From Halobacillus shinanisalinarum (lineage in GTDB: Bacteria; Bacillota; Bacilli; Bacillales; Halobacillaceae), in the NCBI RefSeq assembly GCF_022919835.1, contig NZ_CP095074.1, positions 620,001-684,000 of the forward strand: a stretch of DNA of 64,000 nt, in the 5' to 3' direction. The stretch's first letter is position 1; every line of letters starts with the position of its first letter. The notes under the pieces are model-generated. The model searched no databases, had not been told where the DNA came from, and saw only the letters and a list, made by a program, of their open reading frames with translations. This document shows, one piece after another, positions 1 through 64,000 of the stretch. Both the position numbers and the translations under genes were made by a program.

Positions 1-410
1 TCAGTTGGTGGAAGGGATTCCACCGGAAGAGTACTTAAATCAGTTCCTTTACCAGCTATGGCAATTTCAGTGTGATAACGTTCAAGCCCTGGGATCTCTC
101 TTCCTAACAAACTACGGATATCCCCAACATCCACGTTTGTAGCCATTTCCATCCAGTCAAACTGTTTCGTTACCTTGTCAGAATAATGCACCCTTAAGGG
201 TGTCATCTCCTGGGCCATGATAAAAAGTGCCGCCTCTTCAGGCGCTGCCTTTGAAATGGAATAAATAAAAGGAGAAACAAAATATTCCTTTAATCCAGTA
301 CTTGTGATAAGCGTAACGATTAGGTAGAGAATAACAATCATAGGCAAAGTATATTTGATAATTAGTCGCATAGATTTTGAAATGAAAGAAGTAGGGCGTT
401 GTTTATGCAT
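1..410 (-). CDS. spoIIP: Stage II sporulation protein P, N-terminal part (cut by window edge)
   Basis: Only the first ~136 residues are inside the window. One N-terminal membrane segment (about residues 20-38) is followed by a stretch matching SpoIIP: the LGREIPGLERYHTEI segment and the GKGTDLSTLPVESLPP segment correspond to conserved parts of B. subtilis SpoIIP just before the amidase domain. SpoIIP is a membrane-anchored peptidoglycan hydrolase/amidase that acts with SpoIID and SpoIIM in septal wall thinning and engulfment. The ATG at 410 is the first in frame after stops. In B. subtilis spoIIP lies downstream of gpr, not beside copper genes, so this may be a second copy or a rearranged location; the window cannot tell. 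The catalytic part is beyond the left edge. Confidence 0.8.
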   Translation of the reverse strand, partial: MHKQRPTSFISKSMRLIIKYTLPMIVILYLIVTLITSTGLKEYFVSPFIYSISKAAPEEAALFIMAQEMTPLRVHYSDKVTKQFDWMEMATNVDVGDIRSLLGREIPGLERYHTEIAIAGKGTDLSTLPVESLPPT

Positions 411-630
411 TTATATCTCTCCTAAACTAACAATTTAATAGTCTAGTCTATGCGCTTCTACTAACATATATTAATCAAATTATCCTTGTATCTACATCCC
501 TTTAACTGTTGGAATCTATTCGGTTTATATTTATCAGACATATATTATCTTTATCAAATATATTTGTTTCTTTCATTCTATAGTGATAGCAGTCCTATTA
601 TTGACGGGAGCATATATAACAACATCATAG

Positions 631-666
631 AAAACAGGTCGGAGTGTCTATGCTCCGACTTGTTTT
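631..666 (-). terminator. Rho-independent terminator after copB
   Basis: Inverted repeat with 14-base arms (AAAACAGGTCGGAG / CTCCGACTTGTTTT, one G-U pair) and an 8-base loop, lying 35 bases downstream of the copB stop on the minus strand, with T-rich flanks. It separates copB from spoIIP. The remaining 411-630 interval shows no gene. Confidence 0.8.
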
Positions 667-700
667 CTAATAAATAGTGGCTATTTATTTGGTTAGTCAC

Positions 701-2785
701 CTATGCTTTGAGTAACTTGGCATTGATGGCTACAACAATGGTACTCAAGCTCATAAGAATAGCTCCAACTGCTGGACTTAAAATAATCCCAATAGGTGCA
801 AGGATACCTGCTGCTAATGGAATGGCTACGATATTATATCCTGCTGCCCACCATAAATTTTGAACCATCTTCTTATACGTGTTCTTAGATAATTCTACAA
901 TCGATACAATATCTTTTGGGTTACTCTTAACGAGTACGATGTCTGCAGTCTCCACAGCCACATCCGTACCACTGCCAATAGCTATTCCTACATCAGCTGT
1001 TGCTAAAGCAGGTGCATCGTTAACCCCATCCCCTGTCATCGCTACCTTTCTTCCATCTGATTGCACCTTTTTCACCTGATCTGCTTTATGGTCAGGCAAT
1101 ACTTCAGCATACACTTCATCCATATCCAACTGTTTTGCGACCCAATCGGCCACTTTCTGGTTGTCTCCTGTCAGCATAATGGAATGGATGCCTTTTTCCT
1201 TAAGTGCAGATATGGCTTCTTTCGCTGAATCCCGAACCATATCAGCTAAAGCAACCATGCCGGCTAATTGACCATCGAGGACAACAAATACAACGGTTTT
1301 CCCTTCTTCAGAAAGATTTTCAAAAGGTGATGTATCATAGGAAATATTTTCATCTTTCATATATCCTGGGCTGACTACTTTTACATTTTTTCCAGCGACA
1401 TCACCTTGCAAACCTTTTCCTGTCATCGATTCAAAGTTTTCTACAGCATCTAGGGAAACATCTTCATTCTCAGCTTTTTGGATAATACCTCTTGCTAAGG
1501 GATGCTCAGAATTCTGTTCAGCACTTGCCGCCCAATAAATCACGTCATTGGCCTCATACCCTTGTGCAGGGATCACATCTGTAACGCCAAACTCGCCTTT
1601 GGTGAGTGTTCCTGTTTTATCAAAAATGACAGCATCTAAATTACGTGCATTCTCAAATTGGGTGCGATTCCGGATTAAAAGACCTTTTTTTGCTGAAATG
1701 GCCGTTGAAACAGCAACAACTAATGGTGCTGCCAGACCTAAGGCATGCGGACATGTAATGACCATGACCGTCACCATTCTTTCGACAGCTACATCAATAG
1801 TTGATCCGATAGCGATCCAAATAATAAAAGTAGTAATCCCTGCCGCTAATGCTAAATAGAACAGCCATTTTGCAGCCCGGTTGGCTAGGTCCTGAGCACG
1901 AGATTTCGAACTCTGTGCTTCCTTTACTAAGTTAATGACTTGAGAAAGGTACGTGTCATCTCCCGTATTTTTCACTTGAATCGTGAGACTTCCTTCTTTG
2001 TTGATCGAACCACCGATGACTTCATCTTCCTGATTCTTTTCTACCGGCACAGACTCCCCTGTTAGCATCGATTCATCTATAGCAGATTTACCTTCCATAA
2101 TGATACCGTCAACCGGGATTTTTTCACCGGGCTTCACTAACACATGATCTTCATTACTCAGTTCATGAATCGGTACATCCTCTGTCTCCCCATTTCCGTT
2201 TACTCGGTGAGCCTCACTAGGCATTAACTTGACAAGTTCTTGTAACGCATTGGAAGCCCCCATAACCGACTTCATTTCAATCCAGTGACCAAGCAGCATG
2301 ATATCCACCAAGGTTGCAAGTTCCCAGAAAAAGTTACGGCCTTCCCAGCCAAAAACGACCATAGAACTGTAGCCATAAGCGACGAAAATGGCGAGACCAA
2401 TCAAGGTCATCATCCCTGGATTCTTATTTTTCAACTCGTCAATGGCCCCTGTCAGAAATGGCCAGCCGCCATAAAAAAATACAAAGGTAGCTAAACCGAA
2501 TAACACATACTGATCATATGAAAAGGAAAATTCCAAACCGATGAAATCCTGTATCATCGGGGATAGAAAGAGAATGGGGATCGTGAAAATCAAGGATATA
2601 TAAAATCGTTTTTTAAAATCTTCCACCATGTGTGCGTGATGATCGTGGTGGTCGTGGCCTTCGTGTCCATCCTCTTCGTTATGGTTATGATTTTCGTGGC
2701 CCTCATGGTGCTCATGTGCGTCATGAGAATGTTCGTCTCCATTACCTTCTTGTTCCTTATGGTGATGTTCGTGTTCTTTTGGCAC
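701..2785 (-). CDS. copB: P1B-type copper-translocating ATPase (CPH type)
   Basis: A 694-residue heavy-metal P-type ATPase of the inner membrane, expected to export copper (or silver) using ATP. The first ~52 residues are extremely His/Glu/Asp-rich, a likely metal-binding tail. Visible motifs in order: actuator LTGESVP (241-247), membrane metal-site motif CPH (345-347), phosphorylation motif DKTGT (Asp 389), and hinge TGDGVNDAP near the C-terminus. CPH instead of CPC is typical of the CopB subgroup (P1B-3). The start is GTG at 2785, 8 bases after an AGGAGG ribosome site. A CsoR-like palindrome lies upstream and a two-component system immediately before it, so two layers of metal control are possible. 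The length is normal for the family. Metal specificity is inferred. Confidence 0.93.
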
Positions 2786-2843
2786 TCTAAAAACCTCCTA
2801 TATGCATTATTTATGTTCACCTATGCCGCCTGCTTTTATACTC

Positions 2844-2860
2844 ATACCCTACACGGGTAT
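2844..2860. promoter_or_regulatory. CsoR-like operator upstream of copB
   Basis: Perfect inverted repeat ATACCC-N5-GGGTAT, 58 bases upstream of the copB start. It resembles the GC-cored TACC/GGTA palindromes bound by CsoR-family copper repressors in Bacillus. No csoR gene is visible in this window, so a repressor would act in trans. Binding is inferred from the motif only. Confidence 0.55.
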
Positions 2861-2903
2861 AAAAGAAACATAAATAAGCTATGCATTTAGAAAAGAATTT
2901 ATC

Positions 2904-3575
2904 TTAGCTTACCCATTTGTATCCAATTCCCCAGACAGTTTTTAGATGCTTATCTATCGGAAACCCTTTTTGTCTAATCTTTTCCCTTATATTGCGGACA
3001 TGTGAATCAATAGTCCTGCTTTCTGTTTCTGAATCACTGCCCCAAATCAACTCCAAAAGGTGCTCTCTGTCGTATACATGATTAGGTCGTTTCATTAAGA
3101 GCCCTATCAATTGAAATTCCTTAGGAGTAACATTAATTTCTTTATCGAGGTATAGAAGCTGGTAGGTATCTTGGTTCCAAATTAAGCGATCATAGACCCA
3201 CACATTCTGTTTCTTCCCACCCCGACGCAATTGTGTCTGGATACGTGCCAACATAATATCCTCATCGAAGGGTTTCGTAATATAGTCATCTGCCCCCGCT
3301 TTTAAACCACGGAGGATATCTTGTTTTTGGTCCTTTGCCGTAATCATGATGATAGGAATATCCGTGATTTCCCTAATACGTCGACATGTTTCAAAACCAT
3401 CCATATCTATCATCATAATATCAAGTAAAATTAAGTCATAGTGATAAGTTTTAAATAATGACAACGCTTTGTGACCACTTAATACTTTGTCGCATTGAAA
3501 CCCATGGGGCTCCAAATACAGCCCCAGTAAGTCCAGCATTCTTCGTTCATCGTCTACTAGAAGTAACCTCTTCAC
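2904..3575 (-). CDS. OmpR/PhoB-family response regulator
   Basis: A 223-residue regulator: receiver domain (1-115) with the acidic pair DDE near residue 8 and the phospho-acceptor Asp 52 in LILLDIM, then a winged-helix DNA-binding domain (about 130-223) ending in VWGIGYKW, typical of the OmpR/PhoB class. The start is set at GTG 3575, 5-7 bases after AAAGGAGGAAG. This GTG overlaps the kinase stop codon as GTGA, so the two genes are translationally coupled. It is followed by copB on the same strand and probably controls part of the metal cassette. The exact target is unknown. Confidence 0.9.
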   Translation of the reverse strand: MKRLLLVDDERRMLDLLGLYLEPHGFQCDKVLSGHKALSLFKTYHYDLILLDIMMIDMDGFETCRRIREITDIPIIMITAKDQKQDILRGLKAGADDYITKPFDEDIMLARIQTQLRRGGKKQNVWVYDRLIWNQDTYQLLYLDKEINVTPKEFQLIGLLMKRPNHVYDREHLLELIWGSDSETESRTIDSHVRNIREKIRQKGFPIDKHLKTVWGIGYKWVS

Positions 3576-4954
3576 TCTTCTTCCTCCTTTGGCCAATGCA
3601 TGATGATCGATAGCCCTCCATGTTTTAGATTTCGTGCAAATACCCTCCCGTCGTGGACCTCCACAATTTCCTTAACAATGGCTAAACCTATTCCTGAACC
3701 ACCATAGGCTCTTGACCTTGATTTTTCTAAACGATAAAGCCTGTCAAAAAGATAAGGCAAGGATTCTTCTGGGACACCAGGCCCTTCATCCGTTACAGTT
3801 ATCACTACATAACTATCTTCTGCTAAGACACGAATAGAAATAGTAGATTTCTGAGGACTATATGTAATGGCATTGTCTATGATGTTGTTCATCACCTGTT
3901 GAAAACGTGTTTCATCAATATATATAGATACATCATCAGGACAGCTGATATACAACTCTATCTCTTTCTCTTCTAACAAAGGATACATACGATTTCTAAC
4001 TTGTCTAAGTAATGGGAAAATAACTTGTTTTTTTCGCTGGATAGAAAAAGAATTCTCGTCGATTCTTGCTAGTTGGAACAGTTGTTCTACCATGTTTGTA
4101 AGATTTTTGGCCTCTTCTTTAATAATAGTTAAGTATTTCTGTCTGTTTCCTGAATTCATTTCAGGTTTGGAAACAATATCAGCATACCCTTTCAAATAGG
4201 TCAGAGGTGTTCTCAATTCATGCGCGATGGATGATAAAAATTCATGTCTTTCGTGTTTTAATCGGTCTAAGTCCCTACCCAATCGTGTGATGGACTGAGC
4301 GAGTACTCCAAGCTCATCATTGTGACTATATTTTAAGTCTATCCTCGTTTCTCCCTTACTAAGTTTCTCCGTCTCTTCTTTCATGTGAATCAGGGGTTTT
4401 GTAATGAGCTTTGTCAGAATATAGACGGTAACGATGGTGATCACTAAGGTAATACCCATAACTAAGATGAATTGATTTGATAATTGTGAAATAATTTCAG
4501 AAATAATGAAAGAAGGTGAGAACATGTACACGTAGCCTTCTAATTCTTCTCCTACCTTTATAGGAGATAGTGTGGCAACATAAGGCTCTGTTTTCCACCT
4601 TTTTTCAATTACTCTTCCATGGTGAGTCAGGTTACCTAATGGAAGGTTAATCAGTTCTTTCATACCAGGTTCTAATTCAGTAGAAGCAGCAATTATTTCC
4701 CCTCCCGTATCAGTTATAACTACATCTGTCATAGCCTCTGATTCCATCAGAGCTACATGAGCAAGGGTAGAAGGGTCAAAGTTATTTTCAAGTACATCCC
4801 GATGCCCTCCGCCCCTAGCTAACAAACCATTCAACACTTCATCAATTCTCTGGTTTGACAAATTTGTATACAGAACAAAAAATAAAATCAATTCAATAAG
4901 CACCATTAAAATTAAAAATAGAAACCCTAGTTTCAGTGAAATTTTATTTTTCAT
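3572..4954 (-). CDS. Sensor histidine kinase, copper-cassette two-component system
   Basis: A 460-residue membrane kinase. Two transmembrane segments (about 10-30 and 160-182) flank an extracytoplasmic sensor domain of ~130 residues. A HAMP linker follows (about 183-235), then a HisKA box with HELRTP (His 245), and a HATPase_c domain with N, G1 (DEGPGVP) and G2 (GGSGIGLAI) boxes. The kinase gene precedes its regulator, the less common order. The sensor domain lacks the CXXC or His clusters of obvious copper sensors, so the ligand is not readable. ATG 4954 has AAAAGGAG upstream. The signal is inferred from context only. Confidence 0.9.
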   Translation of the reverse strand: MKNKISLKLGFLFLILMVLIELILFFVLYTNLSNQRIDEVLNGLLARGGGHRDVLENNFDPSTLAHVALMESEAMTDVVITDTGGEIIAASTELEPGMKELINLPLGNLTHHGRVIEKRWKTEPYVATLSPIKVGEELEGYVYMFSPSFIISEIISQLSNQFILVMGITLVITIVTVYILTKLITKPLIHMKEETEKLSKGETRIDLKYSHNDELGVLAQSITRLGRDLDRLKHERHEFLSSIAHELRTPLTYLKGYADIVSKPEMNSGNRQKYLTIIKEEAKNLTNMVEQLFQLARIDENSFSIQRKKQVIFPLLRQVRNRMYPLLEEKEIELYISCPDDVSIYIDETRFQQVMNNIIDNAITYSPQKSTISIRVLAEDSYVVITVTDEGPGVPEESLPYLFDRLYRLEKSRSRAYGGSGIGLAIVKEIVEVHDGRVFARNLKHGGLSIIMHWPKEEEE

Positions 4955-5155
4955 ATGTACTCCTTTTAAAAACTTGTTCCTAATTACGATTCAAAGGTTC
5001 TTTAACTTCCTTGGTTTTCATTACAATCAAAAACGCAATGAAGTTATGAAACTCCGAACTATAGCTATTCAAACCCTGCATTAGTAACAATATGTTTTTA
5101 GTGGATATGCATTGCTACACTAATTATTGGATTACTGGGCGTAACATAGTTAGTA

Positions 5156-5968
5156 TTACTCTCCATATTCAGGCAAAGGCTCTTTGAATTTTCTTCGATA
5201 CCACCAAAAAAGAAGACTACCTATTATAAGCAAGATTGATATTACCTGGGCCATCCGTAGAGAGGAAGTTAACATTAAACTGTCTGTACGCATCCCTTCT
5301 ATGAAGAATCTTCCGATTGAATACCAGATTACGTAACTAAGAAAAAGTTCTCCTTGCTTCAAACTCACCTTTTGTCGCAGAAAAAGCAAGAGGACGAGAC
5401 CCGCAACATTCCATATCGATTCATATAAGAAAGTTGGGTGATAGTAGGTTCCTTCGATGTACATTTGGTTAATAAGCCAATCTGGAAGGGAGAGACTTTC
5501 AAGAAACCCCCTTGTAACAGGTCCACCATGGGCTTCTTGATTCATGAAGTTGCCCCACCGGCCGATCGCCTGTCCGACTAATAACCCTGGTGCAGCTGTA
5601 TCTACTATTTTCCAAAAAGGGATTTTCTTCTTTCTTGCGTAAACCACAGTTGTGAGGATCGCCCCTATCAGAGCCCCATGTATGGCAATACCCCCTTCCC
5701 AAATCGCTATAATTTCACTGGGGTTATTTTTGTAGTAACCCCATTTAAACAAAACATAATATATTCTTGCAGATACAATTGAAATCGGAATAGCATAAAG
5801 AACTAAATCCATAAAGTGATTCTTATCGATACCTACACGTTCACTTTCCTTTAAGGTGATATATAAACCTAAAGATGCCCCTAGTGCGATAATGATCCCG
5901 TACCAATAAATAGTGAGGGGACCGAACTCGATAGCTACCCGACCTAACGGTTCAATGGATGATTCCAT
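5156..5968 (-). CDS. lgt: Prolipoprotein diacylglyceryl transferase (accessory copy)
   Basis: A 270-residue polytopic membrane enzyme that transfers diacylglycerol from phosphatidylglycerol to the lipobox cysteine of prolipoproteins. About seven membrane segments are visible, with the Lgt signature [14 protein letters not shown] near residues 136-150 and the late conserved [13 protein letters not shown] segment. It is followed by a 201-base gap and then the kinase, and preceded by ccdA. The chromosomal lgt of Bacillus normally sits near hprK, so this is probably a second copy in a metal-resistance cassette, where it may help mature the lipoprotein at 7394-8314. ATG 5968 follows AAGGAG at good spacing. 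Confidence 0.93.
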
Positions 5969-6040
5969 ATCATCACTCCTTAGTTTTTACCATTTGGTAT
6001 TAAAAGTTGGAACTACAAGTCAGAATAACTCTTTTATTAC

Positions 6041-6751
6041 TCAGAATCCCGTCCATCCCCCGAAAAATTCGTTAGTTATAAATGAAGTCAGTTGAGTCAT
6101 CCATCCAAAAAATAAAAAGACCCCCATAAAAATCATGGCATATCCTCCAAATTTCACAACTTTTCTATTATGCCTCTTGATCCACTTTAAACGTCCAATA
6201 AACAGTGCCATGATAAGAAACGGAATAGCAAATCCTAGTACATAGCTAATCATATAGATGACCGCCTGGTTCGGAGATGACACACCAAGTGCTATAACTG
6301 CAGCAAGGATAGGTCCCGTGCATGGTGTCCACCCTGCCGCAAAAGCCATTCCTACAGCACTTGACCCAACATACCCTTGAGGACGATTTTTAAAGGAGAC
6401 TTTATAATCTCTCATGAAGAGTCCTGGCTTAAAGATTCCAACCGTAACTAGACCCAAAAAGATAATTAGAATCGCCCCTAATTGCCGGATCAGATCATCA
6501 TAGCGAATAAACCATCCTCCAATCCATGAAGTAGAAAATCCTATGGCAACAAAGATAACCGAGAATCCACCAAGGAAAAATAATGTGTGTAGGAGGGGCT
6601 GTTTTTGAGTCAACAGGTTTTTAGTTTTCAATTCATCAACCGACATTCCTGTTATGTACGATAAAAACGCTGGGTACAGAGGCAAGCAACAGGGGGAGAT
6701 AAAGGATAAAAACCCCGCACCGAAGGCCAACAATATATTGACATCAGCCAT
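6041..6751 (-). CDS. ccdA: CcdA-type thiol-disulfide electron transporter
   Basis: A 236-residue membrane protein with six hydrophobic segments. It carries the paired cysteines of the CcdA/DsbD-core family: FISPCCLPLYPAF near the N-terminus and AAGWTPCTGPIL near residue 140. CcdA moves electrons from cytoplasmic thioredoxin to extracytoplasmic thiol proteins such as ResA. Its start overlaps the end of the upstream thioredoxin-like gene by 8 bases, so the two are coupled and are likely redox partners. In this cassette the pair could keep extracellular cysteines reduced during copper stress; that role is inferred. Confidence 0.9.
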   Translation of the reverse strand: MADVNILLAFGAGFLSFISPCCLPLYPAFLSYITGMSVDELKTKNLLTQKQPLLHTLFFLGGFSVIFVAIGFSTSWIGGWFIRYDDLIRQLGAILIIFLGLVTVGIFKPGLFMRDYKVSFKNRPQGYVGSSAVGMAFAAGWTPCTGPILAAVIALGVSSPNQAVIYMISYVLGFAIPFLIMALFIGRLKWIKRHNRKVVKFGGYAMIFMGVFLFFGWMTQLTSFITNEFFGGWTGF

Positions 6752-7295
6752 TCGAACTTCTCCAATCGTTTGGCTGTATTCTCTTCATATAATCATGGAT
6801 TTCTTTCTCCGTCATCCCAGCAGTGATACGATCAACGACTTTCCCATTCTCATCAATCAAAAATGTTACTGGAATAGGGCCAATACCATAAATATCTAGC
6901 AATTGCTCCCCGTGGTCCATTAGAACAGGAAATGTCATTCCTTTACGCTCTACAAATGATCTTACCGTTACCTCACTTTCTCCCACATCCACGGCCAACA
7001 CTTTTACACCTTTATCTTTAAAATACTTATATTGATTTTCAATATAAGGCATCTCTTTCTCACAGGGTTTACAGTATGTAGCCCATACATTTAAGAAAAC
7101 CCCTTGTCCTCTATAATCACTTAATTGTATGGTTTCTCCAGAGAGTGTCTCCAAATTAAAGTCAGGTGCCATGTCCCCCGCATTAACAACACCTGAATCC
7201 TTTGTAAAGTTTTGGTATAAAACAAATCCAATTATAAGAGCAAATACGCTTAAAATCGAAACACGCATGATGAATCGTTTCTTGCGATTCTTCAC
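6744..7295 (-). CDS. ResA/TlpA-like membrane-anchored thioredoxin
   Basis: About 183 residues: an N-terminal signal-anchor segment (roughly 10-28) followed by a TlpA/ResA-type thioredoxin fold with the active-site motif CKPC (within WATYCKPCEKEMP) and a cis-proline region (GIGPIPVTFLIDENG). It should face the outside of the membrane and reduce disulfides, fed by CcdA. B. subtilis ResA has CEPC, so CKPC is a variant. Two GTG codons can start it: 7304 sits directly on the ribosome site, while 7295 has better spacing after AAAGG, so 7295 is preferred. It is not necessarily the cytochrome c maturation ResA. Confidence 0.82.
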   Translation of the reverse strand: MKNRKKRFIMRVSILSVFALIIGFVLYQNFTKDSGVVNAGDMAPDFNLETLSGETIQLSDYRGQGVFLNVWATYCKPCEKEMPYIENQYKYFKDKGVKVLAVDVGESEVTVRSFVERKGMTFPVLMDHGEQLLDIYGIGPIPVTFLIDENGKVVDRITAGMTEKEIHDYMKRIQPNDWRSSNG

Positions 7296-7360
7296 ACTAG
7301 ACACACCTTTCTTTCTTCATCTATTTTTTATTGCATACCTATCCAAACCTATTACGGACT

Positions 7361-7395
7361 AAAAAGTCACGGTCTAATAAGACTAGTGACTTTTT
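7361..7395 (-). terminator. Terminator of the lipoprotein gene
   Basis: Perfect 10-base arms AAAAAGTCAC / GTGACTTTTT with a 15-base loop; the right arm overlaps the lipoprotein stop codon by 2 bases. On the minus strand it ends in five T. It should cut the lipoprotein transcript off from the resA-ccdA-lgt genes, or act as a partial attenuator. Confidence 0.75.
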
Positions 7396-8314
7396 AATTT
7401 ATAATTGTTTCCCCTTCTTCTAAAATTTGGGTCCACGTTTGACCACTATCTTTTGACACAAAACTACTCCCATTAACGGTGAAAATCGCTATCTTTTCAT
7501 TCTGTTTGGGGGGTTTAGCTACATACATTAGGGCATCTTCTTCGAGCTCGGGCAGTGACAACTCTTGTTTCGATCCGTCGGACAAGCTATAAGCCTTAAA
7601 GGATTGTCCCTCATTATTGTAGATACCATAATATAACTTCTCTTTTGTAAAAAACAAGCCACTTCCTTGCCCTTCTTCGGAGATCAACTTAAATGTATCT
7701 CCCGCGTCTCTACTAAGATAAATTCCAGTCTTTGTGGCCACAGAAACCATCTGTTCATTATCCGGATGAACTGCAATTTGAAAGATGTTTTCTGGCAAGT
7801 TTTCAGCCCTTAATTTCCCCCATGTCTTTCCATCATCGAAGCTTCTATAAAGTCCTAGATCCATTAGTGAGTTCGCGCGTTGATTTAGTACATAAATCGA
7901 ATGATTTCTATAACCTACACCCATGGCATGGAAGTCACTTTCACCTTCTAATGCCAAGCTTTTTAGCCCCTTATCAATACCTGCTGCCTTTTGGATACCA
8001 ATAGGATTCGGTAAATTACTTTCCTGCCCTGGATGACCAGAAGTATAAAAACCCTCGTCAACCACATTAAAGCCCATATAATCGTTTTTGTGTGAGGTTG
8101 TTTGGGCCCACTTCTCATCCTGATAGAGTTTTAATCCGGTATGAGAAGCAAAGGCAAGTGTATCCTCATCTAAATATCCCATCCCATGAACATGTTCCAC
8201 TTTTCCTTGGAAAGGAGACGTTATCTCCTTAGAGGCCCCTTGATCGCTAGAGTCAGCCTGGCTGCAGCCTGTTATAACAGTAATTAAAATGAACGCAAAA
8301 AACAAAAATTTCAT
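7394..8314 (-). CDS. BNR/sortilin-like repeat lipoprotein (F510_1955-type)
   Basis: A ~306-residue secreted lipoprotein. The signal peptide ends in a lipobox (VITGC), so it should be lipid-anchored, possibly by the neighbouring extra lgt. The mature part contains several Asp-box-like repeats (SFDDGKTWGKL, SRDAGDTFKLI, SKDSGQTWTQI) typical of beta-propellers of the sialidase/sortilin type; the early VHGMGYLDEDTLAFASHTGL segment matches a family often annotated as F510_1955 glycosylhydrolase. No catalytic residues can be assigned. Such proteins recur beside copper genes in Bacillales; the function is unknown. ATG 8314 is preferred over 8320, which lies too near AAGGAG. Confidence 0.8.
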   Translation of the reverse strand: MKFLFFAFILITVITGCSQADSSDQGASKEITSPFQGKVEHVHGMGYLDEDTLAFASHTGLKLYQDEKWAQTTSHKNDYMGFNVVDEGFYTSGHPGQESNLPNPIGIQKAAGIDKGLKSLALEGESDFHAMGVGYRNHSIYVLNQRANSLMDLGLYRSFDDGKTWGKLRAENLPENIFQIAVHPDNEQMVSVATKTGIYLSRDAGDTFKLISEEGQGSGLFFTKEKLYYGIYNNEGQSFKAYSLSDGSKQELSLPELEEDALMYVAKPPKQNEKIAIFTVNGSSFVSKDSGQTWTQILEEGETIIN

Positions 8315-8481
8315 AAACATTCTCCTTAATAAGAGTTACTTTCTATAAAGAGTATAAACTGACTTTGTGGAGATTTTGTGAAGAGTCTATAAGGTACTCC
8401 TTTGGGGTTTTATGTAAAAAACGGATTCAATCCTGTATGCAATCTTCCAAAATGTTTAGCAGAAACTAAAAAGAACCCCTT

Positions 8482-9064
8482 TTACTTTAGGAGTCCCCAT
8501 CCAGATTGAACTTTAGACATCTGTTTATTTTCACTATTAGAAGAAGTTTTTTCCTTATCACTTTTATTTTCTTTAGTACTTTAGTACCGGGATTCGTGTG
8601 AATTGGAACCCCATAAATATGCTGTAATAAGAAATAAAGCTGATCAATAGCATTGAAATCAAGGCTTATTTCTTTGGGAGGCTTGTAATAACTCTCTGTA
8701 CAATAATCTGATTCAATAAATATTAAATCCCCTCTTTAAGAGCTATAATAGTTAAAGGATCTTTAACAGTTAAAGTACATGGACGAAAGGTTTCTGTTAA
8801 ATTACTGAACTTGCCTTTATTAAAGAAATCGTGTTCCTCATCCAACAAAATTAAATAATCATACAATTTTCTAATTGATTTCTCCCCACGTAAAGTCAAA
8901 GCTGTAGTTGGTTTTATAAAGTGATCTCCCTCGGAAGATTTACTATAGATTGTCAAAGATGGTTGCACTTCTTCATTTTCAATATAACTTGCAAGATAGG
9001 ACCAGCTATATTTACTTTTGCTTAGCATAATTGAAAATTTTCTAGTTAAATTTAATACCCCCAT
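8482..9064 (-). pseudogene. Unrecognised accessory protein, frame broken twice
   Basis: The open stretch 8723-9064 encodes 113 residues and stops within KEGI. Adding one G in the G4 run (minus strand, 8729-8732) lets the frame continue through LIFIESDYCTESYYKPP and LDFNAIDQLYFLLQHIYG. A second shift at 8571-8586, where TACTAAAG is repeated twice, switches to a Lys/Ser-rich tail that ends at 8482. Restoring one base at each place gives one ~194-residue protein. I do not recognise the family. It lies between the copper cassette and the conjugative genes. Either sequencing errors or true decay could explain the breaks. There is no good ribosome site before ATG 9064, so the N-terminus is uncertain. 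Confidence 0.5.
8571..8586. repeat. 8-bp tandem duplication (CTTTAGTA x2)
   Basis: CTTTAGTA occurs twice head to tail. It sits exactly where the reading frame of the 8.5-9.1 kb gene changes. One copy only would restore the frame, as would one extra A in the AAA run (minus strand) inside it. Confidence 0.8.
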
Positions 9065-9258
9065 AACTTAACAGTTATTGAGAACATATGAGAGGCAAAA
9101 TCAATGGAGACCATCTTAACACTAGCTCTTCATAATTTCTGTCATATTTCAATAATAAAAACACATCAACTGAATACTTTCCTCCAACTACCCTTCCTTT
9201 TAGATTGTGAAGAGACATTTTTGTTCAGGGATAAAATTAGATAGAATGATCCCATTTA

Positions 9259-9414
9259 TCACCTTTTATTCTTATTTTTTTCATCATTTAATAACTCATC
9301 GATGTCTTTAATTAAAAGATCAGCTTCCTTCAATAAGTCCTTAGCAGATGTTACTTCCACCTGTTTTGCTTTTGGGAACAATTGAATAACATTTGAAGAC
9401 TTCTGTTTGCTCAT
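9259..9414 (-). CDS. Small hypothetical protein (51 aa)
   Basis: An open frame of 51 codons, ATG at 9414, preceded by a GGAGTGT-type ribosome site 7 bases upstream. The product is soluble, helical and charged (KDLLKEADLLIKDIDELLNDEKNK). Its VTSAKDLLKEA segment resembles the VTSSWDILKSAKELEKRID segment of the 71-residue protein at 9505-9720, so the two may be distant paralogues. The function is unknown. Confidence 0.5.
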   Translation of the reverse strand: MSKQKSSNVIQLFPKAKQVEVTSAKDLLKEADLLIKDIDELLNDEKNKNKR

Positions 9415-9466
9415 CACGGGACACTCCTAATTGTCTATTCCTTATTAGGGTATTATCCCGCATAAA

Positions 9467-9502
9467 AAAAAGAACTATCCAAATAAAAGGATAGTTCTTT
9501 TT
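9467..9502 (-). terminator. Terminator after the 364/71-aa gene pair
   Basis: Perfect 14-base arms AAAAAGAACTATCC / GGATAGTTCTTTTT with an 8-base loop, just past the stop of the 9505-9720 gene. Confidence 0.85.
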
Positions 9503-9504
9503 GG

Positions 9505-9720
9505 TTAATTACTGTGAGCAAGGAACTTTTCCATTTCCTGAAGTTCACTTAAAAATTGTTCATGTTTTTGAGAAGATTGAGAATCGTTTTTTCTTGATTC
9601 AGAACCTAAAGTAATATCAATTCTTTTTTCCAATTCTTTGGCAGACTTTAGTATATCCCAGGATGAGGTTACGGCATCGACTTTTTTAGTTTCTTTTCTT
9701 AATACTTCGGTTTTCATCAT
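9505..9720 (-). CDS. Small hypothetical protein (71 aa)
   Basis: 71 residues, charged and predicted to be helical or coiled-coil, without a membrane segment. It starts with ATG-ATG at 9720/9717 behind GGAGGG and overlaps the 3' end of the 364-residue membrane protein gene by 35 bases, so the two are probably co-translated. A strong terminator follows directly. It shares a short segment with the small protein at 9259-9414. I do not recognise it. Confidence 0.6.
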   Translation of the reverse strand: MMKTEVLRKETKKVDAVTSSWDILKSAKELEKRIDITLGSESRKNDSQSSQKHEQFLSELQEMEKFLAHSN

Positions 9721-10780
9721 GTTTGCCCTCCTCTGATATGGTGTGTTGAGAATGCCAGAAAGAGATGAGAGTGTATAATGTCTTAATGGCTTCTTGTGTC
9801 TTTATTATACCATAATCGTTCTCGCGGTTGCTATCGTAATGGAAGCTATATACATATATTGTATTGTCCGTCATTTGAAAACGTTTTGAAACAACTTTTC
9901 TGTTATGAGATTCATCATCATATATTCCCTCTTTTTCGTCTAAATATGCACGAATAACAGCCCAATCCTTTTGCCTATCAGATAATTCGTCAATCTTTAG
10001 TTCAGTAGGGGTCCTTGTCAGACCATGGGATGCATCAAGAGTAAGCTTGTCTCCTTCTTCCTTAAATAAAGAAAATTCACATACTATCATCAAATCATCT
10101 TTATCAAATGTTCCCTCAGTTATCCTTAAAATCGTACGGTTTAAGTGGCTTTGAAGGTTGATTTGATGGTTTAGAGATCTCCTCATAGAACTTACTGTCA
10201 CTTTTGCCCTCTCTAACTCCTGGCGTAAGTTACTGTTCTCTTCCTCTTTTTGTTTGTTGTCTTTAATCATTTGAGCCAAGTGCTCACTTGAATTTTGAAT
10301 TAAATCCCTAATATAGTCGTACAGTAAATTAAACGTAAAGGGAGCAGATTCAACATACTTTGATACTAACTTTGTATGAATTACTTTTTCTAAATTTCTG
10401 AAGGCAGAGATATCAAAGTATTCATCATATATAGTCACTTCTCTCTTAAAATTTATCACAACCGATATGATAAAAAATACTATTGCAGCTATCCATAGTA
10501 GATTATTTAATAAATTACTGTTATTAAAAATAATCCCTATAATACCTAAGTGCTGTAGAAGAGAAGAGGATGTTATTTTTGTTAACAGAGTACTTTTGTC
10601 TTTCGGCATGAAAGGAGTATAATTAAATAAAGCTCTCAAGAAAGGCTTAAAAATCCAAAGCAATGTGTTATTACGTTGTCTATTGTCCTCATCGCGAAGC
10701 AAACCTAATACTTCATCATAGTCCTTTCTAAGATTAGATATTGATGATAAGACTATGTCACTCTCACTAGTTCTATTCAT
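9686..10780 (-). CDS. Membrane protein with coiled coil and possible GAF-like C-terminal domain
   Basis: 364 residues. Two adjacent hydrophobic segments (about 70-88 and 93-110) form a membrane hairpin. A cytoplasmic linker and a coiled coil follow (about 180-210), then a mixed alpha/beta region (about 220-345) that resembles a GAF-like sensory fold in layout (TILRITEGTFDKDDLMIVCEF... and a tail of FWHSQ). No enzyme motif is visible. It forms an operon with the 71-residue gene. ATG 10780 is preceded by GGGGAGGT. The pattern suggests a membrane-tethered sensor or effector; the function is unknown and the GAF idea is weak. Confidence 0.6.
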   Translation of the reverse strand: MNRTSESDIVLSSISNLRKDYDEVLGLLRDEDNRQRNNTLLWIFKPFLRALFNYTPFMPKDKSTLLTKITSSSLLQHLGIIGIIFNNSNLLNNLLWIAAIVFFIISVVINFKREVTIYDEYFDISAFRNLEKVIHTKLVSKYVESAPFTFNLLYDYIRDLIQNSSEHLAQMIKDNKQKEEENSNLRQELERAKVTVSSMRRSLNHQINLQSHLNRTILRITEGTFDKDDLMIVCEFSLFKEEGDKLTLDASHGLTRTPTELKIDELSDRQKDWAVIRAYLDEKEGIYDDESHNRKVVSKRFQMTDNTIYVYSFHYDSNRENDYGIIKTQEAIKTLYTLISFWHSQHTISEEGKHDENRSIKKRN

Positions 10781-10946
10781 CCAAGTACCTCCCCAATATC
10801 AAGCGAGTAATAAAACTAACCTGATCATTTTTTGTTTCACAGTGATCAACAAGATTTCAAATTTACAATATACCACGGTTGCCTTTTCAATGTATAAAGA
10901 ATACCATATGGCTGCCCGTTCTGTACTACTAAATTAAAACATCACA

Positions 10947-11891
10947 TTATCCCCGTTCTATTCCCAACTGATCCTTCCGACTTTCTTTTGCTGCATTTCC
11001 TAGTTTATCTCTTTTCTTCAGCTCATCATTCCAATCTTTAGATGTTGGCAGGCTAGTACTACACAAGTTTTCCGTCATTACCCTTTGATATTTCTTGGCA
11101 AAATTATAACCAGCTTTATCATTATCAGTACAAAAAGTTACATGACGAACCGTATGACCTTCTTTCCCCAAGCGTTTGATCTCATCGATCATCGTTTGGC
11201 GTTTTAAGCCAGACATGGAAACTAAGCGAGTATTTTGAAGCCTTGCTTGCTTAATACTCCAATAAGATAGAGCATCAATCGGACTTTCAAATAAGTAAAT
11301 TGAATTCGGCTTTCCAATATCTATTGAAAAGCCAGCTGATCCGTAGCTATTTCTATCAATTCCTTTAAACATAGTACCATCTTTCATCGGGATAGTACCT
11401 TGACGATCAGCACCAACGATTTCTCCACGTTGCTTCCACTTAAATATGACATTGCCGAGCTTATCTTCTGCAATTAAATCTTTTTGATCAAGCCATTCGA
11501 CGATTTTAGGGTGGATCTTCCGTTCCTTAGTGAGATAGTCTTTGGCTTTCTCTTTGCCGGCTACCTCATACTGCTCGGGATAGTAATAGGGTTCTTTCGA
11601 TTTTCTCTCTTGTCCATCGGTTTTCATTTTATAACCTTGAGCATTTAAATCTAACACAGCTTCTGGAAAACTCATGCCATAAAACATTTTGGCAAAGTTT
11701 ATCACACCAGCCCCCTTTTCCTCCCGCGAGTTCCAGGCATACATCTGATCTTTAATCACTAAGCTGTCATGTTTTTGGTGGCGGTAATACCTTCCTTCTC
11801 TTTTCAACGGTTCTCCTTTACGCTGCAAGTAGTCTATCAAATCTACATTTCGTGCGATTTCCACTTGTGACGCGCTTACATGCTTCACCAT
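10947..11891 (-). CDS. DUF3991/Toprim-domain protein of a conjugative element
   Basis: 314 residues. The N-terminal ~90 residues (VDLIDYLQRKGEPLKREGRYYRH... then GVINFAKMFYGMSFPEAV) resemble the CHC2-like/DUF3991 module that precedes Toprim domains in plasmid primase-like proteins, though the zinc-binding cysteines are missing. The Toprim-like core includes YLFESPIDALSYW (with the acidic Glu) and TFCTDNDKAGYNFAKKY (DND). Such proteins lie close to relaxase and ArdC genes on Gram-positive plasmids and ICEs and may act on transferred DNA after entry. It is last in the long minus-strand transfer region. ATG 11891 follows AAGGAGG. Confidence 0.8.
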   Translation of the reverse strand: MVKHVSASQVEIARNVDLIDYLQRKGEPLKREGRYYRHQKHDSLVIKDQMYAWNSREEKGAGVINFAKMFYGMSFPEAVLDLNAQGYKMKTDGQERKSKEPYYYPEQYEVAGKEKAKDYLTKERKIHPKIVEWLDQKDLIAEDKLGNVIFKWKQRGEIVGADRQGTIPMKDGTMFKGIDRNSYGSAGFSIDIGKPNSIYLFESPIDALSYWSIKQARLQNTRLVSMSGLKRQTMIDEIKRLGKEGHTVRHVTFCTDNDKAGYNFAKKYQRVMTENLCSTSLPTSKDWNDELKKRDKLGNAAKESRKDQLGIERG

Positions 11892-11936
11892 GCAGCACTT
11901 CCTCCTTTTTGAATGTCAATGTCAAATAGAAAAAAT

Positions 11937-11966
11937 AAAAAAGACAGGGAATAAAACTCCCTGTCT
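11937..11966 (-). terminator. Terminator after the ArdC-like gene
   Basis: AGACAGGGA / TCCCTGTCT arms with a short loop (ATAAAAC), followed on the minus strand by a run of T. It lies in the 73-base gap before the Toprim gene, which may therefore be transcribed at a reduced level. Confidence 0.75.
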
Positions 11967-13944
11967 AGCGTTCCATTTCAACTTTTTGCCGTTGCTTTTT
12001 ATGCTTTGGTTGGGAAGATCCCTGTTTACTTTCATCTGCTTTTTCTTCTACAGACTTGCCTTTCCTCTTTTCTCCGTTTTTCCCCTTCTGATCGCTAAAT
12101 TCCTGATCTAATGTCATTTCTACCTGGACTAAACGTTGTTGACCATATTCGGATAACGGCAGCTCTTTTAATTCCTGCAGCGATTCTTTTTTTAGTTTAT
12201 AAACGGATTCCATGCTATGTGTCTTTTCAAAGACACGCATTTGGTTCAGACGTTCTTGTCGATCGTTGCTTTCCTCTTGATCCAGTCCCTTTCCTACCTT
12301 CGGTTCAATAAAGTTCATCAACTCTTTTTTATAGGCATCTTTATAGGCTTGTTTATCGAGTTCATTCTCCCCTTTTTCCTTTTCAGATTTAGGTTCAAAA
12401 GGGCTCTCGTTTCGTTCAGTTGTGCTGACTTGCCGACGGTACATGTCACGTAGCTTCTCCGATGGTAATTTTTCCTCTTCCTGCTTTGGTTCTTTTTCGA
12501 TGGATGGTTGTGATCTTTGTAAAGAAGGGTGCTCCGGCGTTACGTTGTTTGCATCGGCTTCCTTGAATACTTCAGAAGTGATTGAAATGCCTTCAATTGC
12601 CTTCCTCATGGAAGAAGGCAATGTTTCCGGGTTCTTTTGGTGTTCGGGACTAAGAGCGACAAAGGCACCCTTGCCCTTTTCGTTAGCTTGATTAAATTTT
12701 TTGACCAGCTCATCTTGCTTGACTTGCGGATAACTGATGTCCCCTAACGGTTTGATTTCTTTTTGCTCTACCTGTAGTGTGGCTACGTCTATAAGACTTT
12801 CCATGGATACGGTTTTAACATTCTGACTCTCTTTATTTACAAGGATGATCATTTCTTGATAAGGTTTGGGATTTGGCAGTGGATCGAAGACTCCCTTTTC
12901 TTTCTCTTGGTTGTTTTCCTGCACCTGTATCTGTTGGCCCATATTCCGCTCTCTTTTTTCATTGGACGGTGTTGTCATTTTCATGTCTTTATCCCCTTCC
13001 TGTTCTTTTTCCCATGAATCTTCAATCGTTGAAATAAACTCTTTGGCCGTCGTTTGAACTTCCTGCAATAACCCTTCATAGTCCTTAAACTCATGGTCTT
13101 TCGTCCACTGATGAAGGTAATCTAGGGAATAATCGCTGGTATCAATATTGAAATAGGAGGCCACCGTATAGGCTGTCATTTCTGCCTGAAATTCCTTTTC
13201 CGGCTTGGTGTAATGATCTCGTTTTTCTTCCGTGTGGAGCTTCGCATGCGTGAGTTCATGCAACAGGCTTTTCGTATCCTGACGTTCTGAGTTCCGAGGG
13301 TTGAGGGCGACTTCACCTCTCCCGGTGTAACTCACTCCTTTGGCAGCCCCTAGCTCTTCATAAGGTTCAACGATTTGAATGTTGTTCTTATCCGCAATAG
13401 CCTCCATACCTCGACGCAACGGTTTATAGTTTTCGACCTTTCCATCGATCCATTTGTTCGGGAATATGTGAGGGAGGTCTTTTTGGGATGCACTCGTTTG
13501 CGACACATCAAAAACACTCCCGATAGAAAAAACAAGACGGCCCTCTCGTTTGTCGAGTTGACCGTCTTTAACCTGTTCCTTCTCTTGTTTGGTGGCGTGT
13601 TGTAAGGACTTCCATTCCCCTTCATTGTTTTTAAATTGCTGGCCCAATCGATTAGGTACGAGAATTTTAATGCCTTGTTCACCTTTGTTAACGGGGAACC
13701 CTTTTTCTTTCCAAAAGGCAAACGAGCCAACAGCTTCAGCACCAGAAAACTGTGAATCAATAAGCGCGGTGTTCTTGGGGGAATACCGGTAAAACTTTCC
13801 CATAAAATCCAAATACTCTTTTAGCTGATCGGGCGAATGAAAGTGGTTCGAGATACGTTCTTCCATTCCTTCTGTCAGTCTATTGATCTCCTCTTGAACC
13901 TGTTCGGGTGACTTTTTGGGATAGGTACGTTTACTTTTGGCCAT
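11965..13944 (-). CDS. ArdC-like antirestriction protein with zincin domain and long charged tail
   Basis: About 659 residues. The N-terminal ~130 residues match the ArdC ssDNA-binding domain (YSPKNTALIDSQFSGAEAVGSFAFWKEKGFPV). A zincin metallopeptidase-like domain follows with HELTHAKLH (HExxH near residue 235) and a downstream Glu-rich helix (EKEFQAEMTAYTVASYF). The rest (about 330-659) is a low-complexity charged region. ArdC proteins protect incoming conjugative DNA from host restriction. ATG 13944 (MAKSKRT) has the best spacing after GGGAGG and overlaps the upstream gene by 14 bases. The extended tail is unusual; typical ArdC proteins are about 300 residues. Confidence 0.82.
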   Translation of the reverse strand: MAKSKRTYPKKSPEQVQEEINRLTEGMEERISNHFHSPDQLKEYLDFMGKFYRYSPKNTALIDSQFSGAEAVGSFAFWKEKGFPVNKGEQGIKILVPNRLGQQFKNNEGEWKSLQHATKQEKEQVKDGQLDKREGRLVFSIGSVFDVSQTSASQKDLPHIFPNKWIDGKVENYKPLRRGMEAIADKNNIQIVEPYEELGAAKGVSYTGRGEVALNPRNSERQDTKSLLHELTHAKLHTEEKRDHYTKPEKEFQAEMTAYTVASYFNIDTSDYSLDYLHQWTKDHEFKDYEGLLQEVQTTAKEFISTIEDSWEKEQEGDKDMKMTTPSNEKRERNMGQQIQVQENNQEKEKGVFDPLPNPKPYQEMIILVNKESQNVKTVSMESLIDVATLQVEQKEIKPLGDISYPQVKQDELVKKFNQANEKGKGAFVALSPEHQKNPETLPSSMRKAIEGISITSEVFKEADANNVTPEHPSLQRSQPSIEKEPKQEEEKLPSEKLRDMYRRQVSTTERNESPFEPKSEKEKGENELDKQAYKDAYKKELMNFIEPKVGKGLDQEESNDRQERLNQMRVFEKTHSMESVYKLKKESLQELKELPLSEYGQQRLVQVEMTLDQEFSDQKGKNGEKRKGKSVEEKADESKQGSSQPKHKKQRQKVEMER

Positions 13945-14212
13945 GAGCATCACCTCCCTCGCTGATGTTCATGAGTTCTTCCATATCCTCTTCCTCATAG
14001 TTTGGATCTGTGTTTAACATCAGCTGCTTGCTCTTTTTATCGAACGGGATGAGTAAGTTTTCTTGATTGACCAAATGCTGTTCCACATCAGCCATTTCAT
14101 CATCACTCAACGTTAAGGTGTATTCCTGTTGGCCAACTTCGATCACGAGCTCTTGGTTATCCCCTAAACTTTTAAACACGCCTACTTCATAACGGCTATT
14201 AAACAACATCAT
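13931..14212 (-). CDS. Hypothetical small protein of the mobilization region
   Basis: 93 residues from ATG 14212, which follows AAAGGAGGAG at good spacing (an upstream ATG at 14233 lies before the ribosome site and is rejected). The protein is acidic, with a short beta-strand-like N-terminus (YEVGVFKSLGDNQELVIEVGQQEYTLTLSDDEM) and an Asp/Glu-rich C-terminus. It overlaps the ArdC-like gene start. It is typical of small acidic proteins in Gram-positive conjugative elements; the function is unknown. Confidence 0.6.
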   Translation of the reverse strand: MMLFNSRYEVGVFKSLGDNQELVIEVGQQEYTLTLSDDEMADVEQHLVNQENLLIPFDKKSKQLMLNTDPNYEEEDMEELMNISEGGDAHGQK

Positions 14213-14274
14213 AAAATCTCCTCCTTTGGTCATTTTTTAATCTATAATGAATCGGCTACATCACCGATGGTTGG

Positions 14275-14703
14275 TTAGGATGAAGAAGCTTGTGACTCTC
14301 TGGTGCTGATTCTTTTTTGCCTTTGATTACTGATTCGTTCTTCGACAGCTTCCTTGGCATCCTTCATCGCCTGACTTTCAAATATTGGAGTCGTCACACA
14401 ACTTTCTAGGTTTTGATCCATCGCAAATCCATTCATCAATTCCAGCAGAACTTGCGTGTTTTTATCACTTTGATTGGCTGCCAACTTGACCCGTTTCATC
14501 TCATCGGAAAACACCTCCTGAAAACGTTGAGCCATCAACCCCATGACATATTCTTGGGAATGATCCTTGAATTGTTGCTCTTCCCACTCCGCAACCATCC
14601 GGTCCAAGGCTTCCCCTGGATAACGAATATGATGTTGCTCCTGATACCCTTTCATTAATCTAATCGTTTCCTCATGGAGTGTTACATTTTGACGTTGCCT
14701 CAT
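14275..14703 (-). CDS. Hypothetical protein next to the relaxase
   Basis: 142 residues from ATG 14703 (MRQRQNVTLHEETIRLMKGYQ), chosen because AAAGGTAGG lies 9 bases upstream. The N-terminus looks like a ribbon-helix-helix-type strand and helix (NVTLHEETIRLMKGYQEQHHIRYPGEALDRMV), so DNA binding is possible. The rest is helical. It begins 10 bases after the relaxase stop. A role in the relaxosome is plausible but unproved. Confidence 0.6.
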   Translation of the reverse strand: MRQRQNVTLHEETIRLMKGYQEQHHIRYPGEALDRMVAEWEEQQFKDHSQEYVMGLMAQRFQEVFSDEMKRVKLAANQSDKNTQVLLELMNGFAMDQNLESCVTTPIFESQAMKDAKEAVEERISNQRQKRISTRESQASSS

Positions 14704-14713
14704 GATCAACAAC

Positions 14714-15871
14714 CTACCTTTCTCTTTCAATATCTCGTTCCAATTTCTGATGGTCCAAGTCGTTCATAAACTGATCATAGGTTTGACCCATGGAGCGTTG
14801 AATCCTTCGCAAAGATCGTTGTAAATGAACACCCGGAGGCACAGACTTATAGGAGTGACCTGGTTCATGAATAGGAATACGTTGCCTATCATAAGCTTTC
14901 ATTTCTTGTAAGAACGCATTTCCCATTCGTTTATAGAGGTCATCCAGCTTGTTTTGTTTGTAATGCTGATAGCGTTTTTTATCCTTTGGTCCATCCCCAT
15001 AAGTTTGCTTTAATTCATTCACCTCTTTATCCAATTTGTCATGGAGCTGTCTCATGTCTTTTGAATGATATTTGTTTAAGTACCTTGATGTTAGCTCATC
15101 GATTTTCGGCCGTATTGGGTTCAATGTTTGATAGCCATAGTGCCACTGGCGTTTATCTTCAGGCAAATGATTGTACACTTCCAGGAACAAAGGCTTCATC
15201 TCTCTGTTTCTCCATTTCATACTGCTATTCTCTTTCTTTGAATTCACCATATGCTCACGGATCAAAGAGTTAATTTGATTGCGTTCCTGCGTACGATCCA
15301 TTAATCCATTCACGACTTCACTCTTCATCGCATCTAACGTTTTCGGTTTACGCTTACCTCGCCCACGAGTTGGATGGGGTTCGACCGTGGCCACATGAAT
15401 ATGAATGTTGTCCGTATTATAGTGAATGGCTGCCGACCAGACGGAACTCTCTTCTAACCCTTCTTTTTTCATCATGGCCTTCATGGATTTACGTGTTACT
15501 TGTTTCAAGGCGTCTTCATCTAAAGTGTGAGTTTTTGGATCATAAACACCTCGTTTTTGAAGCCAATCATTATTAAATGTAATCACGTCCTGCCACATAA
15601 TGCTGTTATTTTTTTGAGCCTGTTCAAACAATGATTTAATACCCTGTTTTCCTTTAACAGATAAATGATCCGACTGTTGAGTAAACAAAGCAGATGTTTT
15701 ATCTGGATCGTCCATGTAGTGATTATATAAACTAAACATGGACCTATGAGTTTCCCCCTTTCCTTTGGCCTCTTCACGGTCCACGTACCGGACGTAATCT
15801 TGAAACCCTTTCTTATTTGCAGTCACGAATTTCGTTTTTAAAACCACTCCAGGCGTTACAGTTTCACTCAT
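14714..15871 (-). CDS. MobP2-like conjugative relaxase
   Basis: 385 residues. The key motif is TDNIHIHVATVEP near residues 150-165, the paired-histidine metal site of relaxases. The N-terminal KTKFVTANKKGFQDYVRYVDREEA is typical of the MobP2 group found on pXO2-like plasmids and ICEs; the likely catalytic Tyr lies in the early YVRYVDREEA segment. It nicks oriT and carries the strand into the recipient. Its ATG overlaps the stop of the upstream accessory gene (ATGA), as expected for a relaxosome operon. The C-terminal third is basic and helical. No helicase or primase domain is fused. Confidence 0.85.
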   Translation of the reverse strand: MSETVTPGVVLKTKFVTANKKGFQDYVRYVDREEAKGKGETHRSMFSLYNHYMDDPDKTSALFTQQSDHLSVKGKQGIKSLFEQAQKNNSIMWQDVITFNNDWLQKRGVYDPKTHTLDEDALKQVTRKSMKAMMKKEGLEESSVWSAAIHYNTDNIHIHVATVEPHPTRGRGKRKPKTLDAMKSEVVNGLMDRTQERNQINSLIREHMVNSKKENSSMKWRNREMKPLFLEVYNHLPEDKRQWHYGYQTLNPIRPKIDELTSRYLNKYHSKDMRQLHDKLDKEVNELKQTYGDGPKDKKRYQHYKQNKLDDLYKRMGNAFLQEMKAYDRQRIPIHEPGHSYKSVPPGVHLQRSLRRIQRSMGQTYDQFMNDLDHQKLERDIERER

Positions 15872-16125
15872 GTTTCTTCACCTGGTTCTTCAAACTGTAA
15901 AAGATCGTTCATTTCTCGAATCGCTGTATAACAATGGGCCATCGTTTGAATGTTTCGATCAACTAACTGCTGCAGTCTTTGTTCACGATGATTCTCTTCA
16001 TGAAAGAGGGCTAATTGATGCAACTTTGCGTGTAAAAACTCTTGCCGACTCATCCCTTTTTCCTTCGCAAGTTCATCAATAAGTTGAACAGTTTTTGGAT
16101 CCATATAACGAACTCTTACATCCAT
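15868..16125 (-). CDS. Relaxosome accessory protein, ribbon-helix-helix type
   Basis: 85 residues from ATG 16125, which has AAAAGGAG upstream. The N-terminus MDVRVRYMDPKTVQLIDELAKEKGMSRQEFL (shown here in outline: strand, helix, turn with GMSRQEF, helix) is the ribbon-helix-helix pattern of MobC/TraY-like accessory proteins that bind oriT. It overlaps the relaxase start by 4 bases and sits directly beside the putative oriT. Confidence 0.75.
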   Translation of the reverse strand: MDVRVRYMDPKTVQLIDELAKEKGMSRQEFLHAKLHQLALFHEENHREQRLQQLVDRNIQTMAHCYTAIREMNDLLQFEEPGEET

Positions 16126-16139
16126 ATAAATCACTCCTT

Positions 16140-16360
16140 TTGATCAAGTTCCTAAATCTAGTGAATAAAGAGAAGAGCATAAGGGGTTTTTGTTCCCACT
16201 TGGCGTGTGAATCCCGGCAGAGCCGGGCAAAACGAGGGCACAAGAAAATCTCCAGATGTGCGGTCACTGTGTTGCTAAAATAGGAACACACCTTCGTGTT
16301 TTCACATGGATGTGTGGTCCCTGCACATGGATGTGTGGTCCTTGTGTTGATGCTTTTTCT
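16140..16360. other. Putative origin of transfer (oriT)
   Basis: A 221-base non-coding stretch next to the relaxosome genes, dense in structure: a perfect hairpin CCCGGC-AGA-GCCGGG (16213-16227), a short hairpin ACAC-CTTC-GTGT (about 16286-16298), and two identical 18-base direct repeats CACATGGATGTGTGGTCC at 16303-16320 and 16324-16341 (21-base period). Direct repeats flanked by hairpins and adjoining a relaxase operon are the usual layout of oriT. The nic site cannot be assigned. Confidence 0.6.
16303..16341. repeat. Two 18-bp direct repeats in oriT region
   Basis: CACATGGATGTGTGGTCC occurs twice with a 3-base spacer (CTG). Each copy contains the smaller palindromic core CACAT/ATGTG, a likely binding site for the ribbon-helix-helix protein or relaxase. 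Confidence 0.85.
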
Positions 16361-16365
16361 CATGG

Positions 16366-17229
16366 TTATCTATCAATCATGTCTCGTTTTTCCTTCAACA
16401 TCGTGAGCTTCTTCTGTATGGTTTGAATCGTCGTTTCGTTCTCTGTGGCTTCTCGATTGAGTTGATCCTTTTCGTTTTCTAGTTGACGAATTCTCGCGTT
16501 GGTTTGTTCCTTTTCCTCACCCGTTTCATACAGACGTTTTGATTCTAATTCCACCAGTTCTTGATCGATGTCATGTAGTTTTTGTTCGATTCTTTGAATC
16601 TGTTTTTCCTTATCTTGCATCGTTTGTTTAGCCCCTTTGATATCTCTTGATAGGGCAGCTATTTCATATTCTTGTTCCGTTTGGATGGTCAATGTTGAAT
16701 CGGTTTTGACTTTTCGTTGATCGGCATAGATGCGCGCTAACTCTTTGACTTCTTCACCTCCCTTCATTTCCTGTTGAGGATCATCAAGGAGCTCTTCATC
16801 TTTTTCTTTGTGCTTATGAACGTCTAACGCCATCACCTCAAAAGAGGGGCTCACGTCTTGGATACTGATCACATATTGGCCTTCATCATGGTACTCAATC
16901 GTCGTGGGTACCTTCCGTTGAGAATTGGCTTTCTCCTGCGCAATAAAGGTCAATGGATCACCTAATAGGTCTGTTGATTTGTCTATATTTAAGGTGACAA
17001 CCATCAGCTGTCGGTTCGGATTATAGGTCCATTCTTCAATAATCATCTCTCCAGATCCACTCAAGTTTAGTTGTTCATTCAACGGAGTTTGTTGAACGTT
17101 CACCTGATTTTGACTTCCAAATACAAAACCGGAACATAAGAAAAAGAGAAGGGCCGCCGTCATGGTACCTAGTCCAATTAAGTACATTTTTGACGTGCCT
17201 TCCCTCACCACATTCGTCTGTTTTTTCAT
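16366..17229 (-). CDS. Transfer-region membrane protein with coiled coil
   Basis: 287 residues: one transmembrane segment (about 17-38), an extracytoplasmic beta-rich region (about 50-140) and a long coiled coil (about 190-285, rich in Gln/Glu/Lys heptads). It starts directly after the stop of the upstream gene, with GAGGGGAA as ribosome site. It is in series with the hydrolase and VirB4 genes and is probably a structural part of the conjugation apparatus. I do not recognise a named family. Confidence 0.6.
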   Translation of the reverse strand: MKKQTNVVREGTSKMYLIGLGTMTAALLFFLCSGFVFGSQNQVNVQQTPLNEQLNLSGSGEMIIEEWTYNPNRQLMVVTLNIDKSTDLLGDPLTFIAQEKANSQRKVPTTIEYHDEGQYVISIQDVSPSFEVMALDVHKHKEKDEELLDDPQQEMKGGEEVKELARIYADQRKVKTDSTLTIQTEQEYEIAALSRDIKGAKQTMQDKEKQIQRIEQKLHDIDQELVELESKRLYETGEEKEQTNARIRQLENEKDQLNREATENETTIQTIQKKLTMLKEKRDMIDR

Positions 17230-17805
17230 TTATTTCCCCTCCTGCGTGGCTTCCTTAAAGTCCATCACTTTCCATCGTCCATCTTGCTTATGGACATATA
17301 TTTCTAAGAACACTTTCGAAACTTGTTCTTGATCATTCTGTAAAGAATGTAGGGTGTGCTGAAACCGAACAAGGACCGTTGCATCGTTGCTTCTAAAGTG
17401 GCCCGTTTCAATAAATAGTTGGACATGATCTACGCTCGATTTCGTTTGTCCTTTATAGGTTTCTGTAGGAAAAAATGTGTTGACCAGCTCATTACTCATG
17501 ATTGATTGGGCTTGCTTTTTTCGTTCCTGATAGGTTTCTTCGCTGTGTACAAAAGCCGTCTCAACAAACATAGATACAAGATCAACTAATACACGATGAT
17601 GAGTCTGAATCTTAGCTGGACGTTGTTGATCCATGATCTGTTTCAGTTCCTGTTTTTTGTTCAAAACTTGTTGTTTGTCGGCTTGAAGTTGCTGAATTTT
17701 GGCTTGTAAATCGTCGTCTGATGCCGTGACTTGGATGTACACATTAAACCCTGTCGAAGCGATCAAAAAGCCCAAAAACAAAATGAATACGACCCGTTTA
17801 TTCAT
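17230..17805 (-). CDS. Transfer-region single-pass membrane protein
   Basis: 191 residues with an N-terminal signal-anchor (about 5-25), a short coiled coil (about 30-60) and a C-terminal alpha/beta domain whose strand pattern (TVLVRFQHTLHS..., KVFLEIYVHKQDGRWKVMDF) is like NTF2/VirB8-type folds. A VirB8/TcpC-like role in the transfer channel is possible but not shown by sequence motif. It abuts the 287-residue gene. Confidence 0.55.
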   Translation of the reverse strand: MNKRVVFILFLGFLIASTGFNVYIQVTASDDDLQAKIQQLQADKQQVLNKKQELKQIMDQQRPAKIQTHHRVLVDLVSMFVETAFVHSEETYQERKKQAQSIMSNELVNTFFPTETYKGQTKSSVDHVQLFIETGHFRSNDATVLVRFQHTLHSLQNDQEQVSKVFLEIYVHKQDGRWKVMDFKEATQEGK

Positions 17806-17832
17806 TCGTTTCCCTCCCTGTACACAACTTGT

Positions 17833-18933
17833 TTACAGATCAATATAAGGAGCCGGGTTTACGTCCGTTCGATATTGATTTTTCGTCAATACTTCAAAGT
17901 GTAGATGGGGTCCAGTCGAGTTTCCGGTGGTCCCACACTTTCCTATTTCTTCACTTTTTTGAACGGTCTCCCCTTGATCTACTTGTACAGAATAGAGATG
18001 CGCGTAGTGACTAAATAAGTTCTCGTCATGTTTAATGATCACGCTATTTCCGTAACCCGTTCCTCCGTTGCTTACTCTGACCACTTGACCATGATCAACA
18101 CTCCGAATAGGGGTCACGGCATTTGTACAGGCAAAGTCGATCCCTCGGTGCATCGTCGATGTTCCATTGAAGGGATCACTCCTCATCCCATAGTTAGATG
18201 TTTGGTTTAAGGTTCCTGCAATCGGACGTACCCACTCTCCCGTTGGCTGTATATCTCCTTCGACAACACCTCCTTTAAGATAACGAAGAACAGCTTCCAC
18301 ATATCCAATATCGCCGTAACAAGCTTGAAGGGCAGCTGCCTCTGGACTAATGCATGAATACATCCCCGTATGCTTCAACTCTTGATACTTCATCTGAGAA
18401 AATTCGATCGCTAATTCCTTGCTATATTCGCCGTGGTTATGTTCCTTGGCGTACTCAATAAACCCTCCTCCAAAGTTGTACGCTTGAAGAGCTAGCTTCA
18501 CATCTCCCCCGGCTTTCTCTAACATATCTGCAAAATATTGAACCCCGACATCAATGCTTCGTTTGGGGTCCTCAATCGTATTGGGAGGTAACCCTAGAGA
18601 TTCGCTGGCCTGCATCACATCGTCAAGCTTCCCACCAGATTCTTGCATTGTCTTGGCCAGCAACAGCTCCACGTAATCGGAGACCCCATATTTGGCTGCA
18701 TACTTTTCAAACAATGGACGGTATTGTTCCACGGCAGTTGAAACTTGGGCGGTCCCATTCACCACATCGACCGATTGAACATCTTCACTAGCCTTACTCT
18801 TTTGAAAGCCGATTAACGTAGCGATAGCCGATGCATATAAGACCATTTGAAGGAGAAAAAGAACCATGACCAATCCAACCAACCCTAGCCACACTTTTCT
18901 CGGGACAAGCCCCAGCACTAACGACCATGGCAT
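17833..18933 (-). CDS. Bifunctional wall hydrolase: lysozyme-like plus M23 peptidase
   Basis: 366 residues. A membrane anchor (about 14-38) precedes a CwlT-type lysozyme-like domain (about 65-205: LLAKTMQESGGKLDDVMQ, with the catalytic-type Glu, and LALQAYNFGGGFIEYA). The C-terminal domain (about 230-360) is an M23/LytM metallopeptidase with MHRGIDFA (HxxxD) and GPHLHFEV (HxH). It opens the wall for the conjugation channel, the VirB1 role. CwlT and its relatives usually carry an NlpC/P60 domain in place of M23. ATG 18933 follows GGAGGTG and is 4 bases after the VirB4 stop. Confidence 0.88.
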   Translation of the reverse strand: MPWSLVLGLVPRKVWLGLVGLVMVLFLLQMVLYASAIATLIGFQKSKASEDVQSVDVVNGTAQVSTAVEQYRPLFEKYAAKYGVSDYVELLLAKTMQESGGKLDDVMQASESLGLPPNTIEDPKRSIDVGVQYFADMLEKAGGDVKLALQAYNFGGGFIEYAKEHNHGEYSKELAIEFSQMKYQELKHTGMYSCISPEAAALQACYGDIGYVEAVLRYLKGGVVEGDIQPTGEWVRPIAGTLNQTSNYGMRSDPFNGTSTMHRGIDFACTNAVTPIRSVDHGQVVRVSNGGTGYGNSVIIKHDENLFSHYAHLYSVQVDQGETVQKSEEIGKCGTTGNSTGPHLHFEVLTKNQYRTDVNPAPYIDL

Positions 18934-18936
18934 GAG

Positions 18937-20852
18937 TTAAGCACCTCCTCCAAATAAAGCTAATTCTTCGTCCGATACCTCCACGTTAAAGCGAATATTT
19001 TCAACCGCACGGATGCTCAGCATTGTATCTCCGGTCTGCAAATACGGGATCTCATGTAACTCACTTTGACTTAATTGACCGGCGAAGATTTGCTGCATCA
19101 TATCTAAGTTGTTGCTATCCTGCTGCATAATGATCTTGTATTGCGTTAGCTCAAAGAGCTTCTTAATTTCTTCTACCATGCTTTGATCGGATCCCTCGGG
19201 TACAAAGTCGCGAATCGTATGACTCGCGTACAACAAACTGCCAAAGTACTTCCTAGCCTCCCGGCTAAATTTCGTGAGAAATTCAAGGGCACTTTCACTT
19301 TTCTTTTTCGTGTTGATAATGTGGTGAGCTTCGTCCATTAAGATCAAATAACGAACCGCATCTTCAAAAGCCAATTCTCCCCGGTTGTAGGCGTCGAATT
19401 GAGGAGCACCGTTCGTGAGCATCGAATCCCAAAGGAGATTCAACACATTAAACAATTGGGCCTGAAAGACTTCTGCACGCATTTGGGACAAACCACGAAG
19501 TGTGAAGGTGACGACTTGTTGTTCGTTAAAGTGTTCAATCGTAGATGTGCCATTAAACAAGTGAGCGTAGGTTTCGACAAGGTTACGAATATTTAACTCA
19601 ATGCTTTCGAGACGCCTCTTTCGTTCCGGACTCACCTGTTCCCATTGCTTCCCTCCCTTGATGTCTTCATATAGCTGATCTTGAATAAAGGTAAGGAAAT
19701 CGGAAAAGATCGGATAATGATGCACCGGTTGCTGGGTAATGTTTGAATCCTCATTCCAGAGCCCAATAGTTTCATAGAGTTTTCGTAAAAGATTCTCATA
19801 CTCTTTAAGTTCACTATCATTAGCTTCCGGGGCCAGGAACTTATAGAACGTCGTCAGCTTGGATAAGTGCTGTGTAAATGATGTGGTTTCATCTTCTGCT
19901 GTCCGATATACTTGCAACGGATTAATCACCCCGTCGGATCCATCTAAGGATATTTGTTTTCCACCCAATGCTTCCGTTAATTCCGCAAATTCGCCCGTTA
20001 CATCAAAGGTTCGTACTTTGTATCCTTTAATAGCATTATCGAGCATGATTTTCTTGAGGGTAGTTGATTTTCCAGCACCCATGGCTCCAACCATCACGCC
20101 ATTATAACTTTTTCGTTGGTTATCGCGATGAAACAAATCAAAAACCACATTCCCCCCAGTCAAAGTTGTTCCATAAAACGTTCCGTAAGGATCATGTAAA
20201 CTCGTAAAGTGAAACGGAAAACCGCCAGCTAATCCTAACGCTGGGATGGGCTGCCCTTCCCGTTTATTACGATACGTGGATTGGTCGCTGTAACTTGATA
20301 GAAGAGCTTTCCATTCGTACTCTTGTTCATTTAAGAAAATCGATCCTCGAAAATTCTCGTCTTGCAATGTTGATAGGACAGCCTTCACTTTATCCTCTAA
20401 TTCAATCTTCGTTGGTGCACTCACGTAATGACGGAGATGCACACGCTTAACGATTTCTCCTTGCTCTGACACTTGATTGTAGAGTTCTCTTAAATCGTCG
20501 TAATTGTTTTGGGCTTCGATGGTACCAGCATTGTCTTTTTCATTGATCATTCGAGAGCTTTGTTCCGCCATCCCTTTGTTTAGCCCATCGCGTACTTTGT
20601 ACCGATCATCCGATACAACATCCATGGTTGTGATCACATTCTCCATATTGAAGATCGGCTCTAACCAGAAGTCTGATACATTTTTGGGAAAGGCATACAC
20701 ATGAACACATGCCTCGTACCCATCCCCTTTTCGGATAAAAGACTCCTGGAAGTTAATCCCCCTTGTGGTTGGATGTGAGCCAGCAAATACGGATTGTAGC
20801 CCTTAGCCTTTGTTTTTTCTTGATCCGTTTTTGGTTGAAAAAATTGAAACAC
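18937..20852 (-). CDS. VirB4-type conjugation ATPase, apparent frameshift near the N-terminus
   Basis: About 638 residues once one G is added to the G5 run (minus strand, 20758-20762). The N-terminal piece (GTG 20852, ending PQGG) then continues as INFQESFIRKGDGYEACVHVYAFPKN into the large frame. Without the base the frame stops near 20661. Motifs: Walker A GAMGAGKSTT, Walker B-like YLILMDEAHHI, and a late QQDSNNLDMM segment typical of VirB4/TraE. It powers substrate transfer and pilus assembly with VirD4. It lies 6 bases from the gene before it. If the shift is real, transfer would be disabled unless translation starts at an internal codon. Confidence 0.85.
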
Positions 20853-20858
20853 GGTTCT

Positions 20859-21296
20859 TTACCCCCTCTTTTCCAGTTTGGAATTTTGGTTATAAAGCTT
20901 ATAGAGTAAATCAAGTTTCTTCTCTTCCGTTAAAGGAAGTAATGGGGCAATCTGGCCGAGATAACGCTGGCAGTTGTTCCGGTATTCGGAGAGTTGCTTG
21001 ATGCTGGAGGCATACATATATAAATAAAACTCCCGGTTCGTTCGGTGTTGTTCTAAAAAGACTAATTCATCACGTTTTCTTAATAAGAAACGTTCATATA
21101 AGGGAGAAGTATTTTGTTTGACCCTCCGATCCACCGCGTCAAGCTGTTGCTGCATATCCACCGGAAAATTCATCGACATAATTTTAATGTCAGAGGCAAA
21201 GGACTGAAAGAACTTAGCCATCACCATGATGTCGTATTCCGTTTCATCCATAGAAGGTGAGTATATATCCTTGCTTTGCAGCTGCATCATATCCAT
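20859..21296 (-). CDS. Hypothetical protein, conjugation gene cluster
   Basis: 145 residues, without a membrane segment, mostly helical (VMAKFFQSFASDIKIMSMNFPVDMQQQLDAV...). It lies between the DUF5592-like membrane protein and VirB4, where pXO2-type clusters encode a small conserved protein. It overlaps the preceding gene by 10 bases. The sequence may be the detached N-terminal part of a TraC-like/VirB4 partner, since FPVDMQ and KYI/YMYASS motifs occur in VirB4 N-domains; this is tentative. Confidence 0.55.
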   Translation of the reverse strand: MDMMQLQSKDIYSPSMDETEYDIMVMAKFFQSFASDIKIMSMNFPVDMQQQLDAVDRRVKQNTSPLYERFLLRKRDELVFLEQHRTNREFYLYMYASSIKQLSEYRNNCQRYLGQIAPLLPLTEEKKLDLLYKLYNQNSKLEKRG

Positions 21297-21493
21297 ATAA
21301 CCCTATCTCCTTGAAGTTGAAAAGCCCCATCATCGGTCATATCTCGAATCGGTAGAATATCAGCAATAGACGCTTTGGCCTTCGATCGCTTTTTCTTCTG
21401 AGACTTTGATCCTTTGTGTCTCTTTTTTCGTTTCTTGAACGGCTGTTCATCAAAGAGGGCGTGCTGTTCTTCATGTTCTTCAGAAAAGGCCAT
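21287..21493 (-). CDS. Small basic protein of the transfer cluster
   Basis: 68 residues with a strongly basic middle (KKRKKRHKGSKSQKKKRSK) and a hydrophilic C-terminus. It overlaps the following gene by 10 bases and abuts the DUF5592-like gene, so translation is coupled. The basic patch suggests nucleic acid or membrane-surface contact; the function is unknown. Confidence 0.55.
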   Translation of the reverse strand: MAFSEEHEEQHALFDEQPFKKRKKRHKGSKSQKKKRSKAKASIADILPIRDMTDDGAFQLQGDRVIWI

Positions 21494-21796
21494 TTAGGAC
21501 TCTCCTTTCTCTTTTTCTTCCGTATCCATAGAACAATAGGTAAGGCGATCCCGAAACACAGCTAAACTCAAAGCCTTCACCATACGCATTTTCGGGTTAG
21601 ATTTTGGCCGCACAAGCCATGTCAACATCAAGATGATCCAAAAGATTGCGTAATACCAAATCAAAGAGGGATGGACGACATAACGCAAGGTAAAACCGAT
21701 CCCTCCCAGAATTAAAACGACAAGTAAGTCTGTCAGGTAAAACAGACGGTTGATCTTCAGTTCACTTCCGATTTCAGAAGGAATTTTATAATGCAA
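21494..21796 (-). CDS. DUF5592-like membrane protein
   Basis: 100 residues with two adjacent transmembrane segments (about 24-42 and 47-66), a conserved-looking WLVRPKSNPKMR loop, and a cytoplasmic C-terminus. Size, topology and place before VirB4 match the DUF5592/PrgI-like small membrane proteins of Gram-positive type IV secretion systems (VirB3 analogues). Confidence 0.65.
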   Translation of the reverse strand: MHYKIPSEIGSELKINRLFYLTDLLVVLILGGIGFTLRYVVHPSLIWYYAIFWIILMLTWLVRPKSNPKMRMVKALSLAVFRDRLTYCSMDTEEKEKGES

Positions 21797-21819
21797 GGTA
21801 CCATCTCCCTTTCTAAAAC

Positions 21820-21858
21820 AAAAACGCCAACAAGGTTAAGAGCCTCGTTCGCGTTTTT
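21820..21858 (-). terminator. Possible weak terminator after the VirB6-like gene
   Basis: AAAACGC / GCGTTTT outer arms with an imperfect inner stem; overlaps the last ~23 bases of the VirB6-like gene. Its position inside an otherwise continuous operon suggests partial attenuation. Confidence 0.45.
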
Positions 21859-23734
21859 GGATTTTATGTTTCCAGTTTTCCGTAGTATTGCGTGATAGGT
21901 TATAAGTGCGTTTAGCACCCTGAACCTTGTGATTGTTGTTAAATCGGTCCTTCACCCGGTCTTTCATATATTGACCCATAGTGCGCTGTTCGGTGCGATG
22001 CTGATTCGGCATGGGAATATCGTCTGTACTTGTTGGAGCCTTCGATTGATCTCCATGAATTGCTTGTTGACTTTTCTGCCCCTGTTCAACGAACGGCATC
22101 ACGCTTGAGCGTTGATCTACTGGCTCCTTAGATTCTATGGAAGCAGCCACTTGTCGATTGCCTTGTTTCATTTCCTCATGTAGGCGAGGGGTTCGGCTGT
22201 CATTAGGCGATTGTTGCTTTCGTTCTTCGTCCCGCATTTCTTCATGAATAGAAGGTGTGGAGACACCAGATACATGATCTGATTGTTGCTCTTGATTCCG
22301 TGGAATAGAAGAAGCTTCACCTAGTTGTTGACCCCGTTTGCTTTTCTGTAAGGCGGGCTGAGAGTGTTGTTCAGAACCCTTATCGGACTGAATAATTCCA
22401 GATTTTTGATCAAGTTTCTCTCCAAAGTCTTTTCCTGGTGTTCCTTGAGTAGGACTAGGACTTTCAACATTCTGAGAAGATCCTTTTCCTTTACCACCAG
22501 CCATACCGGCAAGGGCTCCAGCTGCACCAGCTCCTGAATGCATCACCGCACTAGTTCCTCCACTAGCTACAGCTCCAACAGCCTTCTTCGCTGGTGGACC
22601 AATCGTTTTCGATGCCAAGTAACCGCCCATGGCTACATGCCAGGCATTTTTTAGTCCAGCATCAATACCAAAGAGCTTCTGGACAATGTTTGGTCCATCG
22701 ATTACAGCCAAACTCCCTGCCACAAGGGCAATTAAATAAGCTATACCATCTAAGTGGTCACCGATAAAAGTGGTGTAATACATATAGACGCGTAAACTTA
22801 AGAAAATCATAATCAGCGATGCAAAAATGCTGCCAATGTTTTTAATGATCGCTTTAAGGCGTTGACCGGTAGAAATATCAGCATACGCCATAATAAGCGC
22901 CACGATGTGATTAAATCCAAGCTCGAAACAAAGTTTCGCGACCTTAATCGAAATCAAGACCATCGTAAAAGCCATAACCCCGAGCGTCACTATCGCGGTG
23001 AACCACTCCACATCCCAGCGATAATAGTGTTCGGGTAAAAAATCAAATAGACTACTTTTGCCTAGCTCAACTAGACCCTCTTCGCCGTTTGATTCCAAAC
23101 CAACTTTGTTCATTAGAATTTCTTTTCCTTCAGATGATAGTTGTTCACCATTTGCTTTTTCAAACTCTCTCGTGATCGTCTCATTTATAGAAATTTTGTC
23201 GATGTTATCTGGGCTGACGTGATGTCGTTTTTCTATATCCGATGTTTCCCATCCAGTTTCATCATAGACTGCAATGTCTGTAATATACTTCATCATCACC
23301 CGATCTGAAGTTGTAAAAGACTCTGTATCAACCTGGGCAACATCGATTGCATCTCCAGTAAATTCATCGACTTTCCCCATCCCAAATGTTAAAAGAGATA
23401 TCGTCATGATCGAGATAAAGATGTTCATGGGGATCTCCGCCCGATTTTTCTCCTTATTGAAGATCAAACGCAACCCGATTATTGCTAAAGAAAAAGCCAA
23501 CAAAATATAAAGGACCGGTTGAATCGTTTCCAGAAAGGATTTCACTGGTTCACTCCTAAAGAAATTAGTCAACGTCAGCACACTATCTACCATACCTTCT
23601 AGACTATCTACAATCATTTTCAGGAAAAGTATAATCCCCCATCCCATGATGCGGAGACCCGAACTAAAAATGTTGTTGGTATGAAGGACTTCTGAAAATT
23701 GGAGGAGTTTCTCTAATAGTTCTTCATCCGACAT
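21836..23734 (-). CDS. VirB6-like polytopic channel protein
   Basis: 632 residues. The N-terminal ~380 residues hold six to eight membrane segments. The region after ~390 is a Gly/Ala stretch and then a long polar, Gln/Ser-rich tail with three similar short units (STPSIHEEMRDEERKQQ, SRTPRLHEEMKQGNRQ). This layout matches the CD3337/EF1877-type mobilome membrane proteins that serve as VirB6/TrbL analogues in Gram-positive conjugation. It follows the small 23750-23944 gene with 15 bases between. Confidence 0.75.
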   Translation of the reverse strand: MSDEELLEKLLQFSEVLHTNNIFSSGLRIMGWGIILFLKMIVDSLEGMVDSVLTLTNFFRSEPVKSFLETIQPVLYILLAFSLAIIGLRLIFNKEKNRAEIPMNIFISIMTISLLTFGMGKVDEFTGDAIDVAQVDTESFTTSDRVMMKYITDIAVYDETGWETSDIEKRHHVSPDNIDKISINETITREFEKANGEQLSSEGKEILMNKVGLESNGEEGLVELGKSSLFDFLPEHYYRWDVEWFTAIVTLGVMAFTMVLISIKVAKLCFELGFNHIVALIMAYADISTGQRLKAIIKNIGSIFASLIMIFLSLRVYMYYTTFIGDHLDGIAYLIALVAGSLAVIDGPNIVQKLFGIDAGLKNAWHVAMGGYLASKTIGPPAKKAVGAVASGGTSAVMHSGAGAAGALAGMAGGKGKGSSQNVESPSPTQGTPGKDFGEKLDQKSGIIQSDKGSEQHSQPALQKSKRGQQLGEASSIPRNQEQQSDHVSGVSTPSIHEEMRDEERKQQSPNDSRTPRLHEEMKQGNRQVAASIESKEPVDQRSSVMPFVEQGQKSQQAIHGDQSKAPTSTDDIPMPNQHRTEQRTMGQYMKDRVKDRFNNNHKVQGAKRTYNLSRNTTENWKHKIQKRERGS

Positions 23735-23749
23735 TGGCTCACCCCTTTC

Positions 23750-23944
23750 TTATTGATCTAAGAAGGCGACAAGGGTAGTGTTCACATGATCTGTCGTCGG
23801 TTCGACTACCACTACCACCGGCGTCTCGCTCCCTTCAAATAGTTTAACGACTGCATCATACAACGTAATAATCACCTCTTCCCCACCTTCGATGTTGTTT
23901 TTATACAGATCCATCACCTGGTCCAGAGTTTGTGTCATATTCAT
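23750..23944 (-). CDS. Hypothetical small protein (64 aa)
   Basis: 64 residues, acidic, with a hydrophobic beta-rich core (EEVIITLYDAVVKLFEGSETPVVVVVEPTTDHV). A ribosome site GGAGATAT lies before ATG 23944. It is located between the coupling protein and VirB6-like genes. I do not recognise it. Confidence 0.55.
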   Translation of the reverse strand: MNMTQTLDQVMDLYKNNIEGGEEVIITLYDAVVKLFEGSETPVVVVVEPTTDHVNTTLVAFLDQ

Positions 23945-23962
23945 ATCTCCTTTCTCTCCAAG

Positions 23963-26500
23963 CTATAGTTCGGCTTGTTCTCTTTCCTCAGTAACCGTTG
24001 CATCTTTTTCCTGACTTAATTTATCAATTTGTTTACGAATATGGCCATAAACTTGCCGACTGATTTCCTGGCCATCCCCCAACATTTTCAAATTGTATAG
24101 AAAAACCTCCAACGGCTCTTCATTCATCTCTTCCTCACTGTGATCCAGTTGAGGAGCAATATGCTTTTGAATCATGTGAAGTGTAACCGCATCGAAAAAC
24201 TGACCAACCTTTTGTTGTTGCTTCCATGAGTCTTCATGAAATGGCTGACCTTCGTCTGTATGTTCTTCATCGGCCTTTATAGACCTCTTTCTTTCCTTTG
24301 CAGCTATAGCTTTGAAAGTAAAATCGATCACTAAGTCCTGCGGTCGAACACCCCGATGCGGTGTATCAATCTCTTCTTCCGTAATCGCCTTACTCGTATC
24401 AAAGTCCTGACTCAAGTACGTATGCGCATATTTCATGCTGTGCTTGCCCGTATTGTAAATGGGAAACGCTCGGATTTTCCTCCCTCTCTTATCGCGACGT
24501 TTCAATACACGACGGACTACGGTGTCCCCTTCTTCTAACTCCTGGAGTTCATTGGCCGTTAAGAGATCCCGCCCTTCAGTGCTTTCAGTTTTTGATTTGT
24601 CGAGCGAAAAGGTTGATCCTGAACGGGTCTGCGTATTTAGTGTTTGTTTGCCCAGTTTGGAAGAAAAATAAGATGCGGAATCATAATCCGCACTTAAAAT
24701 ATAAATCTCATTCCCACAGTTTCCACGGATGGTTGCCTGTCCATCTTCTCCATATAATTCTTTTAATTGCGCGTAGGACTGAACAACCAAATGAAAACGA
24801 ATGTTTCGCCCCAGACACACTGTAATCTTATTATCCATATCCGCAATGGCCGGCATATTACCAAATTCATCTAACATAAATACCACTTCACGCAAGCACT
24901 TTTGCCCTTTGGCAATCGCTGCATTTTTTGATAAGACGTAATACAACTGACTCACAAAGATCGATGGGATCGCGTGAGTCGATGTATCGTAGTCCGGAGT
25001 AACCATGAAAAGCGCAATCGGTTTGGTAAAATAACAGATCTGATAAACCGTTAGATCGTGAACAGAACCGGATGGGAGGGAAAAGTAAACCTTCCCAGAT
25101 TCCTCATCCATTTCCTTCACTTGAACCTTGAGCAGACTTCTTTCTTTTCCTTCTAGGGGTTTCCATGGCTCTTCGGGTTGCTTCCGTTTTTGTTTCGCGG
25201 ATAACGGCTCATGATCTTGCCATATCGTAAGGGTATCTCCCGGCTTCAATTTGGAGGAGAAGTTGATCGTCCATGTTCCACTCTCTCCAGACTGATTGAC
25301 TTCAGTTGCACCATCGGGGAACATAACATACACTTTGGAAAACGGTGTACCCCGACCTTTCATGGATTGTCCAAAACCAACCTTCTTCAAATCCAATGAG
25401 TTCTTCGCTGTCATCTTAGCTGTCTCACTCATGGTAAATTTCGTCAAACCATTCATGGCGGTCGTAAAGATACTGGATCGTGTATTTCCTTTGGAAAAGT
25501 TACTCGTCGCATACTGTTCCTTAGCCACATGCGCTTGCGGCAGCTCTTGAAAGTATTGATCAAGCGCATTATACTCCTGACCATTATCATCAATTTCGTT
25601 TTTCGTTCCTAGTTCAGATAGCATATTGGCAACAGCGTACATGGTGATTTTATCTTCGGTTCCTTCGGTGATACTTTTTTCAGTAATTGCGAGGATCATC
25701 GCATTAACAAGCGATTTTGCGGAATCATCCCACATGGGCTCTTTCGCTTGAGGATTGTGATACAACATATGGGTTATTGTTTCACAAAGCGTTTGAGCTG
25801 TTGAATAATCTCCATCCAAATAGGATTGTTTAACAAGTTCTAGCAAATTAAAGCTCATGCTTTGCATCGGATTCATCAAATTGAGCACTTCCACTTCATA
25901 GCCTCGACTCTCCAGTGTTTGTCGGCTTGAGGCGAATAGCTCCCCTTTGGGATCATTGATGACTAAGGAAGGCTGATCTTCCGAACGGGAATAGGCATCG
26001 ATGGTTGGGATCACATAGGTTTGTCCCTTCCCACTTCGCGTTGTTCCGATAATCAAGTTATTCACTGGCGATGGATCAATGTATGCCTTATCTGCTTTTC
26101 TAGCTAACACAGGACCTCCCTGGCCCTGGTAGGTTTGCGTACGATCGGGTATCGATTTATATTGTTTTTTGATTTCCTTGCGTGTCGCAAAACGCTGGGA
26201 CCCTTTTTCGTCCGTACCAATAGGATGGAAGTTACTGCGCAGTTTATAGTTGATATACGCGATACCCACCAGACCAATCACGGATGCTGTGGCGTAAAAC
26301 GATGGATAGTGTTTAAAGTGAAAATCTGTGAGGTACGCTGCCTTCATGACGAACGGTTGACTAAACTCCGGAAAAGTTTGAACCGTGGCCCACATCGCAA
26401 ATCCCAAGTTCAATATAAATGTGGCTGCGAGTATCGTGATTATAAAAAGGCAGATGCTCAATGGGATAAGCACCTGCCTTTTAGCGACGAATGATTTCAA
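23963..26500 (-). CDS. VirD4/TraG-type coupling ATPase
   Basis: 845 residues. Two N-terminal membrane segments (about 12-35 and 60-80) are followed by a TraG/VirD4 motor: Walker A IGTTRSGKGQTYV (about 150-163), the LVINDPKGELF motif, Walker B VVFMLDEFGNMP, and the GRNIRFHLVVQSYAQL motif. It links the relaxosome to the secretion channel. An insert of ~120 residues (about 375-495, beta-rich: GTWTINFSSKLKPGDTLTIW) separates the Walker motifs and is unusual in size. ATG 26500 is followed by a polar C-terminal tail. Confidence 0.92.
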   Translation of the reverse strand: MKSFVAKRQVLIPLSICLFIITILAATFILNLGFAMWATVQTFPEFSQPFVMKAAYLTDFHFKHYPSFYATASVIGLVGIAYINYKLRSNFHPIGTDEKGSQRFATRKEIKKQYKSIPDRTQTYQGQGGPVLARKADKAYIDPSPVNNLIIGTTRSGKGQTYVIPTIDAYSRSEDQPSLVINDPKGELFASSRQTLESRGYEVEVLNLMNPMQSMSFNLLELVKQSYLDGDYSTAQTLCETITHMLYHNPQAKEPMWDDSAKSLVNAMILAITEKSITEGTEDKITMYAVANMLSELGTKNEIDDNGQEYNALDQYFQELPQAHVAKEQYATSNFSKGNTRSSIFTTAMNGLTKFTMSETAKMTAKNSLDLKKVGFGQSMKGRGTPFSKVYVMFPDGATEVNQSGESGTWTINFSSKLKPGDTLTIWQDHEPLSAKQKRKQPEEPWKPLEGKERSLLKVQVKEMDEESGKVYFSLPSGSVHDLTVYQICYFTKPIALFMVTPDYDTSTHAIPSIFVSQLYYVLSKNAAIAKGQKCLREVVFMLDEFGNMPAIADMDNKITVCLGRNIRFHLVVQSYAQLKELYGEDGQATIRGNCGNEIYILSADYDSASYFSSKLGKQTLNTQTRSGSTFSLDKSKTESTEGRDLLTANELQELEEGDTVVRRVLKRRDKRGRKIRAFPIYNTGKHSMKYAHTYLSQDFDTSKAITEEEIDTPHRGVRPQDLVIDFTFKAIAAKERKRSIKADEEHTDEGQPFHEDSWKQQQKVGQFFDAVTLHMIQKHIAPQLDHSEEEMNEEPLEVFLYNLKMLGDGQEISRQVYGHIRKQIDKLSQEKDATVTEEREQAEL

Positions 26501-26512
26501 GATGATCGCCCC

Positions 26513-27622
26513 CTACAAATTATTTTGTTTGTTCTGAAGCTCGCTTTTTTGTTCTTCCCATTCTTTAATTTTATCTTGGTCCTTTTGATCTGATTGCTTC
26601 TCTGTTTTGATTTGGCTGTTAATCTGAGTTATTTTTTGTTCTAACTGTTCATATGAGCTGATTTTTTCGTTCAGCCCATCACTTTTTGCTTCGCTGGCCA
26701 TTTTTTTCGCTTCTTCCAGTTGATCAAGCTTTAAATATGCCATTCCTTTTTCCTTATAGCGTTCTGTTGTCATCGGAACGTCCTCAACAGCTATAGTCTC
26801 TTCATAAGCTTCCGAATGATACGCGATTTCAAACGCACCAGCCGGGCTTGGATACGATTCTTGGAAGGTTTGGAGTTCTCCGACTCCATGCAGTTGCATA
26901 ATTTGGTCAGCTAAGAACGAAGTTTGTTCCTTTCCAGCTTCCTTGATAGCTTCTTCATAATTCTTTTTTGATAAATGAAAGTGAATAAGCGCTTCATGTT
27001 CGCTATCACTAAGCTTTCTTTGAGCTTGAAGCTTGTCAATAGCCTCCGTTATATCACCCGTTACGGCCGTTTCATAAACATTTTTCGTAGCTTTTACTTC
27101 ATTTAGCTCCTGATCCATCTGTTGCATGGCTTGCGATTGACTTCGCAACATAAAAACGAGAGCCACGGACATGACGATCATTACAATGACAAGGCCAGCA
27201 AAGGAACCGGTCATGATTTTTTGACGTTTGCTTAAGGTTTTCCACCCCGTTTGATTCAATCTATCCTCTTTTAGGTGTTCCGTCACATCAAGCTGATAAG
27301 TCGTGGGCGTATGAGCCGTTAAATTTTGAAGAAGGATGTCGCGTTCAGTTTCTTGTTGTTTATGGTTCATCGGCATCTGAATAAGCTTCCGACATACATG
27401 GTCGTAAATATTCGTAGTTTCTTCGGACCCCACAACATACGTTCCATTATACAATTTGTCCCCCTCATCATTAGAGATCATGAAATCAAGGGGAACTGGT
27501 TCAGCGTTTTTCTTCTTCCATTTTGTGTCCAACTCCTCTGTTTTTTCAACGGCTTCCTGAAAAAGATAGGGTTGAAAGCTGTTAATATCCCCATCTATCT
27601 TAGAGGTAAATAAAACTCGCAT
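26513..27622 (-). CDS. Single-pass protein with TPR-like C-terminal region (EssB-like layout)
   Basis: 369 residues: a cytoplasmic N-domain (1-135), one transmembrane helix (about 140-163), and an extracytoplasmic helical part with TPR-like pairs (SKKNYEEAIKEAGKE, EKGMAYLKLDQLEEAKKMASEAK) and a terminal coiled coil. This order is like EssB/YukC of type VII secretion, and similar proteins occur in pXO2-type conjugation clusters. No kinase-type residues can be confirmed. It probably bridges the membrane in the transfer machine. Confidence 0.6.
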   Translation of the reverse strand: MRVLFTSKIDGDINSFQPYLFQEAVEKTEELDTKWKKKNAEPVPLDFMISNDEGDKLYNGTYVVGSEETTNIYDHVCRKLIQMPMNHKQQETERDILLQNLTAHTPTTYQLDVTEHLKEDRLNQTGWKTLSKRQKIMTGSFAGLVIVMIVMSVALVFMLRSQSQAMQQMDQELNEVKATKNVYETAVTGDITEAIDKLQAQRKLSDSEHEALIHFHLSKKNYEEAIKEAGKEQTSFLADQIMQLHGVGELQTFQESYPSPAGAFEIAYHSEAYEETIAVEDVPMTTERYKEKGMAYLKLDQLEEAKKMASEAKSDGLNEKISSYEQLEQKITQINSQIKTEKQSDQKDQDKIKEWEEQKSELQNKQNNL

Positions 27623-27636
27623 TCGTATTTCCTCCT

Positions 27637-27900
27637 TTAAAAGACAACCTGGCTATCAATATACTCAGCGATCGCAGTAGCCCCCATCAAGACCACCAAA
27701 CCAACTGAACCGCCTATAAACCATACCAAGGAACTTTGGCGTCCTCGAACACCACCCCATATCAAGTGGTAAGCACCAATTCCAAAGGCAATGGCTGCAG
27801 AAATAATTCCGAGTAGCTGCATCGCCGTAAGAATGGAAGCTCCGGTGGCCTGTAAGTTACTAATCGCAGATAGCACAATGTCATTCGTAAACACATTCAT
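27637..27900 (-). CDS. TrbC/VirB2-like small membrane protein
   Basis: 87 residues with two hydrophobic helices (about 20-45 and 55-80) joined by a short basic loop (WGGVRGRQS). There is no long signal peptide. Size and topology match the VirB2/TrbC-type pilin-like proteins of Gram-positive transfer systems. It is 14 bases before the EssB-like gene. Confidence 0.6.
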   Translation of the reverse strand: MNVFTNDIVLSAISNLQATGASILTAMQLLGIISAAIAFGIGAYHLIWGGVRGRQSSLVWFIGGSVGLVVLMGATAIAEYIDSQVVF

Positions 27901-27929
27901 CTTGGATTCTCCCTTTTTGATTTTTAGTA

Positions 27930-28121
27930 TTAGTATTTGTGGTCTTTCTCTTCTTTCAATTCCTTGTACCGTATCAGGGATTCCATCACAACATCTTGAT
28001 TCTCTCGAATGTACTCCTGATGCTTCTCATGCAGCCAATCGTTGTAAGAAAAGTCCTGAACTGTTAAAAGTGTTTGGACAAGATCTTTCGATTGTTTGAC
28101 TTCGCGGTTCGTCGCTCCCAT
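27930..28121 (-). CDS. Hypothetical small protein (63 aa)
   Basis: 63 residues, polar and helical, no membrane segment (QSKDLVQTLLTVQDFSYNDWLHEKHQEYIRENQDVVMESLIRYKELKEEK). ATG 28121 follows AAGGAGGTGAT. It is first in the block that encodes the membrane complex. Function unknown. Confidence 0.6.
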   Translation of the reverse strand: MGATNREVKQSKDLVQTLLTVQDFSYNDWLHEKHQEYIRENQDVVMESLIRYKELKEEKDHKY

Positions 28122-28153
28122 TGTTTATCACCTCCTTCAAGGAATTTAGACAT

Positions 28154-28186
28154 AAAAAAAGAAGCGATCTTAAGAAGATCCCTTCG
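28154..28186 (-). terminator. Terminator after the 142-aa lipoprotein gene
   Basis: GCGAAG-G-GATCTT-CTT-AAGATC-G-CTTC stem on the minus strand followed by seven T. It separates the lipoprotein gene from the transfer operon. Confidence 0.8.
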
Positions 28187-28188
28187 CG

Positions 28189-28617
28189 TTAAGAGTTTAT
28201 ATTGTCAATAAATTGTTGAAGTGCCTTCTCCTTTTCATCTTCGGTAGGATGATCGGCATTTCTTAAAGATACATATTCCTCTAAAGTTCCGTCCTTATAA
28301 ATACCTAAAGTACCAAATTGAATATCCTTTAGGCCTAAATCTTTAGGTTTTAAACCATTATCAAGCATATCTTTTGACTTAGCGTTTATTTCCATCACAT
28401 TAATAGATTCAATGGTTTCTTCTACAAGCTTAATATTTGCCTTACGCTCTTCTTTATCTTCAGTATTATTAAGCAATATATAAGCTTTTTCTTTATCTTT
28501 AATGTAACTTTCCATTTCTTCTGGTGATAAAGACTCGACTTGACCTGTGGCTCCACAACCTGCGAGGATAAAGGCCAACAGTAATCCAGCCAAACCACCG
28601 ATCCATCGTCTCTTCAT
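28189..28617 (-). CDS. Small lipoprotein of the conjugative element
   Basis: 142 residues with a signal peptide and lipobox LAGC (Cys 21). The mature part is hydrophilic and helical (SLSPEEMESYIKDKEKAYILLNNTEDKEERKANIKL). No family recognised. It has its own terminator, and a 495-base gap lies upstream, so it is probably an independent unit. Lipoproteins in such elements can mediate surface exclusion or entry control; here that is speculation. Confidence 0.65.
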   Translation of the reverse strand: MKRRWIGGLAGLLLAFILAGCGATGQVESLSPEEMESYIKDKEKAYILLNNTEDKEERKANIKLVEETIESINVMEINAKSKDMLDNGLKPKDLGLKDIQFGTLGIYKDGTLEEYVSLRNADHPTEDEKEKALQQFIDNINS

Positions 28618-29112
28618 CGGATCAATCCCTTCTTGAGTGGTTCGTATAACGATTCTAACACCTACTCAAACAAAAATCCACGTTTTGGAAAGAAACGTAG
28701 GACCATCTTAAAGCAGAAATGCTCAAACTGACTGTTAGATGTTTAAACAGCAAATTGTCACTCTGTTTTCTTTAAATAAGTAATTGTTTATGGCTGGATA
28801 CAATCAACCCTATGCAGATTGCATCATGAATTTCATGAAGCTCTGCAATGTACAACGTTTCTAGCTTATACGAAGAACTTTATGTATCTAGGTTGCTCTT
28901 TAGAAGATTTCTTCGGAATCTCACCTCATCTTCGCAAAGGCCACCATCATCAATACAACGCATACCGGTCACTAGATGCATTTCACGTACCACGCATCGA
29001 ACGTTTATCGACTGCTAGGAATGTCCTGCGACCGTTCCGCCCCCTAGCATAGATATGTATTTTTCAAAGATCAAAAGGTGCTAGTTTAAGCACGTATTAG
29101 AATCGTTATATA
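28618..29112. other. 495-base gap without a supported gene
   Basis: The stretch between the lipoprotein gene and the 77-residue gene holds no convincing reading frame. A plus-strand frame at 28819-29052 has odd composition (Cys/His/Phe-rich) and no ribosome site. The part from about 28930 to 29045 is more GC-rich than its surroundings, which could mean a remnant of another mobile element. Confidence 0.4.
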
Positions 29113-29346
29113 TTATATGACTTGTTGTAACTCACTTTTAGGATTTCGACGTTTGGCAATCGTCCTAAACTTTTTATCCTTTACCGTTCGAATACGATAA
29201 TAAATACTCGCCAATTTCTCATAATGACCATCTTTATCAATGGCCCAAAGACCATGTACATCATAACGTTTTCCTTCAAAGGTTTTGATGTTATCGGCTT
29301 GGGATGAAATGTCATAAAAAGCGAAGTGTTTTTTCCACTTTCCCAT
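29113..29346 (-). CDS. Hypothetical protein (77 aa)
   Basis: 77 residues, basic (GKRYDVHGLWAIDKDGHYEKLASIYYRIRTVKDKKFRTIAKRR), probably a small beta-barrel-like soluble protein. ATG 29346 follows GAGGGGAATT. It is located downstream of the DnaD-like gene. Function unknown. Confidence 0.55.
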   Translation of the reverse strand: MGKWKKHFAFYDISSQADNIKTFEGKRYDVHGLWAIDKDGHYEKLASIYYRIRTVKDKKFRTIAKRRNPKSELQQVI

Positions 29347-29391
29347 ATAATTCCCCTCCTCATATTCCTTTAGAAAATATTGAATTAAGTT

Positions 29392-30417
29392 TCAGGGGTC
29401 CCCTACAATCCTTAGATTTGATTTGAATTGTAAGATTTGTATTGCTGATCTTCTCCCTTCACTAATAGCAATAATATCCCCTTTTGATAGGTCGTACCTG
29501 TAATCAATTGCTTCAAGAATATCCTCTAGAGATCGTTTTAACTTTATTCCAAGTTCAATGGTTCGGGCCGTACTCTCAAGACTTGGTTGTTCCTTCGGTT
29601 TTTCGTCTGTTTGTTGTCGGTCACGTGGTTTAAACCACTCTGGCAAGACTTCTTGGTTATATGGTCGTTTGGAGAACGAAGCCCGGCTATTTTGCTGATT
29701 TTTATACTCAACCTCTTCACCCTGAGCCTGATCAAGACTTTCCACACCTTTGTTCACCCAAGAGTGGAGAATACTTTTGACATAGCCCCAGCTTGGTTTA
29801 TTGCGGTCCAAAGAACGTTTCATGGCTTCAATAACCATTTGCTCTCCAAGATCCTCAATCCAAGTTAAGAGCTCCTCAGAGATTTGAGGACGAATCATGC
29901 CAAAGTTAGTTTGATAAAATTGAATCGCATCCCCCTGTGCGTGCCCAGTTGTAGAAGTAGGTATAAATTCTTCTACATTCTTAACTTCTTTAAGTTCTTG
30001 TTCATTCTTGAATGTGTCTTTTTGCTGTCCTTTTGATGGTAGGGGGCTGTCTTTTTGCTGGCTTTCTGGTGTTGTTTTGTTGTCGTCATCTTCTTCGTTA
30101 GATTGATAGATTGCCCAGTTGTCAACGGTTATAACACTATATTTGTTGGTGGAATGGATGGTTATTACACCGTCCTCCTGTAAGATTTTCAGATAATCTC
30201 GAACTGTTGATTCATTCATATTTAATTCGGCAGAAGCTTTTTTTCTGCCAAAGATAAATTGACCAGGCTCCAGTTGAACCTTCTGTCTTCCTACCCTTGT
30301 TTCTGCTTCCTTATGACTTGATTTTGTTAAACAGTATATAAAAACCTTCAACATCTTTTCATTCTCAAATATTTCACTATGAAGGATCTTTCGATGTAAT
30401 TTTATCCACCCTTGCAA
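29392..30417 (-). CDS. DnaD-domain replication initiator/helicase loader-like protein
   Basis: 341 residues. The N-terminal ~110 residues form a winged-helix module of the phage replisome-organizer type (WIKLHRKILHSEIFENEKMLKVFIY... GQFIFGRKKASAELNMNESTVRDYLKILQEDGVITI). A DnaD-like helical domain follows (about 165-230: YQTNFGMIRPQISEELLTWIEDLG... WGYVKSILHSWVNKGV). Such proteins load the host helicase at an element origin, which would allow autonomous replication after excision. The linker between the two is long and polar. The start is ATG 30417 behind GGAGGGGT. Confidence 0.8.
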   Translation of the reverse strand: MQGWIKLHRKILHSEIFENEKMLKVFIYCLTKSSHKEAETRVGRQKVQLEPGQFIFGRKKASAELNMNESTVRDYLKILQEDGVITIHSTNKYSVITVDNWAIYQSNEEDDDNKTTPESQQKDSPLPSKGQQKDTFKNEQELKEVKNVEEFIPTSTTGHAQGDAIQFYQTNFGMIRPQISEELLTWIEDLGEQMVIEAMKRSLDRNKPSWGYVKSILHSWVNKGVESLDQAQGEEVEYKNQQNSRASFSKRPYNQEVLPEWFKPRDRQQTDEKPKEQPSLESTARTIELGIKLKRSLEDILEAIDYRYDLSKGDIIAISEGRRSAIQILQFKSNLRIVGDP

Positions 30418-30610
30418 TTATACCCCTCCTCCTGAGTTATCTTCTTTAGCAGAATAAAAATAAACAAATACCTTAATACCTAGAATCCCTATCCATCCTT
30501 AGCTTGACTTTAAGAAATCCGATGAAGACCCAGTTTCTAGGTAATTAATACACCTTTTAGATGAAATAAAAATGGTTTCTCACTATTTCATCTCTCCATC
30601 TCCCAACAGC

Positions 30611-30690
30611 TTGTGATGACAAACCATGCATGATATATTATAAATATTGTCGTGCCGTTTATGGGTTGCAGCCCTGAACGGTTTTTTTAT
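30611..30690 (+). ncRNA. Possible very short plus-strand transcript (promoter plus terminator)
   Basis: On the plus strand TTGTGA (30611) and TATATT (30634) are 17 bases apart, a good sigma-A promoter. Just 15 bases past the -10 box a hairpin begins (CCGTT...GGG-TTGCAG-CCC...AACGG) and ends in seven T at about 30690. No plus-strand gene precedes it. The orientation of the T-run shows the terminator acts on the plus strand, opposite to all nearby genes. A ~45-nt RNA antisense to the end of the 88-residue gene is one reading. Confidence 0.35.
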
Positions 30691-30925
30691 GTTTGAGATT
30701 ATTTACGACCAATGCTCCGTCAACTGCTCTTTTCATAAAATACTGTAAATTTTCCGGTGATATTGAAGTTCCTACCTTCAGCCCTCTTTCCGTTGCGGCA
30801 TTCACCATACCTATAAAAAGCTGATCACGTACCTTTTCAAATACATGCAATTCTCTCTCGGTTAAGATCTCGTCATACTGATGTGCAATGATATTTATAG
30901 GATTCTGAACTTCCTTCTCTGTCAT
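30659..30925 (-). CDS. Hypothetical protein (88 aa)
   Basis: 88 residues, helical and soluble (YDEILTERELHVFEKVRDQLFIGMVNAATERGLKVGTSISPENLQYFMKRAVDGAL in outline: long helix, short loop with GLKVGTSI, helix). ATG 30925 follows GAAGGGAGG. It is located between the XRE regulator and the DnaD-like gene. No family recognised. Confidence 0.6.
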   Translation of the reverse strand: MTEKEVQNPINIIAHQYDEILTERELHVFEKVRDQLFIGMVNAATERGLKVGTSISPENLQYFMKRAVDGALVVNNLKHKKTVQGCNP

Positions 30926-31062
30926 ATAATTCCTCCCTTCAATTTTTTCGAGTGAACTTAATAAGATTTCTGGCAGTTACTAAAAAACTTTTTTCGATAC
31001 AGCATGGCTAATGCGACTAATAAAGGATGATGATCGTTAAATCTCTTGCTCCTTCATAGCTT

Positions 31063-31584
31063 TTAAATCTGTCCCCTAATCCAGCCCTTCTCTTTCCAAT
31101 CTGGAATTTTTCTACTCATATGTTTTCTTAATGAAATCGAATACTCAGAGGCTAAAATTACTTTCATATTACTTATAGCGATTTCAGTGTCTAGGAGCTC
31201 ATCAACCGCGCTAGCGATCCTCTTTCTCTCTTCCCAGTCTGCTTCCTTCGGTGGTTTACATAGGCTGACTTCATTTAGAATAGCCAAAGCCTTTTCCATT
31301 TCTCTAACAGTAATTTCCTTAATACATAACCGATGCCATTCAATGCTTGTCCCAGTAAGTTGAGGTGCTGTAAAACCATTTGAGAATTCATACATAACGT
31401 TCATAGCGTAAATGGGATCGTCATAGCAACTTAGTGATTTTCTTGCTATTTCTTCATGTAGCCTTCGTCTTCCTGTTTCTACATGTGATACTAACTGCTT
31501 ACTGATGTTTAAGTCATGAGCAACTTGTTCCTGTGTGAGTCCTTGCCTTGCTCTTAGTTGTTTTAAAGCTTGTCCAAAGTTCAT
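31063..31584 (-). CDS. XRE-family regulator with C-terminal helical domain
   Basis: 173 residues. Residues 1-60 are a Cro/C1-type helix-turn-helix (FGQALKQLRARQGLTQEQVAHDLNISKQLVSHVETG). The rest is a helical domain, no protease motif. ATG 31584 follows GGAGGGGGG. It is first in the minus-strand block of replication and transfer genes, and an inverted repeat just upstream may be its operator. It probably controls the transfer genes. Confidence 0.75.
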   Translation of the reverse strand: MNFGQALKQLRARQGLTQEQVAHDLNISKQLVSHVETGRRRLHEEIARKSLSCYDDPIYAMNVMYEFSNGFTAPQLTGTSIEWHRLCIKEITVREMEKALAILNEVSLCKPPKEADWEERKRIASAVDELLDTEIAISNMKVILASEYSISLRKHMSRKIPDWKEKGWIRGQI

Positions 31585-31600
31585 GGCCCCCCTCCTTTTT

Positions 31601-31628
31601 TGTATTTTGGGACCTGTTCTAAAATACA
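31601..31628. promoter_or_regulatory. Inverted repeat upstream of the XRE gene, likely operator
   Basis: TGTATTTT (31601-31608) and AAAATACA (31621-31628) are a perfect 8-base inverted repeat with a 12-base spacer, 17-44 bases before the XRE start codon, where a promoter is expected. Confidence 0.5.
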
Positions 31629-31657
31629 GTGGGCCAATATAAAATTTTACAGGATGA

Positions 31658-31798
31658 CTATTTAGTGCTAGTCTGATACTCTTCCTTCTTATCGAAGTAA
31701 GGGGCTAAAGCATGTTGAAAAGCTTTCTTGGCTGGGACATCACCAAACGTTTCTTTCACAAGCTTAAGTGGCGACTGCTTTTGTTTTTGTTTAGCCAT
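31658..31798 (-). CDS. Small hypothetical protein (46 aa)
   Basis: 46 residues starting MAKQKQKQSPLKLVKETFGDVP. ATG 31798 follows GAGGTGAT; an upstream in-frame start at 31852 is less well placed. It is basic at the N-terminus and lies between two XRE genes, similar to small excisionase- or antirepressor-sized products, though nothing in the sequence proves either. Confidence 0.5.
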   Translation of the reverse strand: MAKQKQKQSPLKLVKETFGDVPAKKAFQHALAPYFDKKEEYQTSTK

Positions 31799-31867
31799 AT
31801 CATCACCTCGTTTTATGTGTATGCTACGGATCAATGAGGACAGCCCTATCAATCTTTAGATAATTAG

Positions 31868-32092
31868 CTAAACAACATCATTGGACGAAGTGTCCAAATC
31901 TGGATTTAAAAAAAGATCATCAACAGTGTGATCTAATTCATCTGCAATTTTTTTCGCTAAATCAATACCAGGATTTCGAGATCCCTTTTCAATCTTGTAA
32001 TAATACGATGCCGAAATACCAATCTTTCCTGCTAATGAATCTACATCCTTCAAGCCTTTTTCCAAGCGAACAGACTTAAGTTTAATTCTCAA
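31868..32092 (-). CDS. Small XRE-family regulator
   Basis: 74 residues, nearly all one Cro/C1 helix-turn-helix domain (SVRLEKGLKDVDSLAGKIGISASYYYKIEKGSRNPG). TTG 32092 is the start, 6 bases after GGAGG. It is transcribed away from the ImmR-like gene, in the position of the early gene that is divergent to immR in ICEBs1-like elements. A TTGGAC-N5-GTCCAA palindrome lies in its 3' end (31881-31897). Confidence 0.75.
   Translation of the reverse strand: MRIKLKSVRLEKGLKDVDSLAGKIGISASYYYKIEKGSRNPGIDLAKKIADELDHTVDDLFLNPDLDTSSNDVV
31881..31897. promoter_or_regulatory. Intragenic copy of the TTGGAC/GTCCAA palindrome
   Basis: Perfect TTGGAC-N5-GTCCAA within the last codons of the small XRE gene. The same spacing and core occur twice in the divergent promoter region 32.1 kb, so it is likely a further repressor site. 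Confidence 0.5.
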
Positions 32093-32107
32093 ATTATCCC
32101 TCCTCCA

Positions 32108-32209
32108 TTGGACAATTCGTCCTGTTAAGGAAAAGCTTAATGGACATAACGTCCATTGTCAATAAAAAATCCCCAATTTGTCCAATATTATTTATCAAAT
32201 TGGACAAAT
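32108..32209. promoter_or_regulatory. Operator array in the divergent regulator promoter
   Basis: Between the two XRE genes: TTGGAC-AATTC-GTCCTG (32108-32124), ATGGAC-ATAAC-GTCCAT (32140-32156), and an 11-base inverted repeat ATTTGTCCAAT...ATTGGACAAAT (32176-32209). All share GGAC/GTCC half-sites. This is the expected binding region for an ImmR-like repressor that controls both directions. Confidence 0.65.
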
Positions 32210-32256
32210 AGGGTAAAATTAAATTATATTATAATGTCGTAAACGGAGGGTTGCCG

Positions 32257-32679
32257 ATGGATTTTCATAAAAGGTTAACGCTTTTGAGGAAGAAAAAGAA
32301 ATTATCTAGAGAAGACCTTGCAAAGAAACTTGAATTATCTTACTCAGCAATTTCAAAATATGAATCTGGCAATCGTCAACCTGACTATAATACACTGAGG
32401 GAAATTTCTGACTTCTTTAACTGCTCAATTGATTACTTATTAGGAAAAGAGCAATATCAATATAACGATACTCACAGTAACTTTGATCCTATTAGGGAAA
32501 CGAATAACCTCTTTATAAAATACGGAGTTGAGGATGCGGGTTTTTGGGATATTGAAAAATGGAAAGAGATGTCTCCTGAAGATATTCGTAGTTTAGAGGA
32601 TTATTTTGATTATTTATATAATAAGAGTAGGGATAAAAATCTTAAGAGTAAAGATCATAAAGAGGTTGATGATATTTAA
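32257..32679 (+). CDS. ImmR-like XRE repressor
   Basis: 140 residues from ATG 32257, 6 bases after GGAGGG (a TTG at 32251 lies too near). A Cro/C1 helix-turn-helix fills residues 5-62 (RLTLLRKKKKLSREDLAKKLELSYSAISKYESGNRQPDYNTL in outline). The C-terminal ~70 residues are acidic and helical, with the YGVEDAGFWDIEKW segment. It is followed by an ImmA-like protease gene, the immR-immA pair known from ICEBs1 and related phages, so it probably keeps the element silent. The TATAAT-like box at 32230 may be its promoter. Confidence 0.82.
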   Translation: MDFHKRLTLLRKKKKLSREDLAKKLELSYSAISKYESGNRQPDYNTLREISDFFNCSIDYLLGKEQYQYNDTHSNFDPIRETNNLFIKYGVEDAGFWDIEKWKEMSPEDIRSLEDYFDYLYNKSRDKNLKSKDHKEVDDI

Positions 32680-32885
32680 ACTGAAGAAAATAATAACGTC
32701 TGCCTCGGCACTTATTACCACTAGCAGTAAAGTAAATACTTATTTGTATATCTGTGAAGGTTAGGATCTTTATCAATGCAGGCACTCTAGGAAAAAGGTT
32801 TATTAACAGTAGATTATAAATATACTCATATAGAAAATACAATAGGGTTACCTTAATAAGGCATTAAATATGCTTTATTTTTTTA

Positions 32886-32914
32886 TTGATAAATCGAACG
32901 TTTGTTCCTATAAT
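32886..32914 (+). promoter_or_regulatory. Sigma-A promoter of immA with an embedded LexA-type box
   Basis: TTGATA (32886-32891), 17-base spacer, TATAAT (32909-32914): a near-consensus promoter. In the spacer is CGAACGTTTGTTCC (32895-32908), which differs from the Bacillus LexA consensus CGAACRNRYGTTYC at one position. The site covers the whole -35/-10 gap, so LexA would block polymerase, and DNA damage would release the gene. Confidence 0.7.
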
Positions 32915-32937
32915 AATTAGCAAGGACGGTGCTTATC

Positions 32938-33429
32938 TTGTATTTTCCAACTTATACAACAACCCATTTAGAGGATTGGGTCTCGGATTGGTATTTAAAA
33001 TTACATATAACTATACCCTCACAACTCATGGCTTATACCATCGCTCGGAAGTACGAAACTTTTTTACACCGTAAGCCTGTATCCCCACACTATGAAGTGT
33101 TTGGAAGGTTCCGGGCCATCACGGTGGATTCAAGGCGCACTAAAGAAGTTCAACGTGAGCAATTTTATCATGAGTTTTGTCATCTTCTTAGACATGTAGG
33201 GAAACAAACCATGATGCCTCCTGCATTTCGTGAGCTCCAGGAACGAGATGCCCGGCATTTTACTTTTTATGCAGCCCTTCCCTACCATATGATTTCTCAA
33301 TACGATATTAACAACCCTAACCTACTAGATCAGTGGGTAAAAGATTTTAGAGTGACAACTGAGCTTTGTAGGAAACGCCTTCAGCAGATTAAAGAAAGGG
33401 AAAATCGATATATATTGAATAAACAATGA
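32938..33429 (+). CDS. ImmA/IrrE-family metalloprotease
   Basis: 163 residues. The zinc motif HEFCH (HExxH) lies near residue 82, followed by RHFTFYAALPYHMI with the downstream part of the active site. The N-terminus (TTTHLEDWVSDWYLKLHI) is typical of the family. It should cleave the neighbouring ImmR-like repressor when activated, releasing the element. TTG 32938 is preferred over GTG 32929: AAGGA at 32922 is 11 bases from TTG but only 2 from GTG. The gap to immR (258 bases) is larger than usual and contains its own SOS-type promoter. Confidence 0.85.
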   Translation: MYFPTYTTTHLEDWVSDWYLKLHITIPSQLMAYTIARKYETFLHRKPVSPHYEVFGRFRAITVDSRRTKEVQREQFYHEFCHLLRHVGKQTMMPPAFRELQERDARHFTFYAALPYHMISQYDINNPNLLDQWVKDFRVTTELCRKRLQQIKERENRYILNKQ

Positions 33430-33906
33430 TAACCTGGGGGTTAAATCATTGCCCCTCGAGCTATCTTCGTCATGGTTTGCAAATGTACGCTTCTCACTTG
33501 GTATAATTTGGGTTATCCCTGAAAAATAGTAATATCCTTAGTATTTTCTGTTAACAATCAACGGTCAAGCTATTAGCATAAGTCCAGTTAGATCCCCATC
33601 CTTCTAATTAACGTGATGCAAATAAAATGGTCACAAAACACCTAACGTTACATGTTCATTCGCTGGGCAGCTCTTAACACAGAAACCAATGGAATATTTT
33701 TGATCATATTTTGTCTTTATTTTTCGAAAGTATAGGAATTTTGCATGTATCATTGTAAAATAAAAAGGCACAGAGCTCCGTTTAATAACAAAGAACAAAA
33801 AGTAAATAAAACTACTGATAGACTTTCCACAGTGGTACAGCTTACCAACGATAAAAAATGTAAATGTAACAGTAGCCAATCTTAAAATAAAAGAAGGAGT
33901 GTCAAT
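33430..33906. other. 477-base gap; contains the duplicated element-end sequence
   Basis: From about 33447 to 33490 the sequence CCCCTCGAGCTATCTT...GGTTTGCAAATG matches 37372-37403 next to gerE. Past 33490 the match stops. The remainder, to the start of gene A, has no supported gene; a minus-strand frame at 33631-33879 is Phe/Ser/Tyr-rich and looks spurious. Confidence 0.5.
33447..33490 (+). repeat. Element-end repeat, copy 1
   Basis: Shares CCCCTCG-G/AGCT-TCTT and the exact GGTTTGCAAATG with copy 2 at the gerE junction (37372-37403). Both copies stand right behind an immA reading frame, intact here and decayed there. The pattern marks an attachment-site-like element end. Confidence 0.6.
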
Positions 33907-35168
33907 ATGTTGAACGCATTATTAGAGAGGGTTTTCCAAAGACTGAACACACAAAATGTTGAAGAAGTCATTGCTAGAACAAACCCAAAATGGAGTAGAG
34001 GTAAAAAGCAAAAGAACAAACAGGACCTTTTACCTGACTTCTTAGATCTTGCAGATTTTATTGAAGAGGGAGAAATAGAAGACTTTGTAGAAATGGCAGT
34101 AATGACTAATCAAAAGGGGTGGCCAGCATATACTTATAGGGTAAGATCTACAGAATTTTTTCAAACAGACCAATCCGAAAAGTTTGATAGCGTCCCATTT
34201 CAAAATCATTACATTATAATATTAGAAGACTCTTGTGAAACCGAAGATGAGTACAGATTTAATTTACGGATCAAAGAATATGCGGAGAAATGGCGACACG
34301 GTGGGGTTCTAAACACTGACAGCCTTACTGCAGTATATAGAATCCCTGTTATTATTAATAAGATTAAAGAAAAACTTACAATTCATGCTGGGAATGAAAC
34401 TATTCATGATGTCGTAAGTACTTACTTGAAAAATAATTTAAACTGGCCTATTTCACAATATACAATCCGAGAGAACATAAATCAAACTTTCCAGCTTGGC
34501 AATGCAAGCTATAATACTGCAATTTTCTTAGACTTTATATATAATAGACTTAGCAAACATGGGATAGAGGTTAAATTCGAAGAAATTAAATTTGATACCG
34601 AGGGACGCCTTCAAAACAGTGAAGGTATTAAGAAGATCACATTAAATGGAAGTAATATACTGTCATCACAGTCTGCTTGTGAGTATATTACTATGGGAAG
34701 TTCAATAATAGTATTTAAACTTAAAATGACTTATAATAACAGAAATTTTTCCGGTGCCTTTTCTGTAAAAGAAAGAGACATGGATACTCTAAAAATTGTT
34801 GTTATCGACCAATTTGAGTCTGAGTTTAAGGAAGAGGTTATGGAAATCATTCAAGATTGCTATATTCAAATGTGTACCAGTGGCATTTATGATATGAATG
34901 AAACCAAAAGAACACTAGATACTATTTACGAAAAGTTTGCTCGAGGGATAAGTTAGTCTACAAAGAAATAGCTACAAGCGTCGGACAACTGTCAGATGAT
35001 TTACTAGACCTGCTTGATCCTGAAGAATTAAGTAGTCAAGACTTAGAAAACGTTACTCAACAAATGCAAATAATTTTTGATGCAATAGGGTATAATAATG
35101 CTTATGGTTCACTAGAGAGGTTAAAATCCTTTATTGAAGATGAAGATGATCCTATCGATGAAGAATAA
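33907..35168 (+). CDS. Cassette gene A: unrecognised protein, probable frameshift near the C-terminus
   Basis: ATG 33907 follows AAGGAGTG. The uninterrupted frame gives 349 residues and ends at 34956. Directly after it, a second open frame without any start codon runs to 35168 and encodes an acidic helical tail (QLSDDLLDLLDPEELSSQDLENV ... EDEDDPIDEE in outline). Adding one G in GGG at about 34942 joins them into a ~420-residue protein. The N-terminal 60 residues are charged and helical; then come mixed alpha/beta segments (NHYIIILEDSCETEDEY, AIFLDFIYNRLSKHGIEVKFEEI). No membrane segment, nuclease or nucleotide motif can be named. The composition is AT-rich, like its neighbours B and C and unlike the transfer genes. 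Confidence 0.6.
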
Positions 35169-35198
35169 GTAAATTTCAGAATATGGGGGAGAAATAAA

Positions 35199-35816
35199 AT
35201 GTTCATCGAAAGTGATGGTGTTATTTACAAATTCACTTCACCCGTATATAAAAAAGAACTAGAAATCCTCAAGCCAGACAGGTTTGAGGATTTCGAAATG
35301 ATATCATTAAGTAGTGATGTATTTTACATAAAATACACGTGGTTAGATAGTATAAGACTATACGACAAAATAATTTCTAAGAAGCAAACCTCTATTTCCT
35401 TTATTATAGATCATAAAAGAAATATTCTGCTCATATTTAGTGATTCGGAAAGTAAAATCAACCACTTGCTAGCTACAATAAAATATTATTTAGATAGTGA
35501 ATTAGAAAAAATTGACGTTTTTAATTTATTTTTAAAGGATAAGAAACAAATTAACGACTTTAAAATTTCCTCCCTAGACATTAATGATACTAATGGATTA
35601 AAAACAATAAACCTCATTGATCTTAAAAATAGAAAATATAAAGATTTTATCAATAAGAACTATAACAATATTACAAGCTTTACTATACAAATCAACAATT
35701 CTTATATTCATATTGATAAAAGTTCCCTTATTGGTGTTCCTAATAATTCTGATAAACAAAAGGTCCTTGAATTTTTAAAGGGAGTGGATAGTCATCTTGT
35801 ACAAAGCTCTTCATAG
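35199..35816 (+). CDS. Cassette gene B: unrecognised soluble protein
   Basis: 205 residues from ATG 35199, with GGGGGAG upstream, 30 bases behind gene A. The protein is alpha/beta, Ile/Lys/Asn-rich and has no membrane segment. Features: VFYIKYTWLDSIRLYDKII and SISFIIDHKRNILLIFSDSES. Its end overlaps the start of gene C by 20 bases, so translation is coupled. I cannot assign a family. The strong A+T bias suggests recent acquisition from a low-GC source. Confidence 0.65.
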   Translation: MFIESDGVIYKFTSPVYKKELEILKPDRFEDFEMISLSSDVFYIKYTWLDSIRLYDKIISKKQTSISFIIDHKRNILLIFSDSESKINHLLATIKYYLDSELEKIDVFNLFLKDKKQINDFKISSLDINDTNGLKTINLIDLKNRKYKDFINKNYNNITSFTIQINNSYIHIDKSSLIGVPNNSDKQKVLEFLKGVDSHLVQSSS

Positions 35817-36851
35817 ACTAGCCCTAGCCATAATTTACCTAATAGTCATAATATTGGTAATCAATATTGACTACTCAATCCCCCCAATCCTTTTTTAGAA
35901 AGCCAATTTTCATTAATTAGTTGGTTATTTGCAGGGATTATGAGCTTCATTGGATTTATCACATTATTAATTGCATTTTTTATCGAAAATAAACTTAGTC
36001 TAGCATCTAATATACTTCAAAGAATTTATTATCCTATAACGTTATCAACTAATGATACCATTAGTCATATAATAGATTATAGAGAAAAAACTAAGAATGA
36101 TCACCTCATAAAATACATATACTATACTTTTATTTTCGCAGGGTTTTCTATAGTTTTCACTGTTGGTGTTTTAGTAGGTTATTACACAAAGTTTAATTTT
36201 AGTTTTAAGATTGAACTTGAAATAGAATCGTCAATAGTTTTCAGCATTTATATCTTCTATTTAATCATAGTAACTATTTTTGTCTTGATGAGTTATTTTA
36301 TTTTGAATATCAGATTATTGAAGAACCCTCATAGTAAAGGGTACTTACCCAAAATTAATGATTTATTGAATTCATATTTCCTTATAAAAAACAGTGACAC
36401 TAAACTGTTTTATTTAATTTCACCTTCGTTGTCTTTCTATAAGGATATTCAACAGGACGGGACTGAAGTGCACCAATGTATTTTTAATTCCCCGCTACCA
36501 TTGAATAATTTTAAATTTATAATTAAATTGTACACTGATAAAGTTGAACAGATAAAAGTTATTGGAAATTTCAATAACACATTGAGTAAGCATTCAATAG
36601 GGAAACATTTCAGTGAGAATTTTAAAATAATGAAAGAAGTGTATGATGAGATTAATTCTGACAGTTATGGATTTGTAAAGATTTATGATGAAGGCAATAA
36701 CCTGAAGTACAAATATAAGATAAAAATAATCCAAACTGATAATCACTTAAGGACTAGCTTAATAGATCAGGTCCCTATGGATAAAAACGATCTTGATAAA
36801 AATCATTTTAACAATCCGATCCTTACAAGTGAAAGCATAATAGTTGAGTAA
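35797..36851 (+). CDS. Cassette gene C: unrecognised membrane protein, probable frameshift
   Basis: From TTG 35797 (AAGGGAG upstream) a frame encodes a first membrane helix (ALAIIYLIVIILVI) and stops at about 35897. A second frame, open from 35871, continues with LESQFSLISWLFAGIMSFIGFITLLIAFF and runs to 36851. The C6 (35880-35885) and T6 (35891-35896) runs lie at the change; one added base yields a ~351-residue protein with about four membrane helices (near 8-24, 45-65, 105-125, 140-165) and a soluble C-terminal domain of ~180 residues. The shift may be a sequencing error or phase variation. No family is recognised. It is the membrane component of the A-B-C unit. Confidence 0.6.
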
Positions 36852-36941
36852 TTTTATTTTTTCAAACGTGAAAAAATTCCAAAGCAGGGGTAGTCTTATA
36901 ACAAATATTTGCTAAATCACAGAACAACTTACCCTTAATTA

Positions 36942-36964
36942 AAGATATCATACTGGTATCTTTA
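36942..36964 (+). terminator. Hairpin after cassette A-B-C
   Basis: AAAGATA...TATCTTT with further pairing inside (near-palindrome of 23 bases), about 90 bases past the end of gene C. The T-run is short (TTT), so termination is likely weak. Confidence 0.45.
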
Positions 36965-37006
36965 AGAGGATTATAGTATCACCTAAACGGCTTATGGATT
37001 TAAATT

Positions 37007-37345
37007 AGCACGAAGTATTTTTACAGAGTAAACCTTTATCAATAAATTATGAAGGTATCGAGAAATGCAGTAGGCTCGTGAAATAGCAAAAAGTAGTTCA
37101 GCGTGAGAAATTTTACAATGAATTTTGTTACATTCATCATGTAGGTAAAAAGTTTCTATATTTCAGACGTTCCAAGAACTCGGGAAACACTCTACTTTAG
37201 TACATTACCCTTTTGCCGCTCTTAATCTTCATAGGATCCCTAAATACGATATAAGCGATACATACATTTTAAGCGCTGGGCCAAAGATTTGAGCTTTTGT
37301 AAAGAGGTTCATACAATATAACACAATATAAGCTGAATAAACAAA
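37007..37345 (+). pseudogene. Decayed ImmA/IrrE gene (second element end)
   Basis: This stretch aligns with the 3' two thirds of the intact immA gene: GTTCAGCGTGAGAAATTTTA against GTTCAACGTGAGCAATTTTA, then AATGAATTTTGT for the HEFCH region, CATGTAGGTAAA, CTTTAGTACATTACCC and AATACGATAT, in the same order. Several indels and stops break the frame, and the His of HExxH is changed (NEFCY-like). It stands just before the gerE junction as immA stands before the repeat at 33.45 kb. It is the remnant of an earlier, related element. Confidence 0.75.
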
Positions 37346-37371
37346 AGATAAAGCCCGAGTGGAAACCTTAT

Positions 37372-37403
37372 CCCCTCGGGCTTTCTTACGGTTTGCAAAT
37401 GGT
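37372..37403 (+). repeat. Element-end repeat, copy 2, at the gerE junction
   Basis: CCCCTCGGGCTTTCTTACGGTTTGCAAATG-type sequence shared with 33447-33490. Identity between the copies ends at GTTTGCAAATG, precisely where the gerE coding sequence begins to match its family. This defines the element/chromosome border to within a few bases. Confidence 0.65.
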
Positions 37404-37559
37404 ACTCATAGCATTGGAAATGTGATTGCGAACTGTTTTCTCAGAAATGAACAGTTCACTTGCAATTTCCTTTGTTGTTTTGTCTTGCACTAGAAGCTCG
37501 AAAACTTCTCGCTCCCGCTTGGTTAGAATTTGTGTTGGCCTGTAGCCGTCTTCCTTCAC
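37386..37559 (-). pseudogene. gerE: GerE, truncated by the mobile element
   Basis: GTG 37559 (behind AAGGAGGGG) opens a 57-codon frame. Residues 1-51 (LTKREREVFELLVQDKTTKE and the SEKTVRNHISNAM end) are nearly identical to B. subtilis GerE, the last mother-cell transcription factor of sporulation (74 residues, LuxR-type helix-turn-helix). After HISNAM the family continues with QKLGVKGRSQA; here the sequence switches to STICKP and stops, with codons from the element end. The dimerization helix is therefore lost. A sigma-K-like promoter lies upstream. The missing 3' part is not elsewhere in the window. It could be rejoined if the element excises. Confidence 0.88.
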
Positions 37560-37617
37560 AAGCGTACCCCTCCTTGTTGTCTAGAGCTGATGCATGAGGG
37601 GAATTATTTAGTCATGA

Positions 37618-37645
37618 TATCTTATGTGGAAAAACATCACCCTGT
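37618..37645 (-). promoter_or_regulatory. Sigma-K-like promoter of gerE
   Basis: On the minus strand an AC pair and CATAAGATA (CATANNNTA) are 17 bases apart, close to the sigma-K consensus (AC, ~16, CATANNNTA). It is about 60 bases before the gerE start. gerE is a sigma-K gene in B. subtilis. Confidence 0.5.
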
Positions 37646-37654
37646 GCCGGCCGT

Positions 37655-38305
37655 TTATGACTTAGACACGAGTCCACGCTCTTGTGCTTTAAATAACGCT
37701 TCGGTACGTGACTTCACTGCTAATTTATTAAAAATACCTGTTAGAGTGTATTCAACACTACGTTGAGACATATGCAAAGATTGAGCAATTTCGCGATTAG
37801 TCAATCCTGATGCCACTTCCTTAAGGATTGATTGTTCCTTTTCATTTAAAGAAGGGCCAGTCGCTTGTTTTTTGTCAGTAGGTTGATTGATACTAGCCTC
37901 TGATCTTCTAAGCTGTTTGAATAAGTGAAGTGGGATGACGACTTCATCTCTTAGCGCACAACGAATCGATGTAACTAACTGGTCACTAGTCGCTGTCTTA
38001 CTAACGAACCCGTTTATGTTTGCTTCAACAAGCATATTAAAATGTGTATTTAAATCAAATCCTGTATAGATTAAAATGGTCAAATCCGGGGCATCTTTTT
38101 TAAGTTTTTTAGCTAGGTCTACACCACTGATACCAGGCATGTATAAATCTAGAAGCAAGATGTCATAAGCCTGTTTCTTCATTAATGTTTCTACTTGATT
38201 TGCTCTGTCGGTTACATCTACTTTCATATTTTCCTCTTGCTCAAGCATAGCCTTTGTTCCTGCCCCCACAGCAGGATGATCGTCAACGATTAAAATCCGT
38301 GTCAT
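37655..38305 (-). CDS. comA: ComA-like response regulator
   Basis: 216 residues of the NarL/LuxR class: receiver domain with DDHPAV (residues 8-13), phospho-acceptor Asp ~55 (LLLDLYMPG), and a C-terminal helix-turn-helix (LTNREIAQSLHMSQRSVEYTLTGIFNKLAV). The RSVEYTLTGIFNKL run is very like B. subtilis ComA (RSIEYSLTSIFNKL), the regulator of competence and surfactin genes. Its ATG overlaps the comP stop (ATGA). comP and comA sit between gerE and sdhB and not in a comQXPA cluster. Confidence 0.88.
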   Translation of the reverse strand: MTRILIVDDHPAVGAGTKAMLEQEENMKVDVTDRANQVETLMKKQAYDILLLDLYMPGISGVDLAKKLKKDAPDLTILIYTGFDLNTHFNMLVEANINGFVSKTATSDQLVTSIRCALRDEVVIPLHLFKQLRRSEASINQPTDKKQATGPSLNEKEQSILKEVASGLTNREIAQSLHMSQRSVEYTLTGIFNKLAVKSRTEALFKAQERGLVSKS

Positions 38306-40629
38306 ACTTCAACCTCCTTTGTAGCCTTGTTGGGAAAAGTAATAATTGATTTAAAGCCCTCGTCCAGGGCCGTCTCTATTTTTAAATAACCGTTCAGTCC
38401 ATTGACTCGCTGTTCGATTCCAGATAGCCCAATATGAGAAAAAAGGTCACGCTGGAAAGAATAATCCATTCCTTTCCCATCATCTGAATATAAAAGTATA
38501 ACTTGATGATGATTGTTGGAAAGACTAAGTTTAACGATTTTAGCATTTGAATGCTTCATTGCATTGGTTAAGAGCTCTTGAATAATTCGGAAGATGGCCA
38601 ATACATGTTCCTGATCGAGCTTCGCATTAAATCCTTCACTTGTAAAATAGACCGTGAAATTCGATCGCAGCTGATATTGCTCTATTAAGGTTTCTAATGA
38701 GTGAACGAGTCCTATCTCCTCAATAAACGCCGGACGTAATTCATTGCACGTTTCCCGAATTAAATGGATGTTATCTAGAAGGGACTCCTTATACATGGAA
38801 AGCTCTGCATCCAGAGTCTTTGGTAAGTCCGCTCGTTTGTTCATTAAATCATCCATTCGTCTGTACAGATAGAGTTGTTCTTGTAGAACCGTATCGTGGA
38901 GATCAATAGATAGCTGTTTTCGCTGATTCTCCGCGATAGTGAAGAGTAACCTTGATAGCCAGGTTGGATATTTATGGGTTTGATCACTTCTTAATGTACG
39001 GAGCTCTTTAACTAAATCAGCAATTAAATTCATATTTTCAATGGCGATGTTTGCGTTTTGCGCAATGGTTTGCAAATATGTTTTCTCGTCACGGTTTAAG
39101 CTAGTATAATCTTTTTTTCCCCTGCACCAAAGCATTGTAATTTTATCTAAAGTAAAACCCACAATCACTCCAAAGCCTTTATCGGTTTCAAGAATTGTTC
39201 CAACGTCATAGTGGCGGTTAGGAAAATAGTCATCAAAGTGACATAATATATCGGCGGGAATAGGGTCATACACACAATACATCTTACGTTCGTTGTGGAT
39301 GGAATAAATATACATGTCCCGCACCTTTAATACATTGCCAATTTCTTTACGCATTACTTTCATAAGATCAACAGCATTCGATTGATCCTTCATTTCTTTA
39401 GAAATCCTATGCATACTCTCCTGATAACTGTATCTTGCAACAAACAGAAATTTTTGCAAGCGGAAATCAAGTATTTCTTTAATTGACAATAGTATAATCA
39501 GCAAGAAATGTGTAGTTAGATAGACTTGTAAGTGTTCAATCATGGTCAGATCTTTTTCAACAATCATTGAAATGATGATAGGTATCAATACACCGGGCAG
39601 TGCTGATATTAACGCATAATAACGAAGACGCCCTATCACAAAATGGATATCGATTAACCGCTCACGCGTCACTAAATACATAAAGGTCACTGGTAAAGCG
39701 ATTAAGAATAGAGCCGCTATTTCCAGGGGAATAATTTTTGCATGAATGGTTAAAGCTGGTGTTAAATATAGGAAAATATAAGGGAAAAAGGCCACTGACA
39801 TTCCTACACCGATATATTTAAATACAGTACCTACAGAGGTATCCTTATAAATCGATAACCCTTTAAAGATAATAAAAAATAAAACGATATAAAGCATAAG
39901 AAGCATTGTTCCAGGGACAGGGTAAAAGAAAGCTGGATACCTAACTGTTATTAGAAAGTAACTTTCTGCAACTGTAACCAGAGTAACGAGGATATATAAT
40001 ATTTGATAGATTTTTTTCGAGAACCAATGTACTCTAAGCTCCGAGAAATAATTATAAAGAAAATGAATGAGCACGACTGGCGATAGTAAAAACAATATGG
40101 AATTGAGAAAGATACTATATAAGTCATCACGTACAGCCCCACTATTACTTAGATAACCAAGCGCAATTAACAGAAAGAACAGCATAAGCTGGTTTGCAGA
40201 GAAGCGTTTAGCCACTTTACTCTGCACAATCTTGGAGATCCAAAATGTCGCACATAGAAATAATAGAGGTAAAATAATAAACAATGTCCAATGTAAGAAA
40301 GTTGATTCATTTATTGATGAATAAGTTACCTTCTCACCCGCATTCTCAACTGTAAATACCTTGGCATTCTCTAACTCTTGAAACATTCGAACCGTGTAAT
40401 GCTCATCGGGGATTGATCCTTCAACTGATGTTAGTTCGGCACCAATAGGAATCATCTTCTCATCAGCCCAACTATCTCCTTTGACCTGAGTAATGATCCA
40501 TTCATTATTCCTATTTTGCTCTAGTTCAATCCCTATAAAGGGTTGAGTCACTGATATCATTGTAATATAACATGCTGAGAGGATAATAAATAAAACCAGT
40601 AACGTTTGCTTCCAACTTAACACACGCAT
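38302..40629 (-). CDS. comP: ComP-like sensor histidine kinase
   Basis: 775 residues from ATG 40629 (GAGGTGA is 8 bases upstream; an earlier GTG at 40641 is too near). One membrane helix (about 8-28), an extracytoplasmic PDZ-like segment (30-110), then some nine further helices to ~410, a cytoplasmic GAF-like region (about 430-565), a HisKA_3 domain with LHDTVLQEQLYLYRR (phospho-His near 600) and HATPase_c with NAMKHSNAK and DDGKGMDYS. This is the ComP layout. No comQ or comX gene precedes it: only ~105 bases and a terminator separate it from sdhB. The inducer is therefore unknown. Confidence 0.87.
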   Translation of the reverse strand: MRVLSWKQTLLVLFIILSACYITMISVTQPFIGIELEQNRNNEWIITQVKGDSWADEKMIPIGAELTSVEGSIPDEHYTVRMFQELENAKVFTVENAGEKVTYSSINESTFLHWTLFIILPLLFLCATFWISKIVQSKVAKRFSANQLMLFFLLIALGYLSNSGAVRDDLYSIFLNSILFLLSPVVLIHFLYNYFSELRVHWFSKKIYQILYILVTLVTVAESYFLITVRYPAFFYPVPGTMLLMLYIVLFFIIFKGLSIYKDTSVGTVFKYIGVGMSVAFFPYIFLYLTPALTIHAKIIPLEIAALFLIALPVTFMYLVTRERLIDIHFVIGRLRYYALISALPGVLIPIIISMIVEKDLTMIEHLQVYLTTHFLLIILLSIKEILDFRLQKFLFVARYSYQESMHRISKEMKDQSNAVDLMKVMRKEIGNVLKVRDMYIYSIHNERKMYCVYDPIPADILCHFDDYFPNRHYDVGTILETDKGFGVIVGFTLDKITMLWCRGKKDYTSLNRDEKTYLQTIAQNANIAIENMNLIADLVKELRTLRSDQTHKYPTWLSRLLFTIAENQRKQLSIDLHDTVLQEQLYLYRRMDDLMNKRADLPKTLDAELSMYKESLLDNIHLIRETCNELRPAFIEEIGLVHSLETLIEQYQLRSNFTVYFTSEGFNAKLDQEHVLAIFRIIQELLTNAMKHSNAKIVKLSLSNNHHQVILLYSDDGKGMDYSFQRDLFSHIGLSGIEQRVNGLNGYLKIETALDEGFKSIITFPNKATKEVEV

Positions 40630-40695
40630 CACTCTCTTCACCTCTACTTGAGATCAATCCTATCTATTATACTATGACAATAGGCTGCATAAAAC

Positions 40696-40737
40696 AAAAA
40701 AATGCCACTGTACCCTACGGAATACAGTAGCATTTTT
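40696..40737 (-). terminator. Terminator of the sdh operon
   Basis: AAAAATGCCACTGTA / TACAGTAGCATTTTT stem with a small loop (CCCTACGGAA), 10 bases beyond the sdhB stop on the minus strand. Confidence 0.88.
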
Positions 40738-40746
40738 AAGTTGGAA

Positions 40747-41511
40747 TTAAACGCGCTGGTCACTTCCGAAGAAACTCTTGAACGATTCAATGGCTGTATC
40801 TCTGTTAAGTGCAGCAATGGAAGTCGTCAAAGGAATTCCTTTAGGGCATGCTTGTACACAGTTTTGGGCATTACCGCATCCCATTAATCCCTCTTCATCC
40901 ATGATTGTTTGCAAACGCTCACTCTTATTCATAGCTCCAGTTGGATGAGAATTAAAAAGACGAACTTGAGATAAAGCAGCAGGTCCAATGAAATCAGACT
41001 TGCTATTTACGTTAGGGCAAGCTTCTAAACACACACCACAAGTCATACATTTAGATAACTCATATGCCCATTGGCGTTTGCTTTCAGGCATCTTCGGCCC
41101 TGGTCCAAGATCGTAAGTTCCATCAATAGGCACCCATGCTTTCACCTTTTTCAAGGAGTCGAACATGCGGCTGCGATCGACAGCCAAGTCTCGGTTAACA
41201 GGGAATGTTGTCATAGGAGCTAACTTAATAGGTTGTTCTAATTGATCAACAAGAGCTGTACAGGATTGTCTAGGTGTTCCGTTAATAACCATGGAACATG
41301 CACCGCACACTTCTTCTAAGCATCCCATCTCCCAAAAAACGGGTGTGGTTTCTTTCCCCTCAGCGTTAACCGGATTTCTGCGGATTTCCATTAATGCGGA
41401 AATGACATTCATATTTTGGCGATAGGGAATGTTAAACGTTTCATCGTAAGGACTAGAGTCGGGATCGTCTTGACGCGTAATGATAAACGTTATCGTTTTA
41501 TTTTCGCTCAT
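40747..41511 (-). CDS. sdhB: Succinate dehydrogenase iron-sulfur subunit
   Basis: 254 residues. N-terminal 2Fe-2S domain with WEMGCLEEVCGACSMVING and a further Cys, then the 4Fe-4S/3Fe-4S ferredoxin domain with CMTCGVCLEACP and CGNAQNCVQACPKG. It passes electrons from SdhA to the SdhC heme and menaquinone at the inner face of the membrane. It is 15 bases after sdhA. The length is normal for Bacillus. Confidence 0.97.
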   Translation of the reverse strand: MSENKTITFIITRQDDPDSSPYDETFNIPYRQNMNVISALMEIRRNPVNAEGKETTPVFWEMGCLEEVCGACSMVINGTPRQSCTALVDQLEQPIKLAPMTTFPVNRDLAVDRSRMFDSLKKVKAWVPIDGTYDLGPGPKMPESKRQWAYELSKCMTCGVCLEACPNVNSKSDFIGPAALSQVRLFNSHPTGAMNKSERLQTIMDEEGLMGCGNAQNCVQACPKGIPLTTSIAALNRDTAIESFKSFFGSDQRV

Positions 41512-41526
41512 GATGATTGTCCTCCT

Positions 41527-43277
41527 TTATTTACTTTTCGAATAATCGCGTTTACGCGGCTCGATTAAGGATGTATCTACTGCTTCGTAGCTAATAACAG
41601 GTTTATTATTTTCTTTGTCATAAGAAGCTATAGTTGTTTTCAAAAACTCCTCATCATTTCGATCAGGAAATTCTGGTTTGAAATGCGCTCCACGGCTTTC
41701 GTTACGGTTGTACGCACCTTGTGTAATAACGCGAGCCAGCTGAAGCATGTTCCAAAGCTGACGTGTGAACATGGCACCCTGGTTGCTCCACCTAGATGTA
41801 TCGTTTATATTTATTCGCTGATAGCGTTCCATCAGCTCGACAATTTTTTCATCCGTTTGAAGAAGCTTCTCATTGTCACGAACAACCGTTACGTTGTCTG
41901 TCATCCATTCACCAAGTTCTTTATGGATTTGATAGGCATTTTCATCGCCGTCCATGCTCATGATCGCTTCAAATTTATTCTGTTCCTCTTTTACTTTTTC
42001 ATCAAATAGATTCGAACTCATATCGTCTGATATTGTTTCAAGGCCTTCTGTATATTTCACAGCATTAGGACCAGCCACCATCCCGCCATAAATGGCAGAA
42101 AGTAATGAGTTTGCCCCCAGGCGGTTTCCGCCATGTTGACTATAATCACATTCTCCAGCAGCAAAGATCCCAGGAATGTTTGTCATCTGGTCAAAATCCA
42201 CCCACATACCGCCCATTGAATAGTGAACAGCAGGGAAAATTTTCATCGGTACTTTCTTAGGGTCATCCCCTACGAATTTCTCGTAAATTTCAATGATTCC
42301 GCCCAGCTTAACGTCTAATTCTTTAGGATCTTTATGAGAAAGATCAAGGTAAACCATGTTTTCACCGTTAATTCCCAGCTTCTGATTTACACACACATCA
42401 AAAATTTCACGTGTAGCAATATCACGTGGAACGAGGTTACCGTATGCCGGGTATTTCTCCTCTAAGAAATACCAGGGCTCACCATCTTTATAAGTCCAAA
42501 TTCGACCACCTTCACCACGAGCTGATTCACTCATGAGCCGCAGCTTATCATCACCAGGGATGGCCGTTGGGTGAATCTGAATGAATTCACCATTTGCGTA
42601 CTTTACACCTTGCTGATAAAGAGCACCAGCAGCAGACCCTGTATTAATGACAGAGTTTGTTGATTTACCGAAAATAATACCAGGTCCCCCGATGCCATAA
42701 TTACGGCATCAGCAGGGAAGGCCTTAATTTCATGATCCTTCAAGTTCTGACCAACGACCCCACGGCCAACGCCCTGTTCGTCAACAATAGCAGAAAGGAA
42801 TTCCCAGTTTTCATATTTGGTGACCAATCCGTTTACTTCGTGGCGACGAACTTGTTCATCAAGTGCGTAAAGCAGCTGTTGGCCAGTTGTAGCCCCAGCG
42901 AAAGCGGTACGGTGATGTTGCGTACCACCGAAACGACGGAAATCAAGTAATCCCTCTGGTGTCCGGTTGAACATAACACCCATACGGTCTAATAGGTGAA
43001 TGATGCTTGGTGCAGCATCACACATGGCTTTAACAGGAGGCTGGTTCGCTAGAAAGTCCCCCCCATAAACCGTATCATCAAAATGTTCCCAAGGTGAATC
43101 ACCTTCACCTTTTGTATTAACGGCACCGTTAATACCTCCTTGGGCACAAACAGAGTGAGAACGCTTAACCGGTACTACTGACAGCATATCGACATGAACG
43201 CCCTGTTCTGCTGCCTTAATTGTTGCCATCAGCCCGGCAAGACCTCCACCAACGATAACAATATTTTTATTTGACAT
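41527..43277 (-). CDS. sdhA: Succinate dehydrogenase flavoprotein subunit, apparent one-base frameshift
   Basis: Restoring one G in the G5 run (minus strand, 42686-42690) gives ~583 residues, the length of B. subtilis SdhA. The N-terminal part has the FAD motif IVGGGLAGLMATIKAAEQG and the flavin-linking HSVCAQGGINGA; the shift falls in IMASGG-PGIIFGKSTNS. The C-terminal part begins around PTAIPGDDKLRLMSESARGEGG and has the substrate-site HYSMGGMWVD. As given, the frame ends after MASGDLVLFS and the C-terminal part restarts at 42534. SdhA is needed for a complete citric acid cycle, so a sequencing error is the simplest explanation. Confidence 0.95.
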
Positions 43278-43337
43278 GATTCAAACTCACTCCCTTAACT
43301 TTCAATATATCTGCTTTCGAAAAATAAAAATGAAGTT

Positions 43338-43958
43338 TTAAACACCGTAAGCAAACTGAATTAACGTACGAACACCCACGTAAGAGATCGCTACGAAAAT
43401 GATGATGCTCGCATAAGTCATTACAAGTTGTGAGCGTGGAGAAACTGTAATCCCCCAGCTGACGAAAAATGACCAAAGACCATTAGAAAAGTGGAATGTA
43501 GTTGAGATGACACCTATTATGTAGAACCAGAAAAAGAATGGCTCTGTAAGAATGCCTTCCATCAACTGATAGTTCAGCTCAGCCCAGCCTAACCCGATAG
43601 CGATACGAGTTTCCCATACGTGCCAAGCAATAAAAATGAGCGTAATAATACCCGTGAAACGTTGGAACATGAACATCCAGTTTCTGAAATGTCCAAAATT
43701 CGACAAGTTACTTTTGGCCGTGAACGCAATATATACCCCATAAATAGAATGGAATAATAGTGGTAAGTAGATAATAAAAATCTCCAATACGTAACGGTAC
43801 GGCAAGCTCTCCAGAACATGAGCTGCCGCATTAAACGCCTCTGGTCCACGAGTTGCAAAAAAATTGACAGTTAAATGCTGGATCAGGAATATTCCGATTG
43901 GTAGTACTCCTAATAATGAATGTAATCTCCGGTTAACATATCCGCGTGTTCCTGCCAT
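43338..43958 (-). CDS. sdhC: Succinate dehydrogenase cytochrome b558 subunit
   Basis: 206 residues from ATG 43958 (GAGGGGGG just upstream; an earlier in-frame ATG at 44000 lacks a site). Five membrane segments and heme-ligand histidines in IQHLTVNFF, FHSIYGVYI, AWHVWET and TFHFSNGLW. It anchors SdhAB and carries two hemes b. First gene of the sdhCAB operon. The 289-base interval upstream (43959-44247) faces yslB divergently and should hold both promoters. Confidence 0.96.
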   Translation of the reverse strand: MAGTRGYVNRRLHSLLGVLPIGIFLIQHLTVNFFATRGPEAFNAAAHVLESLPYRYVLEIFIIYLPLLFHSIYGVYIAFTAKSNLSNFGHFRNWMFMFQRFTGIITLIFIAWHVWETRIAIGLGWAELNYQLMEGILTEPFFFWFYIIGVISTTFHFSNGLWSFFVSWGITVSPRSQLVMTYASIIIFVAISYVGVRTLIQFAYGV

Positions 43959-44247
43959 GTTTACCCCCCTCAAGATGATAACGATTAGAATTATGTACAT
44001 TTTACAGATAGTAAAGCGCTTTTAAAACGCATTAAAAATATAGGAAAGCTCTTTATTCCTGACACAAAACTGGCAAATGTACAATTTGTGACACGTATAT
44101 TGTACTTCTATCATTTAATAGCGTCAAGAAAACGATCTAAAAATTGCTTAAATGTACACAATTCTTCAAATAGACGAAATCTATGAATTACTGTTGCGAC
44201 TTTTTATAATTCAAGCGATAATAATTGTGTAGAAAGGAATGAGCGTC

Positions 44248-44681
44248 ATGAGAGAAACAGCTAAGCTATCCACAGACAATATCTCATCACTAGTAGCAAC
44301 TGGCGCAGGCTTTGATTTACTGCGTTACTATACGTTGCCCGATTTTCTTGGTAAAGATGCCCTTATCTTTTATATTATATGGGCAAAAACATCGCCCGCG
44401 AAACTAACCTTTCAACATGGGAAGAACTCTACGAATTCTTTCAATACATGGGGTGGGGAGAGCTCACACTTATAAAAGAAAAGAAAAAAGAAATTATTTT
44501 TCAATTAAAAGGGCATATCATTGAAAAACGTTTAAGTCAAAAGCTATACCAAGTTGATTTTCGACTAGAATGTGGATTTTTAGCACAAATGACCCAGGTT
44601 ATTACTGGTGATACATATGAATGTCTAGAAGAAAAGAATCTTAAAGGTAGCGTGGTTGAAATCACAGCAATAAAGGGGTGA
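44248..44681 (+). CDS. yslB: YslB-like DUF2507 protein, apparent one-base frameshift
   Basis: With one T added to the T4 run at 44368-44371 a ~144-residue protein results: FDLLRYYTLPDFLGKDALIF joins YYMGKNIARETNLSTWEELY and the FFQYMGWGELTLIKEKKKEI part. This order matches B. subtilis YslB (TDLLGKEADILYWAGKRLAR region, EEAGWGTLTVEKEKKDE), found beside uvrC/sdh there too. The family is V4R-like in some annotations; the function is unknown. ATG 44248 is preferred over 44239, which touches AAAGGA directly. Only this gene of the region runs in the plus direction. Confidence 0.8.
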
Positions 44682-44694
44682 GTGGACCAGCTGA

Positions 44695-46485
44695 TTATTC
44701 AGCTGGCTTTTCCTCTTCATTCAAATGTGTCAAAATTTGATCAGCTACTGGCTCTGGAATTCCCAGGCGGGTTAAATCAGACATAGAGGCATCCTTTATG
44801 TCTTTTACGGATTTGAAGTGGCGCAACAACAGCCTCCTGCGTTTTTGACCTACCCCTGGAATATCATCCAGCTCGGATTGAATGGCCCCTTTGCTACGAA
44901 GTTGTCTGTGAAAAGAAATAGCAAAACGGTGAACTTCATCCTGAATACGCTGAACCAGGTAAAATTCTTGAGAATTTCGTTCTAGGCTGACTAGTAAAGG
45001 TGTCTCGCCATAGAGTAATTCACTCGTTTTATGCTGATCATCCTTAGCAAGCCCACACAATGGGATATCAAGACCTAATTCATTTTCAAGTACGTCCATC
45101 GCTACCGTCATCTGCCCCTTTCCTCCATCAACTACAATCAGGTCAGGCAAGGGGAGGCCTTCTTTTAATACGCGGCTGTAACGCCTGCGAATGACTTCTC
45201 TCATCGTGTCATAATCATCGGGGCCTTTTACGTCACGAACCTTGTATTTACGATAGTCCTTTTTACTTGGTTTTCCATCAATAAACACGACCATAGCTGA
45301 TACAGGATCTGTACCTTGGATGTTGGAATTATCAAATGCTTCAATACGGTGGGGCGTCTCTATATTTAAATGTTCCCCCAGTGTTTCCACCGCCTTGATC
45401 GTCCGCTCCTCATCCCTTTCGATTAAAGCAAATTTTTCCTCTAGGGCTATATTCGCGTTTTTCTTGGCTAATTCCACAAGCTCTTTTTTTCGGCCGCGCA
45501 TCGGGATAGCAACCTTTGTATCAATGGCTCCTTCTAAGACTTCTGAATTCGTCCCTACAGGAACAAGGACTTGCTTTGGATAAGGGTGATTTTGATGCAG
45601 ATAAAACCTCCCTATATAGCTAAGGAACGTTTCTTCGGGATCATCGAAAAACGGGAATAAAGCCACATCTCTTTCAATCAGCTTCCCCTGTCTTATGAAA
45701 AAGACTTGGACACACATCCATCCCTTATCATAGGAATACCCAAAGACATCACGATCGACCTCATCATTCAATGTCATTTTCTGTTGTTCCATAACCGACT
45801 CAATATGTTCAATTTGATCACGTAATTCACTAGCCCGTTCAAAATCCAACTCTTCCGATGCTTTATACATTTGCTGCTGCAAGTCTTTCTTTATTTCTTT
45901 ATGACCGCCGTTTAGAAACGAGGTAATACTTTGCACGATTTCCTGATTGGTCTCATTCGACACAGGGAACTCACACGGACCTAAGCATTGGTGCATGTGA
46001 TAATAAAGACACACACGGTCAGGCATCGTATTACACTTTCTGAGTGGATATAAACGGTCAAGCAGTTTTTTCGTCTCCCTAGCTGCAATTACGTTTGGAT
46101 AGGGGCCATAATATTTTCCTTTATCTTTCTTCACCTTTCTCGTCACGATCAACTTCGGATGTCTTTCAGCTGTTACCTTTAAATAGGGATACGTTTTATC
46201 ATCCTTTAAAAGCACATTGTATTTTGGATCATATTTTTTTATTAAATTCATTTCTAAAATTAAAGCTTCCATATCCGAAGTTGTCACAATGTATTCAAAA
46301 TCAATAATTTCCCTTACCAGCCGCTGTGTTTTCCCATCATGGGCTCCTGTAAAATAGGAGCGGACCCGATTTTTTAGTACCTTCGATTTTCCTACATAAA
46401 TAATTGTCTCGTTCTTATCTTTCATAAGATAGCACCCAGGCTGATCAGGTAAAACGGCAAGCTTCTCTTTAATATTCGCGTTCAT
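44695..46485 (-). CDS. uvrC: Excinuclease ABC subunit C
   Basis: 596 residues. GIY-YIG nuclease at the N-terminus ([19 protein letters not shown]), UVR domain ([17 protein letters not shown]), C-terminal RNase H-like nuclease ([30 protein letters not shown]) and a terminal helix-hairpin-helix ([16 protein letters not shown]). It makes the 3' and 5' incisions in nucleotide excision repair. ATG 46485 (MNANIKEKL) has GGAGTG upstream; longer frames read into the TnpB relic and are rejected. Confidence 0.96.
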
Positions 46486-46561
46486 GTTCGCATCACTCCA
46501 ACTTGTTAGACGTTCTCGCAGCAACGTAACACATTTATATCTTGAAGCGGGGAATAAGTGC

Positions 46562-46800
46562 CTACTTAAAATTGCGATGAATGCTCTCCCGCCTATGCTT
46601 ACGCTTAGAGGTGGGGGTTTCGAGTGTGTCAAAGCCATGCTTAACACTCGTGGAGTTGACACGTTTGCCTAGGTACAACTCCGCTAGACCCTCCGCCTTA
46701 TAGGCATGGGGACATACTATTCGTAAGATATTTAGTCTGCCGTTCACATCGGCATTGATTATCGTTCCACAACTTGCTCTGCTTTTAGGGAAGATGGCAA
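46562..46800 (-). pseudogene. TnpB C-terminal relic (IS200/IS605 family)
   Basis: The translated segment GTIINADVNGRLNILR is the conserved C-terminal end of TnpB (RuvC-III Asp in NADVNG). It is followed by RNA-encoding sequence read as [21 protein letters not shown]. The N-terminal ~350 residues of TnpB and any TnpA are absent. The relic separates trxA from uvrC, adjacent in B. subtilis, so it is an insertion later reduced by deletion. Confidence 0.75.
46570..46760 (-). ncRNA. Probable omega-RNA (reRNA) remnant of TnpB
   Basis: In IS605-type elements the guide RNA overlaps the 3' end of tnpB and ends in a stem-loop at the right end. Here the minus strand shows CCCCCACCTCTAAGC and GCATAGGCGGG as an imperfect stem (46588-46616), typical of that terminal hairpin, after a structured stretch with paired AACTCC/GGAGTT elements. 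The potential guide would start around 46580 and read toward uvrC. No full TnpB remains in this window to use it. Confidence 0.45.
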
Positions 46801-46810
46801 GCAGAAAGTC

Positions 46811-46860
46811 AAGACCGAGAACACCCCCCACCTAAAGAAGATGGGGGTGTTCTCGGTCTT
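46811..46860. repeat. Long perfect hairpin beside the TnpB relic
   Basis: Perfect 18-base arms AAGACCGAGAACACCCCC / GGGGGTGTTCTCGGTCTT with a 14-base loop. No T-run follows on the minus strand, and trxA has its own terminator next to it, so this is more likely an IS200/IS605-type end hairpin or a left-end remnant of the same element. Confidence 0.55.
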
Positions 46861-46867
46861 TAGGGAT

Positions 46868-46901
46868 AAAAAGCCACGCTGCTCAGCAACGTGGCTTTTT
46901 T
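46868..46901 (-). terminator. Terminator of trxA
   Basis: AAAAAGCCACG / CGTGGCTTTTT with loop CTGCTCAGCAA, 15 bases downstream of the trxA stop. Confidence 0.88.
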
Positions 46902-46915
46902 ACTTCTACTTTCAA

Positions 46916-47230
46916 TTAAGAATGTTTCGTAATTAATTCATCCAGTGCTTCTTTAGGTTGGAACCCGATTACTTGGTCTACAACTTTTCCATCTTTAAAA
47001 AGAAGAAGTGTTGGAATACTCATTACACCAAACTTGCTTGCAGTTTCTTGGTTTTCATCAACATCTAATTTTACGATTTTCACTTGATCGCCTTGCTCCT
47101 CGCTTATTTCCTCAAGAACTGGTGCAATCATTTTGCAGGGTCCGCACCAAGGTGCCCAGAAATCTGCGATAACAAGACCTTCATTTGTTTCTTCTGTAAA
47201 GTTTTGATCTGTTCCTTTAACAATTGCCAT
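46916..47230 (-). CDS. trxA: Thioredoxin
   Basis: 104 residues, the same length as B. subtilis TrxA, with the active site WCGPC and cis-Pro in SIPTLLLF. It is the general cytoplasmic disulfide reductant. ATG 47230 (MAIVKG) is placed 7 bases after GAGGAGG; the upstream ATG 47236 is too near. A TATACT -10 box stands upstream at about 47263-47268. Confidence 0.97.
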
Positions 47231-47417
47231 CTTCATTCCTCCTCGACCATTTAGTCTGATACGAGTATATCATTTTCTATTTTTAGTGACTAACAATATG
47301 TTTCCGTTTAGCCGAGTAAGCATAAGAAAAGCAGCGTTGCGTATTGACTTTATGTCGATAGAGGCAGTACATTGCAGCCAGACTTTAGAAAACTTGCGAC
47401 ATCTTGATTAAATATAT

Positions 47418-47454
47418 AAAGGCCAAAGCAAGCATTGCTTAGCTTCGGCCTTTT
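47418..47454 (-). terminator. Terminator of the lcfA-fadR-fadB-etfBA operon
   Basis: GGCCAAAGC...GCTTCGGCC stem followed by T on the minus strand, right after the etfA stop. Confidence 0.82.
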
Positions 47455-47463
47455 CTAAATGAA

Positions 47464-48444
47464 TTATGCATTTACTTTCATTTGTTTAACTTCTTCAATT
47501 AGTTGCGGTACGACATCAAAAAGGTCACCAACAATGCCATAATCCGCTACATTAAAGATGTTCGCTTCAGGGTCTTTATTAATCGCGACAATAACTTTGG
47601 AGTTCGACATTCCAGCTAAGTGCTGAATGGCTCCTGAGATTCCGCAAGCAATATACAAATCAGGAGTCACGACTTTACCCGTTTGACCAATTTGCAATGA
47701 GTAGTCGCAATATCCAGCATCACAGGCTCCCCTTGATGCCCCGACCGTACCTCCTAAAACGTCTGCAAGTTCTTCCAGAGGTTCAAATCCTTCGGCACTC
47801 TTCACACCGCGTCCGCCAGCGATAATAACTTTAGCTTCAGAAAGATCAACACCATCTGAAGATTTACGAATGATATCTTTTACGATGGTACGAATGCTTT
47901 TAATTTCAACATCTTTTGTTGTTACTGCACCCGCAAGAGAATCATCTCTATTCGGCGCTGGAATGTTATTTGGACGGATGGTTGCAAAAACAAGTCCATC
48001 CGTAATTTCCTTTTTCTCAAAAGCTTTCCCTGAATAAATCGGTCTTGTAAATACAATGTTTCCGCCTTCCGCTACAATTTCTGTTGCATCGGAAATCAGA
48101 CCTGACTCAAGCTTACTGGCAAGTTTCGGTGTTAAATCCTTTCCTTGCGACGTGTGCCCCATAATAATTCCTTCAGGTGACTCATCTTCAATGACAGCGT
48201 AAACAGCTTGACCGTAACCTTCCGTTGTATACGTTTTCAATTCTTCGTTTGAAACAGTGATTACCCGATCAGCTCCATAGTAAACCATTTCTTGTCCCAT
48301 TTCACTTAAATCGCCATTTCCACAGAGTACTCCTACAACTTCACCTCCATCACTGACAATATTAGCTGCCGCAATGGCCTCAAAGGTTACATTTCTAAGC
48401 GACCCTTCACGTGCTTCTCCGATTACTACTACCTTTTTACTCAT
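47464..48444 (-). CDS. etfA: Electron transfer flavoprotein alpha subunit
   Basis: 326 residues. C-terminal FAD-binding domain with the family signature (YIACGISGAIQHLAGMSNSKVIVAINKD, given in outline) and VIIAGGRGVKS. With EtfB it accepts electrons from acyl-CoA dehydrogenases in beta-oxidation. It lies 27 bases after etfB in the fatty acid degradation operon known from Bacillus. Confidence 0.97.
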   Translation of the reverse strand: MSKKVVVIGEAREGSLRNVTFEAIAAANIVSDGGEVVGVLCGNGDLSEMGQEMVYYGADRVITVSNEELKTYTTEGYGQAVYAVIEDESPEGIIMGHTSQGKDLTPKLASKLESGLISDATEIVAEGGNIVFTRPIYSGKAFEKKEITDGLVFATIRPNNIPAPNRDDSLAGAVTTKDVEIKSIRTIVKDIIRKSSDGVDLSEAKVIIAGGRGVKSAEGFEPLEELADVLGGTVGASRGACDAGYCDYSLQIGQTGKVVTPDLYIACGISGAIQHLAGMSNSKVIVAINKDPEANIFNVADYGIVGDLFDVVPQLIEEVKQMKVNA

Positions 48445-48471
48445 AACAAGTCTCCTCTCCTATCCCGTTTA

Positions 48472-49245
48472 TTAAAGTACTTTCGCTTCCGTTTTTAATA
48501 GAGATACAAGCTCTTTTACTTGGTCTTCTGTTTCGCCTTCTAATACTTTACCTGCCTGTTTTTCAGGTGGTAAGAAGATTTCTGTTGTTTTCGTTTTTGG
48601 TTCAACATCGTCTTCGTCTAGGTCCAGGTCATCAATTTCAAGCTCTTCAAGTGGCTTTTTCTTTGCCTTCATGATGCCAGGAAGAGAAGGATAGCGAGGT
48701 TCGTTCAGTCCTTGCTGGCAAGTTACGAGTATAGGTAGTGTTGTCTCTACTTTTTCAACATCTCCTTCGACATCGCGTTCAATCTGAACATTTTCCCCAT
48801 CCACTTTAATACTCGTAATCGTTGTAACAAAAGGAATATCTAAGCGTTCGGCTAGGCGAGGTCCAACTTGCCCGCTCGCTTCATCAATTGCTACGTTTCC
48901 TCCTAGAATAATATCTACTTCACGATCTGCAAAAAAAGCTTCAAGAATTTTAACTGTTGTATACTGATCGCCTTCTTCTAGATCATCTTCTGTATTAATT
49001 AAAACAGCTTTATCTGCTCCCATAGCAAGTGCTGTACGCAGTTGTTTCTCGGAGTCTTCTTCTCCAATTGTAACAACAGTAACTTCTCCGCCATGCTCAT
49101 CGCGAAGGTTAATCGCTTCCTCTACCGCATATTCATCATAAGGATTGATGATGAACTCTGCCCCATCCTCTTCAATGCGGCCATTACTGATTGAAATCTT
49201 TTCCTCTGTGTCAAACGTACGTTTAAGCAATACATAAATATTCAT
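48472..49245 (-). CDS. etfB: Electron transfer flavoprotein beta subunit
   Basis: 257 residues with the EtfB core (VTVVTIGEEDSEKQLRTALAMGADKAVLI in outline) and the recognition-loop region VEKVETTLPILVTCQQGLNEPRYPSLPGIMKAKKK. An acidic stretch (DDLDLDEDDVE) near residue 200 is more acidic than in B. subtilis, in line with a salt-adapted host. It is 17 bases downstream of fadB. Confidence 0.97.
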   Translation of the reverse strand: MNIYVLLKRTFDTEEKISISNGRIEEDGAEFIINPYDEYAVEEAINLRDEHGGEVTVVTIGEEDSEKQLRTALAMGADKAVLINTEDDLEEGDQYTTVKILEAFFADREVDIILGGNVAIDEASGQVGPRLAERLDIPFVTTITSIKVDGENVQIERDVEGDVEKVETTLPILVTCQQGLNEPRYPSLPGIMKAKKKPLEELEIDDLDLDEDDVEPKTKTTEIFLPPEKQAGKVLEGETEDQVKELVSLLKTEAKVL

Positions 49246-49262
49246 TATGATTTCCTCCTAAA

Positions 49263-50036
49263 CTATTGATCTTTAAATGCTGGTTTTCTTTTTTCCATAA
49301 AGGCCTTAATGCCTTCCTTCGCATCATCATTTCCAAAGACCTCCCCAAACGCTCGAGCCTCCGCTTTACCGCCCTCTGGAAATTGACTTGTGTGGGCATA
49401 GGGGACTAGCTTCATAACCTGGTGAATGGTTGGGCCGCTTCTGGCTGCTACTTGTAAAGCAAGCTTCTCTGCTGCTTCGAACAATTCATCAACAGGGAGA
49501 CTTTTGTTAGCAAGCCCTGCAGCAACGGCTTCCTCACCATTAATAGGTACACCTGTCAAAATCATTTCGTAAGCCTTAGGTGTGCCAACGTAACGAGGAA
49601 GACGCTGGGTGCCGGCAAAACCAGGGATAATTCCTAAGTTTAATTCCGGAAGCCCTAGCTTCGCGTCTTCTGCAACATAGCGAATATGGCAGGACATCGC
49701 TAATTCAAGTCCTCCACCGAGGGCCGCTCCATGAATAGCAGCAATTACTGGGATATGGAAGTTCTCAATACGATTAAAAAGTTCTTGGCCTTCACTAGAT
49801 AGCTTCTCATAATCTGATGCATCTTGGAAGGAGGTAAATTCTTTAATGTCTGCCCCTGCTGAGAAAAATTTCCCCTCACCTTTAATAAGGATGGCTTTGA
49901 TGCTGCTATCTTTCTCTATTTCATCCATTATTTCTGCTAGATCATGTAGTAATGTACTAGAGAGAGGATTTGCCGGTGGGCTTTGAATGGTAATTCGTGC
50001 AAGGTGATTTTCTTTTTGGAATTGAACAGTCGACAT
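49263..50036 (-). CDS. fadB: Enoyl-CoA hydratase/isomerase (FadB/YsiB-type)
   Basis: 257 residues, crotonase fold: the oxyanion-hole segments GEGKFFSAGADIKEF and AAIHGAALGGGLELAMSCHIRY, with Glu residues at LPELNLGIIPGFAGTQRLPR. It hydrates 2-enoyl-CoA in beta-oxidation. It follows fadR by 6 bases in the conserved Bacillus operon. Confidence 0.95.
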   Translation of the reverse strand: MSTVQFQKENHLARITIQSPPANPLSSTLLHDLAEIMDEIEKDSSIKAILIKGEGKFFSAGADIKEFTSFQDASDYEKLSSEGQELFNRIENFHIPVIAAIHGAALGGGLELAMSCHIRYVAEDAKLGLPELNLGIIPGFAGTQRLPRYVGTPKAYEMILTGVPINGEEAVAAGLANKSLPVDELFEAAEKLALQVAARSGPTIHQVMKLVPYAHTSQFPEGGKAEARAFGEVFGNDDAKEGIKAFMEKRKPAFKDQ

Positions 50037-50042
50037 TAGCTT

Positions 50043-50642
50043 TCACTCCTCTACGTCTCGCGAAAGGGCCAGTCCATTAATAATAAAACTATGGACATCC
50101 TTCGCCTGGTCTACTATGTTATAACGCTGCTCCTTCATAACCCAGTTGGTTATCGCCTCATCCATCATACCAAAAATTAATTGACGAACGAGCTTTCGAT
50201 TTAAGTTGTCGCGAAAAATCTTCTCTTTGATGCCTTCATCTAAGATTTGATCAATTACTATCATGTAGCCCTTTAACACTTCATTGATCTTGTAACGAAG
50301 CTCTTTGTTCGATTGACGAAGTTCAAGTTGTGTAACAATGGCTAAGTGATGATCGGCAGCCAGCTGTTCGAAATGCGTTTGTACTAAAGTGAGCAATTTC
50401 TCTTCAGCTGTCTGCCGGGAAGTTGTTTCTAGTTCAATTTTCTCTATAAGCTGGCCCATTTTATCCTGAAATAAAGAGATTAAAATATCCTCTTTATTTT
50501 TAAAATAAAGGTAAATGGTTCCATCTGCCACTCCCGCTTTTTTAGCTATTTTTGAAACTTGTGAAGAGTGATATCCATTTTCAGCAATAACAACGACCGC
50601 AGCGTCAATAATTTGTTTGTATTTAGGTTTGTTTTTCTTCAT
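50043..50642 (-). CDS. fadR: TetR-family repressor of fatty acid degradation
   Basis: 199 residues from ATG 50642 (AGGAGATATT before it). The helix-turn-helix is AENGYHSSQVSKIAKKAGVADGTIYLYFKNKED (in outline, residues 15-50); the C-terminal helical domain binds acyl-CoA in B. subtilis FadR. A perfect FadR-type palindrome lies ~30 bases upstream of the start, so it may regulate itself. It is in the same place as B. subtilis fadR (ysiA). Confidence 0.95.
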   Translation of the reverse strand: MKKNKPKYKQIIDAAVVVIAENGYHSSQVSKIAKKAGVADGTIYLYFKNKEDILISLFQDKMGQLIEKIELETTSRQTAEEKLLTLVQTHFEQLAADHHLAIVTQLELRQSNKELRYKINEVLKGYMIVIDQILDEGIKEKIFRDNLNRKLVRQLIFGMMDEAITNWVMKEQRYNIVDQAKDVHSFIINGLALSRDVEE

Positions 50643-50671
50643 AATATCTCCTGCCTTATTTATTGTGAAAA

Positions 50672-50689
50672 TGAATGAATGGTCATTCA
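50672..50689. promoter_or_regulatory. FadR operator
   Basis: TGAATGAATGGTCATTCA matches the B. subtilis FadR site TGAATGANTANTCATTCA but for one centre base. It lies between lcfA and fadR, upstream of fadR. Confidence 0.85.
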
Positions 50690-50729
50690 CACTTTCATGA
50701 TACAGATTAAAAAATATTCTGTCAACAAT

Positions 50730-52439
50730 CTATAAGTTTTGCAAAGGTTCAGCTTCTCCCAACTTCTTCTTTTCCTCCTCAACAAGTGTTCGGCGCAGGA
50801 TTTTACCTACAGCCGTCTTTGGCAATTCATTGCGGAACTCATAGACGCGCGGCACTTTAAACGCAGCCAGATTATTGCGGCAGAATTCATTTAATTCTTC
50901 TTCTGTTACATCCATACTTTGTTTCTTTACGATAAAAGCCTTTACTGTCTCCCCACGGTAGGCATCTGGTACACCGATAATTACAGCCTCCTGCACAGCT
51001 TCATGCTCATATAAAACTTCTTCTACCTCACGAGGATAAATATTAAATCCTCCGGCTATAATCATATCTTTTTTTCGGTCCACCACGTAAAAATAGCCCT
51101 CTTCATCCATATAACCCATGTCACCTGTCCGGAACCAGCCTTCCGTATTAAGCACGTTGTCTGTATCCTCTTTACGATTCCAATATCCTCTCATGACTTG
51201 AGGTCCTTTTACGGCAATCTCACCTATTTCGCCAAGTTCAACTTCCTCATCCGTCTCCATGTTAAAAATCATAGCGTCTGTATCTGGCCATGGTACACCG
51301 ATACTTCCGTTCACTCGGTTTTCCCAAATAAAGTTAGAATGAGTCACAGGTGAGGTTTCTGTTAAACCATACCCCTCAATTAGATTCCCGCCGGTAATCT
51401 TCTCAAATTTCTCCTGTACCTCAACAGGCAAAGGTGCGGAACCGCTAATACAGGTTTCAATAGAAGATAAGTCGTATTTCTTCAAGTCAGGGTGATTTAA
51501 CAGAGCAATATAGATAGTGGGAGCTCCTGGAAACAAGGATGGCTTTAGCTTCTCAATTGCCTTTAGTACATCTTCTGGTTCAAACTTGGGCATCAAGATC
51601 ATTTTTGAGCCCATCATCACAGACAAATTCATCACCGATGTCATCCCATAGACGTGAAAAAATGGTAAAATAGCCAGAACAACTTCCTCGCCTTTTTGTG
51701 ATTTATACATCCAAGCCATCGACATTTGTGTGTTAGCTACCAAGTTATAGTGGCTGAGCATGACCCCTTTTGGATAGCCAGTAGTCCCACCAGTGTATTG
51801 TAGTAAAGCCAGATCTTCAACAGGATCAATATCAACAGGCGATACTTGCCCACTGCTATTTTTCAGGATATGCTTCCACAAATGAGTATCTTGAGATTGC
51901 TCTGGTTTTACTAACAGCTGATATTGACGTCTTTGAATAAAAGGGTAGATTTTGTTTTTAGGGAAGGGGAGGTAGTCTTTAATACCTGTTACAATGACAT
52001 GTTCTAAAGGGGTATTCGGTTTGACATTAGCCACTTTTGGATATAAAACATCTAAACAAACGATCATTTTTGCCCCAGAATCTTTAAGCTGATAGTCAAG
52101 TTCGCGTTCCATATATAATGGATTGGTTTGCACAACGATACCGCCTGCCATAAGGATTCCATAATAGGCAATGACCGATTGTGGGCAGTTCGGAAGCATA
52201 ACTGAAACACGGTCGCCTTTTTCAATCCCTAGCTTTTGTAAATAGCTCGCAAAGAGTTGTGTCTCTTTAAATACTTCGCTAAAAGTCATTTCTTTCCCCA
52301 TAAAGTGAAGCGCTTTCTTTTCTCCGTATAACGTACTACTTTCCTCCAGGAAACGATGCAATGGTCGTTTATCATATTGCATCGTTATCGGAATTTCAGG
52401 CGGGTAATTTTTTAGCCACGGTCGTTGAGCATTTTCCAT
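50730..52439 (-). CDS. lcfA: Long-chain acyl-CoA synthetase
   Basis: 569 residues of the AMP-forming synthetase family: AMP-binding LLQYTGGTTGYPKGVMLSHYN (in outline), GYGLTETSP, YFYVVDRKKDMIIAGGFNIYP and the C-terminal lysine in PKTAVGKILRR. It activates long-chain fatty acids for beta-oxidation, at the membrane. First gene of the lcfA-fadR-fadB-etfB-etfA cluster. ATG 52439 follows GGGAGGG. No FadR palindrome was found directly upstream of it. Confidence 0.96.
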   Translation of the reverse strand: MENAQRPWLKNYPPEIPITMQYDKRPLHRFLEESSTLYGEKKALHFMGKEMTFSEVFKETQLFASYLQKLGIEKGDRVSVMLPNCPQSVIAYYGILMAGGIVVQTNPLYMERELDYQLKDSGAKMIVCLDVLYPKVANVKPNTPLEHVIVTGIKDYLPFPKNKIYPFIQRRQYQLLVKPEQSQDTHLWKHILKNSSGQVSPVDIDPVEDLALLQYTGGTTGYPKGVMLSHYNLVANTQMSMAWMYKSQKGEEVVLAILPFFHVYGMTSVMNLSVMMGSKMILMPKFEPEDVLKAIEKLKPSLFPGAPTIYIALLNHPDLKKYDLSSIETCISGSAPLPVEVQEKFEKITGGNLIEGYGLTETSPVTHSNFIWENRVNGSIGVPWPDTDAMIFNMETDEEVELGEIGEIAVKGPQVMRGYWNRKEDTDNVLNTEGWFRTGDMGYMDEEGYFYVVDRKKDMIIAGGFNIYPREVEEVLYEHEAVQEAVIIGVPDAYRGETVKAFIVKKQSMDVTEEELNEFCRNNLAAFKVPRVYEFRNELPKTAVGKILRRTLVEEEKKKLGEAEPLQNL

Positions 52440-52528
52440 TAAAAATCCCTCCCACTTCGTATTATTATTATTATACTTATATCCTCAGCAAATTTGAAAT
52501 ATAATTTAAAGCTTTTGAACTTTTATTT

Positions 52529-52560
52529 TAAAAAAGCTCCCCTATACAAGGAGAGCTTCT
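52529..52560 (-). terminator. Terminator after the 25-aa peptide gene
   Basis: AAGCTCCCC / GGAGAGCTT stem with one bulge and a TATACAA-type loop, then six T on the minus strand. Confidence 0.75.
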
Positions 52561-52638
52561 TTATAACAGCATGTACACAATACCGATTACTATAAAAAGT
52601 GCTGCGATTACGATTAAAATTTTCGCAAGGGTTTCCAT
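52561..52638 (-). CDS. 25-residue single-pass membrane peptide
   Basis: METLAKILIVIAALFIVIGI and five more residues: almost entirely one transmembrane helix. ATG 52638 has AAGGGTGG 6-12 bases upstream and follows the DUF350 gene by 13 bases, and a terminator follows the stop. The gene is below usual annotation size limits. It could be a small partner of the DUF350 membrane protein; that is inferred from context. Confidence 0.55.
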   Translation of the reverse strand: METLAKILIVIAALFIVIGIVYMLL

Positions 52639-52651
52639 TTTACTCCACCCT

Positions 52652-53059
52652 TCAAATAATATTTGACCCAATAACGTAAGACAGTCCGACAGAAATAATA
52701 AAAGAAATGAAACCTACCGCACGGTTATCTTCTGCGATCTCATCATCGATCTTGAATGAGGGGGTAAGGAATTCAAAAATAAAATACCCGATAAGCAGCA
52801 ACAGAAATCCGAACAAACCCCATCCCATTGTTTGAACCAGCGAATCATTTTCTTGTATAGAGAATCGGAAGATATTAGCAATCCCAAATATTTTTCCACC
52901 AGTCGCCATTGCGACAGCCACATTTCCGTTCTTGATTTCTTTCCAGTTATTATACGTGGTCACCAATTCGAATACAGCCATAAATACGACCAAGCATAGT
53001 ACAACAACACTATAACTTGCCGCTGTTTCCACGAGTGCATGCTCCCAAAATCCTGTCAT
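52652..53059 (-). CDS. yshE: DUF350 membrane protein (YshE-like)
   Basis: 135 residues, four membrane segments, with GNVAVAMATGGKIFGIANIFRF (in outline) typical of DUF350. B. subtilis yshE has the same place between mutS2 and lcfA. The function is unknown. ATG 53059 has AAAGGAGAG upstream. Confidence 0.9.
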   Translation of the reverse strand: MTGFWEHALVETAASYSVVVLCLVVFMAVFELVTTYNNWKEIKNGNVAVAMATGGKIFGIANIFRFSIQENDSLVQTMGWGLFGFLLLLIGYFIFEFLTPSFKIDDEIAEDNRAVGFISFIISVGLSYVIGSNII

Positions 53060-53087
53060 GATAAGCTCTCCTTTATAAGACTTTACC

Positions 53088-55430
53088 TTAGTTCAAGGAC
53101 AGTGACTCCACTCCCCCTTCATTCATTCCGCCAGCACGATAGGAAGCGATTTGACGATGGTTTTTAGCATAGTTTTGGACAGCTGTTCTTAAAGCTCCTG
53201 TCCCTTTCCCATGTATAATGGAAACACTCGGATAATTCGCTAGAAGTGCATCATCGATATATTTTTCCAACTGATTTAATGCTTCTTCATATCTTTCTCC
53301 TCTAAGGTCAAGCTCCGTTTTCACATGATACCCTTTACCTTTAACGGTGGCCATTGGTTTTTCCTTGTACGGTTGCTTCGCCTTGATAAATTCAAGCTCT
53401 TTACGTTTGGCTTTAATTTTCATCACACCGACCTGGACTTGATATTCATTACTATTCGTTTGCTCAATTACCACGCCTTGTTGATTTAGTGTCAACAGTT
53501 TTACTTCATCTCCAGATTTTAATTCTCTTGTTTCTTGTCTAGTTTGCGGTTTGGTACTTTCATTTTTTGTGTTTGTTAAGGCAGGTTTGGCCTCATCCAA
53601 GGCTTTACGCGCTTCAATCCATTCATGATCTTTAATCTCAGCCTGGTTTTTCATTTGACGGAGTTGGTGGACAATTTCCTCGGCCTCTTGGCGCGCTTTT
53701 TCAACAGCTTTTTCTGCTTTAGCCTCAGCTTTTTTATATAGCTGTTCCCTTTTTTCCTCAAACTGTCTCCACTGAGCTTGTAAGTCACGGTACAGCTCTT
53801 CCGACTCTTCTAGCGTTTTTTCAGCTGTGTCAAAATCACGTTCTGCATTTCTCGTTGATTCTTCTAATGAGGCGATCATATTTTCAACACTTTGAGAATC
53901 CACGCCTACTTGCTGCTTAGCCGTCTCAATAATCGATTCATCTAACCCCAGTCTTCTGGATATCTCAAATGCATTACTGCGTCCTGGAACACCTATCAGC
54001 AAACGGTAGGTCGGCTTCAGTGTTTGGATATCAAATTCCACAGAAGCGTTGGTAACCCCTTCACGATTATAACTGTACGCCTTCAATTCAGGGTAGTGGG
54101 TTGTTGCGATCACCCTTGCTCCACGGCTAACTACCTCATCAAGGATGGACATGGCAAGAGCTGCACCTTCTTGCGGATCAGTACCTGCACCAAGTTCATC
54201 AAATAGAACGAGAGTCCGGTCATTTACATGCTTCAATATCTCCACAATATTAGTCATGTGAGAAGAAAAAGTAGATAAACTTTGTTCAATCGATTGCTCA
54301 TCACCTATATCGGCAAAGACTTGTTCGAAAACTGCCAGTTCACAACCATCCATAGCGGGTACCTGAAGTCCGGACTGCGCCATCAACGTAAACAATCCGA
54401 GTAACTTTAACGTGACGGTTTTACCACCAGTGTTTGGCCCGGTTATGACGATAGATGTGAAGTCTATACCCATCTCTATATCGTTTGGTACAACCTCTTC
54501 TGGATCGATGAGCGGGTGTCGGGCCTGCTTGATATTAACACGGCCTCGATCGTTCATATACGGCATAGATGCTTTCATTTCCCTGCCCAGCTTCGCTCGC
54601 GCAAACATGAAATCAACATGGGCAAATATGCCTACATTAGAATAGAGAGGTTGTTGCTCTTCGGCAATCTCCTGGGATAATTCTGTTAAAATACGTTCCA
54701 CTTCTTGTCGTTCTTGTACACGTGCTTCCTGAAGCTGGTTATTCAAGTCAACGACCACTTGTGGCTCAATGAAAAGTGTTGCCCCTGACGCCGACTGGTC
54801 ATGTACAATACCGCCAATCGAACCACGGTACTCTTGTTTTACTGGCAATACATAGCGTTCATTTCTGATCGTCACAATAGCATCAGACAACATTTTGGTT
54901 TTTGACCTCGTGAACGTCTCCATTTTATCACGAACACGGCTCTCCGATGTCCTAATTTTTGAACGAATCGTACGTAGTTTATCAGAAGCTCCATCCATAA
55001 CCCCTCCATGGTCATCAATACAGCCTCTTATTTTCCTTTCCAGTTCATGTAGAGGAACGATTTCCTCTACTAGCTCCCGTAAAATTGGCATTTCTGGTTC
55101 TTCCATATCCTCGACAAAACGTTTCAGCTGGCGACCGCCATATACAGTACTGGCAATGTCCAAACATTCAACCGCACTTAACACGCCACCGATAGTCGTC
55201 CGTTTTATACTAGGCTTAATGTCAAAAATCCCCCCAAGAGGTACATGACCTTTGAGCCGAATGATTTGTGCTGCTTCATCTGTTTCTTTCTGCCACTGAA
55301 TAACTTCTTCAAGTTCAGTTGAGGGCTTTAATGCCAGTGCCCGCTCCTTTCCTAGAGAGGAAGCGGCTTGGCTACCTAATTGATCAATGATTTTCTTATA
55401 TTCTAAAACATGAAGGATTCGTTGATTCAT
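53088..55430 (-). CDS. mutS2: Endonuclease/ribosome-rescue factor MutS2
   Basis: 780 residues from ATG 55430 ([18 protein letters not shown] before it). ATPase core with Walker [13 protein letters not shown], Walker [17 protein letters not shown], then a long coiled-coil (500-630) and a C-terminal Smr domain ([12 protein letters not shown]...[11 protein letters not shown]). MutS2 lacks the mismatch-binding domain of MutS; in B. subtilis it has roles in homologous recombination and in splitting collided ribosomes. It follows polX by 25 bases. Confidence 0.96.
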
Positions 55431-55455
55431 GTAAGTTAAGTCTCCTTTTTTATAA

Positions 55456-57171
55456 CTAGCTGATGCCAAGACGTTTCATCAACTGTTTCTTCGTCATCGT
55501 ATTGAGAACCGATTCCTTACGCAGCCATCCTTTTCGTGCAGCTCCCACACCAATTTCCATATGTTCGAGCATTGAATAACTATGAGCGTCCGTATTAATA
55601 GCGATCATAACACCGGATTGTTGTGCCTTCATTAACCATTCCCAACTTAGATCCAATCGGTTTGGATTAGCATTCAACTCAAGAATTGTCCCTGTTTGCT
55701 TCGCCCCTTCAATCAACTTGTCCAATTGAACGTTGTAACCACTTCTACGGCCAATTAACCGGCCAGTGGGATGGGCAATCATATCAACATGCGGGTTTTC
55801 AAGTGCCGCAGATAGCCGCTTCATGATTTGTTCTTCTGACTGATTAAAACTTGAGTGAATCGATGCGATGACATAATCCATCTCTTTTAGGAAATCATCA
55901 TCAAAGTCTAAAGATCCATCAGGAAGAATGTCCATTTCGATACCAGCAAGAATATGAAAGTCTTCCATCTCGTTATTAATTTTTTCAATCTCTTTCCTTT
56001 GCATGCGTAATCGCTCTTCATTTAGTCCATTGGCTATTCGTAGATACTTGGAGTGATCTGTGATCGCAATGTATTCATATCCCATTGCCTTACTTTGCTC
56101 CGCCATCTCTCTGATCGATTGTGCACCATCACTCCACGTTGAGTGCATGTGAAGATCACCGCGGATATCACTTTCCTTAAGAAGCGTAATCGAATCTTTG
56201 AACGCATCCACTTCTCCAGTATTTTCACGAGCCTCTGGCGGGATAAAGTGGAGGCCGAAGTGGTGGAAAAACTGTTCTTCTGTTTCAAAGGTTAGGATTT
56301 CACCGGTCTCCGCATTCTCCACTCCGTATTCACTTATTTTCTCCTGTTTTTGTTTAGCTAACTGTCTCATTGCTACATTATGGTCTTTGGAACCAGTAAA
56401 GTGATGTAAAGTTGAGGCAAATTCATGTGGTGCAACGATTCGAAAATCAATGCCAATATCATAACCTTCATTAACAATGATAGACACTTTCGTTTCACCT
56501 GAGGAAACCACTTCTTTCACTTCTGGGTAGGCCAGCAGTTCGTCTTTTGTTTGAACTGGGTCGTTTGAAGCAATGATAAAGTCGAGATCTTTAATTGTTT
56601 CCCTCATTCTTCGTAAACTGCCTGCACGGGAAAAGCGTTTGATTGTTTTTGTCTTTTTTAAAAAGGTTTCGATTTTCTCTGCGATCGGCAGCATCAGTGC
56701 GATTGGCAGCCGTTCAGGCCTTGAACCAGCTTCCTTTAATGTCTTCAGTATTTTCTCTGCAGACTTTTTGCCAAATCCTTCAAGCTCTTCCACCTTTCCT
56801 TGTTCGAGGGCTTCCTTTAATGATTCAGCATCTGTTACACCTAACTGTTGGTAAAGCTTTGCTAGTTTTTTTCCGCCTAACCCTTGAATGTCCAGCAATG
56901 GGATTAATCCTGCTGGCACTTCTGCCTGTAATTGACGAAGAGTTTCTGATTCCCCATTTTCAATGTATTCATCAATGACTGCTGCTGTCCCTTTACCGAT
57001 CCCCTTCATTTTTTTGAAATCCTCAATTTCATTTAATGAATGGTCATCTCTCTCTAGTGCTTGGGCAGCTTTTCGGTAAGCAGAGGTTTTAAATGGATTT
57101 TCCCCTTTAAGTTCTAAGTAAACAGCAATGGTTTCAAGTAGTTTAACCACTTTCTTTTTATCAATAGCCAT
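55456..57171 (-). CDS. polX: Family X DNA polymerase with PHP exonuclease domain
   Basis: 571 residues. Helix-hairpin-helix and pol-beta-like part (1-320: [14 protein letters not shown]; catalytic Asp residues in [13 protein letters not shown]), then a PHP domain (335-571) with [35 protein letters not shown] and NTDAHS metal ligands. It acts in base excision repair and fills short gaps; the PHP part is a 3'-5' exonuclease. The length equals that of B. subtilis PolX (570). Confidence 0.96.
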
Positions 57172-57215
57172 AAATTACCCTATCCTTTCATAAAAATAAT
57201 TTTACAGTTAAGAAC

Positions 57216-57258
57216 AAAGAAAAGGCCGCTATGAAATTTTCACAGCGACCTTTTCTTT
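57216..57258 (-). terminator. Terminator between cvpA and polX
   Basis: AAAGAAAAGGCCGCT / AGCGACCTTTTCTTT stem with one G-U pair and a 13-base loop, in the 231-base gap. The gap shows no other feature beyond partial GC-rich stems. Confidence 0.8.
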
Positions 57259-57402
57259 GAAAGCGCAACTATCCAAACCAGCCACGACATACATTTCCAA
57301 CGCCGTCAAGAGGAAGTACTCTCTCCTTAAGGTGATTGACTTCTGCTCAAATATGTGTGGACGGCTTTAGCGCTACAAAGTAGAAATAGCGATCCCTTGC
57401 CT

Positions 57403-57951
57403 TTATAACAAGCTAATCACTTGTTCAACCCACATCGTCTTTATCTGGCTCGAGAGTACTGGTGTTCTCTCAATAATAAACTGGGCAAGAAATGAACCAT
57501 CCAAGGCGTTCTGAACAAATCCTAAGGGTACTAGTGCCGCTATGTATAAAAGAATAAATAATAGAAAGTATCTCTCTACAAAACCTAAAATACCGCCCAG
57601 CAAACTATTTAGTGATTTCAGTACAGGCAAGTCTGAAACAAAATCCAGCATGGAAGCAATGATCTGCAGAATAATTTTCACACCAAAAAACAATATCGCA
57701 AAGGCACTGGCATTATAGAATGCCTGCTCAAGCGGCAGGTTTTCCATAAATATCGCCCAGGTTTCCCCTTCTGGAAGTTCAGGATATGGCACCCAGAGAA
57801 TAAGTTTAGGCGCTAAATTGTCGTAGTACATTACAGCGACGATAAAAGCAGCTATAAATCCAATTAGATGAAACAACTGAAGAATAAAGCCCCTTCTAAA
57901 TCCCACCATAACTCCTAGAAATAAAATAATGAGAAGTAGTAAATCAATCAT
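57403..57951 (-). CDS. cvpA: CvpA-family membrane protein
   Basis: 182 residues with four to five membrane segments (RRGFILQLFHLIGFIAAFIVAV; FAILFFGVKIILQIIASMLDFV; FLLFILLYIAALVPLGFV). It belongs to the CvpA/YshB family beside zapA and polX in Bacillus. Its role is unclear, perhaps envelope-related. It starts 1 base after the zapA stop. Confidence 0.9.
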   Translation of the reverse strand: MIDLLLLIILFLGVMVGFRRGFILQLFHLIGFIAAFIVAVMYYDNLAPKLILWVPYPELPEGETWAIFMENLPLEQAFYNASAFAILFFGVKIILQIIASMLDFVSDLPVLKSLNSLLGGILGFVERYFLLFILLYIAALVPLGFVQNALDGSFLAQFIIERTPVLSSQIKTMWVEQVISLL

Positions 57952-57952
57952 G

Positions 57953-58231
57953 TTAGTTGTCGTCCTCTTTCTCTATCTTATCTATATAATTCATTAATTC
58001 TGTACATTCTTCTTTCAATTTAATATATTCATTCATTGTATTTACTGCTGTTAGAACGGCCAGCTTAGCCGTATCTAAACTAGGATTAGCTTCATGTATT
58101 TCACGCATCTTCTGATCAACAAGACTGGATACCATGCGGATATGGTGCGGCTCTTCTTGACCAATGATCGTATAGGATCGATTGTTAATCTCAACTGTGA
58201 TTCTTCTTCTGTTTTTATCTGATTGGGACAC
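57953..58231 (-). CDS. zapA: Cell division protein ZapA
   Basis: 92 residues from GTG 58231 (seven bases after AAGGGGG; longer frames are not supported). RRITVEINNRSYTIIGQE is the N-terminal beta-hairpin, then a helix with HIRMVSSLVDQKMREI and a C-terminal coiled coil. It bundles FtsZ protofilaments. The location between cvpA and the divergent rnhC is conserved. Confidence 0.92.
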   Translation of the reverse strand: MSQSDKNRRRITVEINNRSYTIIGQEEPHHIRMVSSLVDQKMREIHEANPSLDTAKLAVLTAVNTMNEYIKLKEECTELMNYIDKIEKEDDN

Positions 58232-58383
58232 ATCCATACCCCCTTGATTCTCAAGTCCTAAGCATAATAGTAACATGAAGCGAAACATTTGGGAAACCAA
58301 AAAGCTATTTTTGATCCTTGTTCTGTTTCCACTCCTAATTTGCTATACTATTTCTATACTTTTCATATAGAGAGGACTTGAAT

Positions 58384-59307
58384 ATGCCACAAGTTGTATT
58401 AAGATTATCTAAAAATAAACTTCAAGAAATGAAGCATTTTTATAAACAAGATCTAAAAGCAAATACTCCTGCTAATGCAGCCTTTGCAGCGAAAACTATC
58501 AATTGTACCATAACTGCCTACCAGTCAGGCAAAGTGCTTTTCCAAGGTACATCTCCTGAAATGGAATCAAAAAGGTGGGGAGCATCCATGCCTTCATCAT
58601 CCTCCTCAAGTAGCACAAAAGCACATCGCTTTCACCCATCAGATTCGCTATTTTCCGAGACTCATATTGGCTCAGATGAAGCGGGTACAGGTGATTTCTT
58701 CGGACCGATTACAGTCGCTGCAGCCTTTGTAAAAGATCATCAAATCGGCCAGCTGAAAGCTATCGGAGTCAAGGATTCTAAGCACTTATCTGACAAGCAA
58801 ATTACTCATATAGCCAAACAAATCGTTGACATGAACATTCCATACAGTCTCTTGCGTTTAAATAATTCAAAGTATAATACTTGGCAGGAGAAGGGTTGGA
58901 CACAGGGTAAAATGAAAACAATGCTCCATCACAAAGCATTAGAGAGTTTACTTACAAAAATATCTCCAGAAAAACCAGCTATTTTAGTCGATCAATTCTC
59001 ACAGCCAAGCGTGTATCAAAAGCATCTGAAATCAGAAGGAAAAACACTTCAGAAAGGCGTTTATTTTATGACGAAAGCAGAAAGCTATTCCACTTCAGTT
59101 GCGGTTGCTTCCATTATCGCGAGATCCAGTTTCGTTAAAGCAATGGACCAGATAGAAATGGATACAGGACTCCCCATCCCTAAAGGCGCTTCCCGAACTG
59201 TCGACAAAGCAGCAGCCAAGATTATCAATGTGTACGGTGAAGAGAAACTTCGCGAAATTGCAAAGATACACTTTGCTACACTGGAAAAAGCTCGTAAACT
59301 AACTTAA
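58384..59307 (+). CDS. rnhC: Ribonuclease HIII
   Basis: 307 residues from ATG 58384 (GAGAGGAC upstream). A TBP-like N-terminal domain (1-90) precedes the catalytic domain with IGSDEAGTGDFFGP (Asp-Glu metal ligands), KDSKHLSDKQI and LVDQFSQP. It removes RNA from RNA/DNA hybrids. Divergent from zapA. Confidence 0.96.
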   Translation: MPQVVLRLSKNKLQEMKHFYKQDLKANTPANAAFAAKTINCTITAYQSGKVLFQGTSPEMESKRWGASMPSSSSSSSTKAHRFHPSDSLFSETHIGSDEAGTGDFFGPITVAAAFVKDHQIGQLKAIGVKDSKHLSDKQITHIAKQIVDMNIPYSLLRLNNSKYNTWQEKGWTQGKMKTMLHHKALESLLTKISPEKPAILVDQFSQPSVYQKHLKSEGKTLQKGVYFMTKAESYSTSVAVASIIARSSFVKAMDQIEMDTGLPIPKGASRTVDKAAAKIINVYGEEKLREIAKIHFATLEKARKLT

Positions 59308-59343
59308 AAACAAGAAGCGTGCCATGGCACGCTTCTTGTTTTT
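59306..59343. terminator. Bidirectional terminator between rnhC and pheT
   Basis: Perfect 18-base arms AAAAACAAGAAGCGTGCC / GGCACGCTTCTTGTTTTT around a 2-base core, with A- and T-runs on each side; the two genes converge here. Confidence 0.92.
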
Positions 59344-59377
59344 GATCTGTTTCATGTACTCTCACTAAACCTGCGCT

Positions 59378-61804
59378 TTATCCACGAAGTTCAGCTCGGT
59401 GAGTTTGTTTTACTGCATCTAGAATATTGTTATGAGCCTCTTCTACTTCTTTGTCCTTCAATGTTCGCTCAGGATTTAAATAAACGAGGTTATAGGCCAG
59501 TGACTTTTTGCCAGGTTCAAGGTGTTCACCCTGGTACACATCAAAGACTTGAACGGCTTTAATGAGTGGGGAACCAGCAGATTGAATCGTTTCTTCAATC
59601 TCACCTGCAGGCACTGCTTCATCAACAACTAAAGCGATGTCCCGGCTAACTGCAGGATATTTTGGAATCACTTGGAATGCTTCTTCTTTCGTGTACAATT
59701 TAAAGAGCTCATTCACATTAATGTCAAATACATAGGTGTCTTTCAAGCCTAATTCCTTTTGCAGCTTCGGATGAATTTGACCTAAGAATCCTAGGACCGT
59801 ACCATTAGTTTTTATGAGAGCTGTCCGTCCTGGGTGCATCCGGTCAAGTTTATTTTTCTCAAATGTAAGAGGTATATCCAACTGAGCCGCTAGCCCTTCT
59901 ACAATTCCTTTAACAACAAAGAAGTCAACGGGCTTCTTCTCCTGTTGCCAAGGATGAGCGACCCATTCCCCTGTTAAAGCACCAGAAGCACGCAATAATT
60001 CATTCGGCTGTTTCGTGACTTGTTCTTCCTCGCTGATAAAAACAGTTCCAATCTCATAATAAGCAAGATCGCTTTGTTTTCTTGCCACATTATAAGCGAG
60101 TGATTGCAACATTTCTGGCAAGATACTTAACCTTAGATGACTGTGGTCTTCACTCATTGGCATAGAAAGCTTAACAGGTTTCTTCGCTTGTGCCGCTATT
60201 TCTCCACTAACAAGCATGGAAGCCCTCTGTTCACTTGTTAGAGAATACGTGATCGCCTCGTCTAAACCTGCTCCTTCGAAATAAGCCTTCATTTTTCGTT
60301 TTAACTGCTGTGTCTGGGATAAGCCGCCTGCTTGAGAAGAACCATATGGGAAAGTATATGGAAGGTTATCGTAACCGTAAATTCGTGCGACCTCTTCAAG
60401 CATATCTTCAAAAAGGACTACGTCCCCTCTACGGGTGGGAACAGATACGTGAAAGTTGTCTCCTGACTCACTAAAGTTAAACTGCAATCGTTTAAGGATA
60501 GTAGCAATTTCCTTATTTGTAATCTCTGTTCCTAACCGATCATTAATGTGTCCTGTCTGAATGGTTACTTTCTTTTCGGAACGGTCTAACTCATCATAGC
60601 TGACTACACCAGAGAGCACACTTGCCCCAGCGTATTTTTCAAAAAGTTCACATGCTTTTCTCCCAGCACGTTCAACACGGTTTGGATCGACGCCTTTTTC
60701 AAAACGTGTGCTTGATTCACTCCGAAGCCCATGGTCTTTAGAGGATTTCCTCACAATAGCCGGGTCAAAATAAGCTGCTTCTAAAAGAATGGTTGACGTG
60801 TCCTTGTTCACTTCCGATTCTCCGCCGCCCATTACGCCGGCGATTGCCTGTGGCTTCGTACCATTCGTAATGACTAACTGGTCGCTAGTTAATGTTCGTT
60901 CTTGTTCATCTAAGGTAACGATCGTTTCCCCATCTTTCGCTCTGCGTGTTACGATCTCTTTTGACCCAAAACGATCGTAATCAAATGCATGAAGCGGCTG
61001 GCCGTATTCGAGCAGAACATAGTTCGTAATATCGACAACGTTATTGATCGGACGAATACCCGCAGCCGTCAGGCGATTTTGCATCCATAATGGTGCTGAA
61101 CCTACTGTGACATCTTTAATAATGAAGGCACCGTAATAAGGGTTTGCCTTCCCATCCTCAACATGAACCGTAACATAATCAGAGGCTTGCTCTGCAATCG
61201 GATGAACATCCTCTTCGGCCAGCTCATACTCCCTGTCAAGTGCTGCAGCAACTTCATAGGCCACCCCAGCCATACTGAGACAGTCTGCACGGTTCGGTGT
61301 TAAACCGAGTTCGATAATGATATCATCTAAGTTTAATAAAGAAATAGCATCGTCACCAACTGTAACGTTTTCAGGGAAAACATAAATGCCATCCTGATAT
61401 TCTTTCGGAACCTCTTTTTCGTCCACGCCAAGCTCCTGCATAGAACAGATCATTCCATTCGATTCTTCCCCACGCAGTTTTGTTTTCTTAATTTTAAAGT
61501 TACCAGGCAGCACTGCTCCTGGAACAGCTACCGCTACATACTGCCCTTCTGCAATGTTCGGAGCGCCACAGACAATCTGTAACGTTTCAGTGCCGACATC
61601 GATTTGACATAGCGATAATTTATCTGCGTTAGGATGCTGTTCACACGAAACTACATGTCCGACGACAACACCTGTCACTTTCTCGGCAACAGGTTCTACA
61701 CTTTCAACCTCTATACCTGTTTTCGTGATGATTTCAGCAAGATCCTCCGGCTGATAATCACGAATATTAATGTATTGATTTAACCAATTTAACGATACTA
61801 GCAT
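59378..61804 (-). CDS. pheT: Phenylalanyl-tRNA synthetase beta subunit
   Basis: 808 residues. EMAP/tRNA-binding domain near residues 40-150 (GHVVSCEQHPNADKLSLCQIDVG), B3/4 editing domain (VVDITNYVLLEYGQPLHAFDYD), B5, catalytic-like core and the C-terminal anticodon-binding FDX-ACB domain (PKYPAVSRDIALVVDE). With PheS it forms the (alpha-beta)2 enzyme. It is 12 bases after pheS. Confidence 0.97.
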   Translation of the reverse strand: MLVSLNWLNQYINIRDYQPEDLAEIITKTGIEVESVEPVAEKVTGVVVGHVVSCEQHPNADKLSLCQIDVGTETLQIVCGAPNIAEGQYVAVAVPGAVLPGNFKIKKTKLRGEESNGMICSMQELGVDEKEVPKEYQDGIYVFPENVTVGDDAISLLNLDDIIIELGLTPNRADCLSMAGVAYEVAAALDREYELAEEDVHPIAEQASDYVTVHVEDGKANPYYGAFIIKDVTVGSAPLWMQNRLTAAGIRPINNVVDITNYVLLEYGQPLHAFDYDRFGSKEIVTRRAKDGETIVTLDEQERTLTSDQLVITNGTKPQAIAGVMGGGESEVNKDTSTILLEAAYFDPAIVRKSSKDHGLRSESSTRFEKGVDPNRVERAGRKACELFEKYAGASVLSGVVSYDELDRSEKKVTIQTGHINDRLGTEITNKEIATILKRLQFNFSESGDNFHVSVPTRRGDVVLFEDMLEEVARIYGYDNLPYTFPYGSSQAGGLSQTQQLKRKMKAYFEGAGLDEAITYSLTSEQRASMLVSGEIAAQAKKPVKLSMPMSEDHSHLRLSILPEMLQSLAYNVARKQSDLAYYEIGTVFISEEEQVTKQPNELLRASGALTGEWVAHPWQQEKKPVDFFVVKGIVEGLAAQLDIPLTFEKNKLDRMHPGRTALIKTNGTVLGFLGQIHPKLQKELGLKDTYVFDINVNELFKLYTKEEAFQVIPKYPAVSRDIALVVDEAVPAGEIEETIQSAGSPLIKAVQVFDVYQGEHLEPGKKSLAYNLVYLNPERTLKDKEVEEAHNNILDAVKQTHRAELRG

Positions 61805-61816
61805 GTATGATCCTCC

Positions 61817-62851
61817 TTACGCTTTATGATATTGTTTTAAAAATCGGTGGTCATTTATATAGAAGTTTCGGATATCATCCACGCCATACTTCAGCATAGC
61901 AATCCGTTCAGGGCCCATACCGAAGGCAAAGCCTGAATACTCTTTAGGATCATAACCAGCCATTTCGAGTACGTTTGGGTGAACCATTCCCGCTCCTAAA
62001 ATTTCAATCCAGCCCGTACCTTTACAAACGGAGCAGCCTTCTCCTCCACACATTTTACAAGAAATATCCATCTCAACAGACGGCTCTGTAAATGGGAAAA
62101 AGCTTGGACGGAGTCTAATTTCACGCTCTGCCCCGAACATTTGCTTAGCAAAAGCATCAAGTATTCCTTTTAAGTCACTCATACGAACATGCTTATCAAC
62201 TAATAATCCCTCAATTTGAGTAAACTGATGGGAATGTGTCGCATCATCGGTATCACGACGATACACTTTTCCTGGACAAATCATTCTCACTGGCTCTGAT
62301 CCATTTTTCAATCCCATTGTTCTGGCCTGAACAGGTGAGGTATGTGTACGCAGAAGAAGCTCTTCTGTAACGTAAAAAGAATCCTGCATATCACGGGCAG
62401 GGTGACCTTTTGGCAAATTTAAGGCTTCAAAATTATAATAATCGGTTTCCACTTCAGGACCTTCTTTTATTTCAAATCCCATTCCGATAAACAAATTTTC
62501 AATTTCTTCAACAATAGATGTTAACAAATGAGGGCCGCCGACTTGCACAGGACGTCCAGGTAAGGTTACATCAATACTTTCTGCCTCAAGCTGTTTCTCT
62601 AGTTCTTCCTCTTCAAAACGTGTTTGTTTAAATTCTATTGCCTCAGCAATTTCTTCCCTGACTTCATTCGCCAGTTGCCCGATTACGGGTCTTTCCTCCT
62701 TCGATAACTTCCCCATCCCGCGTAATACTTCAGTAATAGGGCCTTTCTTCCCTAAGTACTCGACACGAATATCTTTAAGCGCCTGGACATCATTGGCTTG
62801 CTCTACTTTCGATAACGCTTCTTGCTTTAATTCCTGCAAACGTTCCTTCAT
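61817..62851 (-). CDS. pheS: Phenylalanyl-tRNA synthetase alpha subunit
   Basis: 344 residues from ATG 62851 (AAGGAGGAGC upstream), the usual length. Helical N-terminal arm, class II motif 2 ([24 protein letters not shown]), and motif 3 ([18 protein letters not shown]). A longer open frame runs into the T-box leader and is not used. Its expression should depend on the T-box upstream. Confidence 0.97.
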
Positions 62852-62879
62852 ACGAAGCTCCTCCTTCAAAATCAAAAAT

Positions 62880-63140
62880 AAAAAAGCCTCACCCCTAAAA
62901 AAGGGACGAGACTTGTCTAATCGTTTCGCGGTACCACCCTTGTTGACACACACTACCTGTGCCCACTCAAGATTTAGATAACGGATAGGAATCCGGACAC
63001 CTTCTAAAGAGTGTCAGCTCAAGAGTGAAATTTCAACAACTGCCACGATGGAAATGCTCTCAGTCCAAGGCACTTCCTCCCTCAATCGATGGTGCAGTCA
63101 TTTACTTTGCTCTTTCCTCGCTATTTACTATATAACTGTT
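62880..63140 (-). promoter_or_regulatory. T-box riboswitch of pheST
   Basis: The minus strand carries AGGGTGGTACCGCG (62927-62940), the T-box core that pairs with the uncharged tRNA acceptor end. It is followed by the terminator TCTCGTCCCTTTTTTAGGGG...GAGGC plus T-run (62882-62914). Upstream, stem I (about 63000-63110) includes GAAATTTCA with a TTC triplet suitable as the Phe specifier. Uncharged tRNA-Phe should promote read-through. Confidence 0.92.
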
Positions 63141-63145
63141 CATTA

Positions 63146-63174
63146 ATTATAGAGAAAGAAATTCAGATATGCAA
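63146..63174 (-). promoter_or_regulatory. Sigma-A promoter of pheST
   Basis: TTGCAT (63169-63174) and TATAAT (63146-63151), exactly 17 bases apart on the minus strand, directly before the T-box leader. Confidence 0.8.
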
Positions 63175-63176
63175 GC

Positions 63177-63911
63177 CTACTCTTTTAGATGATACATTAA
63201 AATAGCCGCAGCAATCGCTACATTTAAAGATTCTGCCTGACCATAAATCGGTATGTACACCTTTTCGTCAGCAGAGGATAACAATTCTCCTCTAATTCCC
63301 TGGCCCTCATTACCGACGATCAGCGCCGTACGATCAGGCTTAGTGAGTTGCTTATAAGGCGTGGCATTATCCAGGGCAGATGCAAACACTGTCACTCCTA
63401 TTGCCTTTAGCTTGTCTACAAAACTTTCCAGATTTCCTTGAAAAACAGGAATATGAAACAACGATCCTTGCGTTGAACGAATCGTTTTTTCATTAAAAGG
63501 ATCCACAGAACCTTCTCCGACGACGACATGATCAAATCCAGCAGCATCTGCCGTCCGAATCAGTGTCCCTAAATTGCCAGGATCTTGAACAGAGTCAATC
63601 AGCAATGTGAGGCCTGATGGTTGATAATGATCCCTTTTACGCTCAACGATTGCGGCGATACCTTGTGGTGTTTGCGTTTGTGAAACAGCATGAAACACTT
63701 GCTTGTTTACAATTGTAACCTGTTCCTTTAATTCTAAATTAAAGTTTTCTCCATCTCTAATAATAATTTCAAGGACCTTCCATTCACTTTTTAGAACTTC
63801 TTCGACTAAATGAAGACCTTCCACTAAAAACGTTCCACTTTTATCTCTATATTTCCGTTTATGTAATTTTTTCCACTCTTTCACCTTTGAGTTATTAACT
63901 GACGTAATCAT
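63177..63911 (-). CDS. TrmH/SpoU-family RNA 2'-O-methyltransferase (YsgA-like)
   Basis: 244 residues from ATG 63911 (AAGGAGAAC upstream; earlier in-frame codons rejected). SpoU motifs: LIDSVQDPGNLGTLIRTADAAGFD, ALIVGNEGQGI and IYGQAESLNVAIAAAILMY, which form the knotted SAM site. It probably methylates a ribose in rRNA or tRNA. It is beside pheST, as is ysgA in B. subtilis. The exact target is not readable. No gene is supported from 63912 to the window end. Confidence 0.92.
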   Translation of the reverse strand: MITSVNNSKVKEWKKLHKRKYRDKSGTFLVEGLHLVEEVLKSEWKVLEIIIRDGENFNLELKEQVTIVNKQVFHAVSQTQTPQGIAAIVERKRDHYQPSGLTLLIDSVQDPGNLGTLIRTADAAGFDHVVVGEGSVDPFNEKTIRSTQGSLFHIPVFQGNLESFVDKLKAIGVTVFASALDNATPYKQLTKPDRTALIVGNEGQGIRGELLSSADEKVYIPIYGQAESLNVAIAAAILMYHLKE

Positions 63912-64000
63912 AAAGTTCTCCTTATAGTACATATTCAAGAAGGTAATAAATCGGACTTTCTGAACGTTCTTTATCACGTAGATTTCTTTATTATCATACA

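Follow-up and report, generated by a model that had tools for sequence, protein, structure and literature searches.

A 125.7 kb element with conjugation genes, matched ends and a candidate excision factor splits gerE in Halobacillus shinanisalinarum

The gene gerE of Halobacillus shinanisalinarum, which acts late in sporulation, is split by a 125.7 kb element (genome positions about 531,700-657,410) that carries genes for conjugation. The stretch of DNA analysed here, hereafter the window, is 64,000 nucleotides long (positions 620001-684000 of a 4,887,025-bp contig) and contains the right-hand 37 kb of the element at window positions 1-37410, while the remaining 88 kb lie to its left. The extent of the element is defined by the two halves of gerE, by half-sites at its ends and by a copy in a sister species. 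We consider it likely that the element is an integrative and conjugative element (ICE) whose excision would be driven by a recombination directionality factor (RDF), both during transfer and in the sporulating mother cell. Conserved features of the ends suggest that excision during spore formation would be precise.

The 5' part of gerE (codons 1-51 of 74) corresponds to a 57-aa ORF with a GTG start on the minus strand of window positions 37386-37559. As a preliminary description of this DNA had recognized, GerE residues 1-51 (...EKTVRNHISNAM) are followed there by element sequence, namely six element-encoded residues and a stop. In a genome search with B. subtilis GerE as query, residues 2-54 matched this ORF at 79% identity (E = 2.5e-21). 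The same description proposed looking beyond the left edge for the missing 3' segment and an adjacent recombinase, and both are present: residues 42-74 are encoded, at 91% identity, on the minus strand of genome positions 531591-531689, next to a serine recombinase gene. This 3' piece is 88.3 kb past the left edge of the window, and the insert is therefore about 125.7 kb. The insertion point is at gerE codons 47-49, with gene halves at both ends on the same strand. A full-length gerE elsewhere, which had been named as evidence against the interpretation, was not found in the single-contig genome; the 14 other matches to the query (E <= 10) comprise the 3' piece and 13 sequences that are at most 48% identical.

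When the flanks of the element are joined, they encode a 74-aa GerE, and they align across the junction with all nine intact congener loci (short side at least 69 nt). In a survey of 11 genomes of the genus, gerE is intact (74 codons) in nine and split in two, these being H. shinanisalinarum and the sister species (G001). Upstream of the gene, a sigma-K-like promoter (CACA...CATAAGATA; window 37618-37646, minus strand), also noted earlier, includes the -10 sequence CATANNNTA and an upstream CACA, as judged by eye against the sigma-K consensus. Outside the element, proteins encoded on the left are of the MarR, Asp/Glu racemase, GerM and RNase PH types; on the right, a two-component pair is followed by succinate dehydrogenase proteins. 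Apart from the two-component pair, this arrangement is presumably that around gerE in B. subtilis.

Comparison of the junctions revealed an attachment core, CACATTTCCAATGC (window 37411-37424, minus strand), whose counterpart at the 3' gerE junction is CACATTTCAAATGC, so that CACATTTC[C/A]AATGC is common to both. On the element side, the core is adjoined by a half-site of 20 bases (window 37390-37409, plus strand). Its counterpart at the opposite end of the element (genome 531692, minus strand) has the inverse orientation, and the two are identical at 16 of 20 positions. The predicted circle junction forms a dyad centred on AA in which 17 of 26 positions are paired, a value reached by 3 of 5000 shuffles. 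The dyad at the gene-side junction has just 10 paired positions, reached by 3518 of 5000 shuffles. Abe and colleagues predicted AA as the crossover dinucleotide of gin, a gerE element of B. cereus (PMC5595907). A joint pattern from both ends (19 specified bases) has a best match of 14/19 inside the element; because the pattern was derived from the ends themselves, only the absence of good internal matches is informative. The 125.7 kb between the gerE halves behaves as one element with matched ends, and it has an integrase and attachment sites at both ends, as is expected of an ICE. A tandem or composite insertion was tried as a separate candidate, and the half-site scan yielded no good internal match for it.

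The gene adjoining the 3' part of gerE encodes a large serine recombinase of 507-515 aa with Resolvase, Recombinase and Zn-ribbon domains. It shares 97% identity with its counterpart in the sister species and 54% with P0093 of the B. cereus group, which we take to be GirC. Two of its four PDB sequence matches are YokA, presumably the SprA protein of SP-beta. In a scan of one genome per species, 21 recombinase loci were detected, of which two are distant (26-29% identity) and 19 are 51-73% identical; the closer loci are in Bacillales records and one labelled Roseburia. Eighteen of these 19 loci, in 17 genomes, were searchable (L046 was left out). gerE is split in 16 of the 17 genomes and intact in one, Sporolactobacillus laevolacticus; 15 of the 16 split cases also yielded the 3' half, and in nine genomes the two halves share a contig and strand and are separated by 5 to 52 kb. 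The S. laevolacticus recombinase relative (L060) is ~5 kb from the intact gerE, which might reflect insertion at another site or a gene that stayed behind. Across an evenly drawn sample of the order, the recombinase is present in 13 of 397 genomes at E <= 1e-110, and a gerE piece is in the short flank of 11 of these carriers, which include H. shinanisalinarum and, by coordinates, at least five others of the 17 genomes above. Within the family, 3 of 44 genomes carry the recombinase. Judged by these locations, the recombinase family is one that targets gerE.

In the sister species, a 107.9 kb element splits gerE at the identical site, and ~78 kb of it is collinear with the H. shinanisalinarum element. 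The arrangement of the backbone and both ends is conserved, and the two elements differ elsewhere in their cargo. Identity between them is 95.5% over the largest block (35 kb), whereas the two flanks are 89.0% and 91.6% identical. The difference is a hint of exchange since the divergence of the hosts, with unequal constraint as another possible explanation.

The gerE elements of other hosts vary in type. Head, portal, terminase or tail genes mark the ones in Halobacillus litoralis, Bacillus methanolicus and Perspicuibacillus as prophages. A mini-element of 5.3 kb in Lederbergia keeps the recombinase and the RDF candidate, and another genome (G036) has a mini-element of about 4.7 kb. Among 19 genomes, MobL and a coupling protein are found inside a gerE element only in H. 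shinanisalinarum and the sister species. Bacillaceae bacterium Marseille-Q3522 has both genes on one contig that is unplaced relative to gerE. In the record Roseburia sp. 1XD42-34 (contig C76), a MobL gene with one in-frame TGA is 17 kb inward of the 5' part of gerE, and the coupling protein had no match in that genome. Likeness to V. chiguensis indicates that the host of this last element is probably a Virgibacillus relative.

The preliminary description had called the element conjugative, with an ImmR/ImmA control unit, and a relaxase, a coupling protein, further transfer genes and an ImmR/ImmA-like pair are all found. The transfer genes in the window are on the minus strand. A MobL/MobP2 relaxase (14714-15871) scores over the cut-off in both Pfam and NCBIfam, and a VirD4-like coupling protein of the CD1115 family (23963-26500) and a pLS20_p028-family conjugation membrane protein (21836-23734) score over their NCBIfam cut-offs. 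The relaxase and coupling protein exceed curated cut-offs in the sister element as well. Domain matches on the same strand identify a DUF5592 protein among the transfer genes (21494-21796), a VirB1-type lysozyme/M23 cell-wall hydrolase (17833-18933), an ArdC-N/IrrE-like protein (11965-13953) and a DnaB_2/replication-initiation-like protein (29392-30417).

A VirB4-like ATPase (18937-20700, minus strand), which scores below its NCBIfam cut-offs, has 587 aa compared with 637-640 aa in four related modules, that of the sister species among them, and thus the 5' end of its gene appears frame-disrupted in this copy. The gene preceding it (20859-21296, minus strand) is also frame-disrupted, with a 145-aa frame compared with 211-225 aa in four related modules. 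Alignment of this region (window 20661-21296) with the sister element shows single-base length differences at two places, one of them in a G run, and the disruptions may be real or may be (homopolymer) sequencing errors. All 12 transfer proteins compared have counterparts in the sister element; lengths agree within 14 residues for 10 of the 12, and the exceptions are the VirB4-like protein (587 versus 640 aa) and the product of the preceding gene (145 versus 211 aa).

Part of the cargo is related to metals. A P-type (E1-E2) ATPase that probably transports metal is encoded at window positions 701-2785 (minus strand; domain match), and the proteins scanned include three P-type ATPases (one with heavy-metal domains), ArsB, ArsA-type and ArsR-type proteins, CopC/CopD, a cation efflux protein, CcmF and a rhodanese. 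Metal- and sulfur-related functions within 531.7-657.4 kb thus comprise arsenic, copper, P-type ATPases, cytochrome c biogenesis and rhodanese. A probable IS66-type transposon, judged from ORFs, is at about 560-562 kb. No phage structural families were found among the 39 of 124 element ORFs (>=90 aa) that were scanned with Pfam.

The MobL/VirD4 backbone was observed twice more in the H. shinanisalinarum chromosome (C1:2.59-2.61 Mb and 1.84-1.86 Mb; loci L112-L119), with 78-90% DNA identity in aligned blocks, and neither the gerE recombinase nor the 46-aa RDF candidate was found in 80 kb around each extra copy. Such further copies are what might be expected if a small gin-like element had been invaded by an unrelated conjugative island and by metal-resistance islands, in which case the conjugation genes would not move the whole unit. 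The distance of 118 kb between the recombinase and the RDF/ImmR end is consistent with such a history, as are resolvase fragments inside the element. We regard this composite origin as unlikely, since the backbone and both ends are collinear in the sister species, the element has no internal attachment half-site and no other full-length resolvase-domain protein, and the RDF/ImmR genes adjoin the transfer genes. Moreover, a swap of backbones between integration modules would still leave the present unit an ICE. The resolvase-domain proteins of the element consist of one that is full-length and three fragment matches at 544-546 kb. Small-resolvase pieces at genome positions 544094-544524 and 545883-546056 are probably remnants of older insertions.

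Whether the split gene retains a function can be addressed through its pattern of substitutions. The last 23 codons of 16 gerE 3' fragments have a pN/pS of 0.07, with pS saturated at 0.83, and 10 intact genes have a value of 0.045. Between H. shinanisalinarum and the sister species, gerE shows three synonymous and no nonsynonymous codon changes, and its 3' half differs from two intact congeners by eight and five synonymous codons, again with no nonsynonymous differences. The 3' fragment has no start codon of its own, yet it is intact in both species. These patterns are supportive of purifying selection on 3' halves that would be untranslated until rejoined, and so speak for a gene that is put back together. 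As part of the divergence predates insertion, the test lends support without being conclusive.

A contrary reading is that the element killed gerE, so that late coat gene expression is lost, or the host does not sporulate, and the halves are remnants. The transfer genes are partly frame-disrupted, so the element may be decaying. We nonetheless judge a dead gerE to be quite improbable, given the intact 3' half in two species, the low pN/pS of fragments across genera (albeit with saturated pS) and the purely synonymous changes between the sister species. In addition, sigK is uninterrupted in this genome and matches the sigma-K model over the family cut-off, and even the 5.3 kb Lederbergia element keeps the recombinase and the RDF candidate.

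Comparison of gerE elements points to a likely excision factor. An ImmR-like repressor (HTH_3; window 32251-32679, plus strand) and an ImmA-like metallopeptidase (Peptidase_M78; 32929-33429, plus strand) were identified by domain matches and are shared with other gerE elements. Divergent from the ImmR-like gene is a gene for a 74-aa HTH protein, recognized from sequence (31868-32092, minus strand). It is just upstream of the gene for the 46-aa candidate RDF (31658-31798, minus strand), a protein conserved across gerE elements. GGAC/GTCC palindrome-like repeats, seen by eye at window positions 32092-32251 between the ImmR-like and 74-aa HTH genes, are likely operators.

Comparison of the element's ORFs with eight other gerE elements (E <= 1e-4) showed that the recombinase is common to all eight, whereas the small frame at window positions 31658-31852 was found in six, the ImmR-like protein in five and the ImmA-like protein in four. 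A more sensitive search detected the 46-aa protein (ATG at 31798) inside all 14 complete gerE elements, including prophages and mini-elements, with E values of 3e-37 to 0.031 in the 13 other than our own. It was not found in nine partial loci (L042-L046, L048, L049, L052 and L057), and at E <= 0.05 it was absent from L055, from L060 and from 31 of 34 viral contigs. A profile search retrieved 157 proteins of this family; the 120 listed include none with a function name and no B. cereus-named entry, and most are nameless. A second search for relatives retrieved one unnamed protein. As far as sequence can indicate, the 46-aa protein is our best candidate for the excision factor and likely has this role.

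A promoter-like motif, GGNNNGT[CA]C-N14-CATA, precedes the RDF candidate (window 31820-31846, minus strand) and was recognized by comparing upstream regions; the block GGNNNGTCC is in this promoter region. The pattern GT[CA]C-N14-[CA]ATA starts 39-46 nt before the RDF start codon in all 15 core sequences (the 14 complete elements and L053), when 0.06 are expected from shuffles, a count that overstates independence because the motif was noticed before counting and close relatives are included (our own element and that of G001, and G014 and G021). Three homologues on viral contigs that yielded no gerE fragment (L140, L154 and the weak match L141) lack the GTCC block and keep CATA, and a fourth (L164) has the GTCC block and CATA with one base changed.

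As a predicted -10 element, CATA would be appropriate for sigma factors of the mother cell, and the -35-like block agrees with neither the sigma-E nor the sigma-K consensus. Among 19 regions ahead of RDF-like genes, no canonical match to either consensus is clearly beyond shuffles, the best scores being reached by 26 of 200 (sigma-E) and 46 of 200 (sigma-K). The extended motif has five matches in the H. shinanisalinarum genome and the reversed control has 14, so it is not a common host promoter.

Regions upstream of the recombinase gene were also scored (15 regions, with 50 loci unscored). A LexA-like GAAC-N4-GTTC box is at genome positions 533364-533375 (L017:13364-13375), and among the scored regions such a box occurs only in H. 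shinanisalinarum and the sister species. These two also have a sigma-E-like sequence that agrees at 13 of 15 positions, a score attained by 3 and 2 of 100 shuffles; scores in the other 13 regions are reached by 15 to 100 of 100 shuffles.

Such a LexA-like box, together with an ImmR/ImmA pair divergent from the RDF gene in a manner resembling ICEBs1, would also be compatible with an ordinary ICE that excises only for vegetative transfer, through ImmR/ImmA or the SOS response, with gerE rebuilt only by chance loss and outside any sporulation programme. Nevertheless, gerE mini-elements and prophages from other genera have retained the RDF candidate and its motif, and what these elements share is the gerE target; the split gene also appears to be under purifying selection. 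Also, gin, which occupies the same site and has a related recombinase, is controlled by sporulation (PMC5595907). We therefore find excision confined to transfer a poor explanation and improbable.

The preliminary description mentioned that gerE elements had been reported before, and gin of B. cereus ATCC10987 is a genuine precedent (PMC5595907). GirC and GirX excise gin in sporulation, which rebuilds a functional gerE (PMC5595907). The gene girX (BCE4620), for a 42-aa RDF, is further into the element than the ImmR/ImmA-type pair (BCE4623-4624) that adjoins the 5' part of gerE (BCE4626) (PMC5595907). Our element and gin share the interrupted gerE codons (47-49), the core, same-strand halves, a related large serine recombinase and the predicted AA crossover, and both have ImmR/ImmA-type genes near the 5' part of gerE with a small-protein gene (girX or the RDF candidate) further in (PMC5595907). 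The 46-aa candidate and the 42-aa GirX occupy the same relative position, which makes the candidate a putative counterpart of GirX (PMC5595907). However, gin is 28.6 kb in length and is described there without conjugation genes, whereas our element is 125.7 kb and has a MobL/T4SS module; gin also encodes three serine recombinases (girA, girB and girC), compared with one full-length protein and three fragments here (PMC5595907). Its authors left open how gin moves and proposed that the ImmR/ImmA genes might be what is left of a conjugative ancestor (PMC5595907).

Other systems resemble the element in part. SP-beta in spsM and skin in sigK also use a recombinase, an RDF and attachment sites to reconstitute a mother-cell gene (PMC6957869), but they are phages or phage remnants, and our element carries conjugation genes. 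Abe and colleagues equipped ICEBs1 with the SP-beta unit, and the resulting element inserted itself into spsM (PMC6957869). This chimera is likewise an ICE driven by a phage-type recombination unit in a sporulation gene, but it is a laboratory construct, while our element appears natural and is in gerE (PMC6957869). The ICEBs1 xis promoter is described as controlled by ImmR/ImmA, and our element similarly has an ImmR-like gene beside its excision candidate; ICEBs1, however, uses trnS-leu2, and the integration module here is of the gerE type. The MobP2, CD1115-VirD4 and pLS20_p028 matches over NCBIfam cut-offs are shared with pLS20-type/MobL modules, but our element has an integration module of the gerE type, and its backbone is also found elsewhere in the genome without one. 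Prophages in gerE, of which one in B. glycinifermentans is named in PMC5595907, have the same site, recombinase family and RDF family, and the H. litoralis prophage shares ImmR/ImmA with our element at 54-60%. They differ in having head, portal, terminase or tail genes where our element has transfer genes.

Under the interpretation we favour, the recombinase would integrate the circle at gerE codon 47-49 using AA as the central dinucleotide, and excision would require the 46-aa RDF. In vegetative cells, ImmR/ImmA-type control would hold the RDF down and release it when the element transfers by conjugation. During sporulation, a promoter read by the host would turn on the RDF in the mother cell, the element would leave, and the 74-aa GerE would be rebuilt before sigma-K uses it. 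The forespore would keep the element, which would be inherited through the spore. One switch could thereby serve both the spread of the element and the spores of its host.

More tentatively, and as a possibility that falls short of probable, we propose that the element is a natural ICE with one recombination unit and two exits. One exit would be vegetative conjugation under ImmR/ImmA control, and the other would be the rebuilding of gerE in the mother cell through a noncanonical GGNNNGT[CA]C-N14-CATA promoter dedicated to the excision factors of gerE elements in many genera. The unit itself may have been passed between phages, islands and conjugative elements.

In the literature searched, which covered few subscription papers, we came across no natural conjugative element described in gerE or in any other gene for sporulation. 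The element described here is a natural one at the gin site that still has transfer genes, and a conjugative form had been guessed by the gin authors. It suggests that interruption of sporulation genes is not only a habit of phages or islands, and that a single small gene is where phages, mini-elements and an ICE employ a common recombination unit. Through the conserved 46-aa protein and the promoter-like motif, the putative excision switch can be tested directly in many genera.
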